Assembly: GCF_005862305.2 (NCBI RefSeq)
Contig: NZ_CP054026.1
Coordinates: 62,001-126,000, forward strand
Direction of reading: 5' to 3'
From: Rhizobium indicum
GTDB lineage: Bacteria > Pseudomonadota > Alphaproteobacteria > Rhizobiales > Rhizobiaceae
Length of the DNA stretch: 64,000 bases
The notes beneath the pieces were generated by a model. It was not told where the DNA came from. It worked only from the letters and a program-made list of their open reading frames with translations, and did no database searches. Numbering within the stretch: the first letter of the stretch is position 1; every line of letters begins with the position of its first letter. Shown here piece by piece: positions 1 through 64,000 of the stretch. Both the position numbers and the translations under genes were made by a program.

Positions 1-586
1 GCCGCGCCGCCGAAAGTATGGCATTGACGGCCGGAAAAAGCCGGAACGACCCATCAGCCGGCTTTACGGCCTGGTGTCGATGGAGAACATGGGCCGCTGT
101 CGCTCCAAGCGGCAGGACGGGCTCGCCGTCAGCGTCTATCGCAACATCCGCATTCCTGCTGATGCCGATGCGCTTGGCGACATGCTCGTAGGACCTCTGC
201 AAGGAGGCGATGTCTATTGGCCAATTCGCGATGTCTTCGGCATCGAGATAGCTGATTTGCGCTCCCCAAATGTTGGAGAGCCCGCCGCGGGCAAGGCTGC
301 CGATTGGGATGAAACCGTCGCCGGTTATGCCGGATTGGCGTCGAAAAGGTTCGAGAATTCCTCGTGCTGCAGGGGTCTGCAATTTCGGCGAACTTCCGTC
401 GTCCGTTCGCAGCGATTCCAGATTGCTTCCCAGGACGCGGACGCTGCGGCTTTCCTCTTGCGATCCGGCATCATCCCCGCCATCCAGCATCAGAACGCGG
501 CGTCCGGCCGCTATCAGGGGAAACGCAGCGGAGACACCGGCAGGTCCACTGCCGATGATGATGAAGTCGGCGTCCGGCCCATTCAT
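1..586 (-). CDS. GMC/FAD-dependent oxidoreductase, N-terminal part (runs off window)
   Basis: This open frame starts at an ATG that overlaps the stop of the upstream SDR gene by four bases (ATGA) and continues past base 1. About 195 residues are visible. Residues 8-20 give a beta strand and a GSGPAG dinucleotide-binding motif followed by an acidic residue at the end of the second strand, as in FAD-binding Rossmann folds. Residues near 100-115 include a G-rich turn (LARGGLSNIWG) like that of GMC oxidoreductases that act on sugars and alcohols. It is probably a cytoplasmic flavoenzyme oxidising a sugar or lipid hydroxyl. It is the last visible gene of the surface-glycan operon and is likely translationally coupled. 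The C-terminal catalytic half lies outside, so the substrate cannot be judged. High confidence that it is coding, moderate for the family. Confidence 0.82.
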   Translation of the reverse strand, partial: MNGPDADFIIIGSGPAGVSAAFPLIAAGRRVLMLDGGDDAGSQEESRSVRVLGSNLESLRTDDGSSPKLQTPAARGILEPFRRQSGITGDGFIPIGSLARGGLSNIWGAQISYLDAEDIANWPIDIASLQRSYEHVAKRIGISRNADVAIDADGEPVLPLGATAAHVLHRHQAVKPADGSFRLFPAVNAILSAAR

Positions 587-1800
587 CGATATCTCCCCGC
601 TAAAAGCACGCGGAGCGGAAAGAGCAAAACATCGCTCGAAATCGCCAGCATCGCGCCGAAAAATCCGACCTTTTTGCCCGAGGCCCTTTCCGGTTCGCTC
701 GCGAGGTCGGCCAAATAGAGGGCCTGCGCGAGGCGATGCCGTGTTCGATTGGCCGGCGGTTCAAAGAGCGCCAGCAAACCAGGATGCCTGATCATTGCCG
801 GGGAAAGGCCGAGCGGCGATAACCCTTCACGCCGCAGCCCTTCACAAAGCCGTTGCAGCTGTATTTCGGTGGGCGCGATGCCTAGATATCGCAGCAGAGC
901 CTGTGCCTCACGTCGCGATGGCTCCTCGTGTGTCTGGCCGAATTCTCCGGCAAGCGTAGGCGCTGGGTCAGCCAGGTTCAACTTCAGGAGCCTGAGGCTC
1001 TCGCTACTCTCCATCGGTGCGGCGCCTGCAAGCCCCAGGACGCGCTCCGGATCGACCGTGGGAATCAACGGGAGAAGCTTCGTCATTCGGCAGGCGAGGA
1101 GTGCGGCGGTCAGGGGAACCGGTATGAAATGAAGGTTGCCCTTACCCTGGCCGCGGCGGAGAATTCTGAGCCAGGCGGCAAAGCTTATGGGCTTTTCCGG
1201 CGCCAGCACAAATGTCTTCAGCGGCTGGTTCTCTCCGGTCGCCAGCGCCAGCAGGCCTGCGGCGACTTCGTCGAGATGAATGGGCTGAACTTTTCGGCTG
1301 AGCCCGATCATCGGCAGGATTGGGCTGAGCGCCGCCAATTTCGCCATCAGGCCGTACATCGCTGTGCGCGGGCCGCCATAAACCAACCCTATTCGCGCAA
1401 TTCTGACGATCGGTGCCGCCTTGCAGGCAGCCAAATGCTCTTCGATCCTGAACTTGGTCCGGCCGTAGACATTGAGCGCTTCTCTTCTGGACGAGGTGGA
1501 CGAGGCAAAAACGAAGCGCGGCACGCCGGCTGCCTTTGCCGCTTCCGCCAGCTTCAATGTGCCTGATATATTGACGTTTTCTTCTTCGGCCGCCTCCGGC
1601 GGAGTAGCCCAGGAATGCGCGAGATGGACGAGCCCAATCGCTCCCTCCAGATCGGACGCGGCAGGCTCATCGCCAATGCGCCACGCCGGGCCGAGCCGGC
1701 GGCCGAGTTCAACCACGTCGAAGCCGCGCTCACGCGCCATCGCGACAAGTCTTGCACCGATATAGCCGGTCGATCCCGTGATGATGAGACGTGGTGCCAT
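583..1800 (-). CDS. NAD-dependent epimerase/dehydratase (extended SDR) with C-terminal extension
   Basis: The protein has 405 residues. An N-terminal Rossmann motif (GSTGYIG, residues 9-15), serines at 100-102 and a YGRTK pair (Y112, K116) give the catalytic Ser-Tyr-Lys set of extended SDR sugar epimerases, dehydratases and reductases. After the usual SDR length of about 280 residues comes an extra segment of roughly 120 residues that is rich in Leu and Arg and ends in a hydrophobic stretch near 380-400, which may be a membrane-contact helix. I do not recognise this extension. The gene starts 9 bases after the kinase stop with a GAGAG ribosome site, and its own stop overlaps the next start. 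It probably alters a nucleotide- or lipid-linked sugar made by the operon. Exact reaction unknown. Confidence 0.85.
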   Translation of the reverse strand: MAPRLIITGSTGYIGARLVAMARERGFDVVELGRRLGPAWRIGDEPAASDLEGAIGLVHLAHSWATPPEAAEEENVNISGTLKLAEAAKAAGVPRFVFASSTSSRREALNVYGRTKFRIEEHLAACKAAPIVRIARIGLVYGGPRTAMYGLMAKLAALSPILPMIGLSRKVQPIHLDEVAAGLLALATGENQPLKTFVLAPEKPISFAAWLRILRRGQGKGNLHFIPVPLTAALLACRMTKLLPLIPTVDPERVLGLAGAAPMESSESLRLLKLNLADPAPTLAGEFGQTHEEPSRREAQALLRYLGIAPTEIQLQRLCEGLRREGLSPLGLSPAMIRHPGLLALFEPPANRTRHRLAQALYLADLASEPERASGKKVGFFGAMLAISSDVLLFPLRVLLAGRYR

Positions 1801-1809
1801 TCACACTCT

Positions 1810-2790
1810 CTACTGCGCAAAGGCGATGCGCGCGCCGCTCCAGTCAAAACGAAACTCGATTTCCTTGAGCTGCGACAGCGCTTGCCGGACTTTTTCCTGA
1901 CGATCTCTAGGGCAATAGAGAACGAGGAATCCCCCTCCGCCTGCACCCGCAAGCTTGCCACCGATAGCGCCGGCGGCACGGGCTGCCTCGTAACACTCGT
2001 CGATCGCATTGTTGGTAATCTTCGACGTCAGCGATCTTTTCATCATCCATCCGCGGTGCAGCGCTTCGCCGAACGCACTGAGATCTCCAGCCATCAGGAT
2101 GTCGCGCATTTCGTAGCTCAACTGTACCATGCGCTCGACGGTCCGGAATTTTTCTTCGTCCGCTTCCATGGCTTGCACCTGCGTCGACAGCACTGAGCGC
2201 GTGTCGCGCTGGCTTCCTGTGAAAAACAACAGGATGTTGCTCTCGAGTTCTGCCATCTTTTCGGAGCCGAGGACGACGGGCTGAACGTTGACGCCGCCGT
2301 TGGGATTGAATTCGATGAAGTTCAGGCCGCCATGGGCGGCCGCATATTGGTCCTGCTTGCCGATCGGCTCCTTCAGGATATCGATTTCGAGTTTGCACGC
2401 TTCTTCCGCCAGCTGATCCTTGGAGGCAAAGCGCGACCGGTGGGCGTAGAGCGCATTGATCAGCGCCACGGAAAAGGAACTGGATGATCCCAGCCCGGTT
2501 CCCGAGGGAATGTCGGCGACCGAAGCAACTTCGATGCCGGGCTCGACCCGGTGCATTCGCAGGGCCTCGCGCAGCAGCGGATGCGCGATCTCCTCAAGCG
2601 TATCGGCGAGCTCGGTGCGCGTATATTTGAGATGATATTTGTTTTCATTGAAGTAGTTATGCACGATAACGAAGCTGTACTTGGCGATCGCGCAGGACAA
2701 TACCGCGCCCGCTTGACGACGGTAGTAGGACGCTATGTCCGAGCCGCCTCCGGCGAAGCTGACCCGAAAAGGTGCGGATGAAACGATCAA
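1810..2790 (-). CDS. hddA: GHMP-family sugar kinase, HddA-like (heptose 7-phosphate kinase)
   Basis: The protein has 326 residues when begun at the TTG at 2790. That start overlaps the upstream stop as TTGA and has GAGGAGG eight bases before it; a longer in-frame reading would start deep inside the upstream gene. GHMP motif 1 (SSAPFRVSFAGGGSD) is at the N-terminus, the ATP-binding motif 2 (PSGTGLGSSSSF) lies near 95-106, and the Gly-rich motif 3 (AGAGGGGF) near 281-288. The family phosphorylates sugar hydroxyls. Members that keep company with GmhA and GmhB make D-glycero-D-manno-heptose 1,7-bisphosphate from the 7-phosphate. Here the isomerase, phosphatase and nucleotidyltransferase partners are all in the same operon, which supports that role. 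Fucose or galactose kinase activity is the main alternative. Confidence 0.86.
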   Translation of the reverse strand: MIVSSAPFRVSFAGGGSDIASYYRRQAGAVLSCAIAKYSFVIVHNYFNENKYHLKYTRTELADTLEEIAHPLLREALRMHRVEPGIEVASVADIPSGTGLGSSSSFSVALINALYAHRSRFASKDQLAEEACKLEIDILKEPIGKQDQYAAAHGGLNFIEFNPNGGVNVQPVVLGSEKMAELESNILLFFTGSQRDTRSVLSTQVQAMEADEEKFRTVERMVQLSYEMRDILMAGDLSAFGEALHRGWMMKRSLTSKITNNAIDECYEAARAAGAIGGKLAGAGGGGFLVLYCPRDRQEKVRQALSQLKEIEFRFDWSGARIAFAQ

Positions 2791-4736
2791 AGGATGGCCT
2801 CCTCGAGATTGATGACGATATCGGCCGATGTCCGCTGTAGATCGATCCTCGGCCACTCCTCTTGAATTCGCGATGCCCAGAGCCCGTCGGCCGCGGCTGC
2901 CGTAAGGCCTTTCCAGGCGTAAAAATTGTGAAAGCGGTTGAGCAGTGTCTGCTGTGATGCCTCGACGAAGACAGCCATATCGACATCTTCGCGGATCGAC
3001 CTGTGTCCGGCAAAGATGCCGTCCAGCAGAATGACCTCGGCATCACGCGCATCATAGGTGGTCGTATCCTTGCCCTGACTACGGCTTGCCGCGTCATAGC
3101 TGGGCGCCTCGACCTGTCCGGATTGGCGCAGCCTGCTGACGATCTCGGGATAGAGCTCGACCCTGTTGCGTTCCTCCGCGGTCATATCAGGACGGCGATA
3201 TTCGAGCGGCAGTATCCAGCGATCGAGTTCCAGCCTCAGCACCCGGCGTCCTGATTCCGAGAGCATACGCTCGACCGCATGCGCAAACGTGCTTTTCCCG
3301 GAACGGGAACGGCCGCAGACGCTGACGAGCAGCGGACTTGCTTTACTTTGAAGTCGTTGATGAATGGCTCCGGAAAGCTCTTTTCCGATATCTTGATAAC
3401 CGCATTGAAAGCGAACGGCGTCATAGACCGTGTCGAAGACAAGATCGGCACGCGGAATATCTGTTTCCGCAGCAGGATAGCTCTTCTCATCCCGCAGGCC
3501 ATAACCCGTCCGGACGCCATAGGCCCAGATGCCTGCCTTACGGGCCGCACCTATGTCGCGCAGGCTGTCTCCGATGAGGACGGATTTCGATTTTTCGACC
3601 GGCAACTCGGTCATTGCCTGGCGGATCATCAGATCGCCCGGTTTGCGGCATGCACAATTGATCTTGAGTTCGGGGATCTCATTGGGAAATCCTTTGTCCG
3701 GATGGTGCGGACAAAAGTAAATACGGTCCAGGACGCCGCCATCTTCGGCCAGCTCGGCCTCCAGGCGACCAAGAACATGATCCAGGCCGGATTCATCGAG
3801 CAGGCCTTTGGCGACCTGCGGCCTGTTGGTGACGGCAATCGCCAGGAAACCGGCCTCGCGGGCGAGCCGCACCGCTTCGCCGGCTCGGCCGATCAGCTTC
3901 ACCTGGTCGGGATGTATGACGCCATGGCCGCCGACATCTTCGTTGAGTACGCCATCGCAATCGAAAAACACCGCTGGTCTTCTAACGGACAGATGGACCG
4001 CATGAACCCGTTCCTGCCGAAGATCCTCCGCCGCGGCAGCATGTCGGCTCGGAGACCCGGTATCCTTCATATATTCCGGCGTGTCATAGATTGCGACCGG
4101 GATGGAACGTTCGAGGAGACCGGGAATGACATCATGGATCATGTCGGCCGGCCGCCCCGGCAGGAGCGTCTCGAAAAACTGGTTGGAAGCCACGTACAAA
4201 CCGGCCGGTACGAGATTGCGCCAATCAGCATCGCGGGGCGTTTTGCGAGGTAACAGGCGCTGGAGATAACCGCTCTTCTGGACGACGAGATCGGATGTGC
4301 GGGGATGATCGTTGGGGTGAACGATGATGGTCAGAGCGGCTGGAAATTGATGACGATGACGTGCCAGTGCCGCCAGATCGATGTCAAAAAGCATGTCGCC
4401 GTAGACGATCAGGACGTCACCTAATGTCGTGTCCAAAGTCGTCAAGCAGCCTGCCGTGCCGAGCGGAGACGTCTCGACGAAGACGTCGATCGTGATGCCG
4501 AGCTTTTCAGCTTCCGGGCCAAGAGCAGGTTCCAGCTGGCTGCCGAGGTGACCACCGAGCACGCGCACATGCTGAACACCTTCGCGGGCCAGCACACGAA
4601 TCTGCCTGAGAATGATCGGCACGCCGCCAAGCGGCAAAAGAGCCTTCGGAATGGCATCGCCTGTCATGCTGCGAGCACGCGTTCCAAGGCCCCCGGCAAT
4701 AATGACGGCCTGGCGGATAGCGCCTTCAGAACCCAT
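2787..4736 (-). CDS. Three-domain fusion: sugar-1-P nucleotidyltransferase + GmhB-like HAD phosphatase + P-loop kinase
   Basis: The protein has 649 residues from the ATG at 4736, which lies 11 bases inside the upstream SDR gene; a start 10 codons earlier is possible. Domain 1 (about 7-240) carries GGLGTR and the downstream K/PKALLPLGG segment of nucleotidyltransferases such as HddC. Domain 2 (about 254-440) is HAD type: the D259/D261 pair in FFDCDGVLNED, GmhB-like zinc ligands C342, H344, C361 and C363, and a late IGDSLRDI acidic motif. Domain 3 (about 467-649) has a Walker A (GRSRSGKST, K481) and a uridine-kinase-like layout including LLDGIFAG. The first two activities are the phosphatase and nucleotide-transfer steps of activated-heptose synthesis. 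What the kinase domain phosphorylates is unknown. No frameshift is seen, so the fusion looks genuine. Confidence 0.88.
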   Translation of the reverse strand: MGSEGAIRQAVIIAGGLGTRARSMTGDAIPKALLPLGGVPIILRQIRVLAREGVQHVRVLGGHLGSQLEPALGPEAEKLGITIDVFVETSPLGTAGCLTTLDTTLGDVLIVYGDMLFDIDLAALARHRHQFPAALTIIVHPNDHPRTSDLVVQKSGYLQRLLPRKTPRDADWRNLVPAGLYVASNQFFETLLPGRPADMIHDVIPGLLERSIPVAIYDTPEYMKDTGSPSRHAAAAEDLRQERVHAVHLSVRRPAVFFDCDGVLNEDVGGHGVIHPDQVKLIGRAGEAVRLAREAGFLAIAVTNRPQVAKGLLDESGLDHVLGRLEAELAEDGGVLDRIYFCPHHPDKGFPNEIPELKINCACRKPGDLMIRQAMTELPVEKSKSVLIGDSLRDIGAARKAGIWAYGVRTGYGLRDEKSYPAAETDIPRADLVFDTVYDAVRFQCGYQDIGKELSGAIHQRLQSKASPLLVSVCGRSRSGKSTFAHAVERMLSESGRRVLRLELDRWILPLEYRRPDMTAEERNRVELYPEIVSRLRQSGQVEAPSYDAASRSQGKDTTTYDARDAEVILLDGIFAGHRSIREDVDMAVFVEASQQTLLNRFHNFYAWKGLTAAAADGLWASRIQEEWPRIDLQRTSADIVINLEEAIL

Positions 4737-5667
4737 TCGCCAGGATCCGCTCGACGGCAAGTTCAACGGCCTCGGTTGATTTTCGCTTTGGAGACCAGCC
4801 CAGCGCGACGAGCCGGCTTATGTCGTAGCTGAAGCGCGGCACATCGCCCAGCCAGCCGCGGTCCTCGCTTCCGTATTCGATAGCGGCTCCGGCTGCGACC
4901 TTGGAGACCACGATCTCGGCGATATCGCGGACGGACGTTTCGCCGATGCCGCTGGCATGAAATACTTCATAGGCGCCGGGTGCCTTGTCCCATGCAAGGA
5001 GAATCGCATCCACCAGATCTCCGACATAGAGATAGGGCTTTGTCTGCATTCCGTTGCCGAGCACCTGAAGTCTCGTCGGATCAGCCTTCAACCTGTTGAT
5101 GAAATCGTAGATCGCTCCATGCGTGGAGCGTTCTCCAATGACATTCGGAAAACGCAGCACCAATGTCTTGATGCCGAATGACAGCGCATAGACAGACAGA
5201 TAGGCTTCGGCGGCAAGCTTGCTGGCGCCATAGAATGAGATCGGCCGCAAAGGACCATGATTCTCGCGGATGTTGCCTTCAGCTTCGCCGAACACAGCCG
5301 ACGTGCTGGCGAAAAAGAGCTTGTCGATCTTATGCTTGCGCATGATGGCAAGCAGCGTTGTCGTCGTCAGCTGGTTCAGCTGCAGGTCCAGTTCCGCATT
5401 GGCATTGCCTGCGGCAATATCGGAATTGGCGGCGAGATGAAAAACAGCGTCGGGGCGATCCGCCGCAATGAGCTGATCCATGCCTTCCCGATCAAGCATA
5501 TCCAGTTCGTGGAAACGAAAATCCGATCGCTCCAGCAGGTGATCTATGTTCTGCATGCGGCCAAGATGAAGATTGTCGATCGCGGTGACCCGATAGCCCT
5601 TTTCCAAAAGGCGATCGCAGAGATGGCTGCCGATAAATCCGGCCCCTCCTGTTACCAAGGCATGCAT
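4726..5667 (-). CDS. NAD-dependent sugar epimerase (extended SDR, UDP-glucose 4-epimerase-like)
   Basis: The protein has 313 residues from the ATG at 5667, chosen because a GGAG site lies nine bases upstream and the Rossmann strand begins at once. An in-frame ATG at 5700 would add 11 residues. GGAGFIG (7-13) binds NAD; the serines at 121-123 in FASTSAVFG and Y146/K150 in YGASK are the SDR catalytic set. The length and the C-terminal substrate region match nucleotide-sugar 4-epimerases and 4,6-dehydratases. It follows the flippase-like gene by 47 bases and overlaps the fusion gene, so it belongs to the glycan operon. It could act on the nucleotide-heptose made by its neighbours or on an independent UDP-sugar. 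Confidence 0.87.
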   Translation of the reverse strand: MHALVTGGAGFIGSHLCDRLLEKGYRVTAIDNLHLGRMQNIDHLLERSDFRFHELDMLDREGMDQLIAADRPDAVFHLAANSDIAAGNANAELDLQLNQLTTTTLLAIMRKHKIDKLFFASTSAVFGEAEGNIRENHGPLRPISFYGASKLAAEAYLSVYALSFGIKTLVLRFPNVIGERSTHGAIYDFINRLKADPTRLQVLGNGMQTKPYLYVGDLVDAILLAWDKAPGAYEVFHASGIGETSVRDIAEIVVSKVAAGAAIEYGSEDRGWLGDVPRFSYDISRLVALGWSPKRKSTEAVELAVERILANGF

Positions 5668-5714
5668 GTCGGCGGCTCCATATGATCTGTTAAGGCTCAT
5701 CAGAGCGCTTTGAT

Positions 5715-6659
5715 CTATCCCGAATGAGGACGCGAAAGGACGAATACACCACCGGCTAACCCGACCACAAGCTGCAGCAGGCCGAAAACCACCGATAGCG
5801 TTGCCGCGTCCGTTGTGCCTATGCCGAACACGGCAAGTGAAATGATCATACCACCCTCCCGGAGTCCCCATCCTCCAATGGAAATGGGAACCATCGCGAT
5901 CAAGAGCACCGGCGGGAAAGCGGCTGCAGCCTGACCCCAATCGAGCGGGAGACCAAGGCCGAGAACGAGGATCTCCAGCGAGACGACGCTCAACCCGTGA
6001 ATGGCGAGGGTCAATAGAAAGACGCCGACCATTCTTTGGTGGGTGACCAAAGCCCGCAACGCGTCGGTCAACGCATGCAGCTTTGCCGGAAAGAACCGGA
6101 CGAATAAGTGGCGGCGCCAACTGAACACCAGGGCTGATGCGATAGAACCCGCAACGCCAAGCGCCGTGAGTTCTGTCAGATAGGGGATGGGAAAGTCGTG
6201 CCCGTAAACAGCGCGCAGGATGATCAGTCCGATCAGCGCAACGACCGCCAGTCCGAAAAGAGTAAGGATGCGGTCCATGACGACGCCTAGCGTGGCTTCT
6301 CCGATCGTCAGGCCATATTTGACGGCACCAAATATGCGAGCGGCATCACCTGGAATGGGACTTGGAAGAGCTTGATTGTAAAAGAGGCTTTGCATGAAGA
6401 GTTTCATGGCGCCCGATAGCTTCAGCCTTTGCCCTATCATGTCCGACAGAAGGCACCACCGCCACGCCGAAAGCAGAGCCTGCAGGAGCAGAAGCAAGAT
6501 GCTGCCCCAGATGGTCGTCGCCGACAGGGTCTGGACGGCAGCCCACCCTTCCGAAAAATCTACCCTGCGCGCGATCCATATGACGAGGCCAAGCGCGACA
6601 GCTACTTTCAGAACCGGTATGCCGATGCGAAGCAACGCTGGGGAGGACGCAGTAGTCAC
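5715..6659 (-). CDS. LPG_synthase_TM (UPF0104) family membrane protein, flippase-like
   Basis: The protein has 314 residues and about eight hydrophobic segments spread from residue 12 to 305. It matches the lysylphosphatidylglycerol-synthetase transmembrane region family, including a conserved loop rich in Pro and Gly (QALPSPIPGDAARIFGAVKYG) and a later GGWGLREG motif. It has no aminoacyl-transferase domain, so it is not a complete MprF. Relatives that lie beside glycosyltransferases are thought to move lipid-linked glycans or glycolipids across the inner membrane. The start overlaps the stop of the membrane glycosyltransferase gene by four bases. Such a transporter fits between lipid-linked glycan assembly and surface display, but the cargo is inferred only. 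Confidence 0.84.
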   Translation of the reverse strand: MTTASSPALLRIGIPVLKVAVALGLVIWIARRVDFSEGWAAVQTLSATTIWGSILLLLLQALLSAWRWCLLSDMIGQRLKLSGAMKLFMQSLFYNQALPSPIPGDAARIFGAVKYGLTIGEATLGVVMDRILTLFGLAVVALIGLIILRAVYGHDFPIPYLTELTALGVAGSIASALVFSWRRHLFVRFFPAKLHALTDALRALVTHQRMVGVFLLTLAIHGLSVVSLEILVLGLGLPLDWGQAAAAFPPVLLIAMVPISIGGWGLREGGMIISLAVFGIGTTDAATLSVVFGLLQLVVGLAGGVFVLSRPHSG

Positions 6660-8626
6660 GGTGTCCGACCCGCGTCAAAACGGTAGAGCGTCCAGCCGAA
6701 CCGATCCGTCAATATCACCGAGGAACGGGGCATCATGTGCGCTATGACGCTGTTGGCCATCAGGATTTTGTCTTCTCCAAGGCGTTCGGCGAGGAACGCA
6801 CTACCGGCATCGGGCGGGACTATGAAGTAGCCTATATGATTGTCCCTGATGAATGCGCCGACATCCGACCCGGGTGCAGGCAGCACGTGGCGTGGCAATT
6901 GCCAGCCGCCGTCGCGGCCGTCGTTGTAGGCCGTGGACAATAGTGTGTTAGCAGTGTCGAAAGGTTGAAAAACGGTCCGCAGGTCATGATCCGCGATGTA
7001 GCGGTACATGAAATAAGCTTTGCGGTGTCCCTCCAGATATCTTTCGACGCTTATCATCCCGAGCATGACGTCAAGCTGTTCCGCCTTGGCGGGATCCAGG
7101 TCGCCGCCGCCCACCCGGTGCCAGCGGGAAATCCAGAGTCCGCCGGCCAGCAAGCTGATGACCACCGGGCTAGCGACCATGCATGCTGGCGAAGAGACAA
7201 TTTTCGCAAGTGGGGCTATCTGCGGCAGGACTCGCCGGTCGAGCCATTTATCCAGCCGCTCGCGAACCAGGGAGGCGCCGATAAACCCGGTGGAGAAGAA
7301 GAGCAGATAGGCTGGCGTTGCCCACCGTATGTGATTGAACATAACGGTGTACCATATCACAAACATTGTAGCGACAATCGCTGCCAGAAATGCGATGCGC
7401 CGGAAAGCCACTGCCAGACCGGCCAGTATCAAAGCAAGAGCGACGAAAGTGTTCGGCTTGCGAGCGAGGAACCATTCGTAAAGAATATAGAGGAAGTCGT
7501 GCCAACCTTGCAGAGATGCGAGGTTTGTCACGAAACGTCGGTTGGCAGGATCGAAAGCCCGGCCCAATTCCAGCGTGTAATCCGCCATCCAAGCGTCGGT
7601 GAGGCCCGGATGACCGAACAGGAAGGGATAGATCGGATTGCCGAGAATGATGAGATTTTTCGCATACCAATAGCCCGCGACGGCGAGAAATGCGCAGATG
7701 CATGACAGGAAGAGCGGCAGCGATACTCTTCCTTTGATGAGCGCCGGCATCAATGCCAGCCCTATAAGGCCAACCATTTGCAGTTCTGTATATTTTCCTC
7801 CGACCGCTCCCCCTAAGACGAGCGCACAATGAAAAAGCTCCGCCGGACGCCGGGTTTCCAAATAGCGCCACAGAAAAAGCACGGCTGCGACTGAGAAACA
7901 CGAGCGGGCCAGATCCGTCATTGGTTCGCCGACGCTTCCCCTGAAGAAAGGGATGCTGAGGATCAGAGCTGCCACCAGGAAAAAACCGCATGCCCGCCAA
8001 CGACTTGCGCAGCTTGAAAGCAGGAACAGAAATCCGAAGAAAATTGCGATATTCATGGTCGCCGCGCCGGTCCAGTGACCGCTGGCCATCATGACGAGCG
8101 CAAACAGCAGATTGAAGAAGAGTGGAATATTGCCGTAGAACGGATGGTCGATCTGCGGAGACACGAAGCCGGCGTGCTCGATGATGCTGTTCGCAAGCGG
8201 CACGTGGAAAACCCACACGTCGTCAATACCGGGCGGAAATAGGGCCAGAACGCTCCACGCATAGCAAAGTAAGATGCATGTGAGTGCTGCAAGCACCGGA
8301 AACGGATTTCCGATTTTCGTTTCAGCGGCGATTTTACGAAACAGCGAACCCAGGTCGCAAAGAACGGCAACGAGATCGCGACGGCGCCAGATCATCGAAA
8401 CAGCCACGATAGGAAGAACGATTTCCCATCGTAGTCCGTGAAATGCGCCAAGGACGGTAGCCGCGCCGCCTGATATCGCCAGAGCCGGCAAAATACCGCT
8501 GAATAGAAAATCGAAACTATCTCGAAATGGCTGATCGCAACGTCGGTTGAGCCAAGCAACGAGACCCCTGTCCATCACGAGGCCCCATAATATTATGGAG
8601 AGAACCGTGCACCAGCCTACTATCAT
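6656..8626 (-). CDS. Polytopic membrane glycosyltransferase-like protein (GT-C fold candidate)
   Basis: The protein has 656 residues from the ATG at 8626, preceded seven bases upstream by GAAAGGG. A start 23 codons earlier would lie inside the upstream gene. About a dozen hydrophobic helices fill residues 1-500. A soluble C-terminal region of about 150 residues follows, ending in ILTDRFGWTLYRFDA. A large periplasmic loop early in the protein contains FPPGIDDVWVFHVPLANSI, with the Asp pair expected of GT-C enzymes that use polyprenyl-phosphate sugars. The upstream GT2 gene resembles polyprenyl-phosphate glycosyltransferases, so the two may act as a donor-maker and transferase pair. Family identity rests on topology and context; sequence motifs are weak. 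O-antigen ligase or polymerase is an alternative. Confidence 0.72.
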   Translation of the reverse strand: MIVGWCTVLSIILWGLVMDRGLVAWLNRRCDQPFRDSFDFLFSGILPALAISGGAATVLGAFHGLRWEIVLPIVAVSMIWRRRDLVAVLCDLGSLFRKIAAETKIGNPFPVLAALTCILLCYAWSVLALFPPGIDDVWVFHVPLANSIIEHAGFVSPQIDHPFYGNIPLFFNLLFALVMMASGHWTGAATMNIAIFFGFLFLLSSCASRWRACGFFLVAALILSIPFFRGSVGEPMTDLARSCFSVAAVLFLWRYLETRRPAELFHCALVLGGAVGGKYTELQMVGLIGLALMPALIKGRVSLPLFLSCICAFLAVAGYWYAKNLIILGNPIYPFLFGHPGLTDAWMADYTLELGRAFDPANRRFVTNLASLQGWHDFLYILYEWFLARKPNTFVALALILAGLAVAFRRIAFLAAIVATMFVIWYTVMFNHIRWATPAYLLFFSTGFIGASLVRERLDKWLDRRVLPQIAPLAKIVSSPACMVASPVVISLLAGGLWISRWHRVGGGDLDPAKAEQLDVMLGMISVERYLEGHRKAYFMYRYIADHDLRTVFQPFDTANTLLSTAYNDGRDGGWQLPRHVLPAPGSDVGAFIRDNHIGYFIVPPDAGSAFLAERLGEDKILMANSVIAHMMPRSSVILTDRFGWTLYRFDAGRTP

Positions 8627-8645
8627 TATAGCCCTTTCGTGGCTC

Positions 8646-9884
8646 TTATCCCGCGAGAGGCGGCGCAGGCTTCTTGATTGGCAGCATGACCCCAAGCGCT
8701 CGTATCATGAGGCCTGAAATAAAGATCTGAAATGCTGTCGTGATAAGCCAGAGCCCGAAGATGGCCCAGTTCGTTTCGATACCAATCTCAGGCAGCACGT
8801 ATCCATTCCCGACATAGGAATCGAAGAGTGGAAACGCCAACAAAACGCCTGCAAGAACAGCCACGACCGTTCCCCAAATCGTTGCGTTGTAGGGCAGGAG
8901 CCGCTCGAAACGAGGTTGCACGCGTCCGGAATAGTCGAAGATAACCCGGCCGATCGCGGCCGAAACCAGCATTGATTGACCAAGGACGGCCAGGGCCATG
9001 GCAAAAAGCATGGCGTTGGACGAGAACCGCACACCGGCAATAGACATAGGTCCAGCCAGCAGCGGCAGCATGATGATCAGGCCGAGGGCCAGAAGCAGGA
9101 AGCCCGGCCAGATGAGAAAGAAATCGAACCCGTAGACAAACATCGCCTGAAGATTACGCCAGCCTGCGCGCCACGGCTCCATCCAACCCCGCCGCTTCAT
9201 GTGGCTGAGCCGTCCATCCGGATCTTTCAGGAAGTGGATCGGTACTTCGGTGGTCGGAAGCTCCATATGCACGGACTTCAACACCATTTCCGACGCATAT
9301 TCCCAGCCTTGCGACCGAAGATCCATGCGCAGCAAGGCATCGACGCTGATGCCCCGCATGCCGCAATGGATGTCGGAAAAGCGGCTGGCAAACATCCGAT
9401 TGAGAATCCACGTCGTCAGTGGCGTTCCGAAATAGCGATGCAGGGGCGGCATCGCATTGTCTTCGATCGAGCCCTTGAACCGCGAGCCCATCACGAAGTC
9501 GTAGCCCTTCCGAAAGGCCTCGATAAACGGCGCAATCTGCCGAAAGTCATAGGTGCAGTCCGCATCGCCCATGATGATGAACTTGCCGCGGACGAATGGA
9601 ATGGCATCGATGTAAGCCCTGCCCAAACCGCGCTTCGGCGTCCGCAACACGCGGGCCCCCCTGTCGCGCGCGATTTCGGGTGTGCGATCGGTCGAACTGT
9701 CGACGATCAGGATCTCCACGGCGGCACCGCTTGCCGCGATACCCTCGCGGCACCAGTCGACGAAGGTTCCGATCGTCAATTCCTCGTTAAGAGACGGGAC
9801 GAGGATCGTCACTTCAGGGTTGGCGACATCATCGTCGGGCGTAAGGAGCGACAATTCCGGATCGTGAATGCTGGGGAAATTCAT
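8646..9884 (-). CDS. GT2 glycosyltransferase with C-terminal membrane helices (DPM/polyprenyl-P-sugar synthase type)
   Basis: The protein has 412 residues from the ATG at 9884, 17 bases after the isomerase stop. The ribosome site is weak; an upstream in-frame ATG would overlap the isomerase. Residues 24-60 show the first Rossmann strands (VTILVPSLNEE, then ILIVDSSTDRT), and the metal-binding DxD is D107-A-D109 in IIMGDADCTYD. A GSRFKG motif follows near 140, as in dolichyl-phosphate mannosyltransferase-like enzymes. Three to four hydrophobic helices occupy about 255-400 and anchor it to the inner membrane. Its likely job is to move a sugar from a nucleotide donor to polyprenyl phosphate, feeding the adjacent membrane transferase. 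Confidence 0.88.
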   Translation of the reverse strand: MNFPSIHDPELSLLTPDDDVANPEVTILVPSLNEELTIGTFVDWCREGIAASGAAVEILIVDSSTDRTPEIARDRGARVLRTPKRGLGRAYIDAIPFVRGKFIIMGDADCTYDFRQIAPFIEAFRKGYDFVMGSRFKGSIEDNAMPPLHRYFGTPLTTWILNRMFASRFSDIHCGMRGISVDALLRMDLRSQGWEYASEMVLKSVHMELPTTEVPIHFLKDPDGRLSHMKRRGWMEPWRAGWRNLQAMFVYGFDFFLIWPGFLLLALGLIIMLPLLAGPMSIAGVRFSSNAMLFAMALAVLGQSMLVSAAIGRVIFDYSGRVQPRFERLLPYNATIWGTVVAVLAGVLLAFPLFDSYVGNGYVLPEIGIETNWAIFGLWLITTAFQIFISGLMIRALGVMLPIKKPAPPLAG

Positions 9885-9901
9885 GCGCGTGAAACGGCTC
9901 G

Positions 9902-10534
9902 TTAGGAAAGAGTGGGCGGGACAAGTCCGCAGGAAAAATCCAATACGGCATGGCAAATCGCCAGATGTGCGATCTCCACATAGCCATATTGATCGGAAGC
10001 CACATAAAAGTTCAGGTCACCGAGATCACGCAGCGGATTGCCCGGCGCGAATCCGCTCAAAGTCATGACGGCGCAGCCTTTTTCCCGGGCCGCGCGGGCG
10101 GCCTTGGTAATGCTTTCCGATCTCCCCGAACTGCTGATTGCCACCAGCAAGTCACCTTCGTTCGCGTGCATGGCGATTTGCGTAGAGAACACGTTCTCAT
10201 ATCCAAGATCGTTTGAGAGGCATGTCAGCGTCGCGCCGTCGTTCATCGCCATGGCGCGCAGCCCACCGTTTTTGGAATAGTCCGTCGCCATGTGGCTGGC
10301 GATTGCCGCGCTGCCGCCGTTGCCAATGAACATGATCTTCCGTCCGGCATCGTGCGTGGCGCGAGCCAGTTGCATGGACTCTGTCACCGCTGCTGCATAG
10401 CCCAGGCTCTCTCCGGCTGCCCGCGTAGCGGTTGTATTCACAAGAACATGGCGGAGAAATGTGAAGTAGCGATCCAGATCGCTGTTTGTCACACGAAGCT
10501 CCGAAGACCTGTTCTCGTTATGCGACATGCTCAT
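9902..10534 (-). CDS. gmhA: Sedoheptulose 7-phosphate isomerase-like SIS protein
   Basis: The protein has 210 residues from the ATG at 10534, which has GAGGG six bases upstream; a start six codons earlier has no such site. It is a single SIS domain with the phosphosugar loop FIGNGGSAAIASH near residues 69-81 and the SSSGRSES phosphate loop near 134-141. A late EIAHLAICHAV helix matches the GmhA family, whose active-site His and Glu lie in comparable places. GmhA turns sedoheptulose 7-phosphate into D-glycero-D-manno-heptose 7-phosphate. The companion kinase and phosphatase genes make this assignment much stronger than a generic SIS call. It is the first gene of the operon, about 100 bases from the predicted start of transcription. 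Confidence 0.87.
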   Translation of the reverse strand: MSMSHNENRSSELRVTNSDLDRYFTFLRHVLVNTTATRAAGESLGYAAAVTESMQLARATHDAGRKIMFIGNGGSAAIASHMATDYSKNGGLRAMAMNDGATLTCLSNDLGYENVFSTQIAMHANEGDLLVAISSSGRSESITKAARAAREKGCAVMTLSGFAPGNPLRDLGDLNFYVASDQYGYVEIAHLAICHAVLDFSCGLVPPTLS

Positions 10535-10651
10535 TGAGCCCTCATATTTCACGCGACACGAGCGCCACCAATTGGGTTACATAGCGGAAGGCGATCGGTT
10601 TTCCAGCAACGGAAGATCGTTCCATCTACCGACGCCGAGATTAGCAGGGCG

Positions 10652-10680
10652 CTTAAATGGGAAATTTTCCCATTTGTCAA
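10652..10680 (-). promoter_or_regulatory. Promoter with embedded palindromic operator for the heptose-glycan operon
   Basis: On the minus strand TTGACA (10675-10680) is followed after exactly 17 bases by TTTAAG (10652-10657), a good sigma-70-type pair. A perfect inverted repeat with 10-bp arms (AAATGGGAAA and its complement, one base between) spans 10655-10675 and so fills the spacer between the two boxes. A repressor bound there would block transcription. The operon start codon lies about 118 bases downstream. No candidate regulator gene is adjacent. Confidence 0.6.
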
Positions 10681-10779
10681 TTGGTGCTTTTACAGATCCG
10701 AGCAATTGCTTCAGCTTTGAAACTGGCTGCGGCGCGGAGATGTCGGGCCTCGGTCGTGAAAGGTGCAGGCACGGGTTGG

Positions 10780-11140
10780 ACGAATATATCGAACTCAAGT
10801 ACCCGCCTTCGGTGATGGCGACAGCAGCATTAGCGTATTTATGAAGATCGTCGGAAATCTTATCCATCGTATTGTCCACGCACCCCAACTGCACAACATC
10901 GCTACCGCCGCATGGATCGATGGGAACGAGATGATGCCGCTTGCATGCTCCAATTGCAGGACAAAATTGGGGTCATCCCTGACTGCTAGGATTTGCGGAA
11001 CATATTCCAAGCCGAGCATGCCATTGATGTTTCTGAGATCGCCGGGACTGACGGCAAAATCAGTGTAGGTCCCCGAGCGCGGGATACCAAATGGTGATGA
11101 TACTCGCGATGACGCAAATCAGGCCGTATGTCCCGACGAC
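10780..11140 (-). pseudogene. PAP2-family phosphatase remnant, two frameshifts
   Basis: Read on the minus strand, three frames together give one membrane PAP2-like protein. The first piece (GTYGLICVIASI) changes frame at about 11071-11074, where a run of four G appears one base too long. The second piece carries LAVRDDPNFVLQL and the family motif SFPSIHAAVAML, with the catalytic histidine. The third resumes after about 10815 as ITEGGYLSSI, where an intact protein has a GGHY-type motif. An in-frame TAG and loss of similarity above 11140 show that the 5' end is gone too. The family dephosphorylates membrane lipids or polyprenyl pyrophosphates. Small open frames here (for example 10577-10894) are better read as pieces of this wreck. 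The rest of 10535-11212 holds the operon promoter and nothing else recognisable. Confidence 0.72.
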
Positions 11141-11212
11141 CTAATACGCGCGAGCTCGGTGCGTCAGTTTTTATCCTACCCGCGCTGGCGAGATGACGAC
11201 AGGCGCGGACCC

Positions 11213-11569
11213 TCAGTTCCCGACCGCTGCGATGATGCCGATCTCGACTGTGAATTCCGGTCCGGCGAGCCTTGCTTCGACTGTGGCGCGCGCCGGCGCA
11301 TGACCCGAAGGCACCCAGGCGTCCCAGACGGCATTCATGTCTTCGAACCTAGACATATCGCTAAGCCAGATCGTCGCGCTGAGGATCCGTGTCGGATTGC
11401 TGCCTGCGCCTTCCAGAAGCCGGGTGATCCGCGCCAGGATGTTGGTCGTCTGTTCGCGGACGGAGGCGCCCGGCACATCGATGGCGACCTGGCCTGCGAG
11501 AAAGACAAAGCCGCCATAGGTCACGGCCTGGCTCATCCGCTTTCCGGTTTCGTAGCGTTCGATCTGCAT
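11213..11569 (-). CDS. RidA/YjgF/UK114 family enamine-imine deaminase
   Basis: The protein has 118 residues from the ATG at 11569, seven bases after AGGGGG; a TTG two codons earlier is possible. The single chorismate-mutase-like domain carries the family's conserved arginine in PARATVEARL (near 95) and the C-terminal EIGIIAA strand. RidA proteins hydrolyse reactive enamines and imines released by PLP enzymes or flavin amine oxidases and usually act as trimers in the cytosol. It is the last gene of the PotABCD-like importer operon, and a DadA-like flavin dehydrogenase is encoded divergently. The likely role is to finish the deamination of the imported substrate. Confidence 0.9.
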   Translation of the reverse strand: MQIERYETGKRMSQAVTYGGFVFLAGQVAIDVPGASVREQTTNILARITRLLEGAGSNPTRILSATIWLSDMSRFEDMNAVWDAWVPSGHAPARATVEARLAGPEFTVEIGIIAAVGN

Positions 11570-11584
11570 GCTCAACCCCCTGAA

Positions 11585-12409
11585 TTAATCTCTATGCGCA
11601 ATCTTCTGACGTTCGGCACGCCGCTGCAGCCATTGAATCGTGGCAAGGAACAGCGTCGAAAACAGGATGAGGAGCGTGGCGACGGCGGCGATCGTCGGGC
11701 TCAGCGTTTCGCGCACGCCGCTCCACATCTGGCGCGGCAGCGTGCGCTCCTCTGAGCCGGCGATGAAGAGCGCAATCACCACTTCGTCGAACGACGTCAC
11801 GAAGGCAAAGAGCGCGCCCGACGCCACCCCCGGCGCGATGACGGGCAGCATGATGCGCAATGTCGCTTCGACCGGGGCGGCGCCGAGACTGGATGCCGCC
11901 CGCATCAGATTGTGATCGAAGCTTGCGAGTGTCGCGGTCACGGTGATCACCACGAAGGGGGCGCCGATCGCCGTATGCGCCAGCACCAGCCCGGTCAGGC
12001 TGTTGAGCAGCCCGACCGCCGCGAAGGCATAATAGATACCGACCGCCGAAACGATGACCGGCACGATCATCGGCGAAATCAGAATGGCGGTCAGCGTTGC
12101 CCGCGCCGGGCAGGAGGGCCGGCTGAGGCCGATCGCGGCCAGCGTGCCGAGAAAGGTCGACAGAAGCGTGGCGAAGACGGCGACGATGATGCTGTTCTTC
12201 AGCGCTAGCTGCCAGACGTTGGAATCGAAGAACTCGCGATACCAGCGGAGCGACAGGCCGGGCATGGGATAGGTGAAGAACGGCTCGGCATTGAAGGAGA
12301 GCGGCACGATCGCCACGATCGGCGCGATCAGGAACAGGATTACGAGGCCGCCAGCCAGCCACAAGAGGATCGAAAACAGCCGCGGGAAAGAAAGGAAGTT
12401 CGTCATCAA
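11585..12409 (-). CDS. ABC transporter permease, PotC-like
   Basis: The protein has 274 residues and six hydrophobic segments. The cytoplasmic EAA loop near 180-200 (AASSLGAAPVEATLRIMLPVIAPG) docks on the ATPase. The fold and size match the PotC/YdcV branch of the spermidine/putrescine and related importers. It overlaps the upstream permease stop by four bases and is followed 15 bases later by the RidA gene. It is expected to form the inner-membrane channel with its partner permease. The substrate could be a polyamine, an opine or an amino-acid derivative; the sequence alone does not decide. Confidence 0.92.
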   Translation of the reverse strand: MMTNFLSFPRLFSILLWLAGGLVILFLIAPIVAIVPLSFNAEPFFTYPMPGLSLRWYREFFDSNVWQLALKNSIIVAVFATLLSTFLGTLAAIGLSRPSCPARATLTAILISPMIVPVIVSAVGIYYAFAAVGLLNSLTGLVLAHTAIGAPFVVITVTATLASFDHNLMRAASSLGAAPVEATLRIMLPVIAPGVASGALFAFVTSFDEVVIALFIAGSEERTLPRQMWSGVRETLSPTIAAVATLLILFSTLFLATIQWLQRRAERQKIAHRD

Positions 12410-13662
12410 CCTATCCTCAGCCTGTCGATGCCGACAATGCGATTGTAGACGGCATAGAGGATCAGCACCGCCACCAGCAGAATCGTGCTCAAAGCCGCCG
12501 CCATGCCCCAGTTCGTGACCTGGTTGGAGTAATAGGCGATGAAATAGCTCACCATCTGGTCTCCCGGCCCGCCGACCAGAGCCGGCGTGATGTAGTAGCC
12601 AAGCGCCAGGATGAAGACGAGCAGCCCGCCGGCGCTAACACCAGGCATGCTCATCGGCAGGTATATGCGGAAGAAGGCCGACATCGGCGGTGCGCCAAGT
12701 GACGAGGCGGCACGCAGATAGACCGGAGGTATGCCCTTCATGACGCTGTAGATCGGCAGCAGCATGAAGGGCAGCAGAATATGGGTCATGGCGATCAGCA
12801 CGCCGATGCGATTGTAGATCAGGTCGAGGGGATGTGCGGGGTCGATGAGGCCCAGCCAGATGAGCGCCGAGTTGATGACGCCGCGTCCCTGCAGCAGGAC
12901 GACCCAGGCGCTGGTGCGGACCAGGAGAGAGGTCCAGAACGGCAGGAGCACCAGGATCAGCAGCGTATTGGCAACCGCCCCTTTCGACCGGGCGATCAGC
13001 GCGGCGAGGGGATAGCCGAGGAACAGGCAGATCACCGTGACCGAAGCGCTGACGACGAATGTGCGGATCAGCACATCGACATGCACTGCATTCTCCGCCG
13101 AGACCCTGCCGATGGCGCCTGAGGCGTCGCGCTCCAGGTCGAGCGAGGCGAGCAGGTAATAGTCGGTGAAGGGCGGCGACGCATTCTTGATGAGCGTCCA
13201 GTAGTGCGGCGTCTCCCACTTGGAATCGATGGCGACAAAAGCGGCCTTGTAGGGCGGCTTCGCGTTGCGGATCGTGCGCGCAGTTTTCAGCAGCATCGAG
13301 CGCATGCCCGTCTCGTAATAGTTGAGACGCTTGGCCACTTCGGCGATCTGGTCGCGCGGCGATTGCTTCAGATCGGTGGCAAAGGCAGCAAACAGCGCTT
13401 CGTCGGGCGGGGATTTTTCATCCCAGCCGGAAAGGGCCGACATCGTGTAGGGCAGGGCGGCGGAAGCCGCCCTGTTGTCGACCGCGCGTGTCAACAACAG
13501 AGCAATGGGCAGGACGAAAACGAGCAGCAGGAAGATCAACAGAGGCGCGACCAGGAGCAGCGCTCTCAGCTGCGCCTTGCTTTTCGCACTGCCGAGGCTT
13601 TTCACCCGCGTGCGGGCGGCAATCATAGAGCCGTCGCTTTCATTCATTGTCGCGATCACCAT
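12406..13662 (-). CDS. ABC transporter permease, PotB-like, with long periplasmic insertion
   Basis: The protein has 418 residues, about 120 more than a classical PotB. The first hydrophobic helix is near 33-55. A periplasmic stretch of about 140 residues (roughly 60-195) precedes the remaining five helices, a layout common in rhizobial PotB relatives. The EAA loop lies near 330 (RAASSLGAPPMSAFFRIYLP). The start at 13662 has GGAAGG about 11 bases upstream; an ATG five codons later would also work. It is encoded between the binding protein and the second permease in one operon and forms half of the membrane channel. Confidence 0.9.
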   Translation of the reverse strand: MVIATMNESDGSMIAARTRVKSLGSAKSKAQLRALLLVAPLLIFLLLVFVLPIALLLTRAVDNRAASAALPYTMSALSGWDEKSPPDEALFAAFATDLKQSPRDQIAEVAKRLNYYETGMRSMLLKTARTIRNAKPPYKAAFVAIDSKWETPHYWTLIKNASPPFTDYYLLASLDLERDASGAIGRVSAENAVHVDVLIRTFVVSASVTVICLFLGYPLAALIARSKGAVANTLLILVLLPFWTSLLVRTSAWVVLLQGRGVINSALIWLGLIDPAHPLDLIYNRIGVLIAMTHILLPFMLLPIYSVMKGIPPVYLRAASSLGAPPMSAFFRIYLPMSMPGVSAGGLLVFILALGYYITPALVGGPGDQMVSYFIAYYSNQVTNWGMAAALSTILLVAVLILYAVYNRIVGIDRLRIG

Positions 13663-13731
13663 CGCTCATGCCTTCCTGCGGTAGAGAAGGGGGCGGACGG
13701 AGCCAGGGAGACACTCGCCCGCCCGAAGAGG

Positions 13732-14781
13732 TTACTGTGCGAGCCACTTGTTGAAGCGTTCGGTCAACTCTTCATCATGGTCGGCCCAGAACTCGGAGGA
13801 GACGACAAAGGCGGTCTTCGTGTTCTCAGGCGCGGTCGGCAGATCGACAAGAATATCCGCCGGAACCTTGGCGATGGCCGCTTTCAGGGTCGGGCCATAG
13901 GAAATATATTTGGACTGCTGCGCCATCACGTCGGGATTGACGGTGAAGGCGACGAATTTGTCCGCCAGTTCCTTGTTCTTCGAGCCTTTCGGCTCGGCCC
14001 AGAGATTGAAGTCCATTCCCTGGCCGTCCCAGACGATCTTGAAGTTCTTGCCGCTGTTCTTGACGGCATCGTAGATACGGCCGTTCCATGCCGTGGTCAT
14101 CACGACTTCGCCGTCGGCGAGAAGCTGCGGCGGCTGTGCACCGGCCGTCCACCAGACCTTCACATCCTTCTTGATCGTGTCGAGCTTCTTGAAGGCGCGG
14201 TCGACGCCCTCCGGCGTCCCGAGCACGTCGTAGACCTCGGCGGGTTTGACGCCGTCGGCAATCAGCGCGAATTCCAGCGTGGTCTTCGGCGACTTGCGCA
14301 AGGCGCGCGGCCCGGGGAACTTGGTCGTATCGAACAGATCGGCCATGGTGGTCGGCCCGCCATTCGGGAACTTGGCGGCATCATAGGCATAGATGGTGCC
14401 GAAGACGATCGTCGCGACCGCACAATCCATCGCGGCGCCGTCGATGAAGGCGTCCTTGCCGCCAAGCTTCGAATAGTCGATCGGCTCAAGCCAGCCTTCG
14501 TCGCAGCCTTGCAGCGCATGGCTGGGTTCGACATCGACGACATCCCAAGTCACCTGGCCGGTTTCGACCATGCCCTTCAGCTTGGCGGTCGAGCCGTCCC
14601 ATTCATCCTGGAGAATCTTGGTGCCGGTTTCCTTGGCGAAGGGCTTGAAAAAGGCCTCCTCCTGGCTCTTCGTATAGGCGCCGCCCCAGGATGTGACGGT
14701 CAGCGTATCCTCGGCAAATGCCGCTCCTGCGATGGCAAGAGTCATGACGGAACTGAGAAGCATGCAGTTTAAACGCATCAT
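13732..14781 (-). CDS. ABC transporter substrate-binding protein, PotD-like
   Basis: The protein has 349 residues. A Sec signal peptide ends at about residue 23 (cleavage after AFA). The mature part begins TLTVTSWGGAYT, typical of the PotD/family-1 binding proteins for polyamines and related cations. The ligand pocket includes acidic and Trp residues (DEWDGST, VDVEPSH, WWTAG), which fits an amine substrate. It is encoded second in the operon, 48 bases after the ATPase, with GGGGAA before two adjacent ATG codons. It captures the substrate in the periplasm and delivers it to the PotB/PotC-like channel. Confidence 0.92.
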   Translation of the reverse strand: MMRLNCMLLSSVMTLAIAGAAFAEDTLTVTSWGGAYTKSQEEAFFKPFAKETGTKILQDEWDGSTAKLKGMVETGQVTWDVVDVEPSHALQGCDEGWLEPIDYSKLGGKDAFIDGAAMDCAVATIVFGTIYAYDAAKFPNGGPTTMADLFDTTKFPGPRALRKSPKTTLEFALIADGVKPAEVYDVLGTPEGVDRAFKKLDTIKKDVKVWWTAGAQPPQLLADGEVVMTTAWNGRIYDAVKNSGKNFKIVWDGQGMDFNLWAEPKGSKNKELADKFVAFTVNPDVMAQQSKYISYGPTLKAAIAKVPADILVDLPTAPENTKTAFVVSSEFWADHDEELTERFNKWLAQ

Positions 14782-14829
14782 GGTGGTTCCCCTTTTTGTT
14801 GCTGCGTTTGCGAAAGAATGAGCGCCCGG

Positions 14830-15912
14830 TCAGGAGAGCGCGAGCGCGCGGCAATCCTCCGGCGCCCAGCCGATGACGGCAGTGGAGTCTAGCGATTGAA
14901 CCGGAATGTCCTGAGCCGCGGCGACTTTGATGAAGATGTCGTCACAGCCGCAGGCCGAGACGCGCAACCTGACATGGTCGCCGTGATAGATGATTTCCTT
15001 GAGCGTCGCGGTGAACCGGTTGGGAATCTCCGCTGCGGGCGCCAGCTGAATCCGCTCGGGCCGCAAGACCAGCGTTGCCCGCGCGCCTTCCTTCAACCCC
15101 TCTCCGGCATGGCCGGTGATGATCGAACCATCGGGGGCGCGAATCCGGCAGACGGCATTTTCGATCACGACGACTTCGCCCGATATCGCATTGTTCTCGC
15201 CGATGAAGGTTGCGACGAAGGGGTTTGCCGGCGTCTCGTAAAGCTCATGCGGCGGCGCGATCTGCTGCAGGATGCCGTCATTGAACACGCCGATCCGATC
15301 CGACATGGTCAGCGCCTCGCTCTGGTCGTGGGTGACGTAGACGACGTTGATGCCGAGGCGGGCATGCAGGTGCTTGATCTCGAGCTGCATATGCTCGCGA
15401 AGCTGCTTGTCGAGCGCACCGAGCGGCTCGTCCATCAGCACCAGCTGCGGCTCGAAGACGAGGGCGCGGGCAAGCGCGATGCGCTGTTGCTGTCCGCCGG
15501 AAAGCTGGTTGGGCCGCCGCATTTCGAAGCTCGCCATGCGCACCATGTCGAGCGCGCGGCGCACCCGCTCGGTGATCTCAGCCTTGCCGAGCCGGCGCAT
15601 TTTCAGCGGGAAGGCGACATTCTCGCCGACGGTCATGTGCGGGAAGAGCGCGTAATTCTGGAACACGACACCAATATTGCGGCGATGCGGCGGGACACTG
15701 TCGATCCTGTTGTCGGCAAGGGTGATCGTCCCGTCGGTCGGCGCCTCGAAACCGGCCAGCATCATCAGCGTCGTGGTCTTGCCGGATCCGGACGGACCGA
15801 GAAGGGTCAGAAATTCCCCTTTGGCGACGTCGAGGTCCAGGCCGCGCACGACATAGCTGACGCCATCATAGGATTTACGCACACCTTCGAAAGCAATGAA
15901 GCGCTCGCTCAT
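14830..15912 (-). CDS. ABC transporter ATP-binding protein, PotA-like
   Basis: The protein has 360 residues. Walker A GPSGSGKTT is near 39-47, the Q-loop near 85, the signature LSGGQQQR near 139, and Walker B with DEPLGALD near 160. A TOBE-type regulatory domain fills residues 245-350. It is the first gene of the importer operon, with a strong AGGAGG site before the ATG. It energises transport across the inner membrane and is divergent from the MocR regulator gene, so both promoters share the 284-base gap. Confidence 0.93.
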   Translation of the reverse strand: MSERFIAFEGVRKSYDGVSYVVRGLDLDVAKGEFLTLLGPSGSGKTTTLMMLAGFEAPTDGTITLADNRIDSVPPHRRNIGVVFQNYALFPHMTVGENVAFPLKMRRLGKAEITERVRRALDMVRMASFEMRRPNQLSGGQQQRIALARALVFEPQLVLMDEPLGALDKQLREHMQLEIKHLHARLGINVVYVTHDQSEALTMSDRIGVFNDGILQQIAPPHELYETPANPFVATFIGENNAISGEVVVIENAVCRIRAPDGSIITGHAGEGLKEGARATLVLRPERIQLAPAAEIPNRFTATLKEIIYHGDHVRLRVSACGCDDIFIKVAAAQDIPVQSLDSTAVIGWAPEDCRALALS

Positions 15913-15991
15913 GAAGTCCTCCTGTTTGCATCGGCGGGTCCCTGCCTCTTTGTCTCGATGCTGAGTTATATTGTCTCGGTCTACTTCGGCT

Positions 15992-16020
15992 TGTCAAGCC
16001 ACACAAATAATTTTGTGTGG
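15992..16020. promoter_or_regulatory. Palindromic operator and leftward -35 box between the importer and MocR genes
   Basis: A perfect inverted repeat with 9-bp arms (CCACACAAA and its complement, separated by TAAT) covers 15999-16020. Directly beside it on the minus strand is TTGACA (15992-15997), followed by an A/T-rich CAATAT 18 bases later, so the palindrome touches the -35 box of the importer operon. MocR-type regulators commonly bind repeated sites between themselves and their target, so the neighbouring MocR protein is the natural candidate. The rest of the 284-base gap shows no gene. Confidence 0.65.
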
Positions 16021-16196
16021 TAGTGGCGGCAGGCTCTCGAAAACATTGGGAAAGCGTGGTATGTCGCACGAAAGCGAGCTGAATCGCAGCGCCTCGGGGA
16101 TTGATGTGTGCGTCCGGCTTATGGAATTTACGCCGCTGTTACGGGAATTGTATGTCTGAAAGATCGGAAGTGACCCGGACAAATCAGGAGCGGGAA

Positions 16197-17549
16197 ATGC
16201 GGATACCCGCCTATCTGGAGCTCGCAAGCGAGCTCGAGGCGAAGATCCGCTCGGGCGCCTTGCCTCCCGGCAGTCAGCTCCCGCCGCAGCGCGACCTGGC
16301 GCGAGAGCGGTCGCTCAACGTCTCCACCGTCACGCGCGCCTACCGCGAATTGCAAAACCTCAACCTTGTAATGGGCAGCACCCGGCGCGGCACGATCGTC
16401 ATCGGCGACGGCGCCATGCCGCGGGTTGACCGGGCAGCGAGCCCGACCGGTGTCATAGACCTGACGGTCAACCGGCCGGCCGTCGACGATTTCCAACAGC
16501 GCCTCGCCCAATCCCTGCCGGACCTTTCATCGGACCGGCGCTTCCGCCAGATGCAGGAGTATCAGCCGCCGGAAGGTCCTGCCTGGGCGCGCCACGCCGC
16601 GCGAAAATGGATATCGCTCAACGGCTTCGATCCGTCCGAAGACGATATCGTCGTCACCAGTGGTGCCCAGCATGCTTTACTGGCGGTGATCAGCAGCCTG
16701 ATAGAGCCCGGCGACACCATCGTCTGCGATAGGCTGACCTACTACGGCCTGATCGCGCTTGCCCAGATGTTCCGCTTCCGCATCATCGGCATCGGAAGTG
16801 ACGATCAGGGGATGTCGGCGGCGGAGCTCGACGATATCTGCCGCCGGGAGAGCGTGCGCGCCGTCTTCACGGTTCCCTCGATGCACAATCCGACCGTCGT
16901 CACCATGAGCGAGGCTCGCCGGCGGGAATTGGTCGACGTCGCGGAGAAGCACGATCTCGTCATCATCGAGGACGATGTCTATGGACCGATGCTCGGGACC
17001 CGCGCAAGCGCCCTGATCACGCTTGCTCCAACCAGAACCTACCATATATCGGCACTCTCCAAGGCGCTGGCGCCGGGTCTGCGCGTCGGCTATCTCTTGT
17101 GCCCGCCCGGCCGGGCGCTGCTGTCTGCCGAGGCGGTCCGCACAACCGCCTGGATGCCCTCTCCGCTACCGCTGCTGCTTGCGACCCGCTGGCTGGAAGA
17201 CGGCACGGCCGAAGCGATCCTGAAGGCCCAGCTTGCGGAGCTGCGCGCGCGCCATGCGATCGTCACGACGATCCTTGCCGGCCATTCGTTCTCCGCCGAT
17301 CCGCGCTGCATGTTTTTATGGCTGAGGTTGCCGGCCCCTTGGCGATGCGAGGATTTTGCCGCCAATCTGCGTGCCCATGGCGTTGCCGTCATGGCCGCCA
17401 CCGCCTTTGCCTGTGACCGCCAGCCGGTCGAGCATGCCGTTCGCGTCAATGTCGGCTGCGCATCGTCGCGGGACGAACTTGCAACGGCGCTACGCATCAT
17501 CGCCGCCACGCTGAACGATCGTCCCCGCGCTCTGGCGGGCCTGGTCTAG
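16197..17549 (+). CDS. MocR/GntR-type transcriptional regulator with aminotransferase-like domain
   Basis: The protein has 450 residues from the ATG at 16197, chosen because AGGAG lies seven bases upstream. In-frame starts at 16152 or earlier would only add an uncharged tail. Residues 1-70 form a winged helix (LPPQRDLARERSLNVSTVTRAYREL). Residues 85-450 form a fold-type-I aminotransferase domain with N231-P, D258 in the EDDVYG segment and the PLP-binding lysine K289 in ISALSKALAPGLRVGY. Such regulators sense PLP, amino acids or amines. It is divergent from the importer operon and only three bases before the DadA-like gene, so it probably controls both. Confidence 0.92.
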   Translation: MRIPAYLELASELEAKIRSGALPPGSQLPPQRDLARERSLNVSTVTRAYRELQNLNLVMGSTRRGTIVIGDGAMPRVDRAASPTGVIDLTVNRPAVDDFQQRLAQSLPDLSSDRRFRQMQEYQPPEGPAWARHAARKWISLNGFDPSEDDIVVTSGAQHALLAVISSLIEPGDTIVCDRLTYYGLIALAQMFRFRIIGIGSDDQGMSAAELDDICRRESVRAVFTVPSMHNPTVVTMSEARRRELVDVAEKHDLVIIEDDVYGPMLGTRASALITLAPTRTYHISALSKALAPGLRVGYLLCPPGRALLSAEAVRTTAWMPSPLPLLLATRWLEDGTAEAILKAQLAELRARHAIVTTILAGHSFSADPRCMFLWLRLPAPWRCEDFAANLRAHGVAVMAATAFACDRQPVEHAVRVNVGCASSRDELATALRIIAATLNDRPRALAGLV

Positions 17550-17552
17550 CCG

Positions 17553-18845
17553 ATGAACAAGCCGTTGCCGGAGCTTCAGCCCTTGCCCGACGCCGAGCGT
17601 CGGCATGTGGCCGTTGTCGGTGCAGGACTGGTCGGCCTCTGTTCGGCCCTCTGGCTGCAAAGAATGGGGCATCGGATCACGATTGTCGATCCGGCGCCGC
17701 CCTTGGGCGATACATCCTACAGGCAGGCCTGTTCCTATGGGAACGCCTGCACCTTTGCCCCGCACGGCGTCGTTCCCGTCGCGACGTCAGGCGTCATCTG
17801 GCGAGTGCCTGGCATGCTACTCAATCCCCTCGGTCCGCTGGCGATCGTCTGGAGATACCTGCCGCAACTGGTCCCGTGGCTGCGCGCCTTCCTGGCATCG
17901 AGCACGAAAGCCGAGGTCGAGCGGATCGCCGGCACCCTGGCGGTGCTGCTTTCCCACGCCGATGCTGCCTGGCAACCGCTTGTGACGCAGGCAGGCGCCG
18001 AACGGCTGAAGCGGCATGACGGCTGCCTGTATCTCTACAAGAGCGAAGCGCAATTCCGGGCGGCTGACGCCGAGAACGGGCTGCGTGAACGCCATGGCGT
18101 CGCCATGGACCGGCTGGACCGAGCCGATATCCAGGGTATGGAGCCCAATCTTGCGCCGCTGTACCACAAGGGCGTGCTGTTCCGTGACGCCTATGTGTTT
18201 TCCAGCCCCAGGCAACTCGCTTTCGCGCTCGCCCAGGCTGTTATAAGCGGCGGCGGGGAGATCGTCCGCGGCGAGGTCTCGGCCATTGAGCCGTGTGACA
18301 ATGGCATCTGCCTGCGGATCGCGGACAAGCAAATCCTGACGGACCACGCCCTCGTGGCCGCCGGCGCCCATTCGCGCAAGCTGACCGCATCGACAGGCGA
18401 TCGTGTCCTGCTCGACACCGAGCGCGGTTATCACGTCTTGTTCCCGCAAGCGGGCCATCTGCTGTCGCGCCCGGTCTGCTATCCCGAACACGGCTTCTAC
18501 ATGGTGCCGATGGCAGATGGATTGCGCGCGGCCGGAACCGTCGAACTCGGCGGGCTTGCCGCTCCGTTGAACCCCAAACGGACCGCGATGATCCGTGACG
18601 GCGTGAAAATGCTCCTGCCGGCGGCCGGACAGGGCAGCGACGAGTGGTTGGGTTTTCGCCCGTCCATGCCGGATTCACTTCCGGTGATCGGCAGATCCCG
18701 GCACTTGCCCCGCGTCACCTACGCCTTCGGCCACGGCCATCTCGGCCTGACGCTGTCGGCTCTGACCGGCTATCTCGTTTCCCAGCTGGTCGCGGGACAG
18801 ACCCCGGCTGTCGATCTGACGCCCCTGCGTCCCGACCGGTTCTAA
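17553..18845 (+). CDS. FAD-dependent oxidoreductase, D-amino-acid dehydrogenase (DadA)-like
   Basis: The protein has 430 residues. The FAD-binding motif GAGLVG lies at 23-28 with an acidic residue at the end of strand two (IVDPAPP). The C-terminal FAD segment FGHGHLGLTLSALTGYL (near 395-411) is characteristic of DadA and other DAO-family amine dehydrogenases. The family oxidises D-amino acids or secondary amines to imines and passes electrons to the respiratory chain. The gene is cotranscribed with the MocR gene (three-base gap). The imine product explains the RidA gene in the divergent operon. D-amino acids, N-methyl amines and opines are all possible substrates. Confidence 0.88.
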   Translation: MNKPLPELQPLPDAERRHVAVVGAGLVGLCSALWLQRMGHRITIVDPAPPLGDTSYRQACSYGNACTFAPHGVVPVATSGVIWRVPGMLLNPLGPLAIVWRYLPQLVPWLRAFLASSTKAEVERIAGTLAVLLSHADAAWQPLVTQAGAERLKRHDGCLYLYKSEAQFRAADAENGLRERHGVAMDRLDRADIQGMEPNLAPLYHKGVLFRDAYVFSSPRQLAFALAQAVISGGGEIVRGEVSAIEPCDNGICLRIADKQILTDHALVAAGAHSRKLTASTGDRVLLDTERGYHVLFPQAGHLLSRPVCYPEHGFYMVPMADGLRAAGTVELGGLAAPLNPKRTAMIRDGVKMLLPAAGQGSDEWLGFRPSMPDSLPVIGRSRHLPRVTYAFGHGHLGLTLSALTGYLVSQLVAGQTPAVDLTPLRPDRF

Positions 18846-18955
18846 ACCGGGTGCATAGAAGGCGGCTCATGCGTCGGCGCTCTTTTCTTCGGTTGGACTG
18901 AGCCACACACGAACAGGCATGTGAAGGCAAAGTCCCTATCACTCGAACCTTGAAT

Positions 18956-18975
18956 GTAAGGAAAAATTCCATTAC
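18956..18975. promoter_or_regulatory. Imperfect inverted repeat upstream of vapBC
   Basis: GTAA and GGAA are mirrored by TTCC and TTAC with a single extra base in the right arm. The element sits about 30 bases before the antitoxin start in an A/T-rich stretch. Antitoxin-toxin complexes usually autoregulate through such sites. The call is tentative because the repeat is short and imperfect. Confidence 0.35.
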
Positions 18976-19006
18976 TTTTGTATTGGTTTAAAGTAGGAGA
19001 TTTTCC

Positions 19007-19258
19007 ATGGCTTCCCTTGCCGTCACAATGAAAGGGCAAATCACGCTGAGACGGGACTTGCTGACGCACCTTGGGGTCAAACCGGGGGAGCGGATCGAAT
19101 TCGACAAGCTGCCTGGGGGCGAGCTGCGGGTAAAGGCCGCTCGTCCAACGGGGACAATCGACGATTTTATTGGTCGGCATGCTGGCAAGACGAAAAAGCC
19201 GTTGACCATCGAAGAGATGAACGAAATCGCGGCTTCGGGCTGGGCCGGAGAGGAGTGA
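19007..19258 (+). CDS. vapB: AbrB/MazE-type antitoxin, VapB-like
   Basis: The protein has 83 residues with a TAGGAGA ribosome site ahead of the ATG. Residues 1-47 form a swapped-hairpin AbrB domain (VTMKGQITLRRDLLTHLGVKPGERIEF), which binds DNA as a dimer. The acidic C-terminal tail (TIEEMNEIAASGWAGEE) is the part that typically wraps the toxin. The stop overlaps the PIN-domain gene start by four bases. The pair forms a type II toxin-antitoxin module, expected to be autoregulated. Confidence 0.9.
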   Translation: MASLAVTMKGQITLRRDLLTHLGVKPGERIEFDKLPGGELRVKAARPTGTIDDFIGRHAGKTKKPLTIEEMNEIAASGWAGEE

Positions 19259-19653
19259 AAGTCTCAGTCGATACCAACATTCTTGTTCGGGCAGTCCTGC
19301 AGGATGATGCTGAGCAGGGGAGGGCAGCGGCAAAACTTCTCAAGGAAGCATCGCTGATCGCGGTTTCCCTGTCGAGCTTGTGTGAACTGGTCTGGATACT
19401 GCGTCGAGGAGCCAGGCTATCAAAGGAAGATGTTTCACAGACGATCCACGATCTACTCAACGCGGGCAATGTGGCAATGAACCGCCCTGCGGTCGAAGCA
19501 GGACTGGCCATGCTGGAGGCGGGTGGCGATTTCGCGGATGGTGTGATTGCCCATGAAGGAGCATGGCTTGGCGGCGAGAGCTTCGTGTCTTTCGACAAGC
19601 AGGCGGTCGAACTGGTAATTCGCCAAGGCCAACCCGCGCGTCTTCTCGCCTGA
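19255..19653 (+). CDS. vapC: PIN-domain ribonuclease toxin, VapC-like
   Basis: The protein has 132 residues from a GTG that overlaps the antitoxin stop (GTGA), with GGAGAGGAG before it. The PIN-domain acidic residues are all present: D6 in SVDTNIL, E44 in SLCELVW, D92/D95 in GGDFADGVIA and D114 in VSFDKQA. VapC toxins cut tRNA or rRNA when freed from the antitoxin. The module stands alone between two metabolic regions, with no other mobile-element gene nearby. It may stabilise this part of the replicon. Confidence 0.92.
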   Translation: MKVSVDTNILVRAVLQDDAEQGRAAAKLLKEASLIAVSLSSLCELVWILRRGARLSKEDVSQTIHDLLNAGNVAMNRPAVEAGLAMLEAGGDFADGVIAHEGAWLGGESFVSFDKQAVELVIRQGQPARLLA

Positions 19654-19740
19654 CACTCCACAGGCTTATCAGCGAGATGTTGGCCCGGGCGCTTTTCGTC
19701 TGATGCTGATCGGGCCGATGCCGAACGGCGTGCGCTCGCC

Positions 19741-20718
19741 TCAGAACCGATGTTCCGCTCCTTCGACCGGATTTGCCCAGACCGTCATTCCAGGCGCAAA
19801 CGGCGTCTCGCCTTCGGCGCGCACCACCATCTCGCCGAGTTCGGGAACGTCGAGGTAGAGGATCGCGTCAGCGCCAAGCCGCTCGAGATGCCGAATCCTG
19901 CCCTGCCATTGCCCGGCACTTTCCGAAAGCCTGATATGCTCAGGGCGGATGCCATAGGTCGTGCAGTTCAATCGCCGCGCTATCTCGCCGCCATAGAGGT
20001 TCATCTTCGGGCTGCCGATGAAGCCGGCGACGAATGGTGTCGCGGGATTGCGGTAGAGTTCCATTGGACTGCCGATCTGTTCGACCGCGCCGCCCTTCAG
20101 GACAACGATCTTATCCGCCATCGTCATGGCTTCGACTTGGTCGTGGGTGACATAGATCATCGTCGATTTCAGGCGGGCGTGCAGATCGGCGATCTCAAGG
20201 CGCATCTGGGCTCTGAGCGAAGCGTCCAGATTGGATAGTGGCTCGTCGAACAGGAAGACCTTGGGATCGCGGATGATCGCGCGGCCGATGGCGACGCGCT
20301 GCCTCTGGCCGCCGGAGAGTGCCTTCGGCTTTCTCTCCAGCAACTGGGTGAGCTGCAGGGTTTCAGCCGTCGCCGCAACCTTGGCGGCGATTTCCGCCTT
20401 TGGGCGGCGGGCGAGTGAAAGGCCGAAGCCGATATTCTCTGCCACGGTCATGTGTGGGTAAAGCGCGTAGCTCTGGAATACCATGGCAATGCCGCGCTCC
20501 GAGGGTTCGGCATAGGTCACGTCCTTGCCGCCGATGGTCAGCGCGCCTGACGTCGTTTCCTCCAGGCCGGCGATGATCCGCAGCAGCGTCGACTTTCCGC
20601 ATCCAGACGGGCCGACGAAAACGACGAACTCGCCGGAGGCAACCTCCAGATCGATCCCCTTGATGACTTCGAGGGCGCCAAAGCTCTTGCGAACCTGTTT
20701 GAGAGTGAGCTCAGCCAT
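19741..20718 (-). CDS. Sugar ABC transporter ATP-binding protein, UgpC/MsmK type
   Basis: The protein has 325 residues. Walker A GPSGCGKST is near 37-45, signature LSGGQRQRVAIGR near 134-146, and Walker B with DEPLSNLD near 155-162. A short C-terminal TOBE region follows (from about 235). This is shorter than the usual 350-370 residues of the family but ends cleanly. It is the last gene of the rhamnosidase-importer operon, only four bases after a permease stop. It powers the import of the rhamnoside sugars captured by the binding protein. Confidence 0.92.
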   Translation of the reverse strand: MAELTLKQVRKSFGALEVIKGIDLEVASGEFVVFVGPSGCGKSTLLRIIAGLEETTSGALTIGGKDVTYAEPSERGIAMVFQSYALYPHMTVAENIGFGLSLARRPKAEIAAKVAATAETLQLTQLLERKPKALSGGQRQRVAIGRAIIRDPKVFLFDEPLSNLDASLRAQMRLEIADLHARLKSTMIYVTHDQVEAMTMADKIVVLKGGAVEQIGSPMELYRNPATPFVAGFIGSPKMNLYGGEIARRLNCTTYGIRPEHIRLSESAGQWQGRIRHLERLGADAILYLDVPELGEMVVRAEGETPFAPGMTVWANPVEGAEHRF

Positions 20719-20722
20719 TCTG

Positions 20723-21550
20723 CTACCCTTTGACTGCGCCGGCCGTCATGCCCGCGACGATCTGCCGGTTGAAGAAGATGAAGACGATCAGCGGCGGGAT
20801 CGTCACGAGGAGGATGTTCATGAACAGGAGATTGTACTGGCTCGTGTACATGCTCTGGAAGTTATAGAGCGTCAGCTGCACCGTCACGTTCTCCTTGCCT
20901 GGAAGATAGTAGAGCGGGTTGGTGAAATCGTTGAAGATCGCGATCGACTGGACGACGATGTTGGTGACGGTCACCGGCTTCAAAAGCGGCAGGATCACCC
21001 TGAAGAAAATCTGCCGCGGCTTGGCGCCGTCGATCAGCGCCGCCTCGTCGAGGTCGCGTGGTATGGTCGAAATGAACGACCGGTAGAGCAATGTCGAGAA
21101 AGAGAGATTATAGGCGACCTGGATCAGGATCATCCCGGTCATGGTCTTGAAGAGACCGATCTCCTGCAAGAGGCCGATGGTGGGCACGACGGCTGGCGGC
21201 ATCATCAGACCCATGAACAGGGCAATGGAGGCCACCTTGTTCCAGACGGTCTTGCGACGCTGCATCACATATCCGACCATCGCCGACAGCAGGATCAGGA
21301 TCGTGACGGAGGCCACGGTGATCAGCGTGGAGTTGAAATAGGCGAGTGCGAGCTGGTAGTCGCGCGCCTTGAAGACGGCGATCAGATTATCCCAGAACAG
21401 CCAATACTCGGGCAATTCGAAATCGAGGCGAGAGGCTTCGGATTTCGATTTGACCGCCTGGAGAGCGACGAAAACGAAGGGCATGACGAAGATGACGGCC
21501 GCCACCGCAAGGGCTATCGCGCCGGTCACGTAAGGGCGGACGCTCCTCAT
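20723..21550 (-). CDS. Sugar ABC transporter permease (MalG/UgpE type)
   Basis: The protein has 275 residues from the ATG at 21550, which overlaps the upstream stop as ATGA; a much longer reading would extend into the neighbouring gene. Six hydrophobic helices are present, with the EAA motif near 190 (DEAALIDGAKPRQIFFRVILPLLKP). The C-terminus VAGMTAGAVKG is typical of MalG/UgpE-type permeases of carbohydrate importers. It pairs with the preceding permease to form the inner-membrane channel. Confidence 0.93.
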   Translation of the reverse strand: MRSVRPYVTGAIALAVAAVIFVMPFVFVALQAVKSKSEASRLDFELPEYWLFWDNLIAVFKARDYQLALAYFNSTLITVASVTILILLSAMVGYVMQRRKTVWNKVASIALFMGLMMPPAVVPTIGLLQEIGLFKTMTGMILIQVAYNLSFSTLLYRSFISTIPRDLDEAALIDGAKPRQIFFRVILPLLKPVTVTNIVVQSIAIFNDFTNPLYYLPGKENVTVQLTLYNFQSMYTSQYNLLFMNILLVTIPPLIVFIFFNRQIVAGMTAGAVKG

Positions 21551-22425
21551 TCCTCGACCTCGCGCCGGTTGAACCACAGGGTGAATGGCAGGATGATTAC
21601 GGCGATCAGCGCAAACAGGATAACGTTTCCGGCCGTCGACAGGCCGTAGAAACCCGCCTGGTACTGTTTGTAGATGACCGAGGCGATCACATCGGAGGAG
21701 AAACCAGGCCCGCCGCGGGTCATCGCCCATATCAGGTCAAAGGATCGAAGCCCGCCGATCAGCGACAATGTCACTACGATGACAGTGGCGGGACGCACGA
21801 GCGGCAGGGTGATCCGGAAAAATTGCTGGAGACGCGTGGCGCCGTCAATCCTCGCGGCCTCATAATAATCGGGGCGGATCGCGGCAAGCCCGGCGATGAA
21901 GATCAAGGTGGCGAGGCCGACACCCTTCCAGACGTCGACCAAAGCCACCGAAAAAAGCGCCAGCGCCGGATTGGTGAGCCATCCAGGTCCCGGAATGCCG
22001 AGCGTTTCGAGCGTGACATTGATGATGCCCCTGGTCGGATGCATCATCACCGTGAAGGTGATGCCGATGCCGATCGTCGAGACCAGGACGGGAAAGAAGA
22101 CCAGCGTGCGCAGGAAGCCGCGGGCGAAGATATTGCTGGTCAGCAGCACGGCAAGCAGCAGCCCGCAGACCGTCTTCAGGCCGCAGGTCGTCACCGCGTA
22201 GATCAGTGTGTTGACGAGCCCCTTGACTAGGAAGGGTTCGGAAAAGAATTGCCGGAAGTTCTCGAGTCCGATGAATTCAGCCGTCGAAAGGTCCCATCGC
22301 GTCAGGCTGAACCAGAGTGACGAGACCGTGGGAACCAGAAACAGCACGCCGTAGATGATTGCGGCCGGAATGAAAAACCACAGCGGGTAGGGCGATTTGC
22401 GCGAGCGGGGGCGTGTCTCTGTCAT
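21547..22425 (-). CDS. Sugar ABC transporter permease (MalF/UgpA type)
   Basis: The protein has 292 residues from the ATG at 22425, chosen for the GAGGTAG seven bases upstream rather than a start 16 codons earlier. Six helices follow a short cytoplasmic tail. The EAA loop (EAARIDGATRLQQFFRITLPLVRPA) is near 200-224. It is 64 bases after the binding-protein gene and overlaps the next permease. It forms the first half of the rhamnoside importer channel. Confidence 0.93.
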   Translation of the reverse strand: MTETRPRSRKSPYPLWFFIPAAIIYGVLFLVPTVSSLWFSLTRWDLSTAEFIGLENFRQFFSEPFLVKGLVNTLIYAVTTCGLKTVCGLLLAVLLTSNIFARGFLRTLVFFPVLVSTIGIGITFTVMMHPTRGIINVTLETLGIPGPGWLTNPALALFSVALVDVWKGVGLATLIFIAGLAAIRPDYYEAARIDGATRLQQFFRITLPLVRPATVIVVTLSLIGGLRSFDLIWAMTRGGPGFSSDVIASVIYKQYQAGFYGLSTAGNVILFALIAVIILPFTLWFNRREVEE

Positions 22426-22489
22426 GACTACCTCTTCGATCGGGTGGAACCTCGCCCCTCGGAGCGAGGTCAACTAGCCCGATAGACCG

Positions 22490-23773
22490 CTACCAGTTGG
22501 GCAGGCCGAGTTGCTTGGCCTGTTTGCGCACATCGTCGTCATAGAGTTTTGCCGCGTCGGCAGGCTGGCGAATACCGGAGCCAACCTCGACGGTGATCTG
22601 CTCGAGAGCCGGCCCCTTGACCGGCGAAACAAATTCCAGCGCCGGGGTCGTCTTGTCCTTGGCCTCGAAATAGGGAAGCATGTCCTTCACCGCGGGCGGT
22701 ACGTCGGCAGGCAAACCGCAGCCGTCGATCAAGGGAGGCCCTTGCACGGTGTTGGTTTCCACCATGATCTTGCAGCCTTCGGCGCTTCCTGCGAAATCCA
22801 CGAATTTCTTCGCTTCCTCTGCGTGCTGACTGGTAAGGGGAATGTAGAGGGCGGGCGGCATCCAGACCGTCAGGCCATTCGTCGCCGCGTCGTCGCTCGG
22901 CTGCGCGAAGAAACCGACATCTGCGAGGTTCTCGGGATAATTCTGCTTGAGCGCGCCGATTGCGAAGCTCAGCATTGGATAATGCGCTGCCTCGCCCGTT
23001 GCCACCATTCTGAGGCCATCGTCATAGCTTGCCGCGCCGAAATCCTCGTTCATCAGGCCAGCGTCGTGAACGTCCTTCAGCCGTTCGAAGCCTTTCATGG
23101 CCGCCGGCGTCTCTGCGTATTTCGCCTTGTTGGCAGTGTAGTCGGCGGCGAAGTTCGGCACGGCGGCATGGAGGTTGTAATAGTCCGCCAGAACGAATAA
23201 CTGCGAGGTCCAGGTATCGCGATAGGTCTGCGCCACGGCGACCTTGCCTGATGCCTTGACCTTTGCGTTGTTCGCCATGAAGTCCGCCCATGTCTTAGGG
23301 ACTGACAGGCCGAGGTCCTGGTAGATTTTCCTGTTGTAGAGGATGCCCCCCGCCATCGCCGTGCCGAAGGGAACACCGTAGAGCTTGCCGTCGGCGCGGA
23401 CGACCGACTTGAAGCCTTCGTCCACCTTCGCCTGCGACGCAAGACCGCTCAGATCGACAAGCGTCTGCGCGGGTTTCAGCGCCTGGAGCAGCGAGCCGGA
23501 ATTATAGAGAAACACGTCGGACATCTCGCCCGTCGCCAGGCGCGTCTTGATGATGTTGTCACCCTCGCCACCTCCTGCCCGCGGCTCGATTTCGATCGTC
23601 ACGTCAGGCGCCTTTGTCTGATAGGCGGCAACCAGTGCCTCGGCCGCCGCGACCGTGTCCGGGTTATTGTCGATCAGGAATGACAGCGTGGTTTCTGCAT
23701 GCGACGGACCGGCCGCGACCAGCGCCAAAAGCGCGGACGCGCCCGCAAGAATGAGCTTTATCCGATGTGTCAT
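22490..23773 (-). CDS. Sugar ABC transporter substrate-binding protein (family 1)
   Basis: The protein has 427 residues from the ATG at 23773, with GAGGA eight bases upstream; a longer in-frame version would overlap the rhamnosidase end. A signal peptide ends near residue 26 (GPSHA). The mature part begins TTLSFLIDNNPD and shows the two-lobed family-1 pattern with PFGTAMAGGILYN near 130. It is encoded between the GH78 enzyme and its permeases. It probably binds rhamnose-containing oligosaccharides or the sugar left after rhamnose removal. Confidence 0.92.
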   Translation of the reverse strand: MTHRIKLILAGASALLALVAAGPSHAETTLSFLIDNNPDTVAAAEALVAAYQTKAPDVTIEIEPRAGGGEGDNIIKTRLATGEMSDVFLYNSGSLLQALKPAQTLVDLSGLASQAKVDEGFKSVVRADGKLYGVPFGTAMAGGILYNRKIYQDLGLSVPKTWADFMANNAKVKASGKVAVAQTYRDTWTSQLFVLADYYNLHAAVPNFAADYTANKAKYAETPAAMKGFERLKDVHDAGLMNEDFGAASYDDGLRMVATGEAAHYPMLSFAIGALKQNYPENLADVGFFAQPSDDAATNGLTVWMPPALYIPLTSQHAEEAKKFVDFAGSAEGCKIMVETNTVQGPPLIDGCGLPADVPPAVKDMLPYFEAKDKTTPALEFVSPVKGPALEQITVEVGSGIRQPADAAKLYDDDVRKQAKQLGLPNW

Positions 23774-23810
23774 GACGTTCCTCCTCTGAACGGTGTGACG
23801 TGTATGCTCC

Positions 23811-26132
23811 TCAGGAAGTGGGTAGGGAAAAGACCAGTCGGTGCGTCCCAGAGGGAAGAATGGCTTCCTCGACAACAGGCTCTCCGTTGAGCGACGGGTT
23901 TTGATGCCGTTTTCCGGGCCGGAACCGGCCGATGCAGCCCTCCGGAAGGGTCAGCACATAGGTGACCTTGTTGCCGTCGCACTGCCAGCCGGCCTCGATG
24001 CGCCCCTGGCTGATATCATGATGGGCCGATACCGGCGAAAGCGACGGAATCGGCGCCGGATCGACGATCACCTCGGCAAATCCGGGTGCGCTCGGGTTCG
24101 GCGAAATTCCGGCGACGCTTTCGAACAGCCATTGGCAGACAGCGCCATAGGCATAATGGTTGTAGCTGTTCATGTCGGGTTCGTAGATGGTGCCGTCAGG
24201 CGCCATGGAATCCCAGCGCTCCCAGATCGTCGTCGCCCCTTTTGACACCTGGTAGAGCCAGCCCGGCACATCCTCCTGCAAGAAGACCTTTTCTGCCAGA
24301 TCGTCCATGCCGAGCTTCGTCAGCGCCGGCAGCAGGGCGGGCGTGCCGATGAAACCGGTGCCGATCTTGTAGTCGGCATCGATGATCACCTGCCGGAAAT
24401 GCTGCTGTGCAGCTTGCCTGTGCTCTGCCGGTATCAGGTTGTGAAGGAAGGCCAGGGCGTAGGATGTCTGGTCGTTGTGGGCAAGCCGTCCCGCGGGCGT
24501 GATGAACTCGTTGGAAAATGTCAGCCGGATCTCGTTTGCGCGCTGTTTCATCTTTTCTTCAAGGGCATGCTCGCCGAGAGTGGCTGCGATCCTTGCCAGA
24601 AGGTCGGTCGAGATGAAGTGATAGAGCGTGGCCGCGCAGTCGTCGGCGATCGTCGGACGAGGCTTCCTGTTGTCGCCGACCGGCTGCAGCCAGTCGCCGA
24701 AGGTGAAACCTCGGTCGCCCCAACGCGAGGGCGGACGCACGAGCGGACCATCCGAGATTGACCAGACGAAATCGACCCAGCGCACCATCGAATCCAGGCA
24801 CTCCGACAGAACGGCCCGGTCGCCGTAATGGGTATAGAGTACCCAGGGGATGACGACGATCGCGTCGCCCCAGCCGGTCGAGCCGGCATAGCCCGGGAAA
24901 TTGGCCGGATGCAAGCGCGTCGGATCCGGCGAAAAATGTGAGACGGCGCCATCCTCGCGCTGATCGGCCATCACATCGCGCAGATACTTCCTTAGGAAGG
25001 ATTGGCTGTCGCTCAGCCAGCATGCGGTTGCGGCAAAGACCTGGGCGTCGCCCGTCCAGCCCAGGCGTTCGTCGCGCTGCGGGCAATCGGTCGGCACTTC
25101 GACGAAATTGGCGCGCTGCGACCAGATGGTATTTTCGACGAGGCGATTGACCAGTGCATTGCCAGAGGTGAAACCGCCGGCAGGCTCGGGCACCGACGAG
25201 ATCGGGATGGACGCGATTACAAGAATCTTCGCATCGCCCTTGATCGTCACCCTGGCATAACGGAAGCCGTGGAAGGTGAAATGCGGCGCGTAGGTCTCGT
25301 CGCCGTCTCCCCGCAGCGTGTAGACGGTATGTGCGGCGGCCGTGCGATAGTTGCGATTGTCGAAATGACGGTTGGGACCGAGAACTTCCGAATGCTCCAC
25401 CCGGACTTCGGCACCGGCAGTGCCCCGGACCGTATATCTGATGTAGCCGCCGGCATTCTGGCCGAAATCATAGATCTTCCTGCCCTCATCGTCGGTCCAG
25501 TTTTCGACCGCGGCGAGTGGCCGCATCTCGCGCACCGCAGCAGTTTCATGCGCGACGAGCAGCTCTCTGTCGAAGGGCAATCTCTCGGTGCCGTGGGTCT
25601 CGACGTAGTTTTCCTGGCGGGCGTCGTAGACTTCGCCGAAATAGATCCCTGACTTCAGGATCGGCAGAACACCGCTTCGCCATGTGGTGTCGGTGGAAAG
25701 AACGGTGCCATCAGCTCCGATCAGATCCGCAATGGCGCCGATCCTGTCGCCCCAGCAATTCGGGATCGCCTGGGCGCCCCACATCAAAGGCGATCGGTAC
25801 CATCCGTCGGCAAGCCAGATCTCGATGCGGTTGAGGCCCGGCTTGAGCAGGTTCGAGATGTCGTATCGCTGATAGGCAAGGCGATCGTCGTAGTTCGTCC
25901 AACCTGGGGTCAACAGGTCGCTGCCGACGCGAACGCCGTTGATGAAGCAGCGGTAGAGGCCAAGTGCGGAGATAAAGAGCTCGACGGGAAGCTTGGCGCC
26001 ATCATGTTCGAAAGTCTTGGAGACGAAGCTTGCGGCCGTTCCCTGACCGCCATCCGATAGCGGCGCGATCATGTCCCCAGACCAGACGCGCGAAACGAGG
26101 TTGCCGCTGATGGCTGCCGGCTGAAAGTTCAT
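23811..26132 (-). CDS. Alpha-L-rhamnosidase, GH78
   Basis: The protein has 773 residues from the ATG at 26132, preceded by GGGAGG. No signal peptide is seen, so it acts in the cytoplasm on imported rhamnosides. Beta-rich N-terminal domains (to about 320) include the LTPGWTNYDDRLAYQRYDIS carbohydrate-binding part. The (alpha/alpha)6 catalytic domain (about 330-670) carries the GH78 hallmark DCPQRDERLGWTGDAQVF near 356-373. The C-terminal beta domain ends at the stop. It is the first gene of the operon, starting 18 bases from a perfect palindromic operator. Likely substrates are rhamnogalacturonan fragments or flavonoid rhamnosides. Confidence 0.93.
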   Translation of the reverse strand: MNFQPAAISGNLVSRVWSGDMIAPLSDGGQGTAASFVSKTFEHDGAKLPVELFISALGLYRCFINGVRVGSDLLTPGWTNYDDRLAYQRYDISNLLKPGLNRIEIWLADGWYRSPLMWGAQAIPNCWGDRIGAIADLIGADGTVLSTDTTWRSGVLPILKSGIYFGEVYDARQENYVETHGTERLPFDRELLVAHETAAVREMRPLAAVENWTDDEGRKIYDFGQNAGGYIRYTVRGTAGAEVRVEHSEVLGPNRHFDNRNYRTAAAHTVYTLRGDGDETYAPHFTFHGFRYARVTIKGDAKILVIASIPISSVPEPAGGFTSGNALVNRLVENTIWSQRANFVEVPTDCPQRDERLGWTGDAQVFAATACWLSDSQSFLRKYLRDVMADQREDGAVSHFSPDPTRLHPANFPGYAGSTGWGDAIVVIPWVLYTHYGDRAVLSECLDSMVRWVDFVWSISDGPLVRPPSRWGDRGFTFGDWLQPVGDNRKPRPTIADDCAATLYHFISTDLLARIAATLGEHALEEKMKQRANEIRLTFSNEFITPAGRLAHNDQTSYALAFLHNLIPAEHRQAAQQHFRQVIIDADYKIGTGFIGTPALLPALTKLGMDDLAEKVFLQEDVPGWLYQVSKGATTIWERWDSMAPDGTIYEPDMNSYNHYAYGAVCQWLFESVAGISPNPSAPGFAEVIVDPAPIPSLSPVSAHHDISQGRIEAGWQCDGNKVTYVLTLPEGCIGRFRPGKRHQNPSLNGEPVVEEAILPSGTHRLVFSLPTS

Positions 26133-26150
26133 CAAGTCCTCCCGACGATT

Positions 26151-26180
26151 TGTAGAACGTTCTCCATATAACGTTCTACA
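26151..26180. promoter_or_regulatory. LacI-type operator between the rhamnosidase operon and its regulator
   Basis: A perfect inverted repeat with 10-bp arms (TGTAGAACGT at 26151-26160 and ACGTTCTACA at 26171-26180) is separated by 10 bases. The left arm itself contains the palindrome AGAACGTTCT (26154-26163). The central CG-containing palindrome is typical of LacI/GalR operators. It lies 18 bases before the rhamnosidase start and 92 bases before the divergent LacI gene. Confidence 0.75.
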
Positions 26181-26272
26181 TTTTCTTCGGAAGCGCAATA
26201 GAATTTTCGTTGTCAGTCTGCCATGGTGGTTCTGCGGGCGATGTTGACGATCCGCAGCAAGCTAGAGATTTC

Positions 26273-27331
26273 ATGTCAATCGAAGAAAAACAAAAGCCGC
26301 AACGAAACGATCGCGTGACGATCCGGACCGTGGCAACTCACGCAGGCGTATCGGTCGCAGCGGTTTCCAAGGTGATGCGAAATGCCTATGGCGTCAGTGA
26401 TGCGCTGCGCGCAAGGGTGACGGATGCCATCGACGCACTCGCATATCGCCCCTCGCGGGCAGCTAGAGGGCTGCGTGGCCGGAGTTTCACCATCGGTGTG
26501 CTCCTGATCGATATCCGCAATCCTTTCCTTCCGGAGGTGATTGCCGGCGTAAACGGGGTACTGGCGCCCTCGCACTATCAGGCGATGATCGGCGTCAGCG
26601 ATGCGCGCGTGCAACTGGAGACGTCGTTGATCGAGTCGATGATCGACTACAAGATGGACGGCCTTGTCCTCGTTGCGCCGCGCTTGCCTTCGGAGATCCT
26701 CGCAAAGTTCGCAGTCCAGATACCGATCGTCGCGGTCGGCTACCACGATGCCAGCGCTACGGCCTTCGATACCGTCAACGCAGATGATCAGCGCGGCGCC
26801 GAGATCGCCGTCGAAGCGCTTCTTGCCTGCGGCTATCGCGATATCGAAATGCTCAGCCTTGGCGAGCGCCAGGGGCACGCGGTCTCCGTCGTCCGCCAGC
26901 GTGAGATCGGGTTTCGCCGGGCGATGCAGCGCGGCGGGCTCGGCTCCTCGCCAGCGATCGGCAAAATTCCGATAGCCTCGCCAAAGCGGGAGGAGGCGAT
27001 GCGAAAATTCCTATCGAGGAAGGACAGGCCGCGCGCCGTATTCTGCTGGAGCGATCTCGACGCGATCACCCTTCTCAGCCTGGCTATGGAGATGGGCGTG
27101 CGCGTCCCCGAAGATCTCGCCGTCATCGGATACGACAATTCGCCGACCGCAGCACTCGGCCTCGTCAATCTCGCAAGCATCGATCAGTCGGGCAGGGAAC
27201 TCGGTCAGGTCGCAACCCGGGCCCTCATTTCCAGAATAGAAGGCCGCGCCAGCGCCGAGCATATTTTCCAGATACCGTCGCTGGTCAGCCGCGACAGCCT
27301 GATCCGTTCCGGCAATGGCACGGACAGATAA
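26273..27331 (+). CDS. LacI-family transcriptional regulator of the rhamnosidase operon
   Basis: The protein has 352 residues from the ATG at 26273; the earlier in-frame start is less likely because it adds an unrelated tail. The helix-turn-helix (TIRTVATHAGVSVAAVSKVMRN) lies near 16-37, with the hinge helix near 60-70 (RPSRAARGLRG). Residues 75-345 form the periplasmic-binding-protein-like sensor with a late IGYDNSPTAAL and SIDQSGRELG. It is divergent from the GH78 importer operon across the palindromic operator at 26151-26180. It presumably represses that operon until a rhamnose-derived sugar binds. Confidence 0.92.
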   Translation: MSIEEKQKPQRNDRVTIRTVATHAGVSVAAVSKVMRNAYGVSDALRARVTDAIDALAYRPSRAARGLRGRSFTIGVLLIDIRNPFLPEVIAGVNGVLAPSHYQAMIGVSDARVQLETSLIESMIDYKMDGLVLVAPRLPSEILAKFAVQIPIVAVGYHDASATAFDTVNADDQRGAEIAVEALLACGYRDIEMLSLGERQGHAVSVVRQREIGFRRAMQRGGLGSSPAIGKIPIASPKREEAMRKFLSRKDRPRAVFCWSDLDAITLLSLAMEMGVRVPEDLAVIGYDNSPTAALGLVNLASIDQSGRELGQVATRALISRIEGRASAEHIFQIPSLVSRDSLIRSGNGTDR

Positions 27332-27334
27332 TAG

Positions 27335-27373
27335 CGACGGCGCCGCCTTGTCTATGTTCGTTGCCGTCGTTTT
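27335..27373. terminator. Rho-independent terminator between two convergent LacI genes
   Basis: CGACGGC at 27335-27341 pairs with GCCGTCG at 27363-27369 and is followed by TTTT on the plus strand. It begins four bases after the stop of the first LacI gene and touches the stop of the second. It would end plus-strand transcription. Confidence 0.6.
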
Positions 27374-28389
27374 CAGTCGGATCGAAGGGGGCTGCCGCAC
27401 GACTGCCGCACGACCAGGCGACACGGCAATCTGGTGATGCCGGCAGGTACCGGTTCACCCTTGGAGAGGCTGAGGATTGCCAGGCCGGCGCGATGGCCCA
27501 GTTCCTTCAACTCCATGTCGATGGTGGTCAGCGGCGGGCGCGTTTGCCGTGCGACGACCTCCCAATTGTCGAAGCCGACCACGGCGACATCCGTGGGAAT
27601 CTCCACATTAAGGTCGCGTAGCGCGTCGATGACCCCGCGGGCGATCTCGTCGCTGCCGCAGAAGATGGCGTCGGGCTTTGCGCCGGGCCGGGCAAACACC
27701 GTCTGAACTGCTTCGTGACCCCATTCCTCCGACCAGTCGCCGAACATCGCTTCGGCACCGTCGCCGCAGGCGTCGAGATAGGATTGGGCACGGATGCGAG
27801 CGGCCAGATAATCCCGCGGCCCGGTGATGTGGAGGATCCGCGATCGACCGAGCTCTTTCAGGTGATCGACGGCGAGGCGGGCGCCCTGTTCGTCATCCGG
27901 AAAGAAAGTGACGCTGTCGGCCGGTCCCTCGGCAAAGACGTAGACGACGGGTATCGGCAAGCGAGACAGCTGGACCGGCGGCGTGAGATCGAGGCGGGTC
28001 GCGGTGAATATGATGCCGTCGACCTGCCGGTCAAGAAGCGCCTCCAGATGAAGCTGGGCGAGCCTTGGATCATTGTTCGTGGCACAGAGGAAGACGGAAA
28101 CGCCGTGATCGACCAGCACCTCCGATACCCCGGCCGCCATCGGCAGCGTCAGTCTGCCATAGGTGTCGTTCGTCAGCATGCCGATCGCATGGCTTCGCTT
28201 GCTTAGCAACCCACGGGCGAGTGCATTGGGCCGAAATCCGATCTCCTCCGCCACGCGCCGGACCCGCTCGCGTGTTTCGGCATTCGTCCGGCCGGTGTCG
28301 TTCAGTGCGTTCGACGCCGTCGAAATGCTGACGCCTGCAGCCTTCGCCACGTCATAAATCGTCCGTCTTCGATCGCCCGTATTCTTCAA
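27373..28389 (-). CDS. LacI-family transcriptional regulator of the arabinofuranosidase operon
   Basis: The protein has 338 residues from the TTG at 28389, which has GAGG about nine bases upstream. A longer in-frame version would run through two palindromic operators, so it is rejected. The helix-turn-helix (TIYDVAKAAGVSISTASNALND) is near 10-31 and the hinge (FRPNALARGLLSKRSH) near 54-69. The sensor domain ends in VVGFDNWEVVARQTRPPLTTID. It is divergent from the GH127 sugar-importer operon and probably represses it through the sites at 28415-28457. Confidence 0.9.
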   Translation of the reverse strand: MKNTGDRRRTIYDVAKAAGVSISTASNALNDTGRTNAETRERVRRVAEEIGFRPNALARGLLSKRSHAIGMLTNDTYGRLTLPMAAGVSEVLVDHGVSVFLCATNNDPRLAQLHLEALLDRQVDGIIFTATRLDLTPPVQLSRLPIPVVYVFAEGPADSVTFFPDDEQGARLAVDHLKELGRSRILHITGPRDYLAARIRAQSYLDACGDGAEAMFGDWSEEWGHEAVQTVFARPGAKPDAIFCGSDEIARGVIDALRDLNVEIPTDVAVVGFDNWEVVARQTRPPLTTIDMELKELGHRAGLAILSLSKGEPVPAGITRLPCRLVVRQSCGSPLRSD

Positions 28390-28414
28390 GTGCCGCCTCG
28401 TAGTCGATTCATGA

Positions 28415-28457
28415 TAAAAGCTTTTAGCAGAAAAAAATGTGCTGTTAAAAGGTTTTA
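28415..28457. promoter_or_regulatory. Twin operators for the GH127 operon/LacI gene
   Basis: TAAAAGCTTTTA (28415-28426) is a perfect 12-bp palindrome. TAAAAGGTTTTA (28446-28457) is a near copy with one central mismatch. Their centres are 31 bp apart, about three helical turns, so two regulator dimers could bind the same DNA face. They lie between the divergent LacI and binding-protein genes. Confidence 0.68.
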
Positions 28458-28488
28458 TCAAACGCGCATCAGAATTTTGCACACAGAC

Positions 28489-28496
28489 TGTCGACA
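28489..28496. promoter_or_regulatory. TGTCGACA palindrome upstream of the GH127 operon
   Basis: This 8-bp palindrome, within ACTGTCGACA, recurs exactly in the intergenic regions at 35775-35782 and 37939-37946. It lies 73 bases before the binding-protein start. It may be the site of the GntR regulator encoded at 35886. Confidence 0.4.
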
Positions 28497-28568
28497 CCAA
28501 AAAATTTCTGATCTAACGTCCATTTCGTCCGATGGCCTTAGGCCTGAACGAGAAAAAGGGGAACAAGC

Positions 28569-29816
28569 ATGCTTCGACTGAAAACGACGATCACCGCTCT
28601 CGCGCTGTTGGCAAGCTCTTCTCTCGCCAGCGCCGAAGAAATCACCCTATGGGTGCGCACGTCGTCCGGCGCCGTCCTTCAGGGCCTGGCCGACAAATAC
28701 AACGCCTCGCACTCCGACAAGGTCAATGTCACCCAGATCACGGCGGAGCAGATGGTGCCGAAGCTGGGCGCGGCGATTGCCGGCAGCGCGGCTCCTGATG
28801 GCGCCGTGCTCGACCTGATCTATCTCCCGACCTTTGCCGCCGCGGACGGTCTCGAGGATATCTCCGACTTCGTGAAGGGCTTACCTTATTCCGCGGCGAT
28901 GAGCCCGTCTCACATCCGCCTTGCCACCTATGACGGCAAGATCTATGGCGTGCCGGCCCTGCCGGATGCCTCGATCATCGCTTATAACACCGATCTCTTC
29001 ACCAAGGCCGGCCTCGACCCCAACAAGGCGCCGGCGTCGATGGAGGAGATTGCCGCCGACGCGAAGAAGATCGCCGCGCTCGGCAACGAGACCTATGGCT
29101 TCTATTTCGTGGCTAATTCGGGAAGCTGGCTGATCTACGATTTCCTGCCGCATCTCTGGGCCGCCAATGCCGATGTGCTGAGCGATGACGGCCGCAGCGC
29201 CACGGTCGATACGCCGGCGCTGCGTGAGACCATCGCAGCCTATCGCGATATGTGGAAGGCCGGTGCGATCCATCCGACCTCGCGTTCCGGCAACGGCAAC
29301 AATGCCGTCGAGGCCTTCGCCTCGGGCAAGGTCGGCATCCTGATGACCGGCTCCTACATCGTCAATCTGCTGACCAGCAAATATCCCGACGTGAAATTCG
29401 CCGTCGCACCGATCCCGGGGCCGAAGGGCGGTGAATCGAGCTTTGCCGGCGGCGATACGCTTTCCCTGATCAAGGGTATCAGCGAAGAGAAGAAGAAAGT
29501 CGCGCTCGACTTCGTCAATTTCTACATGCAGCCCGAGCAGCAGGTCTACATCACCCAGGAATCGGGGATGCCGTCGCGCACCGACCTCGCAGCGGAAGCC
29601 TATGCGAAGTTCGACCAGCGCAATCTCGTCGCCTACAATATCCTCGCCAAGGCGCGCACGCCCTACACATTTTCGTCCGACGAACTCTTCGTCAGCCGCA
29701 CCGGACCCTTCCTCAATCTGATTCAGGGCACGATCTTCGGTGACGATGTCGACGCAACGATCGCCAAGACGCAGGGCGACTTCACCCGTATCCTCGAACG
29801 CACCAATCCGAACTAA
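28569..29816 (+). CDS. Sugar ABC transporter substrate-binding protein (family 1)
   Basis: The protein has 415 residues with AAGGGG before the ATG. A signal peptide ends at about residue 22 (SLASA), and the mature part begins EEITLWVRTSSG. The family-1 pattern is clear: TLSLIKGISEEKKKVALDFVNFYMQPEQQ near 300 and a hinge-crossing C-terminus. It is the first gene of an operon that also encodes two permeases, a GH127 arabinofuranosidase and an ATPase. This makes beta-L-arabinofuranose-capped oligosaccharides or glycopeptides the likely ligand. Confidence 0.93.
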   Translation: MLRLKTTITALALLASSSLASAEEITLWVRTSSGAVLQGLADKYNASHSDKVNVTQITAEQMVPKLGAAIAGSAAPDGAVLDLIYLPTFAAADGLEDISDFVKGLPYSAAMSPSHIRLATYDGKIYGVPALPDASIIAYNTDLFTKAGLDPNKAPASMEEIAADAKKIAALGNETYGFYFVANSGSWLIYDFLPHLWAANADVLSDDGRSATVDTPALRETIAAYRDMWKAGAIHPTSRSGNGNNAVEAFASGKVGILMTGSYIVNLLTSKYPDVKFAVAPIPGPKGGESSFAGGDTLSLIKGISEEKKKVALDFVNFYMQPEQQVYITQESGMPSRTDLAAEAYAKFDQRNLVAYNILAKARTPYTFSSDELFVSRTGPFLNLIQGTIFGDDVDATIAKTQGDFTRILERTNPN

Positions 29817-29898
29817 GCCGACGCGTTTCGGCAGGGTATCCGCGGATGCCCTGCCGTCCCTTTCACATCTCGACTTTCAAGCGGAAGGAGGAGTTGCG

Positions 29899-30822
29899 GT
29901 GATATCCTCGACACTTCGCAGCCGGAGGCGCGCAGTCGCGACCGGAGAACCGGAGCCAAAGGGTTGGCTTGGCCTTGCCTTCATCCTGCCGGGCTTGCTG
30001 TTCATCGTCGTGCTTTTCCTCGTGCCGCTTGTCATGACGGTCTGGATGAGTTTCTACAATTGGCCGCTTCTAGGCCGGACCAAATTCATCGGCCTGTCCA
30101 ACTATGCCGAGCTGATCGGCGATACCCAGCTCTGGCATTCCCTGGGCTTCACGCTGCTCTACACGGTGCTGGTCACGGCTGCGATCTTCCTGGTGGCCTT
30201 TCCTCTGGCGCTGCTCGTCGACCGGCCGCTGCGCATCGCCGGCTTTTTCCGCACGATCTATTTCATGCCTGTTGTCATCGGCTTCGGGGCGGCCTCGACA
30301 TTGTGGATGTGGCTGCTCAATCCCGATAGCGGCGTCTTTGCGCAGTTGCTGCGCGGAGCAGGCATCATCGACAGCGCCCCGAGGCCGCTCGAAAGTTTCT
30401 GGCCGGCACTCGGCGTCGTCATCCTGATGGTCGTCTGGAAGACAGCAGGCTTCACGATGATCATCCTTCTGACCGGCTTGCAGAGCATATCCAACGACGT
30501 CATCGAAGCCGCCAGGATCGACGGCGCCAGCGTCTGGAGCCGGTTTCGGCGCATCACGCTGCCCTTGATGAGGAACTCGGTCGTGCTGGCGCTCGTCCTC
30601 AACGTCACCTCGTCGATGCTGGCCTTCGACCAGTTCTTCATCATCACCCAGGGCGGCCCTGAGAACAGCACGATCTCCGCGGTGTTCTCGATCTATCTCG
30701 CCTCGTTCTCATCCTACCGTCTCGGTTATGGCTCGGCGATCTCCTTTGCCCTGCTCGTCGTCCTGGTGGCGATCAGCGCGATCCAGTTCGTCCTGCTGCG
30801 CCAGCGGCCGGAGGAGGGTTGA
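29899..30822 (+). CDS. Sugar ABC transporter permease (MalF/UgpA type)
   Basis: The protein has 307 residues from the GTG at 29899, selected for the strong GGAAGGAGGAG just upstream; a longer in-frame reading would begin inside the binding-protein gene. Six helices are present, with the EAA motif EAARIDGASVWSRFRRITLPLMRNS near 200-224. The stop overlaps the next permease's start by one base (TGATG). It forms part of the channel of the arabinoside importer. Confidence 0.92.
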   Translation: MISSTLRSRRRAVATGEPEPKGWLGLAFILPGLLFIVVLFLVPLVMTVWMSFYNWPLLGRTKFIGLSNYAELIGDTQLWHSLGFTLLYTVLVTAAIFLVAFPLALLVDRPLRIAGFFRTIYFMPVVIGFGAASTLWMWLLNPDSGVFAQLLRGAGIIDSAPRPLESFWPALGVVILMVVWKTAGFTMIILLTGLQSISNDVIEAARIDGASVWSRFRRITLPLMRNSVVLALVLNVTSSMLAFDQFFIITQGGPENSTISAVFSIYLASFSSYRLGYGSAISFALLVVLVAISAIQFVLLRQRPEEG

Positions 30823-31691
30823 TGGAGCGGCTCAACCATAATCTCGCAGCGAAGCCGGCGAGCGAGCGGCTCGGTTATCTCGCCTTCGTTCTGACGGCAT
30901 GCGTCTTTGCCGTCTTCTTCGTGATGCCCATCGTCTGGTCCTTCGCCAATTCCTTCAAGCCCGCGGCCGCAGCACTTGCCGATCCGGCAGCACTTTTCTC
31001 GAAAGCCTTCTCGCTTGAAAATTACCGCCGCCTCGAACATGTCGGTGCAGGCTGGTACGTCTATGCCGGCAATTCGGTGCTGATCGCTGCCGGAACGGTG
31101 ATCCTGACGGTGCTCGTCTCGGTGCCGGCGGGATACGGCTTTTCGAAATTCCGTTTTCCCGGTCAGTCGCTGCTCTTCGTGCTGATCATGGCGACGATGA
31201 TGATCCCGTTCCAGTCGATCCTAACGCCGCTTTTCCTGATCCTGAAAGTCTTCCGGCTGCAAAACAATCTTTTCGGCCTGGTGCTGATCTACGTGACCTT
31301 CCAGCTTCCTTTTTCCGTTTTCATGATGCGCAACGCCTTCGATGCGGTGCCGAAGGCGCTGATCGAAGCGGCCCGGATAGACGGTGCGTCGCAGGCGACG
31401 ATCCTGCGCCGGATCATGCTGCCGATCGCGCTTCCCGGTGTTGCCACCGTTGCGATGTTCGCCTTCCTGAATTCCTGGAACGAATTCCTCGCCGCCCTCA
31501 TTTTCCTGTCCGACCAGAACAAGTTCACGCTGCCGATCATGCTGGTGAACGTTTCGTCGGGCATCTATGGCATCATCGACTGGGGTGCGCTGCAGGCCGG
31601 CATAGCCGTGACCATGGTCCCCTGCATCCTGCTTTTCCTTCTCTTGCAACGATATTACGTGCGCGGCCTGACGGCCGGCGCCGTGAAGTAA
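30822..31691 (+). CDS. Sugar ABC transporter permease (MalG/UgpE type)
   Basis: The protein has 289 residues from the ATG at 30822, with GGAGG upstream. Six helices are seen, and the EAA loop (EAARIDGASQATILRRIMLPIALPG) lies near 187-211. The C-terminus VRGLTAGAVK is typical of the family. The end is followed 27 bases later by the GH127 gene. It forms the second half of the arabinoside importer channel. Confidence 0.93.
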   Translation: MERLNHNLAAKPASERLGYLAFVLTACVFAVFFVMPIVWSFANSFKPAAAALADPAALFSKAFSLENYRRLEHVGAGWYVYAGNSVLIAAGTVILTVLVSVPAGYGFSKFRFPGQSLLFVLIMATMMIPFQSILTPLFLILKVFRLQNNLFGLVLIYVTFQLPFSVFMMRNAFDAVPKALIEAARIDGASQATILRRIMLPIALPGVATVAMFAFLNSWNEFLAALIFLSDQNKFTLPIMLVNVSSGIYGIIDWGALQAGIAVTMVPCILLFLLLQRYYVRGLTAGAVK

Positions 31692-31718
31692 CAGCGCTCG
31701 TTCCGCTCAGGAGTCCTC

Positions 31719-33662
31719 ATGACCAGCTCACCTCGTTTTCAACCGGCACGCGCTGCGGGACGGCAGCGATACAGGCCCGCCGACCATTCCAGTGTCGTCT
31801 TCCATGGCGGTTTCTGGCAGAGCTGGACGGAGACGGTCCGCAACGTCACCATCCCGATGCAGCACAAGCGGTTGGAAGAAGAGGGCTTCCTCGAGGTGCT
31901 CGATTTTGACAAGCCGGCCGGGCCGCTGGTGCGCCCGATCCAGCCGAGCGGACTGTCGATGCAGCATTTCTTCGATTCCGATTTCGGCAAATGGATCGAG
32001 GCCGCAAGTTACACGCTGAAGGCTCACCCGAATGCGGTGCTCGAAACGAAGATCGATGCTATCGTCGAAAAGCTCGAAAAAGGGCAGATGGCGGATGGCT
32101 ACCTCAACAGCTGGTTCATTCGCCGCGAGCCGGACAGGCGCTGGACCAACCTGCGCGACCTGCACGAGATGTATTCGATGGGCCACCTGCTGGAAGGGGC
32201 TGTCGCCTACTACGAGGCGACGGGAAAGCGTCGCTTCCTCGATGTAATGATCCGCGCCGTCGACCATATCATCGAAACCTTCGGCGCGGAGCCCGGAAAG
32301 CTCAGAGGTTATGACGCCCATGAGGAAATCGAGCTGGCGCTGGTCAGGCTCTATCGCGTGACGCGCGATCCGCGGCATCTGAAGCTTGCGACCTACTTCG
32401 TCGACGAACGTGGCCGGATGCCCTCATATTACGACGAGGAGGCCCGTAAGCGCGGCGAGAGCCCTGATGATTACGTCTACAAGACATATGCCTATAGCCA
32501 GGCCCATATGCCGGTGCGCGACCAGCACCAGGTCGTCGGCCATGCGGTTCGCGCCATGTACCTGTTTTCTGCGATGGCGGATCTCTCCCATGAAAACGAC
32601 GACCCGACATTGAAGGAAGCCTGCGACCGGCTTTTCGACAATCTGGTCAGCCGCCAGCTCTACGTGACCGGCGGCCTTGGCCCGTCGGCATCCAATGAAG
32701 GGTTCACCCGGGAATTCGACCTGCCGAACGAGACGGCCTATGCTGAGACATGCGCAGCCGTCGCGCTCGGCTTCTGGAGCCATCGCATGGCGCAGGTCGA
32801 TCTCGACAGCAAGTTCACCGACAGACTGGAAACGGTGCTCTACAACGGCGCGCTTTCCGGCATCTCGCGCGACGGCGAGCATTATTTCTATGAGAACGTC
32901 CTTGAAAGCCACGGGCAGCACCGCCGGTGGAAATGGCACTATTGCCCCTGCTGCCCGACCAACATTGCCCGTTTCATTACGTCGCTCGGCCAATATTTCT
33001 ATTCGACTGATGATCATGAGCTCGCCGTCCATCTCTACGGCACCAATTCCGCCGAGCTGACAGTCGGCGACAGCTTCGTGCGCCTGATCCAGGAGACGCA
33101 ATATCCCTGGGATGGCGACATCAGCCTGCGGTTCGCCGTCGAGCGGCCAAGCCGGTTTCAGCTTCGTCTTCGCATCCCCGGATGGTGCAGGCAGGCGCAG
33201 ATCTCGGTCAACGGCGCTGCCGTCGATCTCGATCAATGCGTGACGAAGGGATATGCGGCAATATCAAGGGAATGGCGCAATGGTGACGAGGTCCGCATCG
33301 GCTTCTCGATGCCGGTCGAGCGCATCTACGCGCATCCTGCCGTCTCCGAAGACGGCGGACGCGTCGCGCTGCGGCGCGGGCCTGTCGTCTATTGCATCGA
33401 GGAGACGGACTTCGGCGGCGAGCCGCAGCGGCTCCGCCTGCCGGCATCTGAGGAAATTTCTGCCCGTTACGATGCCGCGCTTCTCGGCGGAGCGACCGTC
33501 CTCGAAGGCACTGCGCTCGAAACCGATATATCCGATTGGCAGAATGCGCTCTATCGCACCGCGCGCCCCTCGCTGAAGGAGCGGCCTTTCACGGCGATCC
33601 CCTATCACCTCTGGGCCAATCGCGAGCCCGGAGCGATGGCGATCTGGTTGCAGGAGATCTAG
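31719..33662 (+). CDS. Beta-L-arabinofuranosidase, GH127
   Basis: The protein has 647 residues and no signal peptide, so it works in the cytoplasm after import. An (alpha/alpha)6 barrel (about 20-430) precedes beta domains. E343 and C345 in AYAETCAA and the cysteine group C409, C411, C412 in HYCPCCPTNIAR match the Glu/Cys zinc cluster and cysteine nucleophile known from the Bifidobacterium enzyme HypBA1. That family releases beta-L-arabinofuranose from hydroxyproline-linked arabino-oligosaccharides of extensins; relatives also act on pectic side chains. It sits inside the importer operon, ahead of the ATPase gene. Confidence 0.93.
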   Translation: MTSSPRFQPARAAGRQRYRPADHSSVVFHGGFWQSWTETVRNVTIPMQHKRLEEEGFLEVLDFDKPAGPLVRPIQPSGLSMQHFFDSDFGKWIEAASYTLKAHPNAVLETKIDAIVEKLEKGQMADGYLNSWFIRREPDRRWTNLRDLHEMYSMGHLLEGAVAYYEATGKRRFLDVMIRAVDHIIETFGAEPGKLRGYDAHEEIELALVRLYRVTRDPRHLKLATYFVDERGRMPSYYDEEARKRGESPDDYVYKTYAYSQAHMPVRDQHQVVGHAVRAMYLFSAMADLSHENDDPTLKEACDRLFDNLVSRQLYVTGGLGPSASNEGFTREFDLPNETAYAETCAAVALGFWSHRMAQVDLDSKFTDRLETVLYNGALSGISRDGEHYFYENVLESHGQHRRWKWHYCPCCPTNIARFITSLGQYFYSTDDHELAVHLYGTNSAELTVGDSFVRLIQETQYPWDGDISLRFAVERPSRFQLRLRIPGWCRQAQISVNGAAVDLDQCVTKGYAAISREWRNGDEVRIGFSMPVERIYAHPAVSEDGGRVALRRGPVVYCIEETDFGGEPQRLRLPASEEISARYDAALLGGATVLEGTALETDISDWQNALYRTARPSLKERPFTAIPYHLWANREPGAMAIWLQEI

Positions 33663-33671
33663 GAGAAAACC

Positions 33672-34772
33672 ATGGCACGGCTGGAACTCAAGAGCATCGT
33701 CAAATCCTATGGCATCTACGAGGCCGTGCGCGGCATCAGCCTTGACATCGAAGACAATGAATTCGTCGTTTTCGTAGGCCCGTCAGGATGCGGAAAATCG
33801 ACGACATTGCGCATGATCGCCGGTCTCGAACACATTACCGGCGGTGAGATCGTGATCGGCGACCAGGTCGTCAACCGGCTTGGCCCGGGCAAACGCGATA
33901 TCGCCATGGTCTTTCAGAACTACGCGCTCTATCCGCACATGACGGTGCGGGAGAATATTTCGTTCTGCCTGGAGCAGCAGAAGCTCGCCAAGAGCGAGAT
34001 TGACGCCCGTATCATCAGGGCAGCCGAAACCTTACATATCAGCGAGCTGCTCGGCCGGCGTCCGGGCCAGCTTTCGGGCGGTCAGCGCCAGCGCGTCGCG
34101 ATGGGGCGCGCCATTGTGCGAAACCCGAAAGTCTTTCTCTTCGACGAGCCGTTGTCCAACCTCGATGCCAAGCTTCGCGTGCAGATGCGCACGGAGATCA
34201 AGCGGCTGCACCAGCTGTTGCCGACGACGACCGTCTACGTCACGCACGACCAAGTCGAGGCGATGACCATGGCGGATCGTGTCGTGGTGATGAATGGTGG
34301 CATCATCGAACAGGCGGGACCGCCGCAGGCGCTCTATCATCGGCCGGTCAGCCAGTTCGTCGCCGGATTCATCGGCTCACCGTCGATGAACTTCCTGTCC
34401 GCGACGCTGCTATCAGGAGACAAGGGTCTCGTCGTCAAACTAACTGACGGTAGCGAGCTTCCAGTGCCGGAGGCGCGCGCCGGCGACTATGCCAGCCATG
34501 CCGGCAAATCAGTCGTGTTCGGGATCAGGCCGGAATCGATCACCGACCGCCAGGCCCGTCCTGGTTATGCCGACATCGAAGCGAAGATCGATCTGGTGGA
34601 ACCACTCGGGCCGGAGACCATGGTTTATTTCGGCATCGGCGAGGCAAGCCTTTGCGCCTGCATCGATCCCGAGAGCGGACCCAGGCCGATGTCGACGATG
34701 CCGCTCTCGTTCAACATGAACCAGATGCATCTGTTCGATCCGGCGAGCGGCCGGTCGCTGGCGCTCGCCTGA
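33672..34772 (+). CDS. Sugar ABC transporter ATP-binding protein, UgpC/MsmK type
   Basis: The protein has 366 residues. Walker A GPSGCGKST is near 37-45, signature LSGGQRQRVAMGR near 135-147 and Walker B DEPLSNLDAKLR near 158. Residues 240-366 form the TOBE/MOI regulatory domain, with FGIRPES near 276. AGGAG lies just before the ATG, 10 bases after the GH127 stop. It is the last gene of the operon and is followed by a strong terminator. It supplies energy for the arabinoside importer. Confidence 0.94.
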   Translation: MARLELKSIVKSYGIYEAVRGISLDIEDNEFVVFVGPSGCGKSTTLRMIAGLEHITGGEIVIGDQVVNRLGPGKRDIAMVFQNYALYPHMTVRENISFCLEQQKLAKSEIDARIIRAAETLHISELLGRRPGQLSGGQRQRVAMGRAIVRNPKVFLFDEPLSNLDAKLRVQMRTEIKRLHQLLPTTTVYVTHDQVEAMTMADRVVVMNGGIIEQAGPPQALYHRPVSQFVAGFIGSPSMNFLSATLLSGDKGLVVKLTDGSELPVPEARAGDYASHAGKSVVFGIRPESITDRQARPGYADIEAKIDLVEPLGPETMVYFGIGEASLCACIDPESGPRPMSTMPLSFNMNQMHLFDPASGRSLALA

Positions 34773-34788
34773 AGAGCAAACACGGAAA

Positions 34789-34821
34789 GGCCGGCAACCG
34801 CGGGGTCGCCGGCCTCGTTTT
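34789..34821. terminator. Rho-independent terminator after the arabinoside operon
   Basis: GGCCGGC (34789-34795) pairs with GCCGGCC (34808-34814), followed by TCGTTTT. It lies 16 bases after the ATPase stop and just before the stop of the convergent DapA-family gene. The minus-strand side also has a short T run, so it may work both ways. Confidence 0.75.
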
Positions 34822-34822
34822 A

Positions 34823-35734
34823 TCAGGCGGCCTGGCGGATCTTCGAGGGACGCGTGGCGGCGGCCTTTTCGACCATCGCGGTGACCTCGGCGCGGCGGGC
34901 GCCCGAAAGCGGCAGGCGCGGCATGCGAACGCGCTCGGAGCCGCGGCCCATGATCTGCTCGGCAAGCTTGATCGACTGCACGAGGTCGTGTTCGGCATCG
35001 AGGTGCAGAAGCGGCATGAACCAGCGATAGATCTTGCGGGCCTCTTCCCAGTCGCCGCGTTCGGCGGCGGCAACGAGCTGCACGGATTCCTCCGGGAAGG
35101 CGCTGGTCAAGCCCGAGACCCAGCCCTTGGCACCGAGCATCAGGCCTTCGAGCGCGACGTCGTCGAGACCGGCGAAGATATCGAAACGATCGCCGAATTC
35201 ATTGATGAGATCGGTGAAGCGGCGTGGATCCGGCGCACTTTCCTTGACCGCCTTGATGTTCGGCACGTCGGCAAGCACCTTCAGCACGTCGGCGCCGATG
35301 TTGACGCGGTAGGCCGGCGGATTGTTGTAGAGCATGATCGGTAGCGAGGTCGCTTCGGCGACGGTGCGGAAATGCGCGATCAGCTCTTCGGGCTTCGGTA
35401 CATAAACCATGGCCGGCAGCAGCATCAGGCCGTCGGCGCCGAGCTTTTCGGCGTCGCGAGCATAGGCGACGGCACGGCGCGTGTCGAATTCGGACACGCC
35501 CGTCACCACCGGAACGCGGCCGTTAACGACCTCGACGGCAGCTTTCAAGATCGTGCGCTTCTCCTCGGGGTCCAGCGAATTGTTCTCGCCGCATGTGCCC
35601 ATGACGATCAGTCCGTTGACGCCATCGTTTACAAGCGCGTCCTGGACGCGCTGGGTCGAGGGCAAATCAACGGAAAGATCATCGTTGAACTGTGTCGTTA
35701 CGGCGGGAAATACGCCCTTCCATCCTGTGGTCAT
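34823..35734 (-). CDS. DapA/NAL-family lyase or deaminase (possibly pyrroline-hydroxycarboxylate deaminase)
   Basis: The protein has 303 residues. The TIM-barrel family marks are G46-T-C-G-E50 (where DapA has GTTGE), Y136 in MLYNNPPAY and the Schiff-base lysine K164 in KAVKES. The family includes dihydrodipicolinate synthase, 2-keto-3-deoxy-sugar-acid aldolases and the 1-pyrroline-4-hydroxy-2-carboxylate deaminase of hydroxyproline catabolism. It is divergent from an FCD-type GntR regulator and beside two proline-related peptidases, which favours a hydroxyproline role over lysine synthesis. Specificity is an inference; aldolase activity on a sugar acid is the main alternative. Confidence 0.85.
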   Translation of the reverse strand: MTTGWKGVFPAVTTQFNDDLSVDLPSTQRVQDALVNDGVNGLIVMGTCGENNSLDPEEKRTILKAAVEVVNGRVPVVTGVSEFDTRRAVAYARDAEKLGADGLMLLPAMVYVPKPEELIAHFRTVAEATSLPIMLYNNPPAYRVNIGADVLKVLADVPNIKAVKESAPDPRRFTDLINEFGDRFDIFAGLDDVALEGLMLGAKGWVSGLTSAFPEESVQLVAAAERGDWEEARKIYRWFMPLLHLDAEHDLVQSIKLAEQIMGRGSERVRMPRLPLSGARRAEVTAMVEKAAATRPSKIRQAA

Positions 35735-35774
35735 TGATCGAGCCTCGTTGAAACTGGTTGCCTTATATACAAAC

Positions 35775-35782
35775 TGTCGACA
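35775..35782. promoter_or_regulatory. TGTCGACA palindrome between the DapA-family and GntR genes
   Basis: It occurs within ACTGTCGACA, the same 10 bases found upstream of the GH127 operon, and shares its core with 37939-37946. It lies 41 bases before the DapA-family start and 104 before the GntR start, in an A/T-rich promoter region. GntR/FCD regulators favour short GT/AC palindromes of this sort. Confidence 0.45.
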
Positions 35783-35885
35783 AGATTCAATGATGTGAGT
35801 TTACAAATTTGAGGCCCCCGAAGACCGACATTTGCGAGAATCGGCCGAAACGAAATACAAGGCTCTAACGAAAGAGGGTGGACGA

Positions 35886-36590
35886 ATGCGGAACGACGCG
35901 GAAAATGTGCGGGTGCGCGGCTCTGGCACGCAGAGCGTCTATGTGACGCTCAGGCAGGAAATCCTGTCGATGGCGCTGGAACCCGGCAGTCCGCTCGACG
36001 AAGTGCGGCTGTCGGAGCGTTTCCGGATGTCGCGGACTCCCATTCGAGAGGCGCTGTTGCGGCTCGCCGCCGACGGGCTGGTCACGACGCTGCCGAACAG
36101 GAATACGATCGTCGCGACCATCGATTTCGCAAGCCTGCCCACCTATTTCGAAGCGCTGACGCTGATGTACCGGGTGACGACCCGCGGCGCGGCGCAACGG
36201 CGCAACGGCGAGATCATGAAGACCGTCCGCCGGCATCAGAAGGACTTCGCCGATGCCGTTGCCGCGCGCGATGCTTATGCGATGATCGAGGCGAACCGCG
36301 AATTTCACGTCGCGATCGCCGAACTTGCGGGCAATTCCTATTACACGGCCTTCTTCGCCAGGCTGCTCGACGAGGGCCGCCGGATCCTGCGCCTTTACTA
36401 CTCGACATTCGACGACCGTCTGCCGCGCCAGTATGTCGACGAACACGAGGAGATCATCACCGCGATCGAGGCCGGTGACGTCGAGCGGGCCGACCGCCTG
36501 GCGATCGCCCACGCCGGGCAGATCGTTCGCCAGATCCAGGAATATATCGCCCGCGATCTGGACCGGCCGGTGGCGATCAGCATGTCCTGA
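35886..36590 (+). CDS. GntR-family regulator, FCD subfamily
   Basis: The protein has 234 residues from the ATG at 35886, with AAGAGGGTGG upstream; an earlier in-frame start lacks a site. The winged helix occupies about 10-75 (LDEVRLSERFRMSRTPIREALLRLAADGLV). The all-helical FCD sensor fills 85-225, with metal- or ligand-binding residues expected in EANREFHVAI and in AIAHAGQIVRQ. FCD members often sense organic acids or amino-acid breakdown products. It is divergent from the DapA-family gene. A decayed second copy of its C-terminus lies at 39242-39394. Confidence 0.93.
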   Translation: MRNDAENVRVRGSGTQSVYVTLRQEILSMALEPGSPLDEVRLSERFRMSRTPIREALLRLAADGLVTTLPNRNTIVATIDFASLPTYFEALTLMYRVTTRGAAQRRNGEIMKTVRRHQKDFADAVAARDAYAMIEANREFHVAIAELAGNSYYTAFFARLLDEGRRILRLYYSTFDDRLPRQYVDEHEEIITAIEAGDVERADRLAIAHAGQIVRQIQEYIARDLDRPVAISMS

Positions 36591-36619
36591 TGCGACGAGA
36601 GCAATGAACCATTCGAGCC

Positions 36620-37918
36620 TCAGGAGGCGAGGGGGCCGCCCTGCTCCCTGACCAAGGTCATCAGCCTGCGCAGGACAGCCGCTGATTGGCGAACACCGTC
36701 GTGCTCGAATTCGTTGGTCACCCATGCCTGCAGGTTGGCGACGTGGCGCGCTGTTTCGAGCGAAAGCCCGGCATCGACATACATATCGTCATGATAGATG
36801 ACGGCGGCGACCGGCACCTCGTTTGCGGCGAGACGTGCCGGGGCATAGAGCGGCACGTAGCGCTCATGCGTGGCCAATACCTCGACACCCGCCCTGAAGG
36901 CCCTGAGCGAGCGAATTTCCTCGAACATCCAGGGATACATCATCTCCCCCGTCAACAGCAGCGGCCGCCGGTCGCCGGCAAAGGCCGGATGCTCGGCGCG
37001 GATGCGTTCGGCCGCCCAGGCAGTCGGCGTCCCGGCCTGGCCATAGATGCTTTCCTGCAGAACGGCGAAGAGCGGATTGTCGTCATAGGAGGTCAGCGAC
37101 ATCACCGACGCGAGGAAGCGATCGGAGAGACGGTCTTCATTGGGACCGGAGAAAGCCTCGTCAACCAACCAATGGATGTTCTCGTAACCCGGCGCCATGC
37201 CGAAATCGATGCCGATAGTCTGAAAGCGGCGAACGGAGAGGCGATCGCCATCGGGCAACCGCACCTCATTGGTATCGATATAGTCGGCGATCCGGCCGAT
37301 GCGCTCGGCATCCCCGGGGTAGCGGCGGTAATAGGCGGCGTTCTTTTCGGTGACGCGCGGGTAGGTGCGCCGATAGACATCATCGGCCGTCGCCCCAAGG
37401 CCGGCAAGGCCGCCGGTGACATAACAGGCGGAAAGTCCCTCCGGCGCCTTCGAGAGATAAGTGAGTGTCAGGAAGCCGCCATAGCTCTGGCCAAGCGTTT
37501 GCCAGCGCCCGCCGCCGAAGACGGTTTTCCGCAGATGTTCGCAATCGGCAACGATGCTGTCGGCACGAAAGAGGCTGAGATAGTCGGCTGCGGCCCGGCC
37601 GTCCGCAAAACGCGCCATCGTCGCACTTTCGATCCGGCTGCTGCGCCCGGTGCCGCGCTGGTCGATCAGGATAACGCGGTGCGTCTTCAGGGCTTCGGCA
37701 AGCCAAGGCGGCCCGCCGTTGCTCGGCCGCGGCGATTTTCCGCCAGGACCGCCTTGAAGGAAAGCTAGCAACGGCAGTGTTTCGCGACGGCGGGCGGGAT
37801 CGCACACTTCACGTGCAAAAATCCGGATCGACTCCCCCTCCGGCTTCGACCAATCCAGGGGAGCGTCGACCATATGATCGCGTATCAGCATGCCCGGTAT
37901 GGTGTATTCGACCGCCAT
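36620..37918 (-). CDS. Alpha/beta hydrolase, S33 proline iminopeptidase-like
   Basis: The protein has 432 residues from the ATG at 37918, with GAGGAG six bases upstream. The oxyanion-hole motif FLQGGPGGKSPRP (near 54-66), DQRGTGRSS and the nucleophile elbow GQSYGG identify the large type of prolyl aminopeptidase, and a late YHDDMYVDAG can supply the acid/base residues. No signal peptide is seen. S33 peptidases remove N-terminal proline, and some accept hydroxyproline. It is divergent from an M24 peptidase gene, and the two could together trim proline-rich peptides in the cytoplasm. Confidence 0.87.
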   Translation of the reverse strand: MAVEYTIPGMLIRDHMVDAPLDWSKPEGESIRIFAREVCDPARRRETLPLLAFLQGGPGGKSPRPSNGGPPWLAEALKTHRVILIDQRGTGRSSRIESATMARFADGRAAADYLSLFRADSIVADCEHLRKTVFGGGRWQTLGQSYGGFLTLTYLSKAPEGLSACYVTGGLAGLGATADDVYRRTYPRVTEKNAAYYRRYPGDAERIGRIADYIDTNEVRLPDGDRLSVRRFQTIGIDFGMAPGYENIHWLVDEAFSGPNEDRLSDRFLASVMSLTSYDDNPLFAVLQESIYGQAGTPTAWAAERIRAEHPAFAGDRRPLLLTGEMMYPWMFEEIRSLRAFRAGVEVLATHERYVPLYAPARLAANEVPVAAVIYHDDMYVDAGLSLETARHVANLQAWVTNEFEHDGVRQSAAVLRRLMTLVREQGGPLAS

Positions 37919-37937
37919 CGCTATCTCCTCATTTTTC

Positions 37938-37947
37938 ATGTCGACAT
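37938..37947. promoter_or_regulatory. ATGTCGACAT palindrome between the two peptidase genes
   Basis: This 10-bp perfect palindrome contains the TGTCGACA core seen at 28489 and 35775. It lies 20 bases before the S33 start and 94 before the M24 start, a good place to control both. Confidence 0.45.
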
Positions 37948-38040
37948 ATTGCCTACAGCGGCATTAGTGTCGGTTCAAGATCCCCGCTGCAAGGCGAGGG
38001 GTTCATCGATCTGGAAGCGCAGGAAAAGCAGGAAAACAAC

Positions 38041-39183
38041 ATGTCATGGCAGCACCCCGTACCCCGCATCACTGAGGACGAACGGCAGACACGCCTCGCC
38101 AGGCTTCGCAAAATGATCGAAGCCGAAGGATTGGCTGCCGTGCTTCTTGGGCCGACCGAAAGCCTGCATTACTTCACGGGGCTGGTCTGGCATCCGAGCG
38201 AGAGGTTCCTCGGCGCGCTCGTCACGCCTGCGACCATTTCCTACATCGTTCCAGGGTTCGAGCGCAGCCGTGTCGAAACGCTGCCGCATCTGCCGGGGGA
38301 AATCCTGGTCTGGGAAGAGGAGGAGAGCAGCGCCGCTCTCATCGCCCGCCTTGTTGCCCAGGGCGGCAGACTTGCCCTTGACGATGGTTTGCCGCTTTTC
38401 TTCTATCATGCATTGGCAGCGGAGATGGGCGCGGCGAGGCTTGCCGATGGCGGGCGGCTGATCCGCGACCTGCGTTGCATCAAATCGGCCGCGGAGATTG
38501 CCCTCATTCAGTATGCGATGGACCTGACGCTTAACGTCCACAGGCAAGTGCATGGGCTTTTGAAGCCGGGCATCAAATCATCCGAGGTGGTCGATTTCAT
38601 CGACCGGCAGCATCGCCAGGCCGGCGCCGATGCCGGCTCGACATTCTGCATCGTCTCCTTCGGCGCGGCGACCTCGCTTCCGCATGGCGCCGACGGCGAT
38701 CAGGTCCTTGGTCGCGACGACGTCATTCTCATCGATACCGGCTGCCGGATCGACGGTTATCATTCCGATATCACCAGGACCTATATGCTGGAGGGCGGCG
38801 AAAGCGCGTTCGAACGGGCCTGGTGGATCGAGCGCGAGGCGCAACAGGCCGTCTTCGACGCAGCCCGGATCGGCGCCGCCTGCTCGAGCCTCGACGATGC
38901 GGCCCGAAAGGTGCTTGCCAAACACTCCCTCGGCCCCGACTATCGCTTGCCAGGTTTGCCGCATCGCGCCGGTCATGGCCTCGGGCTCGAGATTCATGAG
39001 GAACCTTACATCGTTCGCAGCAACGACGCGCCGCTTGCCGCCGGCATGTGTTTTTCCAACGAACCGATGATCGTCTTCCCCGGGAAATTCGGGATCCGGC
39101 TGGAAGACCATATGTACATGACCGCCGAGGGACCGTGCTGGCTGACCAATCCGGCGGCGGGACCGACCGAGCCTTTCTCCTGA
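38041..39183 (+). CDS. M24-family peptidase, Xaa-Pro aminopeptidase/prolidase-like
   Basis: The protein has 380 residues from the ATG at 38041; CAGGAAAA lies upstream, and a longer reading would cross the divergent promoter. The creatinase-like N-terminal domain covers about 1-145. The pita-bread catalytic domain has the five metal ligands of the family: two Asp in LIDTGCRIDGYHSDITRTY, His in HRAGHGLGLEIHEEP, and two Glu in SNEPMIV and RLEDHMYM. It cleaves bonds before proline. Next to the proline iminopeptidase-like gene it suggests breakdown of proline- or hydroxyproline-rich peptides. Confidence 0.92.
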   Translation: MSWQHPVPRITEDERQTRLARLRKMIEAEGLAAVLLGPTESLHYFTGLVWHPSERFLGALVTPATISYIVPGFERSRVETLPHLPGEILVWEEEESSAALIARLVAQGGRLALDDGLPLFFYHALAAEMGAARLADGGRLIRDLRCIKSAAEIALIQYAMDLTLNVHRQVHGLLKPGIKSSEVVDFIDRQHRQAGADAGSTFCIVSFGAATSLPHGADGDQVLGRDDVILIDTGCRIDGYHSDITRTYMLEGGESAFERAWWIEREAQQAVFDAARIGAACSSLDDAARKVLAKHSLGPDYRLPGLPHRAGHGLGLEIHEEPYIVRSNDAPLAAGMCFSNEPMIVFPGKFGIRLEDHMYMTAEGPCWLTNPAAGPTEPFS

Positions 39184-39241
39184 GCGGTCACCATCTCCTG
39201 CCCGATCAGGCCGCGCCGGTTTTCAAGTGGCTGTCAGGCTG

Positions 39242-39394
39242 GACGAGCATGAGGAGATCATCGCCGCGATCAAGGCTGGCGACGCCGAGCAGGCCCACCG
39301 GCTGACGATCGCTCACGCCGCGCAGATCGTCCGACAGAACCAGGACTATATTGCCCGCGATCTCGGCCGGCCGCTGGCGATCAGCATAGCCTGA
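39242..39394 (+). pseudogene. C-terminal remnant of a second GntR/FCD regulator
   Basis: Fifty codons ending in a TGA read DEHEEIIAAIKAGDAEQAHR and onward to RDLGRPLAISIA. They align without gaps to the last 50 residues of the intact regulator at 35886-36590 (DEHEEIITAIEAGDVERADR to RDLDRPVAISMS). There is no start, winged helix or upstream FCD part, so it is a fragment left by duplication and deletion or by recombination. It begins 58 bases after the M24 stop. The rest of 39184-39548 holds nothing else recognisable except the A/T-rich leader of the next gene. Confidence 0.85.
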
Positions 39395-39548
39395 AGCGAC
39401 TGGATTGAAGAGGCGGAGGCTGCCCCGGCCCGCACATTGGCGAGGGGTGCCGGAAATTCGATCCGTCAAGTATTACTTCACAAACGTTACTTGCTTTCTG
39501 GCGTGGTAAAAGGTTGACTATGGTTAACCCCATAGTCTCGAGGATAGG

Positions 39549-40292
39549 ATGATGGATTTGTTCAGAAGGGAGGGGGATGACCACGCTCAACTGAAGAAAA
39601 TGACACTGAATGGCAGATATAGAAATATAGCGGCGATGCTTTCGATAGCAGTGGTTGCCCTGTCTATATTCTTGATATCGATTGGCGCTTTAATTGAGTT
39701 TTTTCAACCTGCGTTTTTGTCAAACGTCATTCTCGATGACGTCCCTTTGCACTACATCGCCTGGTTCATGATTACCTTCGGGATCACGATCGCCGTCATC
39801 AACGTGATTTTGGCGGCAAGGCGGGAGATCGAGCAAGAGACGGCCGAAAGCATGCTTCCGTCGGACGCAGCCGAGATCAAAAGGCAGGCTTTGCGTGACC
39901 TTCGAACACATCGAAACGGCTATGCGCGCTCCTCCAAGGTCAATCAATATCTCTGGAATTTTCTCACATTGGGGATCATCGTTTTGAGCGGTCTCGCATC
40001 GTTGTTTTCCGCCTATGGCCCGGTTGTCCCCAATTGGCTGCCAATGACAGCTTCCGCGCTCGTGGCACTTTTCGGCGTGATAATGGTTCAATTTCGCGTC
40101 AGGGATGTCTGGCAATTGAGAGAGCAGGGAAGGATTGAAGCGGAGGTGCTCGTCGCCGATGCTCACCTCATCGAGACAACAGACAATCTTGCAACGCTCA
40201 AACAGGCAGCCGCCCTCAGAAAGCGCGCCCATGCGCTCGAGATGAAACAGCTCAACCAGCTCTTCGTGGAAACCACCGAAGCCAATCCGTAA
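39549..40292 (+). CDS. Four-helix membrane protein with SLATT/DUF4231-like C-terminal half
   Basis: The protein has 247 residues. Hydrophobic helices lie near 28-50, 69-90, 136-156 and 161-181. The second pair, followed by the amphipathic helix RVRDVWQLREQGRIEAEVLV and a preceding NGYARSSKVNQYLWNF segment, matches the layout of the SLATT (DUF4231-type) two-helix modules. SLATT proteins are predicted membrane-perforating effectors coupled to nucleotide-sensing systems. No sensor gene is adjacent, so it may be a lone copy or serve another role. The 5' end and upstream bases are more A/T-rich than the surroundings, which hints at transfer. I am not sure of the family. Confidence 0.6.
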   Translation: MMDLFRREGDDHAQLKKMTLNGRYRNIAAMLSIAVVALSIFLISIGALIEFFQPAFLSNVILDDVPLHYIAWFMITFGITIAVINVILAARREIEQETAESMLPSDAAEIKRQALRDLRTHRNGYARSSKVNQYLWNFLTLGIIVLSGLASLFSAYGPVVPNWLPMTASALVALFGVIMVQFRVRDVWQLREQGRIEAEVLVADAHLIETTDNLATLKQAAALRKRAHALEMKQLNQLFVETTEANP

Positions 40293-40322
40293 GCCACTGT
40301 CGGCATATGGCGGGGTTTATCA

Positions 40323-40347
40323 GAGCGGGCATATGCCCCGCCCGCTC
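40323..40347. terminator. Stem-loop between convergent genes
   Basis: GAGCGGGC (40323-40330) pairs with GCCCGCTC (40340-40347). There is no clear T run, so it is a weak terminator candidate. It lies between the membrane-protein stop and the fucosidase stop. Confidence 0.4.
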
Positions 40348-40385
40348 AGGCAATCTATCTCAGCTGCGCAATCATCCGCCGCCCT

Positions 40386-41723
40386 TTAATCCTGAATGCC
40401 GGAGGTGCTCCCCGCCTTGAGCTTAACTTCGATGACCGGGACGACGATCTGAGGTCGGCGCACCGGCAGGACGAATGTCATTTGATCATCACCGACGGGG
40501 AACTGGGTGTTCGCCCACAAGGTATTGGCGGACGGGCGCAGCCAGGTGACCTCGCTGCCATCATGCAGGAATTGCGCATATTCGACTTTCCCCGCCAGCG
40601 CATCGAAATGCAGATGGCGATAGGGCCAGTTGAAGAGGTGGATATAGAGACGATCGCCATTCTGGGTCAGGCGGCAGTCGGCCGGAGCGGTGAAGTCGGA
40701 CTGGGTGCAGCCGACGATGCTGCGCTCGTGCAGTGCCATCCACTCCTCATAAGCGGCAAGGGCTGCAATCGCGCGGTGGTCGAGTGTGCCGCGCGCCGTC
40801 GGCCCGACATTCATCAGCAGATTACCACCCATGGCAACGGTGCCGACAAGCATCTGGACCAGTTGTTCTGTGCTTTTCCAGGTGTCCTCGTCGCGGTGAT
40901 AGCCCCAGGAACCGCTGAGCGTGTGGCACGCTTCCCAGACGACGCGCCTGCCATCGCGGAGTGGCCGGGCGCGCGGCATATATTGCTCCGGCGTGACGAT
41001 ATCGGGCTGCAAGCCGGCGAGATCGAGCCGGTTGTTGATGATGATGTCGGGGGCGAGTTCGCGCACCAGGCGCACGAGTTTCTCGCTTTCCCAATCCTGA
41101 TGGCCCTTTCCGACCAGTTCTCCGAGCTTCCATTGCGGATAGCTGAAGTCGAACCACATGATGTCGATCTGGCCGAAGTCCGTCAGCAGTTCGCGGACCT
41201 GCTCGCGCATGAAGGCGGCATAGCGCTGCACGTCCCGGCCTTCATTGATTTTCAGCGCATCTGGATGATTGCGCTGCGGATGGCGTGGATCGACCGTGAA
41301 GTCCGGATGATGCCAGTCGATCAGCGAATAGTAGAACCCGATCCTCAGGCCCTCCGCACGGAAGGCGTCGACGAATGGACCCACCAGATCCCGCCCATAA
41401 GGCGTGTTGGTCACCTTGAAGTCGGTCGCCTTGGTATCCCAGAGGCAGAAGCCTTCATGGTGCTTGGTCGTCAGCACGACATATTTCATGCCCGCAGCTT
41501 TCGCGCGTCTGGCCCATTCTCGCGGGTCGTAGAGATCGGGATCGAAATGATCGAAATATTTCTGGTAGTCGGCGTCGTTCAGCTCTTCGCGACTCTTGAC
41601 CCATTCATGGCGTGCCGGCAGCGCATAAAGCCCCCAGTGCACGAACATGCCGAACCGGTCGTGAACGAACCAGGCCTTCTTCTCCTCAGGCAGGGCCAGC
41701 GACTGCAGATTGTTGATATCCAT
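40386..41723 (-). CDS. Alpha-L-fucosidase, GH29
   Basis: The protein has 445 residues from the ATG at 41723, which has AGGAGG about eight bases upstream. GH29 landmarks are FGMFVHWGLYALPARHEW (25-42), TTKHHEGFCLWDT (85-97) and the nucleophile aspartate D192 in DIMWFDFSYP. A C-terminal beta domain follows. No signal peptide is present, so it cleaves imported fucosides. It is encoded downstream of a LacI regulator and a palindromic repeat. Divergent from them lies a Dpp-type importer operon for a uronic-acid glycoside. Fucose caps from xyloglucan or pectic side chains are possible targets. Confidence 0.93.
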   Translation of the reverse strand: MDINNLQSLALPEEKKAWFVHDRFGMFVHWGLYALPARHEWVKSREELNDADYQKYFDHFDPDLYDPREWARRAKAAGMKYVVLTTKHHEGFCLWDTKATDFKVTNTPYGRDLVGPFVDAFRAEGLRIGFYYSLIDWHHPDFTVDPRHPQRNHPDALKINEGRDVQRYAAFMREQVRELLTDFGQIDIMWFDFSYPQWKLGELVGKGHQDWESEKLVRLVRELAPDIIINNRLDLAGLQPDIVTPEQYMPRARPLRDGRRVVWEACHTLSGSWGYHRDEDTWKSTEQLVQMLVGTVAMGGNLLMNVGPTARGTLDHRAIAALAAYEEWMALHERSIVGCTQSDFTAPADCRLTQNGDRLYIHLFNWPYRHLHFDALAGKVEYAQFLHDGSEVTWLRPSANTLWANTQFPVGDDQMTFVLPVRRPQIVVPVIEVKLKAGSTSGIQD

Positions 41724-41756
41724 CGGATATTCCTCCTGTTCCAAACTTTAAGAGTT

Positions 41757-41806
41757 GGAGCATGATGTCGTCCGAAAACCGCTCACACTTTTCGGCATCA
41801 TGCTCC
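41757..41806. repeat. Rhizobial-type palindromic intergenic repeat
   Basis: GGAGCATGATG (41757-41767) is mirrored exactly by CATCATGCTCC (41796-41806), and inside it CCGAAAA is mirrored by TTTTCGG. The 50-base unit would fold into one long hairpin. Sequences with this GAGCATGATG...CCGAAAACCGC pattern are common between genes in Rhizobium. It lies between the LacI stop and the fucosidase start and may lower read-through or protect mRNA ends. Confidence 0.8.
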
Positions 41807-41813
41807 GGGGCGT

Positions 41814-42821
41814 TCAGGTCGTTTCGCGGATGATGAGCTCCGGCACGATGACGATGCCGTGCTGGCGGTTTCTGGTGGCGATGCGGCTGAGCAGCAGGCG
41901 CACGGCTTCCTCCCCCATTTCGCGTTTTTGCACCCGCAGGGTGGTGAGCGCCGGGGACAGCAGTTCGGCAGTCGGAATATCGTCGAAACCGATCAAGGCG
42001 ATTTGCCCGGGGATAGAAATGCCGGCGGCCCTGCAGGCCTTCATGGCGCCGATCGCATTGAGATCGTTGTAGCAGACAAGGGCATCGATGCCGGGCGTCT
42101 CCGCCAGCAATTGCGCGGCCGCTGTTTGCCCGCCTGCCGCGGTCGGATCGCAATAAACGATGCCTTGCGCTTTGAGCCCGTGGGCGGCCAGCGTCTTGCG
42201 AAAGCCGACAAGACGGCTCTTGCCGCCAAACGAACTGCGCGGCCCGGCGATGATCGCTATCTTGCGGCGCCCGCGCTCGACCAGATGGTCGATGGCACGC
42301 GACGCGCCCGTCTCGTAGTCGGTGACGATCGTCCCCGCGACCTCGTTGGGCGCCTCGCGGTTGATGAGCACCACGGCACGGTGTGGCGCAAGCGCCTTGT
42401 GAAGCGCAGCGTCGGGCAGTCGCGGGCTGCAGACGATGATCCCGTCGACCCGATGCCGCAGCAGCGTTTCGATGAGTTCTTCCTCCCGCTTGCTGTTCTC
42501 GACGACATTGGACAGAAGCAGGTTGTAGCCGGCAGCGCTCGCGGCATCCTCGGCTCCCCTGATGACTTCTGGAAAGAACGGATTGGTGATGTCGGGAACG
42601 AGAAGGCCGATGGCCTTCGATCGATCGGACCGCAATCCGCGCGCAAAGGGATTGGGCCGGTAGTTGAGTTCGCTCGCCGCTAAGATAATCCGCTGACTGG
42701 TCTCCGCACTGGCTCCGCCCCGATCATTGAGCACGCGCGATACCGTCATCGGCGACACCCCTGCGGCGCGGGCGACATCGGCGATGGTTATTTTGGATTC
42801 TGGCTCTTTGGAGCGGCTCAA
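41814..42821 (-). CDS. LacI-family transcriptional regulator
   Basis: The protein has 335 residues from a TTG at 42821; no better start is in frame, and GAGACG lies upstream. The helix-turn-helix (TIADVARAAGVSPMTVSRVLND) is near 12-33 and the hinge (YRPNPFARGLRSDRS) near 55-69. The sensor domain continues to the end with LIGFDDIPTAELLSPALTTL. It is divergent from the Dpp-type importer operon and upstream of the fucosidase gene. AACGATAAC repeats in the gap between it and the importer are its likely sites. Confidence 0.92.
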   Translation of the reverse strand: MSRSKEPESKITIADVARAAGVSPMTVSRVLNDRGGASAETSQRIILAASELNYRPNPFARGLRSDRSKAIGLLVPDITNPFFPEVIRGAEDAASAAGYNLLLSNVVENSKREEELIETLLRHRVDGIIVCSPRLPDAALHKALAPHRAVVLINREAPNEVAGTIVTDYETGASRAIDHLVERGRRKIAIIAGPRSSFGGKSRLVGFRKTLAAHGLKAQGIVYCDPTAAGGQTAAAQLLAETPGIDALVCYNDLNAIGAMKACRAAGISIPGQIALIGFDDIPTAELLSPALTTLRVQKREMGEEAVRLLLSRIATRNRQHGIVIVPELIIRETT

Positions 42822-42850
42822 TTGGATCGTCTCATTAAAATTTGCGGGAA

Positions 42851-42989
42851 TTTACGATAACGATAACTAACACAATTTCCGGGGAAGCCAAGGCTGCTAT
42901 GGGTAAAGATGAGGCGCCAAGAATCTTTTTGACAAGATTGAACGGTAACGATAACGTTCACAAAAGAGGAGAATACGTTAACGATAACC
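42851..42989. promoter_or_regulatory. Three clusters of ACGATAAC operator-like repeats
   Basis: Copies lie at about 42853-42867 (two overlapping), 42944-42959 (GGTAACGATAACGTTC) and 42975-42989 (with the palindrome CGTTAACG at 42976-42983). Their arrangement in the 193-base gap between the divergent LacI and binding-protein genes is typical of a LacI operator array with looping. The last copy ends 25 bases before the binding-protein start. Confidence 0.62.
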
Positions 42990-43014
42990 TAGAGCGGAAC
43001 ATTGGGAGGAAAGA

Positions 43015-44940
43015 ATGCAACACGTCAGAATCTTAAGACGGCAGGTTGTCTCGACCGTTGCCGCGGCGATCCTCATGGGTGCCGGCTGGGCCGGTGCCGC
43101 ATTCGGCTTTGAGGAGTCGCCGGAACTGAAGGCGCTGGTCGATGCCGGCAAGCTGCCGCCGGTCGAAAAGCGGCTGCCCAAGGAGCCGCTGGTACTCACG
43201 CCGCTTGAATCGGTTGGTACCTATGGCGGCACCTGGCGCACGGCCACCTTTGGCGGTGGCGACAGCGAGATCGAACGTTCAATCGGCTATACGAGACTGG
43301 TCCGCTGGAATCCGGAATGGACCGAAGTGATCCCCGATCTCGCCAAGAGCGTCGAGGTCAATGCCAATGCCACCGAATATACCTTCACCTTGCGTGAAGG
43401 CACACGCTGGTCGGACGGCGAGCCCTTTACCGCGGACGATCTGGTGTGGTGGAACGAGAACGTGCTGCGCAACACCAAGATCACGCCTGCAGCACCCGAC
43501 TGGCTGACCGCAGGCGGAGAGACCGTCAAGGTCGAAAAGCTCGCCGCCGACAAGGTCGTCTTCAAATTTGCCGCGCCGAACGGCCTGTTCCTGATGAATA
43601 TGGCGACCGTTCGCGGCTCCGATATTCTGGCAGCCGCACCGGCCCATTACCTCAAGCAATTCCACAAGGATTTCAATCCCGACGGCGTCGATGCCCTGGT
43701 GAAGGCAGCCGGTGCAACCGACTGGGTCCAGCTCTTCAACAACAAGATCGGGTTTCCCGGCCGCTGGCGCGATCTCGGCCGTCCAACGCTCGATGCCTGG
43801 GTGTTGACCGCGCCCTATAACGGCACCACCCAGGTCGTTGGAGAACGCAATCCATACTATGCCAAGGTGGATACCGCAGGAAACCAGCTGCCTTACTTCG
43901 ATCGGATCACCATCGATGTGATGCAGGATACGCAGGCCATCATCCTGAAGGCGATCAGCGGCGAAATCGACATGCAGAACCGCTTCATCGAGACGACGGA
44001 CGCCCGTACGGTGATCGTGCAGAACCAGGAGAAAGGAGGCTACGGCCTGTTCATTGCCCGGCCGGCGTGGTCGAACGCCCTGCTGATCACCCTCAATCAG
44101 ACCCACAAGAATCCGGCCTTGCGTGCTGTCTTTTCCAACAAGGATTTCCGCATCGGCCTCAGCTACGCCATCAACCGCGAAGAGCTCAACCAGCTGATCT
44201 ATGCCGGACAGGCCAAGCCTTATCAGGCGGCACCGCGTGAAGGCACCGCGCTCTATGACGAGAAGATGGCGACGCAGTATCTGGAATATAATGTCGATCT
44301 CGCCAATCAGTATCTCGACAAGGCCGGCCTTACCAAACATGACGCCGAAGGCTATCGCCTCGGTCAGGACGGCAAGCGGATCACCTTCGCGATCGACGCC
44401 TTGACCGGAAGCCCGATCCAGGTGGATGCCCTCGAGATGATCCAGCGCTACTGGCGGGCTGTCGGCATCGACATGCAGCCCCGCCCGGCCGAACGTTCGC
44501 TGATCTTCTCCCGCCTGCAGAACAACGAGAATGACGGCCTTGGATGGGTCGGCGGCGGTGGCTACGACTTCCTCGGCCTGCTGGATCCCAAATGGTATTT
44601 CCCGCACGAATACGAGTCGAGCTTCGCGACGGCCTGGGGCCTCTATTACCAGAACCCCAAGGATCCGAACGCGCAAGAACCGAGCCCCGCTGCCAAGAAG
44701 CAGATGGATCTCTACCGGCAGGTGCAGGAAGCGCCGACGCTCGAAAAGCAGTTGGCCGAGATGAAGGAACTGCTGGCGATCACCCGTGACGAATTCTACG
44801 TCATCGGCACCAACCTGGAGCCGGATCGCGTCGGCATCGTCAAGACCAATATGCGCAATGTCCCGAAGGTCATTCCCAGCACATCGTTCTACATGACGCC
44901 GGGACCGGCAAAGCCCGAGACCTTCTACTACCAGCAATAA
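43015..44940 (+). CDS. ABC transporter substrate-binding protein, family 5 (Dpp/Opp type)
   Basis: The protein has 641 residues with GGGAGG before the ATG. A signal peptide ends near residue 32 (AAFG). The mature protein shows family-5 features: GTYGGTWRT near 65, then YTFTLREGTRWSDGEPFTADD, and a long C-terminal lobe. In rhizobia this family often binds oligosaccharides such as alpha-galactosides rather than peptides. It heads an operon of sugar-acid enzymes, so an oligosaccharide with uronic acid is a fair guess. A hairpin follows the gene and may keep expression of the binding protein above that of the membrane parts. Confidence 0.93.
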   Translation: MQHVRILRRQVVSTVAAAILMGAGWAGAAFGFEESPELKALVDAGKLPPVEKRLPKEPLVLTPLESVGTYGGTWRTATFGGGDSEIERSIGYTRLVRWNPEWTEVIPDLAKSVEVNANATEYTFTLREGTRWSDGEPFTADDLVWWNENVLRNTKITPAAPDWLTAGGETVKVEKLAADKVVFKFAAPNGLFLMNMATVRGSDILAAAPAHYLKQFHKDFNPDGVDALVKAAGATDWVQLFNNKIGFPGRWRDLGRPTLDAWVLTAPYNGTTQVVGERNPYYAKVDTAGNQLPYFDRITIDVMQDTQAIILKAISGEIDMQNRFIETTDARTVIVQNQEKGGYGLFIARPAWSNALLITLNQTHKNPALRAVFSNKDFRIGLSYAINREELNQLIYAGQAKPYQAAPREGTALYDEKMATQYLEYNVDLANQYLDKAGLTKHDAEGYRLGQDGKRITFAIDALTGSPIQVDALEMIQRYWRAVGIDMQPRPAERSLIFSRLQNNENDGLGWVGGGGYDFLGLLDPKWYFPHEYESSFATAWGLYYQNPKDPNAQEPSPAAKKQMDLYRQVQEAPTLEKQLAEMKELLAITRDEFYVIGTNLEPDRVGIVKTNMRNVPKVIPSTSFYMTPGPAKPETFYYQQ

Positions 44941-44956
44941 CGGAACGCGACCTACA

Positions 44957-44996
44957 GGGCTGGCGTCTACGGGCGCCACCCCATCAACACCAGCCC
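44957..44996 (+). other. Intra-operon hairpin after the binding-protein gene
   Basis: GGGCTGG (44957-44963) pairs with CCAGCCC (44990-44996), enclosing a smaller GGGCGCC element. No T run follows. Such hairpins often protect the upstream mRNA or reduce read-through into permease genes. Confidence 0.45.
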
Positions 44997-45042
44997 AGTC
45001 CCAATCATCCGATCGGCGATCGCCGATTGAAGGAGCTTGACC

Positions 45043-46029
45043 ATGGCCGGCTTCATCATCAGACGTCTGCTTTACATGATCCCGATGATGTTCGCGATAT
45101 CAGTCGTGACCTTCATCATCATCCAGCTGCCGCCCGGCGACTTCCTGACCGCGATGACGGCGCGTCTGGCCTCCCAGAACGAAACGATCGATCCCGGCGT
45201 CATCGCCGGCCTGCGTGAACGTTACGGCCTCGATCAGCCCTGGGCGGTCCAATACTGGAAATGGATCAGCGGCATCCTGCTGCGCGGCGATTTCGGCCAG
45301 TCCCTCGATTGGAACAAGCCGGTCAGCGAGCTGATCTGGGGCCGCATGGGCCTGACGATGGTGGTCTCGGTCACCACACTGTTCTTCGTCTGGGCGGTGG
45401 CCTTTCCGATCGGCATCTATTCGGCCGTGCGGCAATATTCGGTGGGAGATTACGTCGCCACCTTCTTCGGCTTCCTCGGCCTTGCCATCCCGAACTTCCT
45501 GCTGGCGCTGGTGCTGATGTATGTTTCGGCTCAATATTTCGGCCAAAGTACCGGCGGGCTGTTTTCGCCCGCCTATATAAATGCGGTCTGGAGCTGGGCC
45601 AAGCTCGGCGATCTCATGTCGCATATGTGGATCCCGGTCGTCGTTCTCGGCACCGGCGCGACGGCAGCGCTGATCCGTATCATGCGCGCCAACCTGCTCG
45701 ACGAGCTCAACAAGCCCTATGTCGACATGGCCCGCGCCCGGGGCTTGAGTGAAATCCGGCTGCTGTTGAAATATCCGGTGCGGGTGGCGCTCAACCCCTT
45801 TGTCTCGACCGTCGGCTGGGTGCTGCCGCACCTCGTCTCCGGCTCGGTGGTGGTCTCCATCGTTCTCAGCCTGCCGATCACCGGGCCACTGCTGCTCAAC
45901 GCCCTCTTTGCCCAGGACATGTATCTGGCCGGCACGTTCATCCTGCTGATGAGCATGCTGACGCTGATCGGCACACTGATTTCGGACCTGCTGCTCGCCT
46001 GGCTCGATCCACGCATTCGCAACGGCTGA
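45043..46029 (+). CDS. ABC transporter permease, DppB/OppB type
   Basis: The protein has 328 residues from the ATG at 45043, with AAGGAG seven bases upstream. Six helices are present; the family motif is near 225-260 (DMARARGLSEIRLLLKYPVRVALNPFVS). An N-terminal FIIRRLLYMIPMMFAISVVTF helix is typical of DppB. It is followed 12 bases later by its partner permease. It forms the inner-membrane channel for the family-5 importer. Confidence 0.94.
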   Translation: MAGFIIRRLLYMIPMMFAISVVTFIIIQLPPGDFLTAMTARLASQNETIDPGVIAGLRERYGLDQPWAVQYWKWISGILLRGDFGQSLDWNKPVSELIWGRMGLTMVVSVTTLFFVWAVAFPIGIYSAVRQYSVGDYVATFFGFLGLAIPNFLLALVLMYVSAQYFGQSTGGLFSPAYINAVWSWAKLGDLMSHMWIPVVVLGTGATAALIRIMRANLLDELNKPYVDMARARGLSEIRLLLKYPVRVALNPFVSTVGWVLPHLVSGSVVVSIVLSLPITGPLLLNALFAQDMYLAGTFILLMSMLTLIGTLISDLLLAWLDPRIRNG

Positions 46030-46041
46030 AGGACGAGACCA

Positions 46042-47175
46042 ATGACCGATCAAGCCATCGCGCTATCACCCGAACGGATCCAGAATTCCGACGCGGTCGC
46101 CGGGCAGTGGAAGCTCATCTGGCGGCGCTTCCGTCGCCATCGCCTGGCGCTGGCGGCCGGCGTCGTCATCTTTTTGATCTACCTGGTCGCCCTGTTTGCC
46201 GAGGTTCTCGCCCCGGTTTCGTCGCAGACCTACGATTCCCGCTACACCTATGCGCCGCCGCAGCAGATCAGGTTCGCCGGCTACGACGCGGCCGGGCAGT
46301 TTCATCCGCTCTACGTCAACGGTTATTCGATGAAGGTTGACCCGATCGCGCTCAGCCGCAATTACGTGCCCGATCCGGCCGTCGTCATCCCCCTCGGCTT
46401 CTTCGTCAAGGGCGAACCCTACCGGCTCTGGGGGCTGTTTAATTTCGACCGGCACCTGATCGGCCCGATCGAGATGGGCAAACCATTCTACCTGTTCGGC
46501 GCCGACCGGCTGGGTCGCGACGTCTTCAGCCGGACGGTCCACGGCACCCGCGTTTCTATGTCCGTCGGACTGATCGGGGTGGCAATCAGCCTCATCCTCG
46601 GCATCATCCTGGGCGGCATCTCGGGGCTCTACGGCGGCTGGGTGGACGATGTCATCCAGCGCTCCATCGAACTCATCAACTCTATCCCGACCATCCCGTT
46701 GTGGATGGGCCTTGCGGCTGCCGTTCCGATCAGCGCCGATCCGCTCCTGGTCTATCTCTGGATCACGATCATCCTGTCGCTGATCGGCTGGACCGACCTG
46801 GCACGGGTGGTGCGCGGGCGCTTCCTGTCGCTCAAGACGGAAGACTTCGTCATAGCCGCCCGTCTCGACGGCTGCTCGCAGATGCGCATCATCTGGCGGC
46901 ACATGGTGCCGTCCTTCATGAGCCACATCATCGCCTCGGTGACGCTTGCCATTCCGACGATGATCCTCGCAGAAACCGCGCTCTCCTTCCTCGGCATCGG
47001 CCTGCGCCCGCCGGTGGTGAGCTGGGGCGTGCTGCTTCAGGAGGCACAGAACATTCTTGCCGTCTCGAGCGCACCCTGGCTGTTTCTTCCCGGTCTCGCG
47101 GTGATCGTCACCGTGCTCGCCCTCAATTTCCTCGGTGATGGATTACGCGATGCTGCAGATCCCTATGAATACTGA
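46042..47175 (+). CDS. ABC transporter permease, DppC/OppC type, with enlarged periplasmic loop
   Basis: The protein has 377 residues, about 80 more than a standard DppC. The extra length lies between helix 1 (near 37-57) and helix 2 (near 170), a periplasmic insertion (SRYTYAPPQQIRFAGYDAAG onward). The EAA loop is near 265-290 (AARLDGCSQMRIIWRHMVPSF), and GADRLGRDVFSRTVHGTRVS marks the family. The end overlaps the next ATPase gene. It completes the importer channel. Confidence 0.93.
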   Translation: MTDQAIALSPERIQNSDAVAGQWKLIWRRFRRHRLALAAGVVIFLIYLVALFAEVLAPVSSQTYDSRYTYAPPQQIRFAGYDAAGQFHPLYVNGYSMKVDPIALSRNYVPDPAVVIPLGFFVKGEPYRLWGLFNFDRHLIGPIEMGKPFYLFGADRLGRDVFSRTVHGTRVSMSVGLIGVAISLILGIILGGISGLYGGWVDDVIQRSIELINSIPTIPLWMGLAAAVPISADPLLVYLWITIILSLIGWTDLARVVRGRFLSLKTEDFVIAARLDGCSQMRIIWRHMVPSFMSHIIASVTLAIPTMILAETALSFLGIGLRPPVVSWGVLLQEAQNILAVSSAPWLFLPGLAVIVTVLALNFLGDGLRDAADPYEY

Positions 47176-48214
47176 TCCCAATTTTGCCGCAGCCGGCGGC
47201 CGGCACAGGGATCGCGACCCGCTGATCGAGGTCGATGATCTCAGGACCCATTTCTTCGGGGTTGCGGGCACCATCAAGGCGGTCGACGGCGTCTCCTTTT
47301 CCATCCCGCGCGGCAAGACGGTCTGTGTCGTCGGCGAATCCGGTTCGGGCAAGAGCATCACCGGCCGCTCGATCCTCAATCAGGTTCCCAGGGGAGGGCG
47401 GATCGTCTCGGGGGCAATCCGCTACCGGCCGGATCCGGCAGCACCCTCCGTCGACCTGGCGGCGCTCGATCCGCGCGGCCACGACATGCGGGCGATCCGC
47501 GGTGCCCAGATCGGCCTGATCAGCCAGGAGCCGATGGCCGCACTTTCCCCCGTTCATACGATCGGCAACCAGATGGTGGAAGTGATCCGCCTGCATCTGA
47601 AGATGGGAAAGAAGGAGGCGCGCGAACATGCCATCGAGACATTGGCTCTGGTCGGCATTCCGCGGCCGGCCGAGCGTATGGAAAACTATGCCTTCCAGTT
47701 TTCCGGTGGCATGCGCCAGCGCGTCTGTATCGCCTTGGCGCTCGCCTGCCGCCCCAAGCTGCTGATCGCCGACGAACCGACCACGGCGCTCGATGTGACC
47801 ACCCAGGCCAATATCCTCGATCTGCTGGCCTCGCTGCAGGCCGAATTCGGGCTCTCGGTGCTGTTCGTGACCCATGATCTCGGTGTGGTGGCCGAAATCG
47901 CCGACGAAGTCGTCGTCATGTATGTCGGCCGGGTCGTGGAGGCAGGCGATGTCGACACGATCTTCCACGCGCCTGTTCATCCCTACACCAAGGCGCTGCT
48001 GCAATCGGTGCCGCGCATGCACGGGCAACCCACCGAACGGCTTGCGATCATCGATGGCATGGTGCCCTCGCGTTTCAACCGGCCCCAGGGCTGCAGCTTT
48101 CATCCCCGATGCAAAGAGGCGAGGGCCGGCCTGTGCGACCAAAAGGATCCGCAGCCCGTTACGATCGGCGACGGGCATGTCGCCAGCTGTCTGCTTTACG
48201 AAGGAAGACAATGA
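47165..48214 (+). CDS. ABC transporter ATP-binding protein, DppD/OppD type
   Basis: The protein has 349 residues from the ATG at 47165, which lies 11 bases inside the permease gene. A GTG/ATG pair at 47135-47140 is an alternative with a longer overlap. Walker A GESGSGKS is near 56-63, signature FSGGMRQR near 178 and Walker B with DEPTTALD near 200. A C-terminal oligopeptide-type iron-sulfur-like cysteine stretch ([16 protein letters not shown]) is present near 310-325. It supplies one of two ATPases to the importer. Confidence 0.92.
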
Positions 48215-49272
48215 TGGCTGATCCCATAACCCAACCAAGCCCGCTGCTCGAGCTGACCGATCTCAGGATGCATTTCCCCATTCGCAAGGGCGCATTCCGG
48301 CGTGTGGTCGGACACGTCAAGGCGGTCGATGGTGTCTCGCTTCGTGTCGAGGATGGCGAAACACTCGGCATTGTCGGGGAATCGGGCTGCGGCAAGTCCA
48401 CGCTTGCCCGCACGGTGCTGCGCATCTATCAGCCGACGAGCGGTGAAATCCGCTATCGCAACCGCAGCGGCGGCACGGTCGATCTCGCGGCCTTGTCGGG
48501 GTCTGCCCTCGACGAAATCCATCGCGACCTGCGCATCGTGTTTCAGGATCCGCAATCCTCACTCAATCCGCGCCTTCCCGTCATCGACATCATCGGCGAG
48601 GTGCTTGGTGTCAACGGCATCGCCAAGGGCCGGGAACTCGAGCACCGGGTCGCCGACCTCATGCAGAGCGTCGGCCTGCGGCCCGAATACATGCACCGCT
48701 ATCCGCATGCGTTTTCCGGCGGCGAGCGGCAGCGCATCGGCATCGCCCGGGCGCTGGCCTCCAATCCGCGGCTGGTGATCGCCGATGAGGCCGTTTCGGC
48801 GCTCGATGTCAGCGTGCAGGCACAAACCATCAACTTGCTGCAGGACCTGCAGGAACAGTTCGGTCTGACCTATCTCTTCGTCGCCCACGACCTCTCGGTT
48901 GTCCGGCATATCTCGGACAATATCGCCGTCATGTATGTCGGTCGGGTCGTCGAAAAGGCGCCGACGGAGCAGATCTTTTCGCGCCCGCTCCATCCCTACA
49001 CCGAAGCGCTGCTCTCGGCGGTGCCGATTGCCGATCCGAGGATGCGCCGCCACGGCCAGCGCATCCGGCTGGCGGGCGAGGTTGCCGATCCCGCCCACCC
49101 GCCGCCCGGCTGCGCATTTCATCCGCGCTGCCGCTACGCCACCGAGCTGTGTAGGCAGGAGGTGCCGGGCTTGCGCACCGTCACGGCCGATGGGCACGCA
49201 GTGGCCTGCCATCATGCCGAATCCTTGTCGCTTAATCCCTTCGCCGACCGTACCGTTCCGGAGTTCAATTGA
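48211..49272 (+). CDS. ABC transporter ATP-binding protein, DppF/OppF type
   Basis: The protein has 353 residues from the first of two adjacent ATG codons at 48211, overlapping the upstream stop as ATGA and preceded by AAGGAAG. Walker [10 protein letters not shown] is near 52-60, signature [13 protein letters not shown] near 168-180, and Walker B follows. The cysteine-containing C-terminus [15 protein letters not shown] is near 305-320. It pairs with the DppD-type subunit. The stop overlaps the IolB-like gene by one base, which shows that catabolic and transport genes form one transcript. Confidence 0.93.
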
Positions 49273-50105
49273 TGCCCGAATTCATTCCACGCTCCGAGCA
49301 GCGTCCCATTGTGGATACCTCCTCCACGACGCTCGATCTCATCTACTTCGATCTCGTCACGCTCGCCTCCAACGAGCAGGACATCCGGCTGCTGCCCGCG
49401 CACGAAAGCCTCTACGTCGTGCTGTCGGGTCAGGTGGATATCGAGGTGGATGGCATCATGTTCGAAGCGGTGGGCCGGCGAGCCGATATCTGGGGAGGCG
49501 ATGCGGACTCGGTTTACGCGCCCGTCGGCGCCAATGTCCGGATATCGGCTCGTGGCGCGGCAGCGGAAGTGGCCATCGCGGGCGGCCTCTGCGACACGCA
49601 CTACGCCCCGTTTCGCATCACGCCGGATGAGGTCGACGCGGTCAATGTCGGCTCGTCGGACACGCATAGCCAGCGGCGGATCGTCCATCTGCTCGGCCAA
49701 CGGCAGAACGGGCGCTGCGGTAACCTGCTGGTGAGCGAACTCTATGCCGGCGAGGGATGCTGGTCCGGCTATCCCCCTCACAAACACGATACCGAAGACG
49801 GTGATGTCGAGACCCGGCACGAAGAACTGTATCACTACCGCTTCCAGCCCGAGACCGGTTTCGGCAGCCAGATCACCTATGACGAAGACGGTCCGGTCAA
49901 GATCCTCATGACCCGCAACGGCGACACTGTCCTGGTCGACCGGGGTTACCACCCGACAGTCACCTCGCCGGGGCACCGGGGCTATATCTTCACCATTCTC
50001 GTCGGCAAGCATCGTCGGGGGCTGATCCAGCGCTTCGATCCCGCCCATCAGCATCTGACCAAAACCATCCCCGGCATCGATGCGATGCGCGACAAGTTCA
50101 AATAA
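49272..50105 (+). CDS. IolB-like 5-deoxyglucuronate isomerase family protein (double cupin)
   Basis: The protein has 277 residues and starts on an ATG that overlaps the ATPase stop. The C-terminal cupin carries the metal motif PPHKHDT with H170 and H172, then E184/E185 in RHEELYHYRF and GFGSQITYD, as in IolB and KduI enzymes. IolB isomerises 5-deoxy-glucuronate in inositol breakdown. No other iol gene is present, so here it may isomerise a free uronate, for example glucuronate or iduronate to a keto-uronate. It lies immediately upstream of the iduronidase-like gene. Confidence 0.85.
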   Translation: MPEFIPRSEQRPIVDTSSTTLDLIYFDLVTLASNEQDIRLLPAHESLYVVLSGQVDIEVDGIMFEAVGRRADIWGGDADSVYAPVGANVRISARGAAAEVAIAGGLCDTHYAPFRITPDEVDAVNVGSSDTHSQRRIVHLLGQRQNGRCGNLLVSELYAGEGCWSGYPPHKHDTEDGDVETRHEELYHYRFQPETGFGSQITYDEDGPVKILMTRNGDTVLVDRGYHPTVTSPGHRGYIFTILVGKHRRGLIQRFDPAHQHLTKTIPGIDAMRDKFK

Positions 50106-50174
50106 TCCGGCTCCTGGCCTCGTGCGCCGGCATTGCGGCGCACTGCCAAACGTCCGCCCAAGGAGAGACGACCC

Positions 50175-52040
50175 ATGCGTGAACGTACGCGAATAAACGT
50201 TGATGCCAGTGAAGCGGTGCGCCCGTTCAACCGCTTCTGGCGGGGCACCGGCTTTTCACCCGCCGAGCTTCTGCTCGAGCCCGAGATGCGCCAGATGCTT
50301 GCCTATATTGGCGGCCTGCCGAATGAAGGCATCCGGTTCCTGCGCGTGCATTATCTCTACAACCTGCTGAGCGCGAAGGGCGAGGCCGGCTACGACTGGT
50401 CGCTGCTCGACCGCGCGCTCGACGTGATGATCGAACACCGGCTGAAGCCGTTCTTCGAGCTGATGGGCAACCCGTCGGGCCTGTTCACCGATTATGAGGA
50501 CATGGATCAGGTCAAGCGCTGGCGGGATCTCGTGACGGCAACAGTCGACCGTTATGGCGCGCGTTACGGCATGGACGAGTTGCGGACATGGTATTTCGAA
50601 ACGACGAATGAGGCCGACTCCGGCTGGTGGACCTACGGGATCAAGGGTTACACCAACTACTACGACGCCTGCGTCGCCGGGCTCGATGCCATCGATCCCA
50701 GCCTGCCGATGGGCGGGCCTGGCACCGCCCGCACGCTCTCGCCGATCTTTCGCGCCCTCATGGCCCATTGCGACAGCGGCACGAGCTGCCTCAGCGGTGA
50801 CGGCCCGCCGCGCATCGATTACATCTCGATCCATGAAAAGGGCGTCAACGGCAGCAAGGAAGACCTGACTCCGAAAACCAACGCCATCGTCGACCGCACG
50901 TTGCTCGTCGTCGACTATCTCAAGGAGCATCACCCGCGCCTGGCGGGCCTGCCCATCATCAACGATGAATGCGATCCGCAGCTCGGCTGGAGCGATCATC
51001 ATAGCTGGCACGGCAAAGCCTATTATGCCGGCATCATCGCCCGCATCATCGAACAGCACGACCGGCGCATCATCGCCCCGAAAGCGGCGAATTTCACCTT
51101 TCTCAGCAATGACCACGCCTTTATCGGCGGCTGGAGCCAGCGCACGATCTTTGCCTATTTCGGTTCGCGCAATTTCACCAAGGCGCAGTGGGAGCACAAG
51201 ACCAATCTGGATATGCTGGTCACGGATGTCGACAGCGCGCCGCCCTTCGACATCATCAAGAAGCCCGGCCTCACATCGATGGAACTGCTGGCAACGCTTG
51301 GCGATACCGTTTGCAAGGTGACGGCCGAACCGCCGCTTGCGCCCGACCAGGATGGCCTGGCGATCCTGCCGACACGGCTGCCGGGCGGCGGTGTCTCCAT
51401 CAGCCTTATCCACAGCGTCGATGCCATCAACCGCTCGGGCCGGACCGCCGTTCGTCTCGAGGTGAGCGGTTTGGTTCCCGGCCGCCACGCGCTTTGCCTG
51501 CTACGCATCGACGAGGAATTCACCAATCCGATGGAGGTCTGGGAAGCCCAGCGCGACGAAAGCAACCCGCGCGGCCCCTTCGAGCCGGTCGGCGCACCGC
51601 CCGCACCTGATGAAGCGCAGTTCGCCGAAATGCGCCGCGCGCAGGAGCCCGCCCTGCTGCATCCGATCAGCGTCGTCGACTGCGACGAAGGCCGGATCAG
51701 TATCGATCTCGATGTGCCATTGCCGTCGCTGACGCAGGTGCTTGTCGTTCCCGATATTGGCGCGCTCCCGGCGGCGCCGACCGGTCTTGTCGTCGAACGC
51801 TACCTTGGTCTTGGCGGTCGCGAAGAGCGCATGCTCTTCTGGGCTGCCGGCGATATCAGCCCGGCCATCTTCTACGATGTCCTGGTCAGCACCGATGGCG
51901 GGACTTTCGAAAAGGTCAGTTCCGCCCCGCTGATCTCGACGGCATTTCTGCACATGTCGCCGCCGGAGGGCGTGCGTTATGCGGTGTGCGCCCGCGATGC
52001 ATTCGGCCGCCGCAGCGAGCTTTGTGTCTCCGGCTCATGA
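50175..52040 (+). CDS. GH39 glycosidase closely resembling alpha-L-iduronidase
   Basis: The protein has 621 residues from the ATG at 50175, with AAGGAGAG upstream, and no signal peptide. From memory of human IDUA (653 residues), similarity runs end to end. FELMGNPSGLFTDYED (95-110) matches FELMGSASGHFTDFED. The acid/base E146 in FETTNEAD matches FETWNEPD (human E182). NYYDACVAGL matches NYYDACSEGL. The nucleophile E265 in IINDECDPQLGW matches IYNDEADPLVGW (human E299). AQFAEMRRAQEP near the C-terminus matches AQFRRMRAAEDP. Ordinary bacterial GH39 xylosidases are shorter and lack this C-terminal part. It probably removes alpha-L-iduronate or a similar uronate from imported oligosaccharides. 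The NEP proline is replaced by Ala. Confidence 0.88.
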   Translation: MRERTRINVDASEAVRPFNRFWRGTGFSPAELLLEPEMRQMLAYIGGLPNEGIRFLRVHYLYNLLSAKGEAGYDWSLLDRALDVMIEHRLKPFFELMGNPSGLFTDYEDMDQVKRWRDLVTATVDRYGARYGMDELRTWYFETTNEADSGWWTYGIKGYTNYYDACVAGLDAIDPSLPMGGPGTARTLSPIFRALMAHCDSGTSCLSGDGPPRIDYISIHEKGVNGSKEDLTPKTNAIVDRTLLVVDYLKEHHPRLAGLPIINDECDPQLGWSDHHSWHGKAYYAGIIARIIEQHDRRIIAPKAANFTFLSNDHAFIGGWSQRTIFAYFGSRNFTKAQWEHKTNLDMLVTDVDSAPPFDIIKKPGLTSMELLATLGDTVCKVTAEPPLAPDQDGLAILPTRLPGGGVSISLIHSVDAINRSGRTAVRLEVSGLVPGRHALCLLRIDEEFTNPMEVWEAQRDESNPRGPFEPVGAPPAPDEAQFAEMRRAQEPALLHPISVVDCDEGRISIDLDVPLPSLTQVLVVPDIGALPAAPTGLVVERYLGLGGREERMLFWAAGDISPAIFYDVLVSTDGGTFEKVSSAPLISTAFLHMSPPEGVRYAVCARDAFGRRSELCVSGS

Positions 52041-52069
52041 ACAATGCCTTTCTGCCTGGGATCTGATCG

Positions 52070-52888
52070 ATGGATATCGCCTATTTCACCAAGACCCTGG
52101 AGGGCCTGTCGCTCGAGAAGGCGGCCGGGATCACTGCCGGTTTGGGATTCGACTGCGCTGATCTTCTCATTCGCGATGGTCACGCCGTTTCCCCTGACAG
52201 TCCGGAGGAAATCATCAATGCGGTAAAGCTCTTTGCCGCGGCCGGTCTGCGCACCCCGATGGCGACCATCGATTCCACCCGGCCCGACGATGCCACATCC
52301 CGGCTTCTCGGTTGTTGCGGCGAGGCTGGCATCGGGCAGGTCCGGCTGGGCTTCTGGCGCTATGACTCGTCGCGGCGCTGGCAGGCCCAGCTTGATGAGG
52401 CGCGGCGCGATCTCGACGGCTTCGAGCGCCTGGCTGAACGCTTCGGCATCAAGCTCACCATCCAGCTTCACGGCGGGACCCTGCACAGCTCGGGCGCGCT
52501 GGCGGTGCGATTGCTGGCCGGGCGCGATCCGGTCAGGATTGGCGCTTATCCCGATCCGGCCAATCAGATCATTCGCGAGGGGAGCGAGGACTGGCGTTTG
52601 ACCCTCGATATTCTCGAACCGTGGTTCTGCTGCATTGGCGTCAAGAACAGTGGTTGGTTCCCCGGCGCTTACGGAGCTCATGGCCAGCGTACATGGCATT
52701 CGGACTGGTACGGGCTCGATGAAGGCATGGTGCCCTGGAACGAAATAGTCCCGCATCTGGTGGCCACTGGATTTGCCGGCGTGCTCTCGATGCAATCCCA
52801 ATACCGCGTCTCTCGAGAGCGGGCGCTCGACAAGGTCCGCGCCGATCTTGCCCATCTCAGGCGCCTGGTCGCCGTAGCGAAAGAGTAG
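52070..52888 (+). CDS. Xylose-isomerase-like TIM-barrel protein (AP_endonuc_2 family)
   Basis: The protein has 272 residues. The fold shows as alternating strands and helices with metal-site residues in typical places: IQLHGGTLH near 145, IGAYPDPAN near 163 and CCIGVKNSG near 190, then a late VLSMQSQY. Family members isomerise or epimerise sugars and inositols (IolE, IolI, hydroxypyruvate isomerase, ketose 3-epimerases). The usual EP.N motif is altered, so catalytic type is unclear. It follows the iduronidase-like gene by 29 bases and probably handles the released uronate or its keto form. Confidence 0.8.
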   Translation: MDIAYFTKTLEGLSLEKAAGITAGLGFDCADLLIRDGHAVSPDSPEEIINAVKLFAAAGLRTPMATIDSTRPDDATSRLLGCCGEAGIGQVRLGFWRYDSSRRWQAQLDEARRDLDGFERLAERFGIKLTIQLHGGTLHSSGALAVRLLAGRDPVRIGAYPDPANQIIREGSEDWRLTLDILEPWFCCIGVKNSGWFPGAYGAHGQRTWHSDWYGLDEGMVPWNEIVPHLVATGFAGVLSMQSQYRVSRERALDKVRADLAHLRRLVAVAKE

Positions 52889-52892
52889 AACC

Positions 52893-53909
52893 ATGATCGA
52901 ACAGGCTCCCGTTATCGCCGTATTGCTGACCGAAAAAACCCGCCGGATGATGCTGGACGACGCGGCGATTGCCCAGTTGAACGCTCTTGGCGAGGTGCGT
53001 TGGCCGACCGGCGCCACAATCGACGCCACCGATGTCGACCACCTGCTGCAAGACGCCACGGCATGTCTCACCGGATGGGGCACGCCGCCCTTCGATCCCG
53101 CCGCGCGCCAGCGCCATCCGCAACTCGCCCTTGTCGCTCATTCAGCAGGCAGCGTCCGCACACTCGTTCCCGCGCGTCTGTTCGACGATGGCATTCGCGT
53201 CACCCATGCCGCCTCGAAAATTGCCGCCTCGGTTGCGGAGTTCGTGGTCGCCGAAGCGCTTTTGGCGATGCGCGGCATTCATCGGCTGCATCATCAATTG
53301 CGCAACGGCGGCGAATGGCTCGAGGTCCGCGCAGCCGTGCCGCAAAAATTGCTGGGCGCCAGAACGGTCGGCATCGTCGGCGCCGGATATGTCGGGCGGG
53401 CGGTCATGCGCCTGCTCGTTCCATTCGGCTGCCGCGTGCTGGTCGTCGATCCCTTTCTCCACGATAGCGAGGCCGCTGCGCTCGGCGTTTTCAATGCCGG
53501 GTTGAACGATATGCTGGCTCAGAGCGACGTGATCTCGCTGCATGCGCCTGTCCTGCCCGAAACGCGCCGCATGATCGGCGCCTCCGAACTGGCGCTGCTG
53601 CGCCCCGGTGCGCTGTTCATCAATACGGCGCGCTCGCAGCTGGTCGACGAGGCAGCGCTGCTCGCCGAGATCCGCTCCGGCCGCATCGAGGCGGCTCTGG
53701 ACGTCTTTGACGACGAGCCGCTGCCTGCAGATAGTCCGTTCCGCGATCCCGCACTGGCCAATGTCACCATTTCGCCGCACGCTGCCGGTCACACCGAAGA
53801 GGCGCATCTCGCCCAAGGACAGGCCATGGTGGATGAGATCGGCCGGCTGCTTCGCCGGGAACCTCTCCATCATGAAGTGTCCCGTGCCATGCTCGACCGC
53901 ATGGCATGA
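52893..53909 (+). CDS. D-isomer-specific 2-hydroxyacid dehydrogenase family protein
   Basis: The protein has 338 residues. The NAD-binding motif GIVGAGYVG is at 160-168, with an Asp at the end of the next strand (VVDPF). The catalytic arginine lies in FINTARSQLVDEAAL, the Glu in FDDEPLPADS and the His in ISPHAAGHTEEA. Such enzymes reduce or oxidise 2-keto/2-hydroxy acids such as glyoxylate, hydroxypyruvate or keto-uronates. The gene begins four bases after the TIM-barrel stop and overlaps the enolase-superfamily gene by four bases. In this operon, reduction of a keto-uronate to an aldonate is plausible. Confidence 0.9.
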   Translation: MIEQAPVIAVLLTEKTRRMMLDDAAIAQLNALGEVRWPTGATIDATDVDHLLQDATACLTGWGTPPFDPAARQRHPQLALVAHSAGSVRTLVPARLFDDGIRVTHAASKIAASVAEFVVAEALLAMRGIHRLHHQLRNGGEWLEVRAAVPQKLLGARTVGIVGAGYVGRAVMRLLVPFGCRVLVVDPFLHDSEAAALGVFNAGLNDMLAQSDVISLHAPVLPETRRMIGASELALLRPGALFINTARSQLVDEAALLAEIRSGRIEAALDVFDDEPLPADSPFRDPALANVTISPHAAGHTEEAHLAQGQAMVDEIGRLLRREPLHHEVSRAMLDRMA

Positions 53910-55327
53910 CCATGGACAGAAGCATTGGAGGTTCCGTGACGGCGCCGCGCATCAGAATCATCGAGATCGACGCTTTCGAGCGCGACATCAGGCTGCGCCT
54001 GCCGTTCCGTTTTGGCGCGGCAACTCTCGAAAAGGCGCCGCAAGCCTTTCTCAGGGTCCGCGTCGAGGATGGAGAGGGGCGAACCGCCCTTGGCGCCGCC
54101 GCCGAGATGATGGTGCCGAAATGGTTCGACAAGAACCCGGCGCTGACGCCGGCGCAAAATGTCGATCAGTTGCGCACCTCGATCCGCACTGCTGCGGCCG
54201 CTTCGCTCGAGCCGTCGGCGCCGACGACATTGTTTGGCGCCGCCCGCCTGAACGAGATGGAAACCGTGCGGCGTTTGCCTGGAAATCCGTTGGCCGCCGG
54301 TTTCGGTCCGTCGCTCATCGCCCGCGCCGCGCTCGATGCCTATTGCCGCCTTTCGGGCATTTCCTTCTTCGAGGCGGTGCGCCGAAATCTCGTCGGCATT
54401 GGTGGCCCCATGCTGCCCGGCGATATCGACGCGGACGCCGCCTCAGCGATGCTCGCCAGCCTTCGCCCTGCGGGCGCGATCTCGGCCCGGCATACGATCG
54501 GGCTTGTCGATCCGATCAGCGAGGGCGATATCGTCCATCCCGTCGGTGACGGCCTGCCGGAAAGCCTCGAGGCGGTGATAACACGCTATGGCAACCGCTG
54601 GTTCAAGATCAAGCTGTCAGGCGCGATTGATGCCGATGTCGACCGCCTGACCAGGATCGCCGCCGTGCTGGACCGCCTGCCCGACTATCGGGTGACGGTC
54701 GACGGCAACGAACAGTTTGGCGCCGCCGAACAGCTTGCCGCTTTGCTGGCGGAAATCGAGGCGACGCCTCGGCTGGCGAGGTTGCGTGCGGCCATTGCCT
54801 TTGTCGAACAGCCGTTCTCGCGCGCGATCACCATGGAAACGCCGCTGGGGGACCTGGCGGCGCAATTGCCCTTCCTGATCGATGAGAGCGACGACGGCGA
54901 CGGCGTCTTCGCCGGCGCCAGGCGGCTGGGATATACCGGCGTCTCCTCGAAAACCTGCAAGGGCATCTACCGTTCGCTCATGAAGGCGATCCGCATCAGA
55001 ACCGCAACGGTGCCGGGACTGTTCCTCTCGGGCGAGGATCTGACCTGCCAGGCGGGACTTGCCGTGCAGCAGGATCTGGCGCTGGTCTCGCTGCTCGGTC
55101 TCTCCCATGTCGAGCGCAACGGTCATCACTATGTGGCCGGCATGCAGGGTGCGCCGCAGGCGGAGAAGGCGCGCTTTGCCGCGGCCCATCCCGATCTCTA
55201 CGAGCAGGGTGCTGAGGGACCGTTGCTGTCGATCCGCGACGGCCGGATCGCCATCGGTTCGCTCGGGGCGGTCGGCTACGCGAGCGGCGCCTTGCCCGTT
55301 TTCGAAGCCATGACGCTATTGTCATGA
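53906..55327 (+). CDS. Enolase-superfamily enzyme, muconate-lactonizing (MLE)-like subgroup
   Basis: The protein has 473 residues, about 100 more than usual. The extra length is mostly in the N-terminal half. The barrel shows K234 and K236 (WFKIKLSG, the K-x-K of the MLE subgroup), D266 in VDGNEQ, E301 in VEQPF, D326/E327 in LIDESDD and K349 in VSSKTCKG, so metal ligands and both acid/base lysines are present. Superfamily members dehydrate sugar acids or epimerise acids. With the dehydrogenase upstream, dehydration of an aldonate to a 2-keto-3-deoxy acid fits. The ATG overlaps the previous stop as ATGA. It is the last intact gene of the operon. Confidence 0.83.
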   Translation: MTMDRSIGGSVTAPRIRIIEIDAFERDIRLRLPFRFGAATLEKAPQAFLRVRVEDGEGRTALGAAAEMMVPKWFDKNPALTPAQNVDQLRTSIRTAAAASLEPSAPTTLFGAARLNEMETVRRLPGNPLAAGFGPSLIARAALDAYCRLSGISFFEAVRRNLVGIGGPMLPGDIDADAASAMLASLRPAGAISARHTIGLVDPISEGDIVHPVGDGLPESLEAVITRYGNRWFKIKLSGAIDADVDRLTRIAAVLDRLPDYRVTVDGNEQFGAAEQLAALLAEIEATPRLARLRAAIAFVEQPFSRAITMETPLGDLAAQLPFLIDESDDGDGVFAGARRLGYTGVSSKTCKGIYRSLMKAIRIRTATVPGLFLSGEDLTCQAGLAVQQDLALVSLLGLSHVERNGHHYVAGMQGAPQAEKARFAAAHPDLYEQGAEGPLLSIRDGRIAIGSLGAVGYASGALPVFEAMTLLS

Positions 55328-55356
55328 CGCCAGCATGAGATAGGGCCTGCTGCCCT

Positions 55357-55398
55357 GTTGAACTGTTCGATCTGTCCGGCAAACGCGCCCTGATCACC
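55357..55398 (+). pseudogene. N-terminal remnant of an SDR dehydrogenase
   Basis: Fourteen codons read VELFDLSGKRALIT, the standard first strand of a short-chain dehydrogenase just before its TGxxxGIG motif. The reading then changes to unrelated sequence at about 55399, and no start codon survives. It begins 29 bases after the enolase-superfamily stop, where the next operon gene would be. From 55400 to 55632 I see no gene. Confidence 0.6.
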
Positions 55399-55633
55399 CC
55401 GTTCCTCCAATTGAAATGTCTTCCAGTAGAGCATGACGCTCTATTCGAACGTTTTCTGCGCGGCCTGATTGGATCCCGGGACTTAAGAGAGCAGCAAGCT
55501 TCAGCAACCACCGCCAAAGCTCGGCAAATATGACTTTCCGCTCCGCGAAGCGGCAATGCAGAATATTTCGATGTGCCTTGGACACACGACACTCCGGATT
55601 GAACTGAGGTCGAACTCTAATAGCTGTGTGGAT

Positions 55634-55669
55634 GTTAAGCGCGGTTAAGGAAGTGTAAAGTTTGGTAAA
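55634..55669 (-). promoter_or_regulatory. TTTAC/TTAAC array facing left into a gene-less stretch
   Basis: On the minus strand two TTTAC and two TTAAC pentamers (plus-strand positions 55665, 55655, 55644, 55634) are spaced 10, 11 and 10 bases apart. This matches the arrays at 60229, 62322 and 63927. Leftward of it, to 55399, no open frame is recognisable. From 55670 to 55871 there is only a hairpin. Confidence 0.6.
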
Positions 55670-55724
55670 GGTCTTTCTGCGACGCGGGCGAGGTACGCTG
55701 TCGGCAGAGAAGATGCAGGACGCG

Positions 55725-55745
55725 CAGGCGGCGCGAGGCCGCCTG
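55725..55745. terminator. Strong GC hairpin downstream of the RND pump gene
   Basis: CAGGCGGC (55725-55732) pairs with GCCGCCTG (55738-55745) around a five-base loop. There is no T run on the minus strand. It lies about 130 bases beyond the pump stop and may end or stabilise that transcript. Confidence 0.4.
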
Positions 55746-55871
55746 TGGGGGAACACGTCCCGCGGTCTCGTTCCGGGGGAGGGAATTCGACCGAAGAGGT
55801 TGCCATGAAGGTCGCCGGGAGTCGCCCGTATCGGGCGCTGGACCATCTAGCCAATAGTTCATCGAAAGCAG

Positions 55872-58800
55872 TCATCTCTGACCTTGCCCTCGCTTCGAAA
55901 GCTCGGGCTTGAAGGTGATCGCCGCGCGATCGTTGGATGCCTGCGGTTCCGTGTTGGCAGTATCAGGCCCGGTGCGGCGCACGAGGCGCTTGAGCGCCTC
56001 GTTGAGGTCGTCGACAAAAGTGAAGATGACAGGGATGACGATGAGGCTGAGCAGCGTCGACATCATGACACCGCCGATCACCACGATTGCCATCGGCTGC
56101 CGGAAGCTGGAATCGCCGCCTGTCAGGCTGAGAGCCACCGGAAGCATGCCGAATGCCATGGCGATGGTGGTCATGATGATCGGTCGCGCGCGCTTGTGGC
56201 AGGCATCCACAAGAGCATCGAACCGCGACATGCCCTGGCGACGCGACATGATCGCGTATTCGATGAGAAGGATGGAGTTTTTCGTCACCACGCCCATGAG
56301 CATAAGCAGCCCGATGACGGCCGACATCGAGAAGCTGGTTCCGGTCAACACCAGCGGCACCAGCGCACCGCCGAGCGAGAGCGGCAGAGCCATCAGAAGG
56401 GTGAGTGGCTGCAGGAAGTCGTGGAAGAGCAGGACGAGGACTGCGTAGATGCAGAACACGCCGATCGCCATTGCAAGGCCAAAGCTCTGGAACAGCTCCG
56501 AACTGCGCTGAAGTTCGCCCTGTTCGACGAGAGTGACCCCCGGCGGCAGGCGCCGGAGCGCCGGCAGGGCCTGCGCCTCGCGGTTGACGTCGCCCAGGAT
56601 GCGGCCGTTGAGCTCGACGGAAAGAGTGACGTTGCGCATCCGGTCGATGCGGTCGATCTCCGACGGGCTGCCGCCGATCCGGATATCGGCGATCGATCCG
56701 AGATCGACATTGCCGTTCGTTCCAGACACCCGCATATTCTTGATGTCGTCGAGCTTCGTGCGCGTCTCGGGACTGAAGCGGACGACGATCGGAACCTGGC
56801 GCTGCGGCAGGTTGAGCTTTGGCAGATCGGCGGAGTATTCCCCATTCGTCGCCACGCGCACGGCCTCGGCGATGGCGCTCGACGTCACCCCGAGCGCTGC
56901 TGCGCGGGCGAAGTCGGGCGTGATCTGGATCTCCGGCGCCTGCCTGGCTGCGGTCGATGTCACCGCGCCAATGCCCTGCAGCGTGCGGAGCTGCTCTTCA
57001 AGCGCCGTGCTTGCACTGTCGAGCGCGTTGGCATCGTCACTGGCAAGGGTGATCTCCAGCTTCGTGCCGTTGCCGCCGCCGCCGACCGCGACCCGCACAC
57101 CGGGAAGGACCGAGAGAGCCTGCCGGATGTCGTTTTCGATTTCCGACTGTTTGCGATCGCGCTCGCCGATGGGCGACAGCACAGCGACGATCGTGGCGGA
57201 TCCGACGCTGCTCGTGGTGCTGGAGTCGGGGCCGCCGCCTGATGATGCGGAACCGACCGAGGAAAAGACATGTGTCACGTCCTGGAGCTTGCCGACGATA
57301 TCGGCGGCCTTCGTGGTGGTGGCGTCCGTCTGCTCGATAGTGGCACCCGGCTGCATGGTGAGCGTGATCTGAGCTCGCGCGTCGTCGGAAGCGGGCAGGA
57401 AGCCGGATTTCAGGAGTGGGATGGTGGCAAGCGAAAGTGCGACGACGACGGCAGTCACTGCCACCGTGGTCTTCCTGCGGTTCATGGCGGCTTTCACGAT
57501 TGCCAGATAGGCGCGCATGATGCGGCCGTCCTTTTCCTCGGTCGGATGGGCCTTCATGAAATAGGCGGCCATCATCGGCGTCAGCAGGCGTGCCACGACG
57601 AGGGAGACGAGCACCGCCACCGCGGCGGTGATACCGAACTGGCGGAATATAAGTCCCGGTATGCCGCTCATGAAGGCCGTCGGCAGGAAGACCGCGACCA
57701 GGGTGAAGGTGGTGGCGATGACGGCGAGCCCGATCTCGTCGGCCGCCTCCAGAGCGGCGTCGAGCGGCCGCTTGCCCATCCGCAGGTGGCGGGCGATGTT
57801 CTCGACCTCGACGATGGCATCATCGACGAGGATGCCGACCACGAGCGACAGCGCAAGCAAGGTGACGATATTCAGGCTGAAGCCGGCCAGGTACATGACA
57901 AGGAAGGTCGGTATGACCGATAATGGCAGCGCCACGGCCGACAGGATCGTCGCACGCCAGTCCCGAAGGAAGAGCCAGACGACGATGATCGCCAGGATCG
58001 CACCTTCGTAGAGCATGTGCATCGAACCATCGTAGTTGTCGATGATCGGCCCGATCGTGCTGTAGGCTTCCGCGATCTGCACGTTGGAATGCTTGGCTGA
58101 GAACTGTTTCATCGCCTTGTCGACATCGTCCGCGACACCGCTGTCCGAAAACCCGTTCGAGCGCTTGATCTCGACCGCGACCACCGGTTTGCCGTCGAGA
58201 TAGGCCATCGAGGACCGCTCTGCGAAGCTGTCCGTAACGGATGCGACATCGTCGAGACGAACCTGCTGCCCGTTGGCGAGGGGAATTCTAAGCTCCTTCA
58301 GAGCATCGACCGACGCCACGGCGCCGAGCGTGCGTAATGTCTGACGGGTGCCGCCAATCTCTCCAAGGCCACCTGAAGTATCGGCCTGAACCGACTTCAA
58401 TTGCGCCGACACAGTGGTCGCCGTGACGCCGAATGCCGCCATTGTTGTCGGATCGAGGTCGACGTGAACCTCGCGGTCGACACCGCCGATGCGGTCGACC
58501 TGTCCGACGCCCGATACCGATAGGAGCGCCTTGGTCAGATCGTTGTCGATGAACCAGGAGAGCTCGGTTTCATTAAGGGCGGTAGACTGGATGGCATAGG
58601 TGACCAGCGCCGAACTCTGCACGGTGACTTTGGTGACGCTTGGCGTTTGCATCTGCGCCGGCAGATCGGCCTTTGCGCTGTCGACGGCGTTGCGGACCTC
58701 GTTCAGGGCCGTTTCGCTGTCCTTCTCCAGTTTGAAGGACACGCTGATCGACACCGTGCCGTCGGTGATCGTCGTCGTGACGTGGTCGAGATAGCTCAGC

Positions 58801-59018
58801 GAGGCAAGATTGTCCTCGATCGTGCGGGCGACCTCCGTTTCGAGCTGCGCCGGCGCGGCGCCATCGAGCGTCGCGGTAATTTTGATGGTCGGGAGGTCCA
58901 TATCGGGGAAGTTCTGGACCGGCAGATGCTTGAACGCCAGCAAGCCGCCGACGGCAAGCATCGCAAAGAGCAGGATTGCCGGTACGGGATTGCGGATCGA
59001 AAATGCAGAAAAGTTCAT
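55872..59018 (-). CDS. RND efflux pump inner-membrane transporter (AcrB/HAE1-like)
   Basis: The protein has 1048 residues from the ATG at 59018, which shares one base with the adaptor stop and has GAGAAGG upstream. Twelve helices are arranged as one at the N-terminus, two large periplasmic loops and two groups. The proton-relay aspartates lie in helix 4 (VVGILVDDAIVEVENIARH). The N-terminus NFSAFSIRNPVPAILLFAML is typical. It uses the proton gradient to drive export with the adaptor encoded just upstream. Multidrug or secondary-metabolite export is more likely than metal export because the heavy-metal (CusA) signature residues are absent. Confidence 0.93.
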   Translation of the reverse strand: MNFSAFSIRNPVPAILLFAMLAVGGLLAFKHLPVQNFPDMDLPTIKITATLDGAAPAQLETEVARTIEDNLASLSYLDHVTTTITDGTVSISVSFKLEKDSETALNEVRNAVDSAKADLPAQMQTPSVTKVTVQSSALVTYAIQSTALNETELSWFIDNDLTKALLSVSGVGQVDRIGGVDREVHVDLDPTTMAAFGVTATTVSAQLKSVQADTSGGLGEIGGTRQTLRTLGAVASVDALKELRIPLANGQQVRLDDVASVTDSFAERSSMAYLDGKPVVAVEIKRSNGFSDSGVADDVDKAMKQFSAKHSNVQIAEAYSTIGPIIDNYDGSMHMLYEGAILAIIVVWLFLRDWRATILSAVALPLSVIPTFLVMYLAGFSLNIVTLLALSLVVGILVDDAIVEVENIARHLRMGKRPLDAALEAADEIGLAVIATTFTLVAVFLPTAFMSGIPGLIFRQFGITAAVAVLVSLVVARLLTPMMAAYFMKAHPTEEKDGRIMRAYLAIVKAAMNRRKTTVAVTAVVVALSLATIPLLKSGFLPASDDARAQITLTMQPGATIEQTDATTTKAADIVGKLQDVTHVFSSVGSASSGGGPDSSTTSSVGSATIVAVLSPIGERDRKQSEIENDIRQALSVLPGVRVAVGGGGNGTKLEITLASDDANALDSASTALEEQLRTLQGIGAVTSTAARQAPEIQITPDFARAAALGVTSSAIAEAVRVATNGEYSADLPKLNLPQRQVPIVVRFSPETRTKLDDIKNMRVSGTNGNVDLGSIADIRIGGSPSEIDRIDRMRNVTLSVELNGRILGDVNREAQALPALRRLPPGVTLVEQGELQRSSELFQSFGLAMAIGVFCIYAVLVLLFHDFLQPLTLLMALPLSLGGALVPLVLTGTSFSMSAVIGLLMLMGVVTKNSILLIEYAIMSRRQGMSRFDALVDACHKRARPIIMTTIAMAFGMLPVALSLTGGDSSFRQPMAIVVIGGVMMSTLLSLIVIPVIFTFVDDLNEALKRLVRRTGPDTANTEPQASNDRAAITFKPELSKRGQGQR

Positions 59019-60118
59019 CAACCTTCTCCCGCAGTCTTCACGAGATCGTTGTCCGACAGAAACGCTCCGCCCGACGTCACCACTCTCGCCGACTTATCTA
59101 TGCCGGAGACGATCTCGACTTCGCCGTCGTTGCGGCGGCCGGTCTCCACCCGCACCCGCCTTACCCGCTTGTCCTCGCCGGCGGTGAAGACGTAGTTTAT
59201 GCCGTCACGGAAAACGATCGCCGTCTCCGGAACCGTCAGAGCCGGCGTGGTCCTCAGTTCGATAGTGCCGGTGACATAAAGGCCGGTGCGCGGCTGAACA
59301 TCCTGGGGAAGCGCGACATAGACGATCGCCCGGCTTGTATTGGTGTCGATCGAAGGTCCGACGAGCCTTACCTTGCCCTGAATGGGACGTCCGTCCGGCC
59401 CGTCGATGTCGACGCTCAATCCTTCCGAGATGCGTGAGAGGTAACGAGCCGAAACCTCGGCCTGCCATTCGACGCGCTGCTGGCGGACCAGGCGAAACAG
59501 TTCGGTGCCCGACGAGACGACCGCGCCGAGTTCGGCCGATCGCGAGGTTATCAGACCGTCGTCGACGGCCGTGACGGTTGTCTGGTCGAGCTTGATCTTC
59601 TGGCTGTCGAGCGCCGCCTCTTCAGACGCAAGACTTGCCGTCGCCGTCTGTTCGTCGGCGAAATATTCGACGATCTTTTCATCCGAGAGGGCGCCCGAAG
59701 AGCGAAGCTGGCGAGCCCGATCGGCATTGGCCTTCGCCTTTGTCAGGTTTGCCTTAGCGGTCACGACGGCCGCCTCCTGCTTGCGAAGGTCGGCCTGCAC
59801 GCTGTCCTGCGACATCAGGACGAGGGTCTGCCCCTTCTTAACCACGGAGCCGACGTCGGCCAGGATTTCGGTTACCCGCAGACCGCTCGTCTCGGAAGCG
59901 ATGATGGCTTCCTGCCAGGGCTTCAGCCAGCCGCTTGCGGGAACGGTTTCCGGCCAGTCTCGCTCAGCCGGCCTCACCAGCGAGACGGTAAGGGCGGGTG
60001 CGGCGGATTGGTCCGCCATGGCATTGCGCAGGGGAAGCAGGAGCGCTGCCGTAACAAGAGCGGCAACGAATATTCTGGGCGGTTTTCTCAACGATGCACT
60101 CCTTGTGGTCAAAGGCAT
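59018..60118 (-). CDS. RND efflux periplasmic adaptor (membrane fusion protein)
   Basis: The protein has 366 residues. A signal-like helix covers 15-35, followed by MADQSAAPAL. The lipoyl half-motifs flank a coiled-coil hairpin near 95-175 (KQEAAVVTAKANLTKAKANA). Beta-barrel and membrane-proximal parts follow to the end. It links the RND pump to an outer-membrane channel. The stop overlaps the pump start by one base. The gene is divergent from the response-regulator gene, and the TTTAC-type array lies 111 bases before its start. Confidence 0.92.
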   Translation of the reverse strand: MPLTTRSASLRKPPRIFVAALVTAALLLPLRNAMADQSAAPALTVSLVRPAERDWPETVPASGWLKPWQEAIIASETSGLRVTEILADVGSVVKKGQTLVLMSQDSVQADLRKQEAAVVTAKANLTKAKANADRARQLRSSGALSDEKIVEYFADEQTATASLASEEAALDSQKIKLDQTTVTAVDDGLITSRSAELGAVVSSGTELFRLVRQQRVEWQAEVSARYLSRISEGLSVDIDGPDGRPIQGKVRLVGPSIDTNTSRAIVYVALPQDVQPRTGLYVTGTIELRTTPALTVPETAIVFRDGINYVFTAGEDKRVRRVRVETGRRNDGEVEIVSGIDKSARVVTSGGAFLSDNDLVKTAGEG

Positions 60119-60228
60119 GGGTGCCTTTTCCCGATCCGTGCCAACTCGATGAAGGATTGCGGCTCATGTTGAGGCAACCCGATCCTGGCTCGCGGTGATG
60201 TCATGGAAGGATAAGTAACGGGGTGAAC

Positions 60229-60264
60229 GTTAAGTGCGGTCAAGTTAGTGTTAAGTTAGGTAAA
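60229..60264 (-). promoter_or_regulatory. Response-regulator-type array upstream of the efflux operon
   Basis: On the minus strand a TTTAC, two TTAAC and one TTGAC pentamer (plus-strand positions 60260, 60250, 60239, 60229) are spaced 10, 11 and 10 bases apart. OmpR-family regulators bind direct repeats at about this spacing. It lies between the divergent adaptor and response-regulator genes. Confidence 0.68.
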
Positions 60265-60326
60265 ACTCGGTCGCGCGACTGTGTTTGTGCTGTATGGCTG
60301 ACAAGGATCAATGACGGACGAAGTGA

Positions 60327-61013
60327 ATGAACAAGGTTCTCCTCATCGACGACGATGCCGAGCTGACGACGCTTCTGCAGGAATATCTGGTCGAAGAAGG
60401 ATATGAGGTCGTCACCGATACGGACGGTCGCGCCGCGATTGCCGCTGCTGCCGGCAATACGGTTGATATCATCGTGCTCGACATCATGATGCCTCGGATG
60501 AACGGGATCGAGGTTCTGCAGAGGATCAGGAAGCTCAGCCAGGTCCCGGTCCTGATGCTTACCGCAAGGGGCGATGACGTCGACAGGATATCGGGTCTCA
60601 ATCTCGGCGCCGACGACTATGTGCCGAAGCCATGCTCGCCGGGCGAACTTGCGGCGAGGTTGCGCGCCATCCTCCGTCGCGCAGGTCAGCCTGCGGCCGG
60701 CGCGACGATCGACACAATAAGGGCGGGAAAACTCGTGATTCATCCGAGCAGCAGGATCGCCGAATGGCGTGGCGAAACCTTGGAACTGACGGGCACGGAA
60801 TTCAGCCTGCTCGAGGTCCTCGCCCGCAGCGCCGGCCAGCTCGTGTCGAAGCAGGACATTTCGAAGCGGGCCTTCGGCAAGCCGCTGACCCCGTTCGATC
60901 GCCGTATCGACGTCCATATCAGCAGCGTTCGTCAGAAGCTCGGACTGAGGGAGGACGGACAATCCTGGATCCAGTCCGTTCGCGGCCAGGGCTATCAACT
61001 TCTCGTGGACTGA
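60327..61013 (+). CDS. OmpR/CpxR-family response regulator
   Basis: The protein has 228 residues. The receiver domain has D8/D9/D10, the phosphorylated D52 in IIVLDIMMPRMNG, T80 and the late lysine in VPKPCSPGEL. The winged-helix output domain covers about 130-228 (ELTGTEFSLLEVLARSAGQLVSKQDISKRAF). The histidine kinase gene follows after two bases. It is divergent from the efflux operon and is the best candidate to bind the four TTTAC-type arrays in this region. Confidence 0.94.
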   Translation: MNKVLLIDDDAELTTLLQEYLVEEGYEVVTDTDGRAAIAAAAGNTVDIIVLDIMMPRMNGIEVLQRIRKLSQVPVLMLTARGDDVDRISGLNLGADDYVPKPCSPGELAARLRAILRRAGQPAAGATIDTIRAGKLVIHPSSRIAEWRGETLELTGTEFSLLEVLARSAGQLVSKQDISKRAFGKPLTPFDRRIDVHISSVRQKLGLREDGQSWIQSVRGQGYQLLVD

Positions 61014-61015
61014 CC

Positions 61016-62305
61016 ATGCCCCGGCTTTTCTGGAAATTCTTCACGACGATCTGGCTGACGATGGCGGCGACAGTCGGCGTGATCTTCCTGCTCGTCAATT
61101 TTCTCCAGGGGGTTCCTTTCGCGCGCGAACTGGAGGAAGAGCGGCGAGCGATCACCCTGAACCTGACCGCAAACGTGCTCTCAAGAGATGGCGAAGATGC
61201 CGCCACGTATTTCGTGCGCACAAGCGAAGAGACGCTACCGCCTGGCCTGACGATTTCCAAAGCTGCGAAAGCCGATGCCTGTGCGGTTCCAAAGACCGTC
61301 GATACAAGATCCGTCCTCAAGGACGGGATTTGCTATCAGATTTCCCTGCCGGTTCAGGCCACTTTCACCTTCGACAACCTTGGTCCGTTCATACCGTGGC
61401 TCGCGATCCTGATTTCGAGCACGATATCGGCAGGCGCACTTGCCCGCTACCTCATTCGTCCCGTCGTGCATCTGCGTGATGGCTTGAGCGCGCTCGCCCA
61501 TGGCCGCTTCGACTTCCGCATCGGGGACAAAATGGCCGGCCGAAAGGACGAGGTCACCGCGCTTGCGCATGACTTCGATTCCAGCGCCGCCCGGCTTCAG
61601 GAGCTGCAGGATGCGCAGCAGAGGTTGTTCCATGATGTCTCTCACGAACTGCGTTCGCCCTTGTCCCGCCTGCAGGCCGCCGTCGGCGTCCTCCGGCAGA
61701 GCCCGGCGAAACTCGGCGCCATGCTGGACCGCATGGACCGGGAGGTCGAACGGCTCGATGCGCTGGTTGGCGAAGTTCTGACGCTTGCCAGGCTGACTGC
61801 GGGATCCGGCCTTCCGCTGAAAACGCACACTCTTGATGTCATCGAGCTCCTGAACGAAATCCTCGGCGACGCGGCATTCGAAGCCCAGGCACGGGAGGTC
61901 TCGATCACAACCAGTGTCGATGGCACCTTCCGCGCCGAGGTCGAAGGTGAGCTCATCTACAGGGCGCTCGAAAACGTTGTCCGCAACGCCGTCAAGTACA
62001 CGGCCGAGCATTCGCATATATCAGTGGCTTGCGAGGCGACAACCGAGCGCCTGAAAATCTGCGTCACGGATCAGGGGCCAGGTGTCATGCGAGACGAGCT
62101 CGAACGTATCTTCCAGCCGTTCTCACGCGGGAAAGAAGCTGTGCCGAGAGGCGGATACGGCCTGGGTCTGGCAATCACCAGGCAGGCCATCGAGCGTCAT
62201 GGCGGGCGTGTGCATGCGTCGTTGCCGGATGCCGGAGGCCTGGCAATCACCCTGGAGCTTCCTAGAAAACCGACGCCCTATGGTTCGGCTGACGACCAAG
62301 CCTGA
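61016..62305 (+). CDS. Sensor histidine kinase, CpxA-like
   Basis: The protein has 429 residues from the ATG at 61016; longer readings overlap the response-regulator gene. Helices lie near 7-30 and 125-150, enclosing a periplasmic sensor of about 95 residues with two cysteines (ADACAVP and DGICYQ) that could pair. HAMP follows to about 200. H210 in FHDVSHELRSPLSRLQAAV is the phosphorylated histidine. The ATPase has NVVRNAVKYT, DQGPGV and GYGLGLAI. It is the sensor of the efflux two-component system. Confidence 0.93.
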   Translation: MPRLFWKFFTTIWLTMAATVGVIFLLVNFLQGVPFARELEEERRAITLNLTANVLSRDGEDAATYFVRTSEETLPPGLTISKAAKADACAVPKTVDTRSVLKDGICYQISLPVQATFTFDNLGPFIPWLAILISSTISAGALARYLIRPVVHLRDGLSALAHGRFDFRIGDKMAGRKDEVTALAHDFDSSAARLQELQDAQQRLFHDVSHELRSPLSRLQAAVGVLRQSPAKLGAMLDRMDREVERLDALVGEVLTLARLTAGSGLPLKTHTLDVIELLNEILGDAAFEAQAREVSITTSVDGTFRAEVEGELIYRALENVVRNAVKYTAEHSHISVACEATTERLKICVTDQGPGVMRDELERIFQPFSRGKEAVPRGGYGLGLAITRQAIERHGGRVHASLPDAGGLAITLELPRKPTPYGSADDQA

Positions 62306-62320
62306 TCCGGCTCCCCGCGA

Positions 62321-62358
62321 TTTTACCCAACTTTACAGTGTCTTTACCGCCATTAACG
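62321..62358 (+). promoter_or_regulatory. TTTAC/TTAAC array upstream of the outer-membrane channel gene
   Basis: TTTAC at 62322, 62332 and 62343 and TTAAC at 62353 give the 10-11-10 spacing shared by the other arrays. The array lies between the kinase stop and the channel start, 50 bases before the GTG. About 75 bases here closely match 63926-64000. Confidence 0.7.
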
Positions 62359-62407
62359 TTGGCGCCGCTAAGCCTGAACCTACGATCCCGGTTCAGAAAG
62401 CTCGCCA

Positions 62408-63862
62408 GTGAGTCCGTCGCTCTGCACGAAAATATCATCCCTGCACTACGCCGCATCGGCGATCACGCTTCTGCTGGCAGGCTGCGTCAGCGGCCCGGAT
62501 CACGTTCCCCCACAGATGCCGCTTCCCGCTAAATTCCAAGAGGGCGGCACCAGGAGCAACGGCGATGTCGTGACGGCGCATTGGTGGACGGCCTATCGTG
62601 ACAAGCGGCTCGACGGCCTAGTGGTTCATGGCCTCAGCGAGAACCTTGATGTCCTGCAGGCGCTCGAGCGTATCAATTCGGCTTCTGCCAATGTCACGGT
62701 TGCCGGTGCCGGTGGCCTGCCGAGCCTCGATGTCGACGCATCGCACACGGTATCCGGCGAGAAGGGTTCGCAGCGTACGACGATCGGCACCACGAACACG
62801 ACAGGCGGCGAGGCCAGCCTTTCCTGGCTACTCGACATCTTTGGCCAGTACCGTCGCTCGAGGGAAAACGCCATCGCCTCGCTTGGGGCCGCCTACGCAA
62901 CGGCCGACGATGCGAAGCTCTCCTTTCTGAAGGACCTCGTCTCCAGCTATGTCGACGCCCGCTATTATCAGCAGCGCATCGCGCTTTCGCAGGCGAATTT
63001 GAAGTCCCGTCAGGAGACCTACGAACTCACGCAGCTGCAGCTTAAGGCAGGTGCGGCCTCTCGCCTTGACGTCGTTCAGGCCGAAGGCCTTGTTCAGTCG
63101 ACGAAGTCAGATATCCCCGGCCTCGAACAGAGCTTCACCGAATCGGCGCATCACATTGCCACTCTGCTCGGGATGCCGGCGGCCTCGCTGATGGACGAGC
63201 TGCAGAAAAGCGCCGGCCAGCCGGTTTTCCGTGGCGACATCCGCGCCGGCATTCCGGCCGATCTCATCCGCAACCGTCCCGATATCCGCAAGGCCGAACG
63301 CCAGCTGGCGGCAGCCGTTGCCGATATCGGTGCTGCCGAAGCCCAGCTCTACCCGTCGATCTCGCTATCCGGTTCGATCTCACCGAGCTGGGTCAAATCA
63401 TCCGGTGCCAGCGGCGGAACCCTGACCAACTGGTCCTTCGGACCGACGCTCAACCTGCCGATCTTCGATGGCGGCAAATTGCGTGCGAATGTCGATATCG
63501 AAAAATCCGATGCCAGGACCCAGTATCTCGCCTGGAAAGAGGCGGTGCTGAATGGGGTCGAAGAGGTGGAAAACGCGCTGTCGGCGGTTCGCCATGACAC
63601 GCAGACGTTGGAACCGCTGCGCAGACAGGTGAAAACGGCGCAGGAATCGCTCGCGCTTTCGACCACGAGCTACAAGCAAGGCGCCTCGTCGCTACTCGAT
63701 GTCCTGGACGCGCAGCGGTCGGTCTCCGATGCCCAGGAAAGCCTTGCGGCCACCATGCAACAGGTTGCCAAGGACTATGTGGATCTCTACGTCGCCATCG
63801 GCGCCGGTTACCTGCCTCCGCAACAGCAGGTCGTCTCCGAGCGAACGGCGAAATCGGGCTGA
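62408..63862 (+). CDS. RND efflux outer-membrane factor lipoprotein, NodT/OprM family
   Basis: The protein has 484 residues from a GTG at 62408. A lipoprotein signal ends in LLLAGC, so C26 is lipidated. Two repeats of the OEP domain follow, with long helices (ALERINSASANVTVAGAGGLP in the first; AERQLAAAVADIGAAEAQLYPSISLSG in the second) and a PIFDGG turn near 355. It forms the trimeric outer-membrane channel for the pump encoded at 55.9-60.1 kb. It follows the kinase gene but has its own regulatory array. Confidence 0.93.
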   Translation: MSPSLCTKISSLHYAASAITLLLAGCVSGPDHVPPQMPLPAKFQEGGTRSNGDVVTAHWWTAYRDKRLDGLVVHGLSENLDVLQALERINSASANVTVAGAGGLPSLDVDASHTVSGEKGSQRTTIGTTNTTGGEASLSWLLDIFGQYRRSRENAIASLGAAYATADDAKLSFLKDLVSSYVDARYYQQRIALSQANLKSRQETYELTQLQLKAGAASRLDVVQAEGLVQSTKSDIPGLEQSFTESAHHIATLLGMPAASLMDELQKSAGQPVFRGDIRAGIPADLIRNRPDIRKAERQLAAAVADIGAAEAQLYPSISLSGSISPSWVKSSGASGGTLTNWSFGPTLNLPIFDGGKLRANVDIEKSDARTQYLAWKEAVLNGVEEVENALSAVRHDTQTLEPLRRQVKTAQESLALSTTSYKQGASSLLDVLDAQRSVSDAQESLAATMQQVAKDYVDLYVAIGAGYLPPQQQVVSERTAKSG

Positions 63863-63925
63863 TCGGCCACCCGCCACCCCGCGGCGGCGCAGTCAAACGG
63901 CGCCCGCGGGTCTCGGATTTCAATA

Positions 63926-63963
63926 TTTTACCCAACTTTACACCGGCTTTACCGCCATTAACG
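63926..63963 (+). promoter_or_regulatory. Fourth TTTAC/TTAAC array, upstream of a gene beyond the window
   Basis: TTTAC at 63927, 63937 and 63948 and TTAAC at 63958 keep the same spacing. The sequence continues to match the channel-gene promoter to the window edge, including GATCCCGGTTC at 63990-64000. A similarly regulated gene probably begins just to the right. No gene is seen in 63863-64000. Confidence 0.7.
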
Positions 63964-64000
63964 CTGGCCTCTCTAAAAGCTGAATCCATGATCCCGGTTC

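Follow-up and report, generated by a model that had tools for sequence, protein, structure and literature searches.

A conserved rhizobial operon with a GH39 iduronidase-type enzyme and a candidate route from L-iduronate to D-gluconate

What would a rhizobium do with an alpha-L-iduronidase-type enzyme, given that a 2019 review called the microbial reactions for L-iduronate unclear? The question is raised by ten ORFs, all on the same strand, at 43015..55327 of a 64,000-nucleotide stretch of the Rhizobium indicum contig NZ_CP054026.1 (hereafter the window; Table 1). They had been described from the letters of the sequence as one operon in which an importer, an IolB/KduI-like isomerase, a GH39 enzyme, a barrel, a 2-hydroxyacid dehydrogenase and an enolase-superfamily enzyme act in turn on a uronate-capped oligosaccharide.

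Table 1. Features of the iduronidase locus and its flank (window coordinates)
Feature	Position	Strand	Basis
GH29 alpha-L-fucosidase-type enzyme	40386..41744	-	PF01120, 296.7 bits
LacI-family regulator	41814..42821	-	PF00356 and Peripla_BP_3
LacI-type operator 1 (proposed)	42856..42867	+	core-motif match
LacI-type operator 2 (proposed)	42944..42955	+	core-motif match, just 3' of TTGACA
LacI-type operator 3 (proposed)	42977..42988	.	core-motif match
Family-5 solute-binding protein	43015..44940	+	nearest solved relative SPH1118
ABC permease B	45037..46029	+	Opp-type, Pfam/NCBIfam
ABC permease C	46042..47175	+	Opp-type, Pfam/NCBIfam
ABC ATPase 1	47135..48214	+	R. johnstonii copy annotated ABC transporter ATP-binding protein
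ABC ATPase 2	48211..49272	+	R. johnstonii copy annotated oligopeptide/dipeptide ABC transporter ATP-binding protein
IolB-like uronate isomerase, proposed L-iduronate to 5-keto-D-gluconate	49269..50105	+	PF04962, TIGR04378
GH39 alpha-L-iduronidase-type enzyme	50175..52040	+	5NDX match, active-site residues
TIM barrel (accessory)	52070..52888	+	PF01261, AlphaFold2 model
D-2-hydroxyacid dehydrogenase (accessory)	52893..53909	+	PF02826
Enolase-superfamily enzyme, MLE-subgroup-like residues (accessory)	53906..55327	+	residues, model
Stub of lost SDR, gluconate 5-dehydrogenase group	55358..55398	+	41 bases

A profile scan with Pfam and NCBIfam, which covered the ORFs other than the two ATPases, returned SBP_bac_5, two Opp-type permeases, KduI/IolB, GH39, an AP_endonuc_2 TIM barrel and 2-Hacid_dh_C, and thereby confirmed the importer, isomerase, GH39, barrel and dehydrogenase of the original prediction. 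The overlapping stops and starts that it invoked are present at four of the nine junctions, permease C and ATPase 1 by 41 bases and ATPase 1/ATPase 2, ATPase 2/IolB-like and dehydrogenase/enolase by 4 bases each; the other five are gaps of 96, 12, 69, 29 and 4 bases. We infer that the ten genes are carried on one transcript. The unit had been drawn to 55398, 71 bases beyond the enolase stop, which is where the stub of a lost short-chain dehydrogenase/reductase (SDR) ends; the stub itself, the divergent GH29 and LacI genes and three proposed operators had been omitted.

Gene order was compared in 27 rhizobial relatives taken from genome contigs. GH29, LacI, the importer, the IolB-like gene and GH39 stand in conserved order in 26 of them, and the TIM barrel, dehydrogenase and enolase genes are also kept in 23 (a count in which some matches from L014, L027 and L028 are split into two pieces), bearing out the expectation that the same arrangement would recur in other genomes. 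A plasmid collection has 221 matching records, and in 80 of these 80% or more of the 12.3 kb is present. Two diverged lineages, G233 and G807, keep LacI, the importer, the IolB-like isomerase and GH39; in both an intact SDR gene comes next, and the linkage of IolB-like, GH39 and LacI persists in diverged copies with GH39 down to 44% identity. A class-level sample of 385 genomes had GH39 in the window's own genome only, and narrower samples, five genomes from the family to which G807 belongs and five from the genus that includes G233, contained no match beyond G807 and G233. Taken together, the compared loci confirm the operon and its conservation.

The GH39 protein scores 206.9 bits against PF01229 and 1419.8 bits against PDB 5NDX, a GH39 iduronidase structure from R. 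leguminosarum bv. trifolii, to which it is near-identical across residues 1-620 of 621; the crystallised chain has Gln at the position of window Glu146. According to a docking paper, 5NDX is a bacterial orthologue of IDUA with the substrate 4-methylumbelliferyl iduronide bound. The match to human IDUA reaches about 250 bits only, and xylosidases score at most 89.4 bits. Human IDUA acts on glycosaminoglycans in the lysosome and has no catabolic operon linked to it. Its catalytic pair and ligand-binding residues are shared by the window protein: in a pairwise alignment mapped by hand, His59, Asn145, Glu146, Lys222, Glu265, Gly271, Trp272, Asp313 and Arg332 occupy the active-site positions of His91, Asn181, Glu182 (as we take that residue to be numbered), Lys264, Glu299, Gly305, Trp306, Asp349 and Arg363. 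Eight of these nine columns are conserved in 124-125 of 125 aligned sequences and the Arg column in 92, the alignment being composed of the best 120 of 232 database matches plus five operon proteins and hence of close relatives by selection. Inquilinus, Chelatococcus, Bosea and Terrarubrum are among the genera listed for the wider GH39 iduronidase clade. A second GH39-like protein of the genome retains the matches to His91, Asn181, Glu182, Lys264, Glu299 and Asp349, and at these positions differs from the window enzyme only in the unmatched Gly-Trp pair, whose backbone binds the carboxylate (and in the unaligned Arg). A xylosidase, the alternative considered earlier, appears unlikely from the match scores and the conserved active site, and we reject it on those scores and on Gly-Trp. 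Judged from its sequence, the iduronidase-type reading of this enzyme holds. The original prediction had overlooked that a near-identical rhizobial enzyme already has a solved structure; an operon or pathway for 5NDX is not described among the matches listed in our literature search.

Uptake of an acidic substrate is suggested by the binding protein, which is closest to an acidic-oligosaccharide binder, SPH1118 (411 bits over residues 44-640), in agreement with the predicted import of a uronate-bearing oligosaccharide. Nearly as close is 5ipw (373.8 bits), labelled putative oligopeptide-binding, whereas galactoside-type (86 bits) and nickel-type (46 bits) proteins fall far below. SPH1118 is the pectin-binding protein of Sphingomonas sp. 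A1 and binds unsaturated oligogalacturonate; its authors call Arg57, Arg438 and Trp594 particularly important, and of these the window protein retains Arg57 only, with Ser in place of Trp594. Across the five operon proteins Arg57 and Arg466 are always kept and Arg496 is always Lys, while Glu505 is kept in three, Arg438 in two (G233 and G807) and Asn53 in none. Because Asn53, Arg438 and Trp594 are not retained in the window protein, its ligand is likely to differ from that of SPH1118, yet to be acidic.

The gene between importer and GH39 encodes a protein scoring 234.6 bits against PF04962 (KduI/IolB) and 164.1 bits against TIGR04378, under the curated equivalog cut-off of 205, for which reason we call it IolB-like and not IolB. 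The G807 homologue scores 171.1; that of G233 entered the residue alignment only. PPHKHD, Glu and GYHP, which act as metal ligands in KduI/IolB cupins, are conserved in all six aligned proteins, among them the other IolB homologue of the genome, identical to the operon protein at about 27-30% of aligned positions. With IolB of myo-inositol catabolism the protein shares its fold family, the conserved His and Glu residues and, by prediction, an aldose-to-ketose reaction, but its gene adjoins GH39 and not iol genes. IolB converts 5-deoxy-glucuronate to 2-deoxy-5-keto-D-gluconate. By our own derivation its substrate is equally 5-deoxy-L-iduronate, since it has no C5 stereocentre, and the exact analogue of the reaction would yield 5-keto-D-gluconate from L-iduronate and 5-keto-D-mannonate from D-glucuronate. 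The features of GH39 and of this family support the predicted release and isomerisation of a uronate, though IolB specificity is not readable from sequence.

Two other substrates deserve attention here. KduI and IolB belong to one Pfam family, and the ligand of SPH1118 is itself unsaturated, so that the IolB-like enzyme might act as KduI on a 4-deoxy unsaturated uronate derived from pectin or another lyase product. We regard this as highly improbable: KduI structures match the protein only at an E-value of about 0.1, GH39 enzymes hydrolyse saturated residues, and neither a polysaccharide lyase nor a GH88/GH105-type hydrolase was found among the 22 annotated features around the R. johnstonii copy. 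The operon might instead handle a beta-D-glucuronide, the C5 epimer of an alpha-L-iduronide, with GH39 freeing D-glucuronate and the IolB-like enzyme making D-fructuronate (5-keto-D-mannonate). Plants and rhizobial polysaccharides commonly contain glucuronate, and IolB/KduI-type enzymes could take either epimer. We find this distinctly unlikely, as the residues with which human IDUA holds the carboxylate and hydroxyls of L-iduronate are conserved in GH39, 5NDX was solved with iduronide, the linked SDR falls in the gluconate 5-dehydrogenase group, and the genome already encodes a separate UxaC, the enzyme that serves common uronates.

For L-iduronate as substrate, the step after isomerisation is suggested by that SDR, whose gene lies directly 3' of GH39 in G233 and G807 and 3' of an enolase remnant in L019. 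The nearest solved chains of the G807 protein are 5u9p (gluconate 5-dehydrogenase), 4ibo (gluconate dehydrogenase) and 4g81 (putative hexonate dehydrogenase). All three operon SDRs score 282-290 bits against the equivalog NF005983, under its cut-off of 408, as does the genome's own idn-cluster SDR (351.4 bits), and 424-452 bits against NF005711, above the subfamily cut-off of 413, a model that NCBI names merely SDR family oxidoreductase. An SDR tree had no fully supported branch, and SDR specificity is not readable from sequence. The 41-base stub in the window matches the beginning of the intact L019 gene at 95% identity. Remnants were sought within 1.1 kb 3' of the enolase gene in the window and 23 loci, L019 being judged separately; of these 24 rhizobial loci, 23 either lack the SDR gene or carry it in broken form, and L023, L024 and L029 gave no SDR match anywhere in the fetched stretch. 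The SDR gene probably used to stand at the end of the operon in rhizobia. Since it is missing or broken in those 23 loci, the last step there would come from elsewhere, and in the window genome it could be supplied by one of two close SDR paralogues, one of which adjoins a gluconokinase gene under the same operator type.

The original prediction had assigned reduction to the 2-hydroxyacid dehydrogenase and dehydration to the enolase-superfamily enzyme. We do not retain these as core steps, because the TIM/dehydrogenase/enolase block is dispensable by comparison and the SDR directly follows GH39 in G233 and G807. The block is absent from those two lineages and from four of the 27 rhizobial loci, including L023 and L024; in L019 a 32-residue enolase remnant is all that remains. 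The AlphaFold2 model of the TIM barrel (pLDDT 93.8) resembles, in a fold search, the isomerase Art22 and ketose 3-epimerases. The enolase-like protein had no Pfam match and one weak NCBIfam match. Its K234, K236, D266, E301, D326 and K349 do not vary among the 36 aligned proteins, lie in the model at the ends of strands or immediately behind them, and make up the full MLE-subgroup set (KxK on strand 2, Asp/Glu/Asp metal ligands and Lys on strand 6). Fold matches to the model are generic (11-21% identity), and several glucarate dehydratases among the 50 Foldseek matches listed (11-14%) are as generic as the others. Dehydration of L-fuconate or an aldarate by this enzyme is unsupported by any specific sequence or fold match. 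It is conceivable that in R. leguminosarum isomerisation, reduction by the dehydrogenase and dehydration by the enolase form the main pathway in place of the SDR: with the block so widely retained and an intact SDR so rarely, a takeover is possible, and GH39, TIM and enolase relatives came from contigs of equal size (97,552 and 242,452 bases) in other data, probably the same contigs. We consider it unlikely, given that the IolB-like and GH39 genes stay where the block is absent, that L019 lacks the block and retains the SDR, and that the enolase model finds generic matches only. From the comparison of loci, we class the three genes as an accessory module.

The regulatory flank may point to gluconate as well. 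LacI is kept in 26 of 27 loci, adjoined by GH29 in as many, and its counterparts from G233 and G807 share 51-54% identity with it. Three conserved operator-like sites lie in the interval that separates its gene from the importer gene. Their core has four matches in the window, one site being read on both strands, with 0.25 expected. Control sequence of 334,014 bases also gave four, three of them from the R. johnstonii copy of the same region (L084); after its removal one match remains in about 308,000 bases. The same core is found at three places in a cluster of idonate/gluconate type on the replicon of the window, beside the SDR and gluconokinase genes, although the sharing of such operators among LacI regulators may have unrelated causes. 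No promoter or terminator was detected in a scan of 42700-43100. GH29, whose nearest solved chain is 6gn6, has no obvious signal peptide by eye and is therefore probably cytoplasmic. It fits pRL100274 of plasmid pRL10, which would be the same gene; this is the only operon locus tag mentioned in the literature found, and bacteria are reported to need it for attachment to pea roots at pH 6.5 (PMC11406972).

On balance we lean towards a LacI-controlled catabolic unit for an alpha-L-iduronate oligosaccharide, ending at D-gluconate. The SPH1118-like binding protein and ABC importer would take up an oligosaccharide that bears alpha-L-iduronate and that in rhizobia also has a fucosyl-type sugar. Cytoplasmic GH29 would trim fucose and cytoplasmic GH39 free L-iduronate (an aldose), which the IolB-like enzyme, with the chemistry of IolB on 5-deoxy-glucuronate, would convert to the ketose 5-keto-D-gluconate (L-sorburonate). 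The SDR, or in the window genome a paralogue standing in for the stub, would reduce this to D-gluconate, and gluconokinase would pass it into central metabolism. The E. coli-type L-idonate/5-ketogluconate pathway (IdnD, IdnO, GntK) has 5-keto-D-gluconate, an SDR, gluconokinase and LacI-family control in common with this route, but enters from L-idonate through a dehydrogenase, whereas the proposed route enters from L-iduronate through an isomerase.

L-iduronate, an uncommon acid sugar, is not known from land plants, which counts against this reading as regards the natural substrate in the rhizosphere. Papers examined on L-iduronic acid and Rhizobium polysaccharide contained only reference-list or abbreviation mentions, and a literature search found no work joining iduron- terms and ketogluconate. 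We give an even chance to the wider reading that bacteria possess a dedicated pathway of iduronidase, IolB-type L-iduronate isomerase and reduction to D-gluconate, with a shared operator type linking it to the gluconate regulon, and that the IolB family holds an unrecognised L-iduronate isomerase. The cluster would suggest an answer to how microbes use L-iduronate: specific proteins can be named as candidate enzymes, and the proposed route to a common metabolite is exact in its chemistry. It would also place an iduronidase operon on plasmid pRL10 of a legume symbiont.

The ten plus-strand genes of the original prediction are real. A family-5 ABC importer takes up the first five; the others specify an IolB-like isomerase, a family 39 glycoside hydrolase (GH39), a TIM barrel protein, a D-2-hydroxyacid dehydrogenase (2-HADH) and an enolase-superfamily enzyme. 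The prediction omitted the divergent fucosidase-type (GH29) and LacI genes, and its interval ran past the operon genes to the end of a remnant of a gluconate-5-dehydrogenase-group reductase (SDR) gene. GH29 and LacI belong to the unit, since their arrangement with the importer, IolB-like and GH39 genes is kept in 26 of 27 rhizobial relatives (fetched from genome_contigs); gene order is thus conserved elsewhere. The sole exception, locus L029, has only fragments of GH39 and of the importer solute-binding protein (SBP). The TIM barrel, 2-HADH and enolase genes are also retained in 23 of the 27, that is, in all but L019, L023, L024 and L029. In L025 (17355 onward) and in G250 (contig 10, 160548) a second, partial enolase-like match is located close to the operon, and a decayed copy (L064, G047), consisting of SBP and GH39 fragments only, adjoins a different Opp-type importer.

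Features of the unit and its surroundings (window coordinates)
Feature	Coordinates	Strand	Remark
GH29 fucosidase-type gene and LacI regulator	40386-42821	-	divergent from plus-strand genes
Importer-to-enolase genes	43015-55327	+	10 genes
TIM barrel, 2-HADH and enolase block	52070-55327	+	
Enolase-like gene	53906-55327	+	
SDR N-terminal stub	55358-55398		remnant of lost SDR
RND efflux transporter (ACR_tran)	55872-59021	-	directly downstream of operon, convergent with it

In a plasmid collection, 221 records matched, of which 80 carried 80% or more of the 12.3 kb; R. johnstonii 3841 has the unit on pRL10. GH39 was matched at E <= 1e-40 in 5/297 genomes of a family-level sample and in 1/385 of a class-level sample, the window's own genome, while a query from G233, a genome with a diverged copy, matched 4/347 genomes of the order at E <= 1e-50. 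The unit is uncommon outside this rhizobial group.

Judged by its alignments, GH39 is an iduronidase-type enzyme: it aligned end to end with PDB 5NDX (1419.8 bits), and scored about 250 bits against human alpha-L-iduronidase (IDUA) versus 89.4 bits or less against xylosidases. Alignment with IDUA, in which we take Glu182 to be the acid/base residue, maps the active-site set to window His59, Asn145, Glu146, Lys222, Glu265, Gly271, Trp272, Asp313 and Arg332. Residues touching an iduronate mimic are listed in PMC6343074, and His91 is a contact in the contact table of PMC10794756. The latter describes 5NDX as an IDUA orthologue from Rhizobium leguminosarum bv. trifolii, with 4-methylumbelliferyl iduronide bound. 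At the position of window Glu146 the crystallised chain carries Gln, consistent with an acid/base mutant. Across 125 aligned sequences (the best 120 of 232 matches plus five operon proteins), eight of the nine columns keep their residue in 124 or 125, and the Arg column does so in 92. A second GH39-like protein of the genome, 30% identical across the matched part, retains six of the nine residues, including the catalytic glutamates; Gly-Trp is not retained and the Arg is unaligned.

Diverged copies occur in G233, from another genus of the family, and G807, from another family, with identities to the window of 44% (GH39), 55-59% (IolB-like) and 51-54% (LacI). Both have the divergent layout, with LacI on one side and, on the other, the importer genes (SBP, two permeases and two ATPases) followed by IolB-like, GH39 and an SDR. 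At these loci (L065, L097) a sulfatase beside LacI replaces the rhizobial GH29; that of G807 matched 5g2t, a 2-O glycosaminoglycan sulfatase, over a single stretch (residues 3-421 of 451), ranked third after an N-acetylglucosamine-6-sulfatase and a choline-sulfatase. By sequence, the SDRs are members of the gluconate 5-dehydrogenase group: they score above the NF005711 subfamily cut-off and below the gluconate 5-dehydrogenase equivalog cut-off, and the G807 protein has as its nearest solved chains a gluconate 5-dehydrogenase (5u9p), a gluconate dehydrogenase (4ibo) and a putative hexonate dehydrogenase (4g81).

The rhizobial operon probably once carried such an SDR. In L019 it is intact, directly after the last 32 enolase residues, the rest of that gene being missing; in L026 it immediately follows enolase and is broken by a frame change. 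Among 24 loci (L019 and all 23 block-carrying ones; search span 1.1 kb), eight have an N-terminal stub, four a C-terminal stub and ten no trace, and no SDR matches were found in L023, L024 or L029. Because the loci differ in this way, we infer that the SDR was probably lost more than once through different deletions. The window's genome holds two SDRs elsewhere, 66-69% identical to that of G233. One is on the window's replicon, in a cluster that also encodes a LacI homologue, a 2-HADH, an L-idonate 5-dehydrogenase-like protein and, judged by eye, a gluconolactonase-like protein; a gluconokinase gene scoring above the family cut-off adjoins the SDR gene.

Gluconate 5-dehydrogenase reduces 5-keto-D-gluconate to D-gluconate, and the SDR would do likewise. 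IolB itself converts 5-deoxy-glucuronate to 2-deoxy-5-keto-D-gluconate (PMC5349611, PMC3176187), a substrate that is equally a 5-deoxy-L-iduronate because it has no C5 hydroxyl. The IolB-like enzyme, which retains the family PPHKHD, Glu and GYHP residues, would perform the same aldose-ketose shift on L-iduronate, giving 5-keto-D-gluconate. Since this product is reducible to D-gluconate, iduronidase, isomerase and SDR would together close a route to gluconate that is stereochemically exact. The Fischer projections we derived give 5-keto-D-gluconate from L-iduronate and 5-keto-D-mannonate, i.e. D-fructuronate, from D-glucuronate. The genome also has a UxaC, so the IolB-like enzyme should be dispensable for common uronates. 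The genome's other IolB homologue, 27% identical over aligned positions, directly follows an IolE-like ORF (IolE by eye).

The enolase-like protein is a member of a very large group (7,995 of 8,000 scored candidates match) and occurs in 36/297 genomes of the family-level sample. In the surroundings fetched for 18 of these (L066-L083), a gene from one Gfo/Idh/MocA protein cluster was linked to it in 10/18 and a gene from a DUF993 cluster in 8/18, each cluster name resting on one member. In one public record, P0093, an RraA-family stretch (PF03737) comes after the enolase relative, so the neighbouring gene may differ among lineages.

Three operator-like sites lie between the LacI and SBP genes; allowing one mismatch at most, four matches occur in the window, where one site is read on both strands, versus 0.25 expected from shuffles. 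The degenerate pattern, derived from window, G233 and G807 sites, was found in 26 of the 27 relatives, against a background of a single match in about 308,000 bases (R. johnstonii copy excluded from the control). It recurs at three places in the genome's own idonate/gluconate-type cluster (L098; G000 replicon C6, 218000-236000): in the gluconolactonase-like gene/LacI gap, in the 2-HADH gene/SDR gap and upstream of an ABC ATPase gene. These palindromes are perfect or near-perfect and of the window type. The common operator type links the unit to gluconate metabolism, but there may be other reasons for LacI proteins whose recognition helices are alike to use the same sites.

The importer suits an acidic oligosaccharide, as its SBP suggests. 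The nearest solved relative (411.5 bits, residues 44-640) is SPH1118, which belongs to cluster C and has unsaturated trigalacturonate as a ligand, bound via Arg57, Arg438, Arg466, Arg496 and Trp594, among others (PMC9314435); 5ipw, labelled putative oligopeptide-binding, scored 373.8 bits. All five operon SBPs compared retain Arg57 and Arg466 and have Lys for Arg496. At the Arg438 position the three rhizobial proteins have Ser and those of G233 and G807 have Arg, and Asn53 and Trp594 are absent from the window SBP.

Insertion sequencing is reported to show that attachment to pea roots requires the alpha-L-fucosidase gene pRL100274 at pH 6.5 only (PMC11406972). The unit's GH29 in R. johnstonii 3841 pRL10 (NC_008381.1, 280310-281647) fits this gene, and no other GH29 match lies on the contig whose coordinates agree with pRL10. 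Since neither GH29 nor GH39 has an obvious signal peptide by eye, glycan trimming would be cytoplasmic, and a cytoplasmic GH29 would argue against direct cell-surface remodelling.

The microbial reactions of L-iduronate catabolism are described as not clear (PMC6353982), and this pathway was not found in the literature searched on bacterial or R. leguminosarum iduronidase, iduronate isomerase, or iduron- with ketogluconate, a search whose coverage included few subscription journals. The original interpretation of the operon is half right: the most likely function of the unit is the uptake of L-iduronate-bearing oligosaccharides and the conversion of L-iduronate to gluconate.
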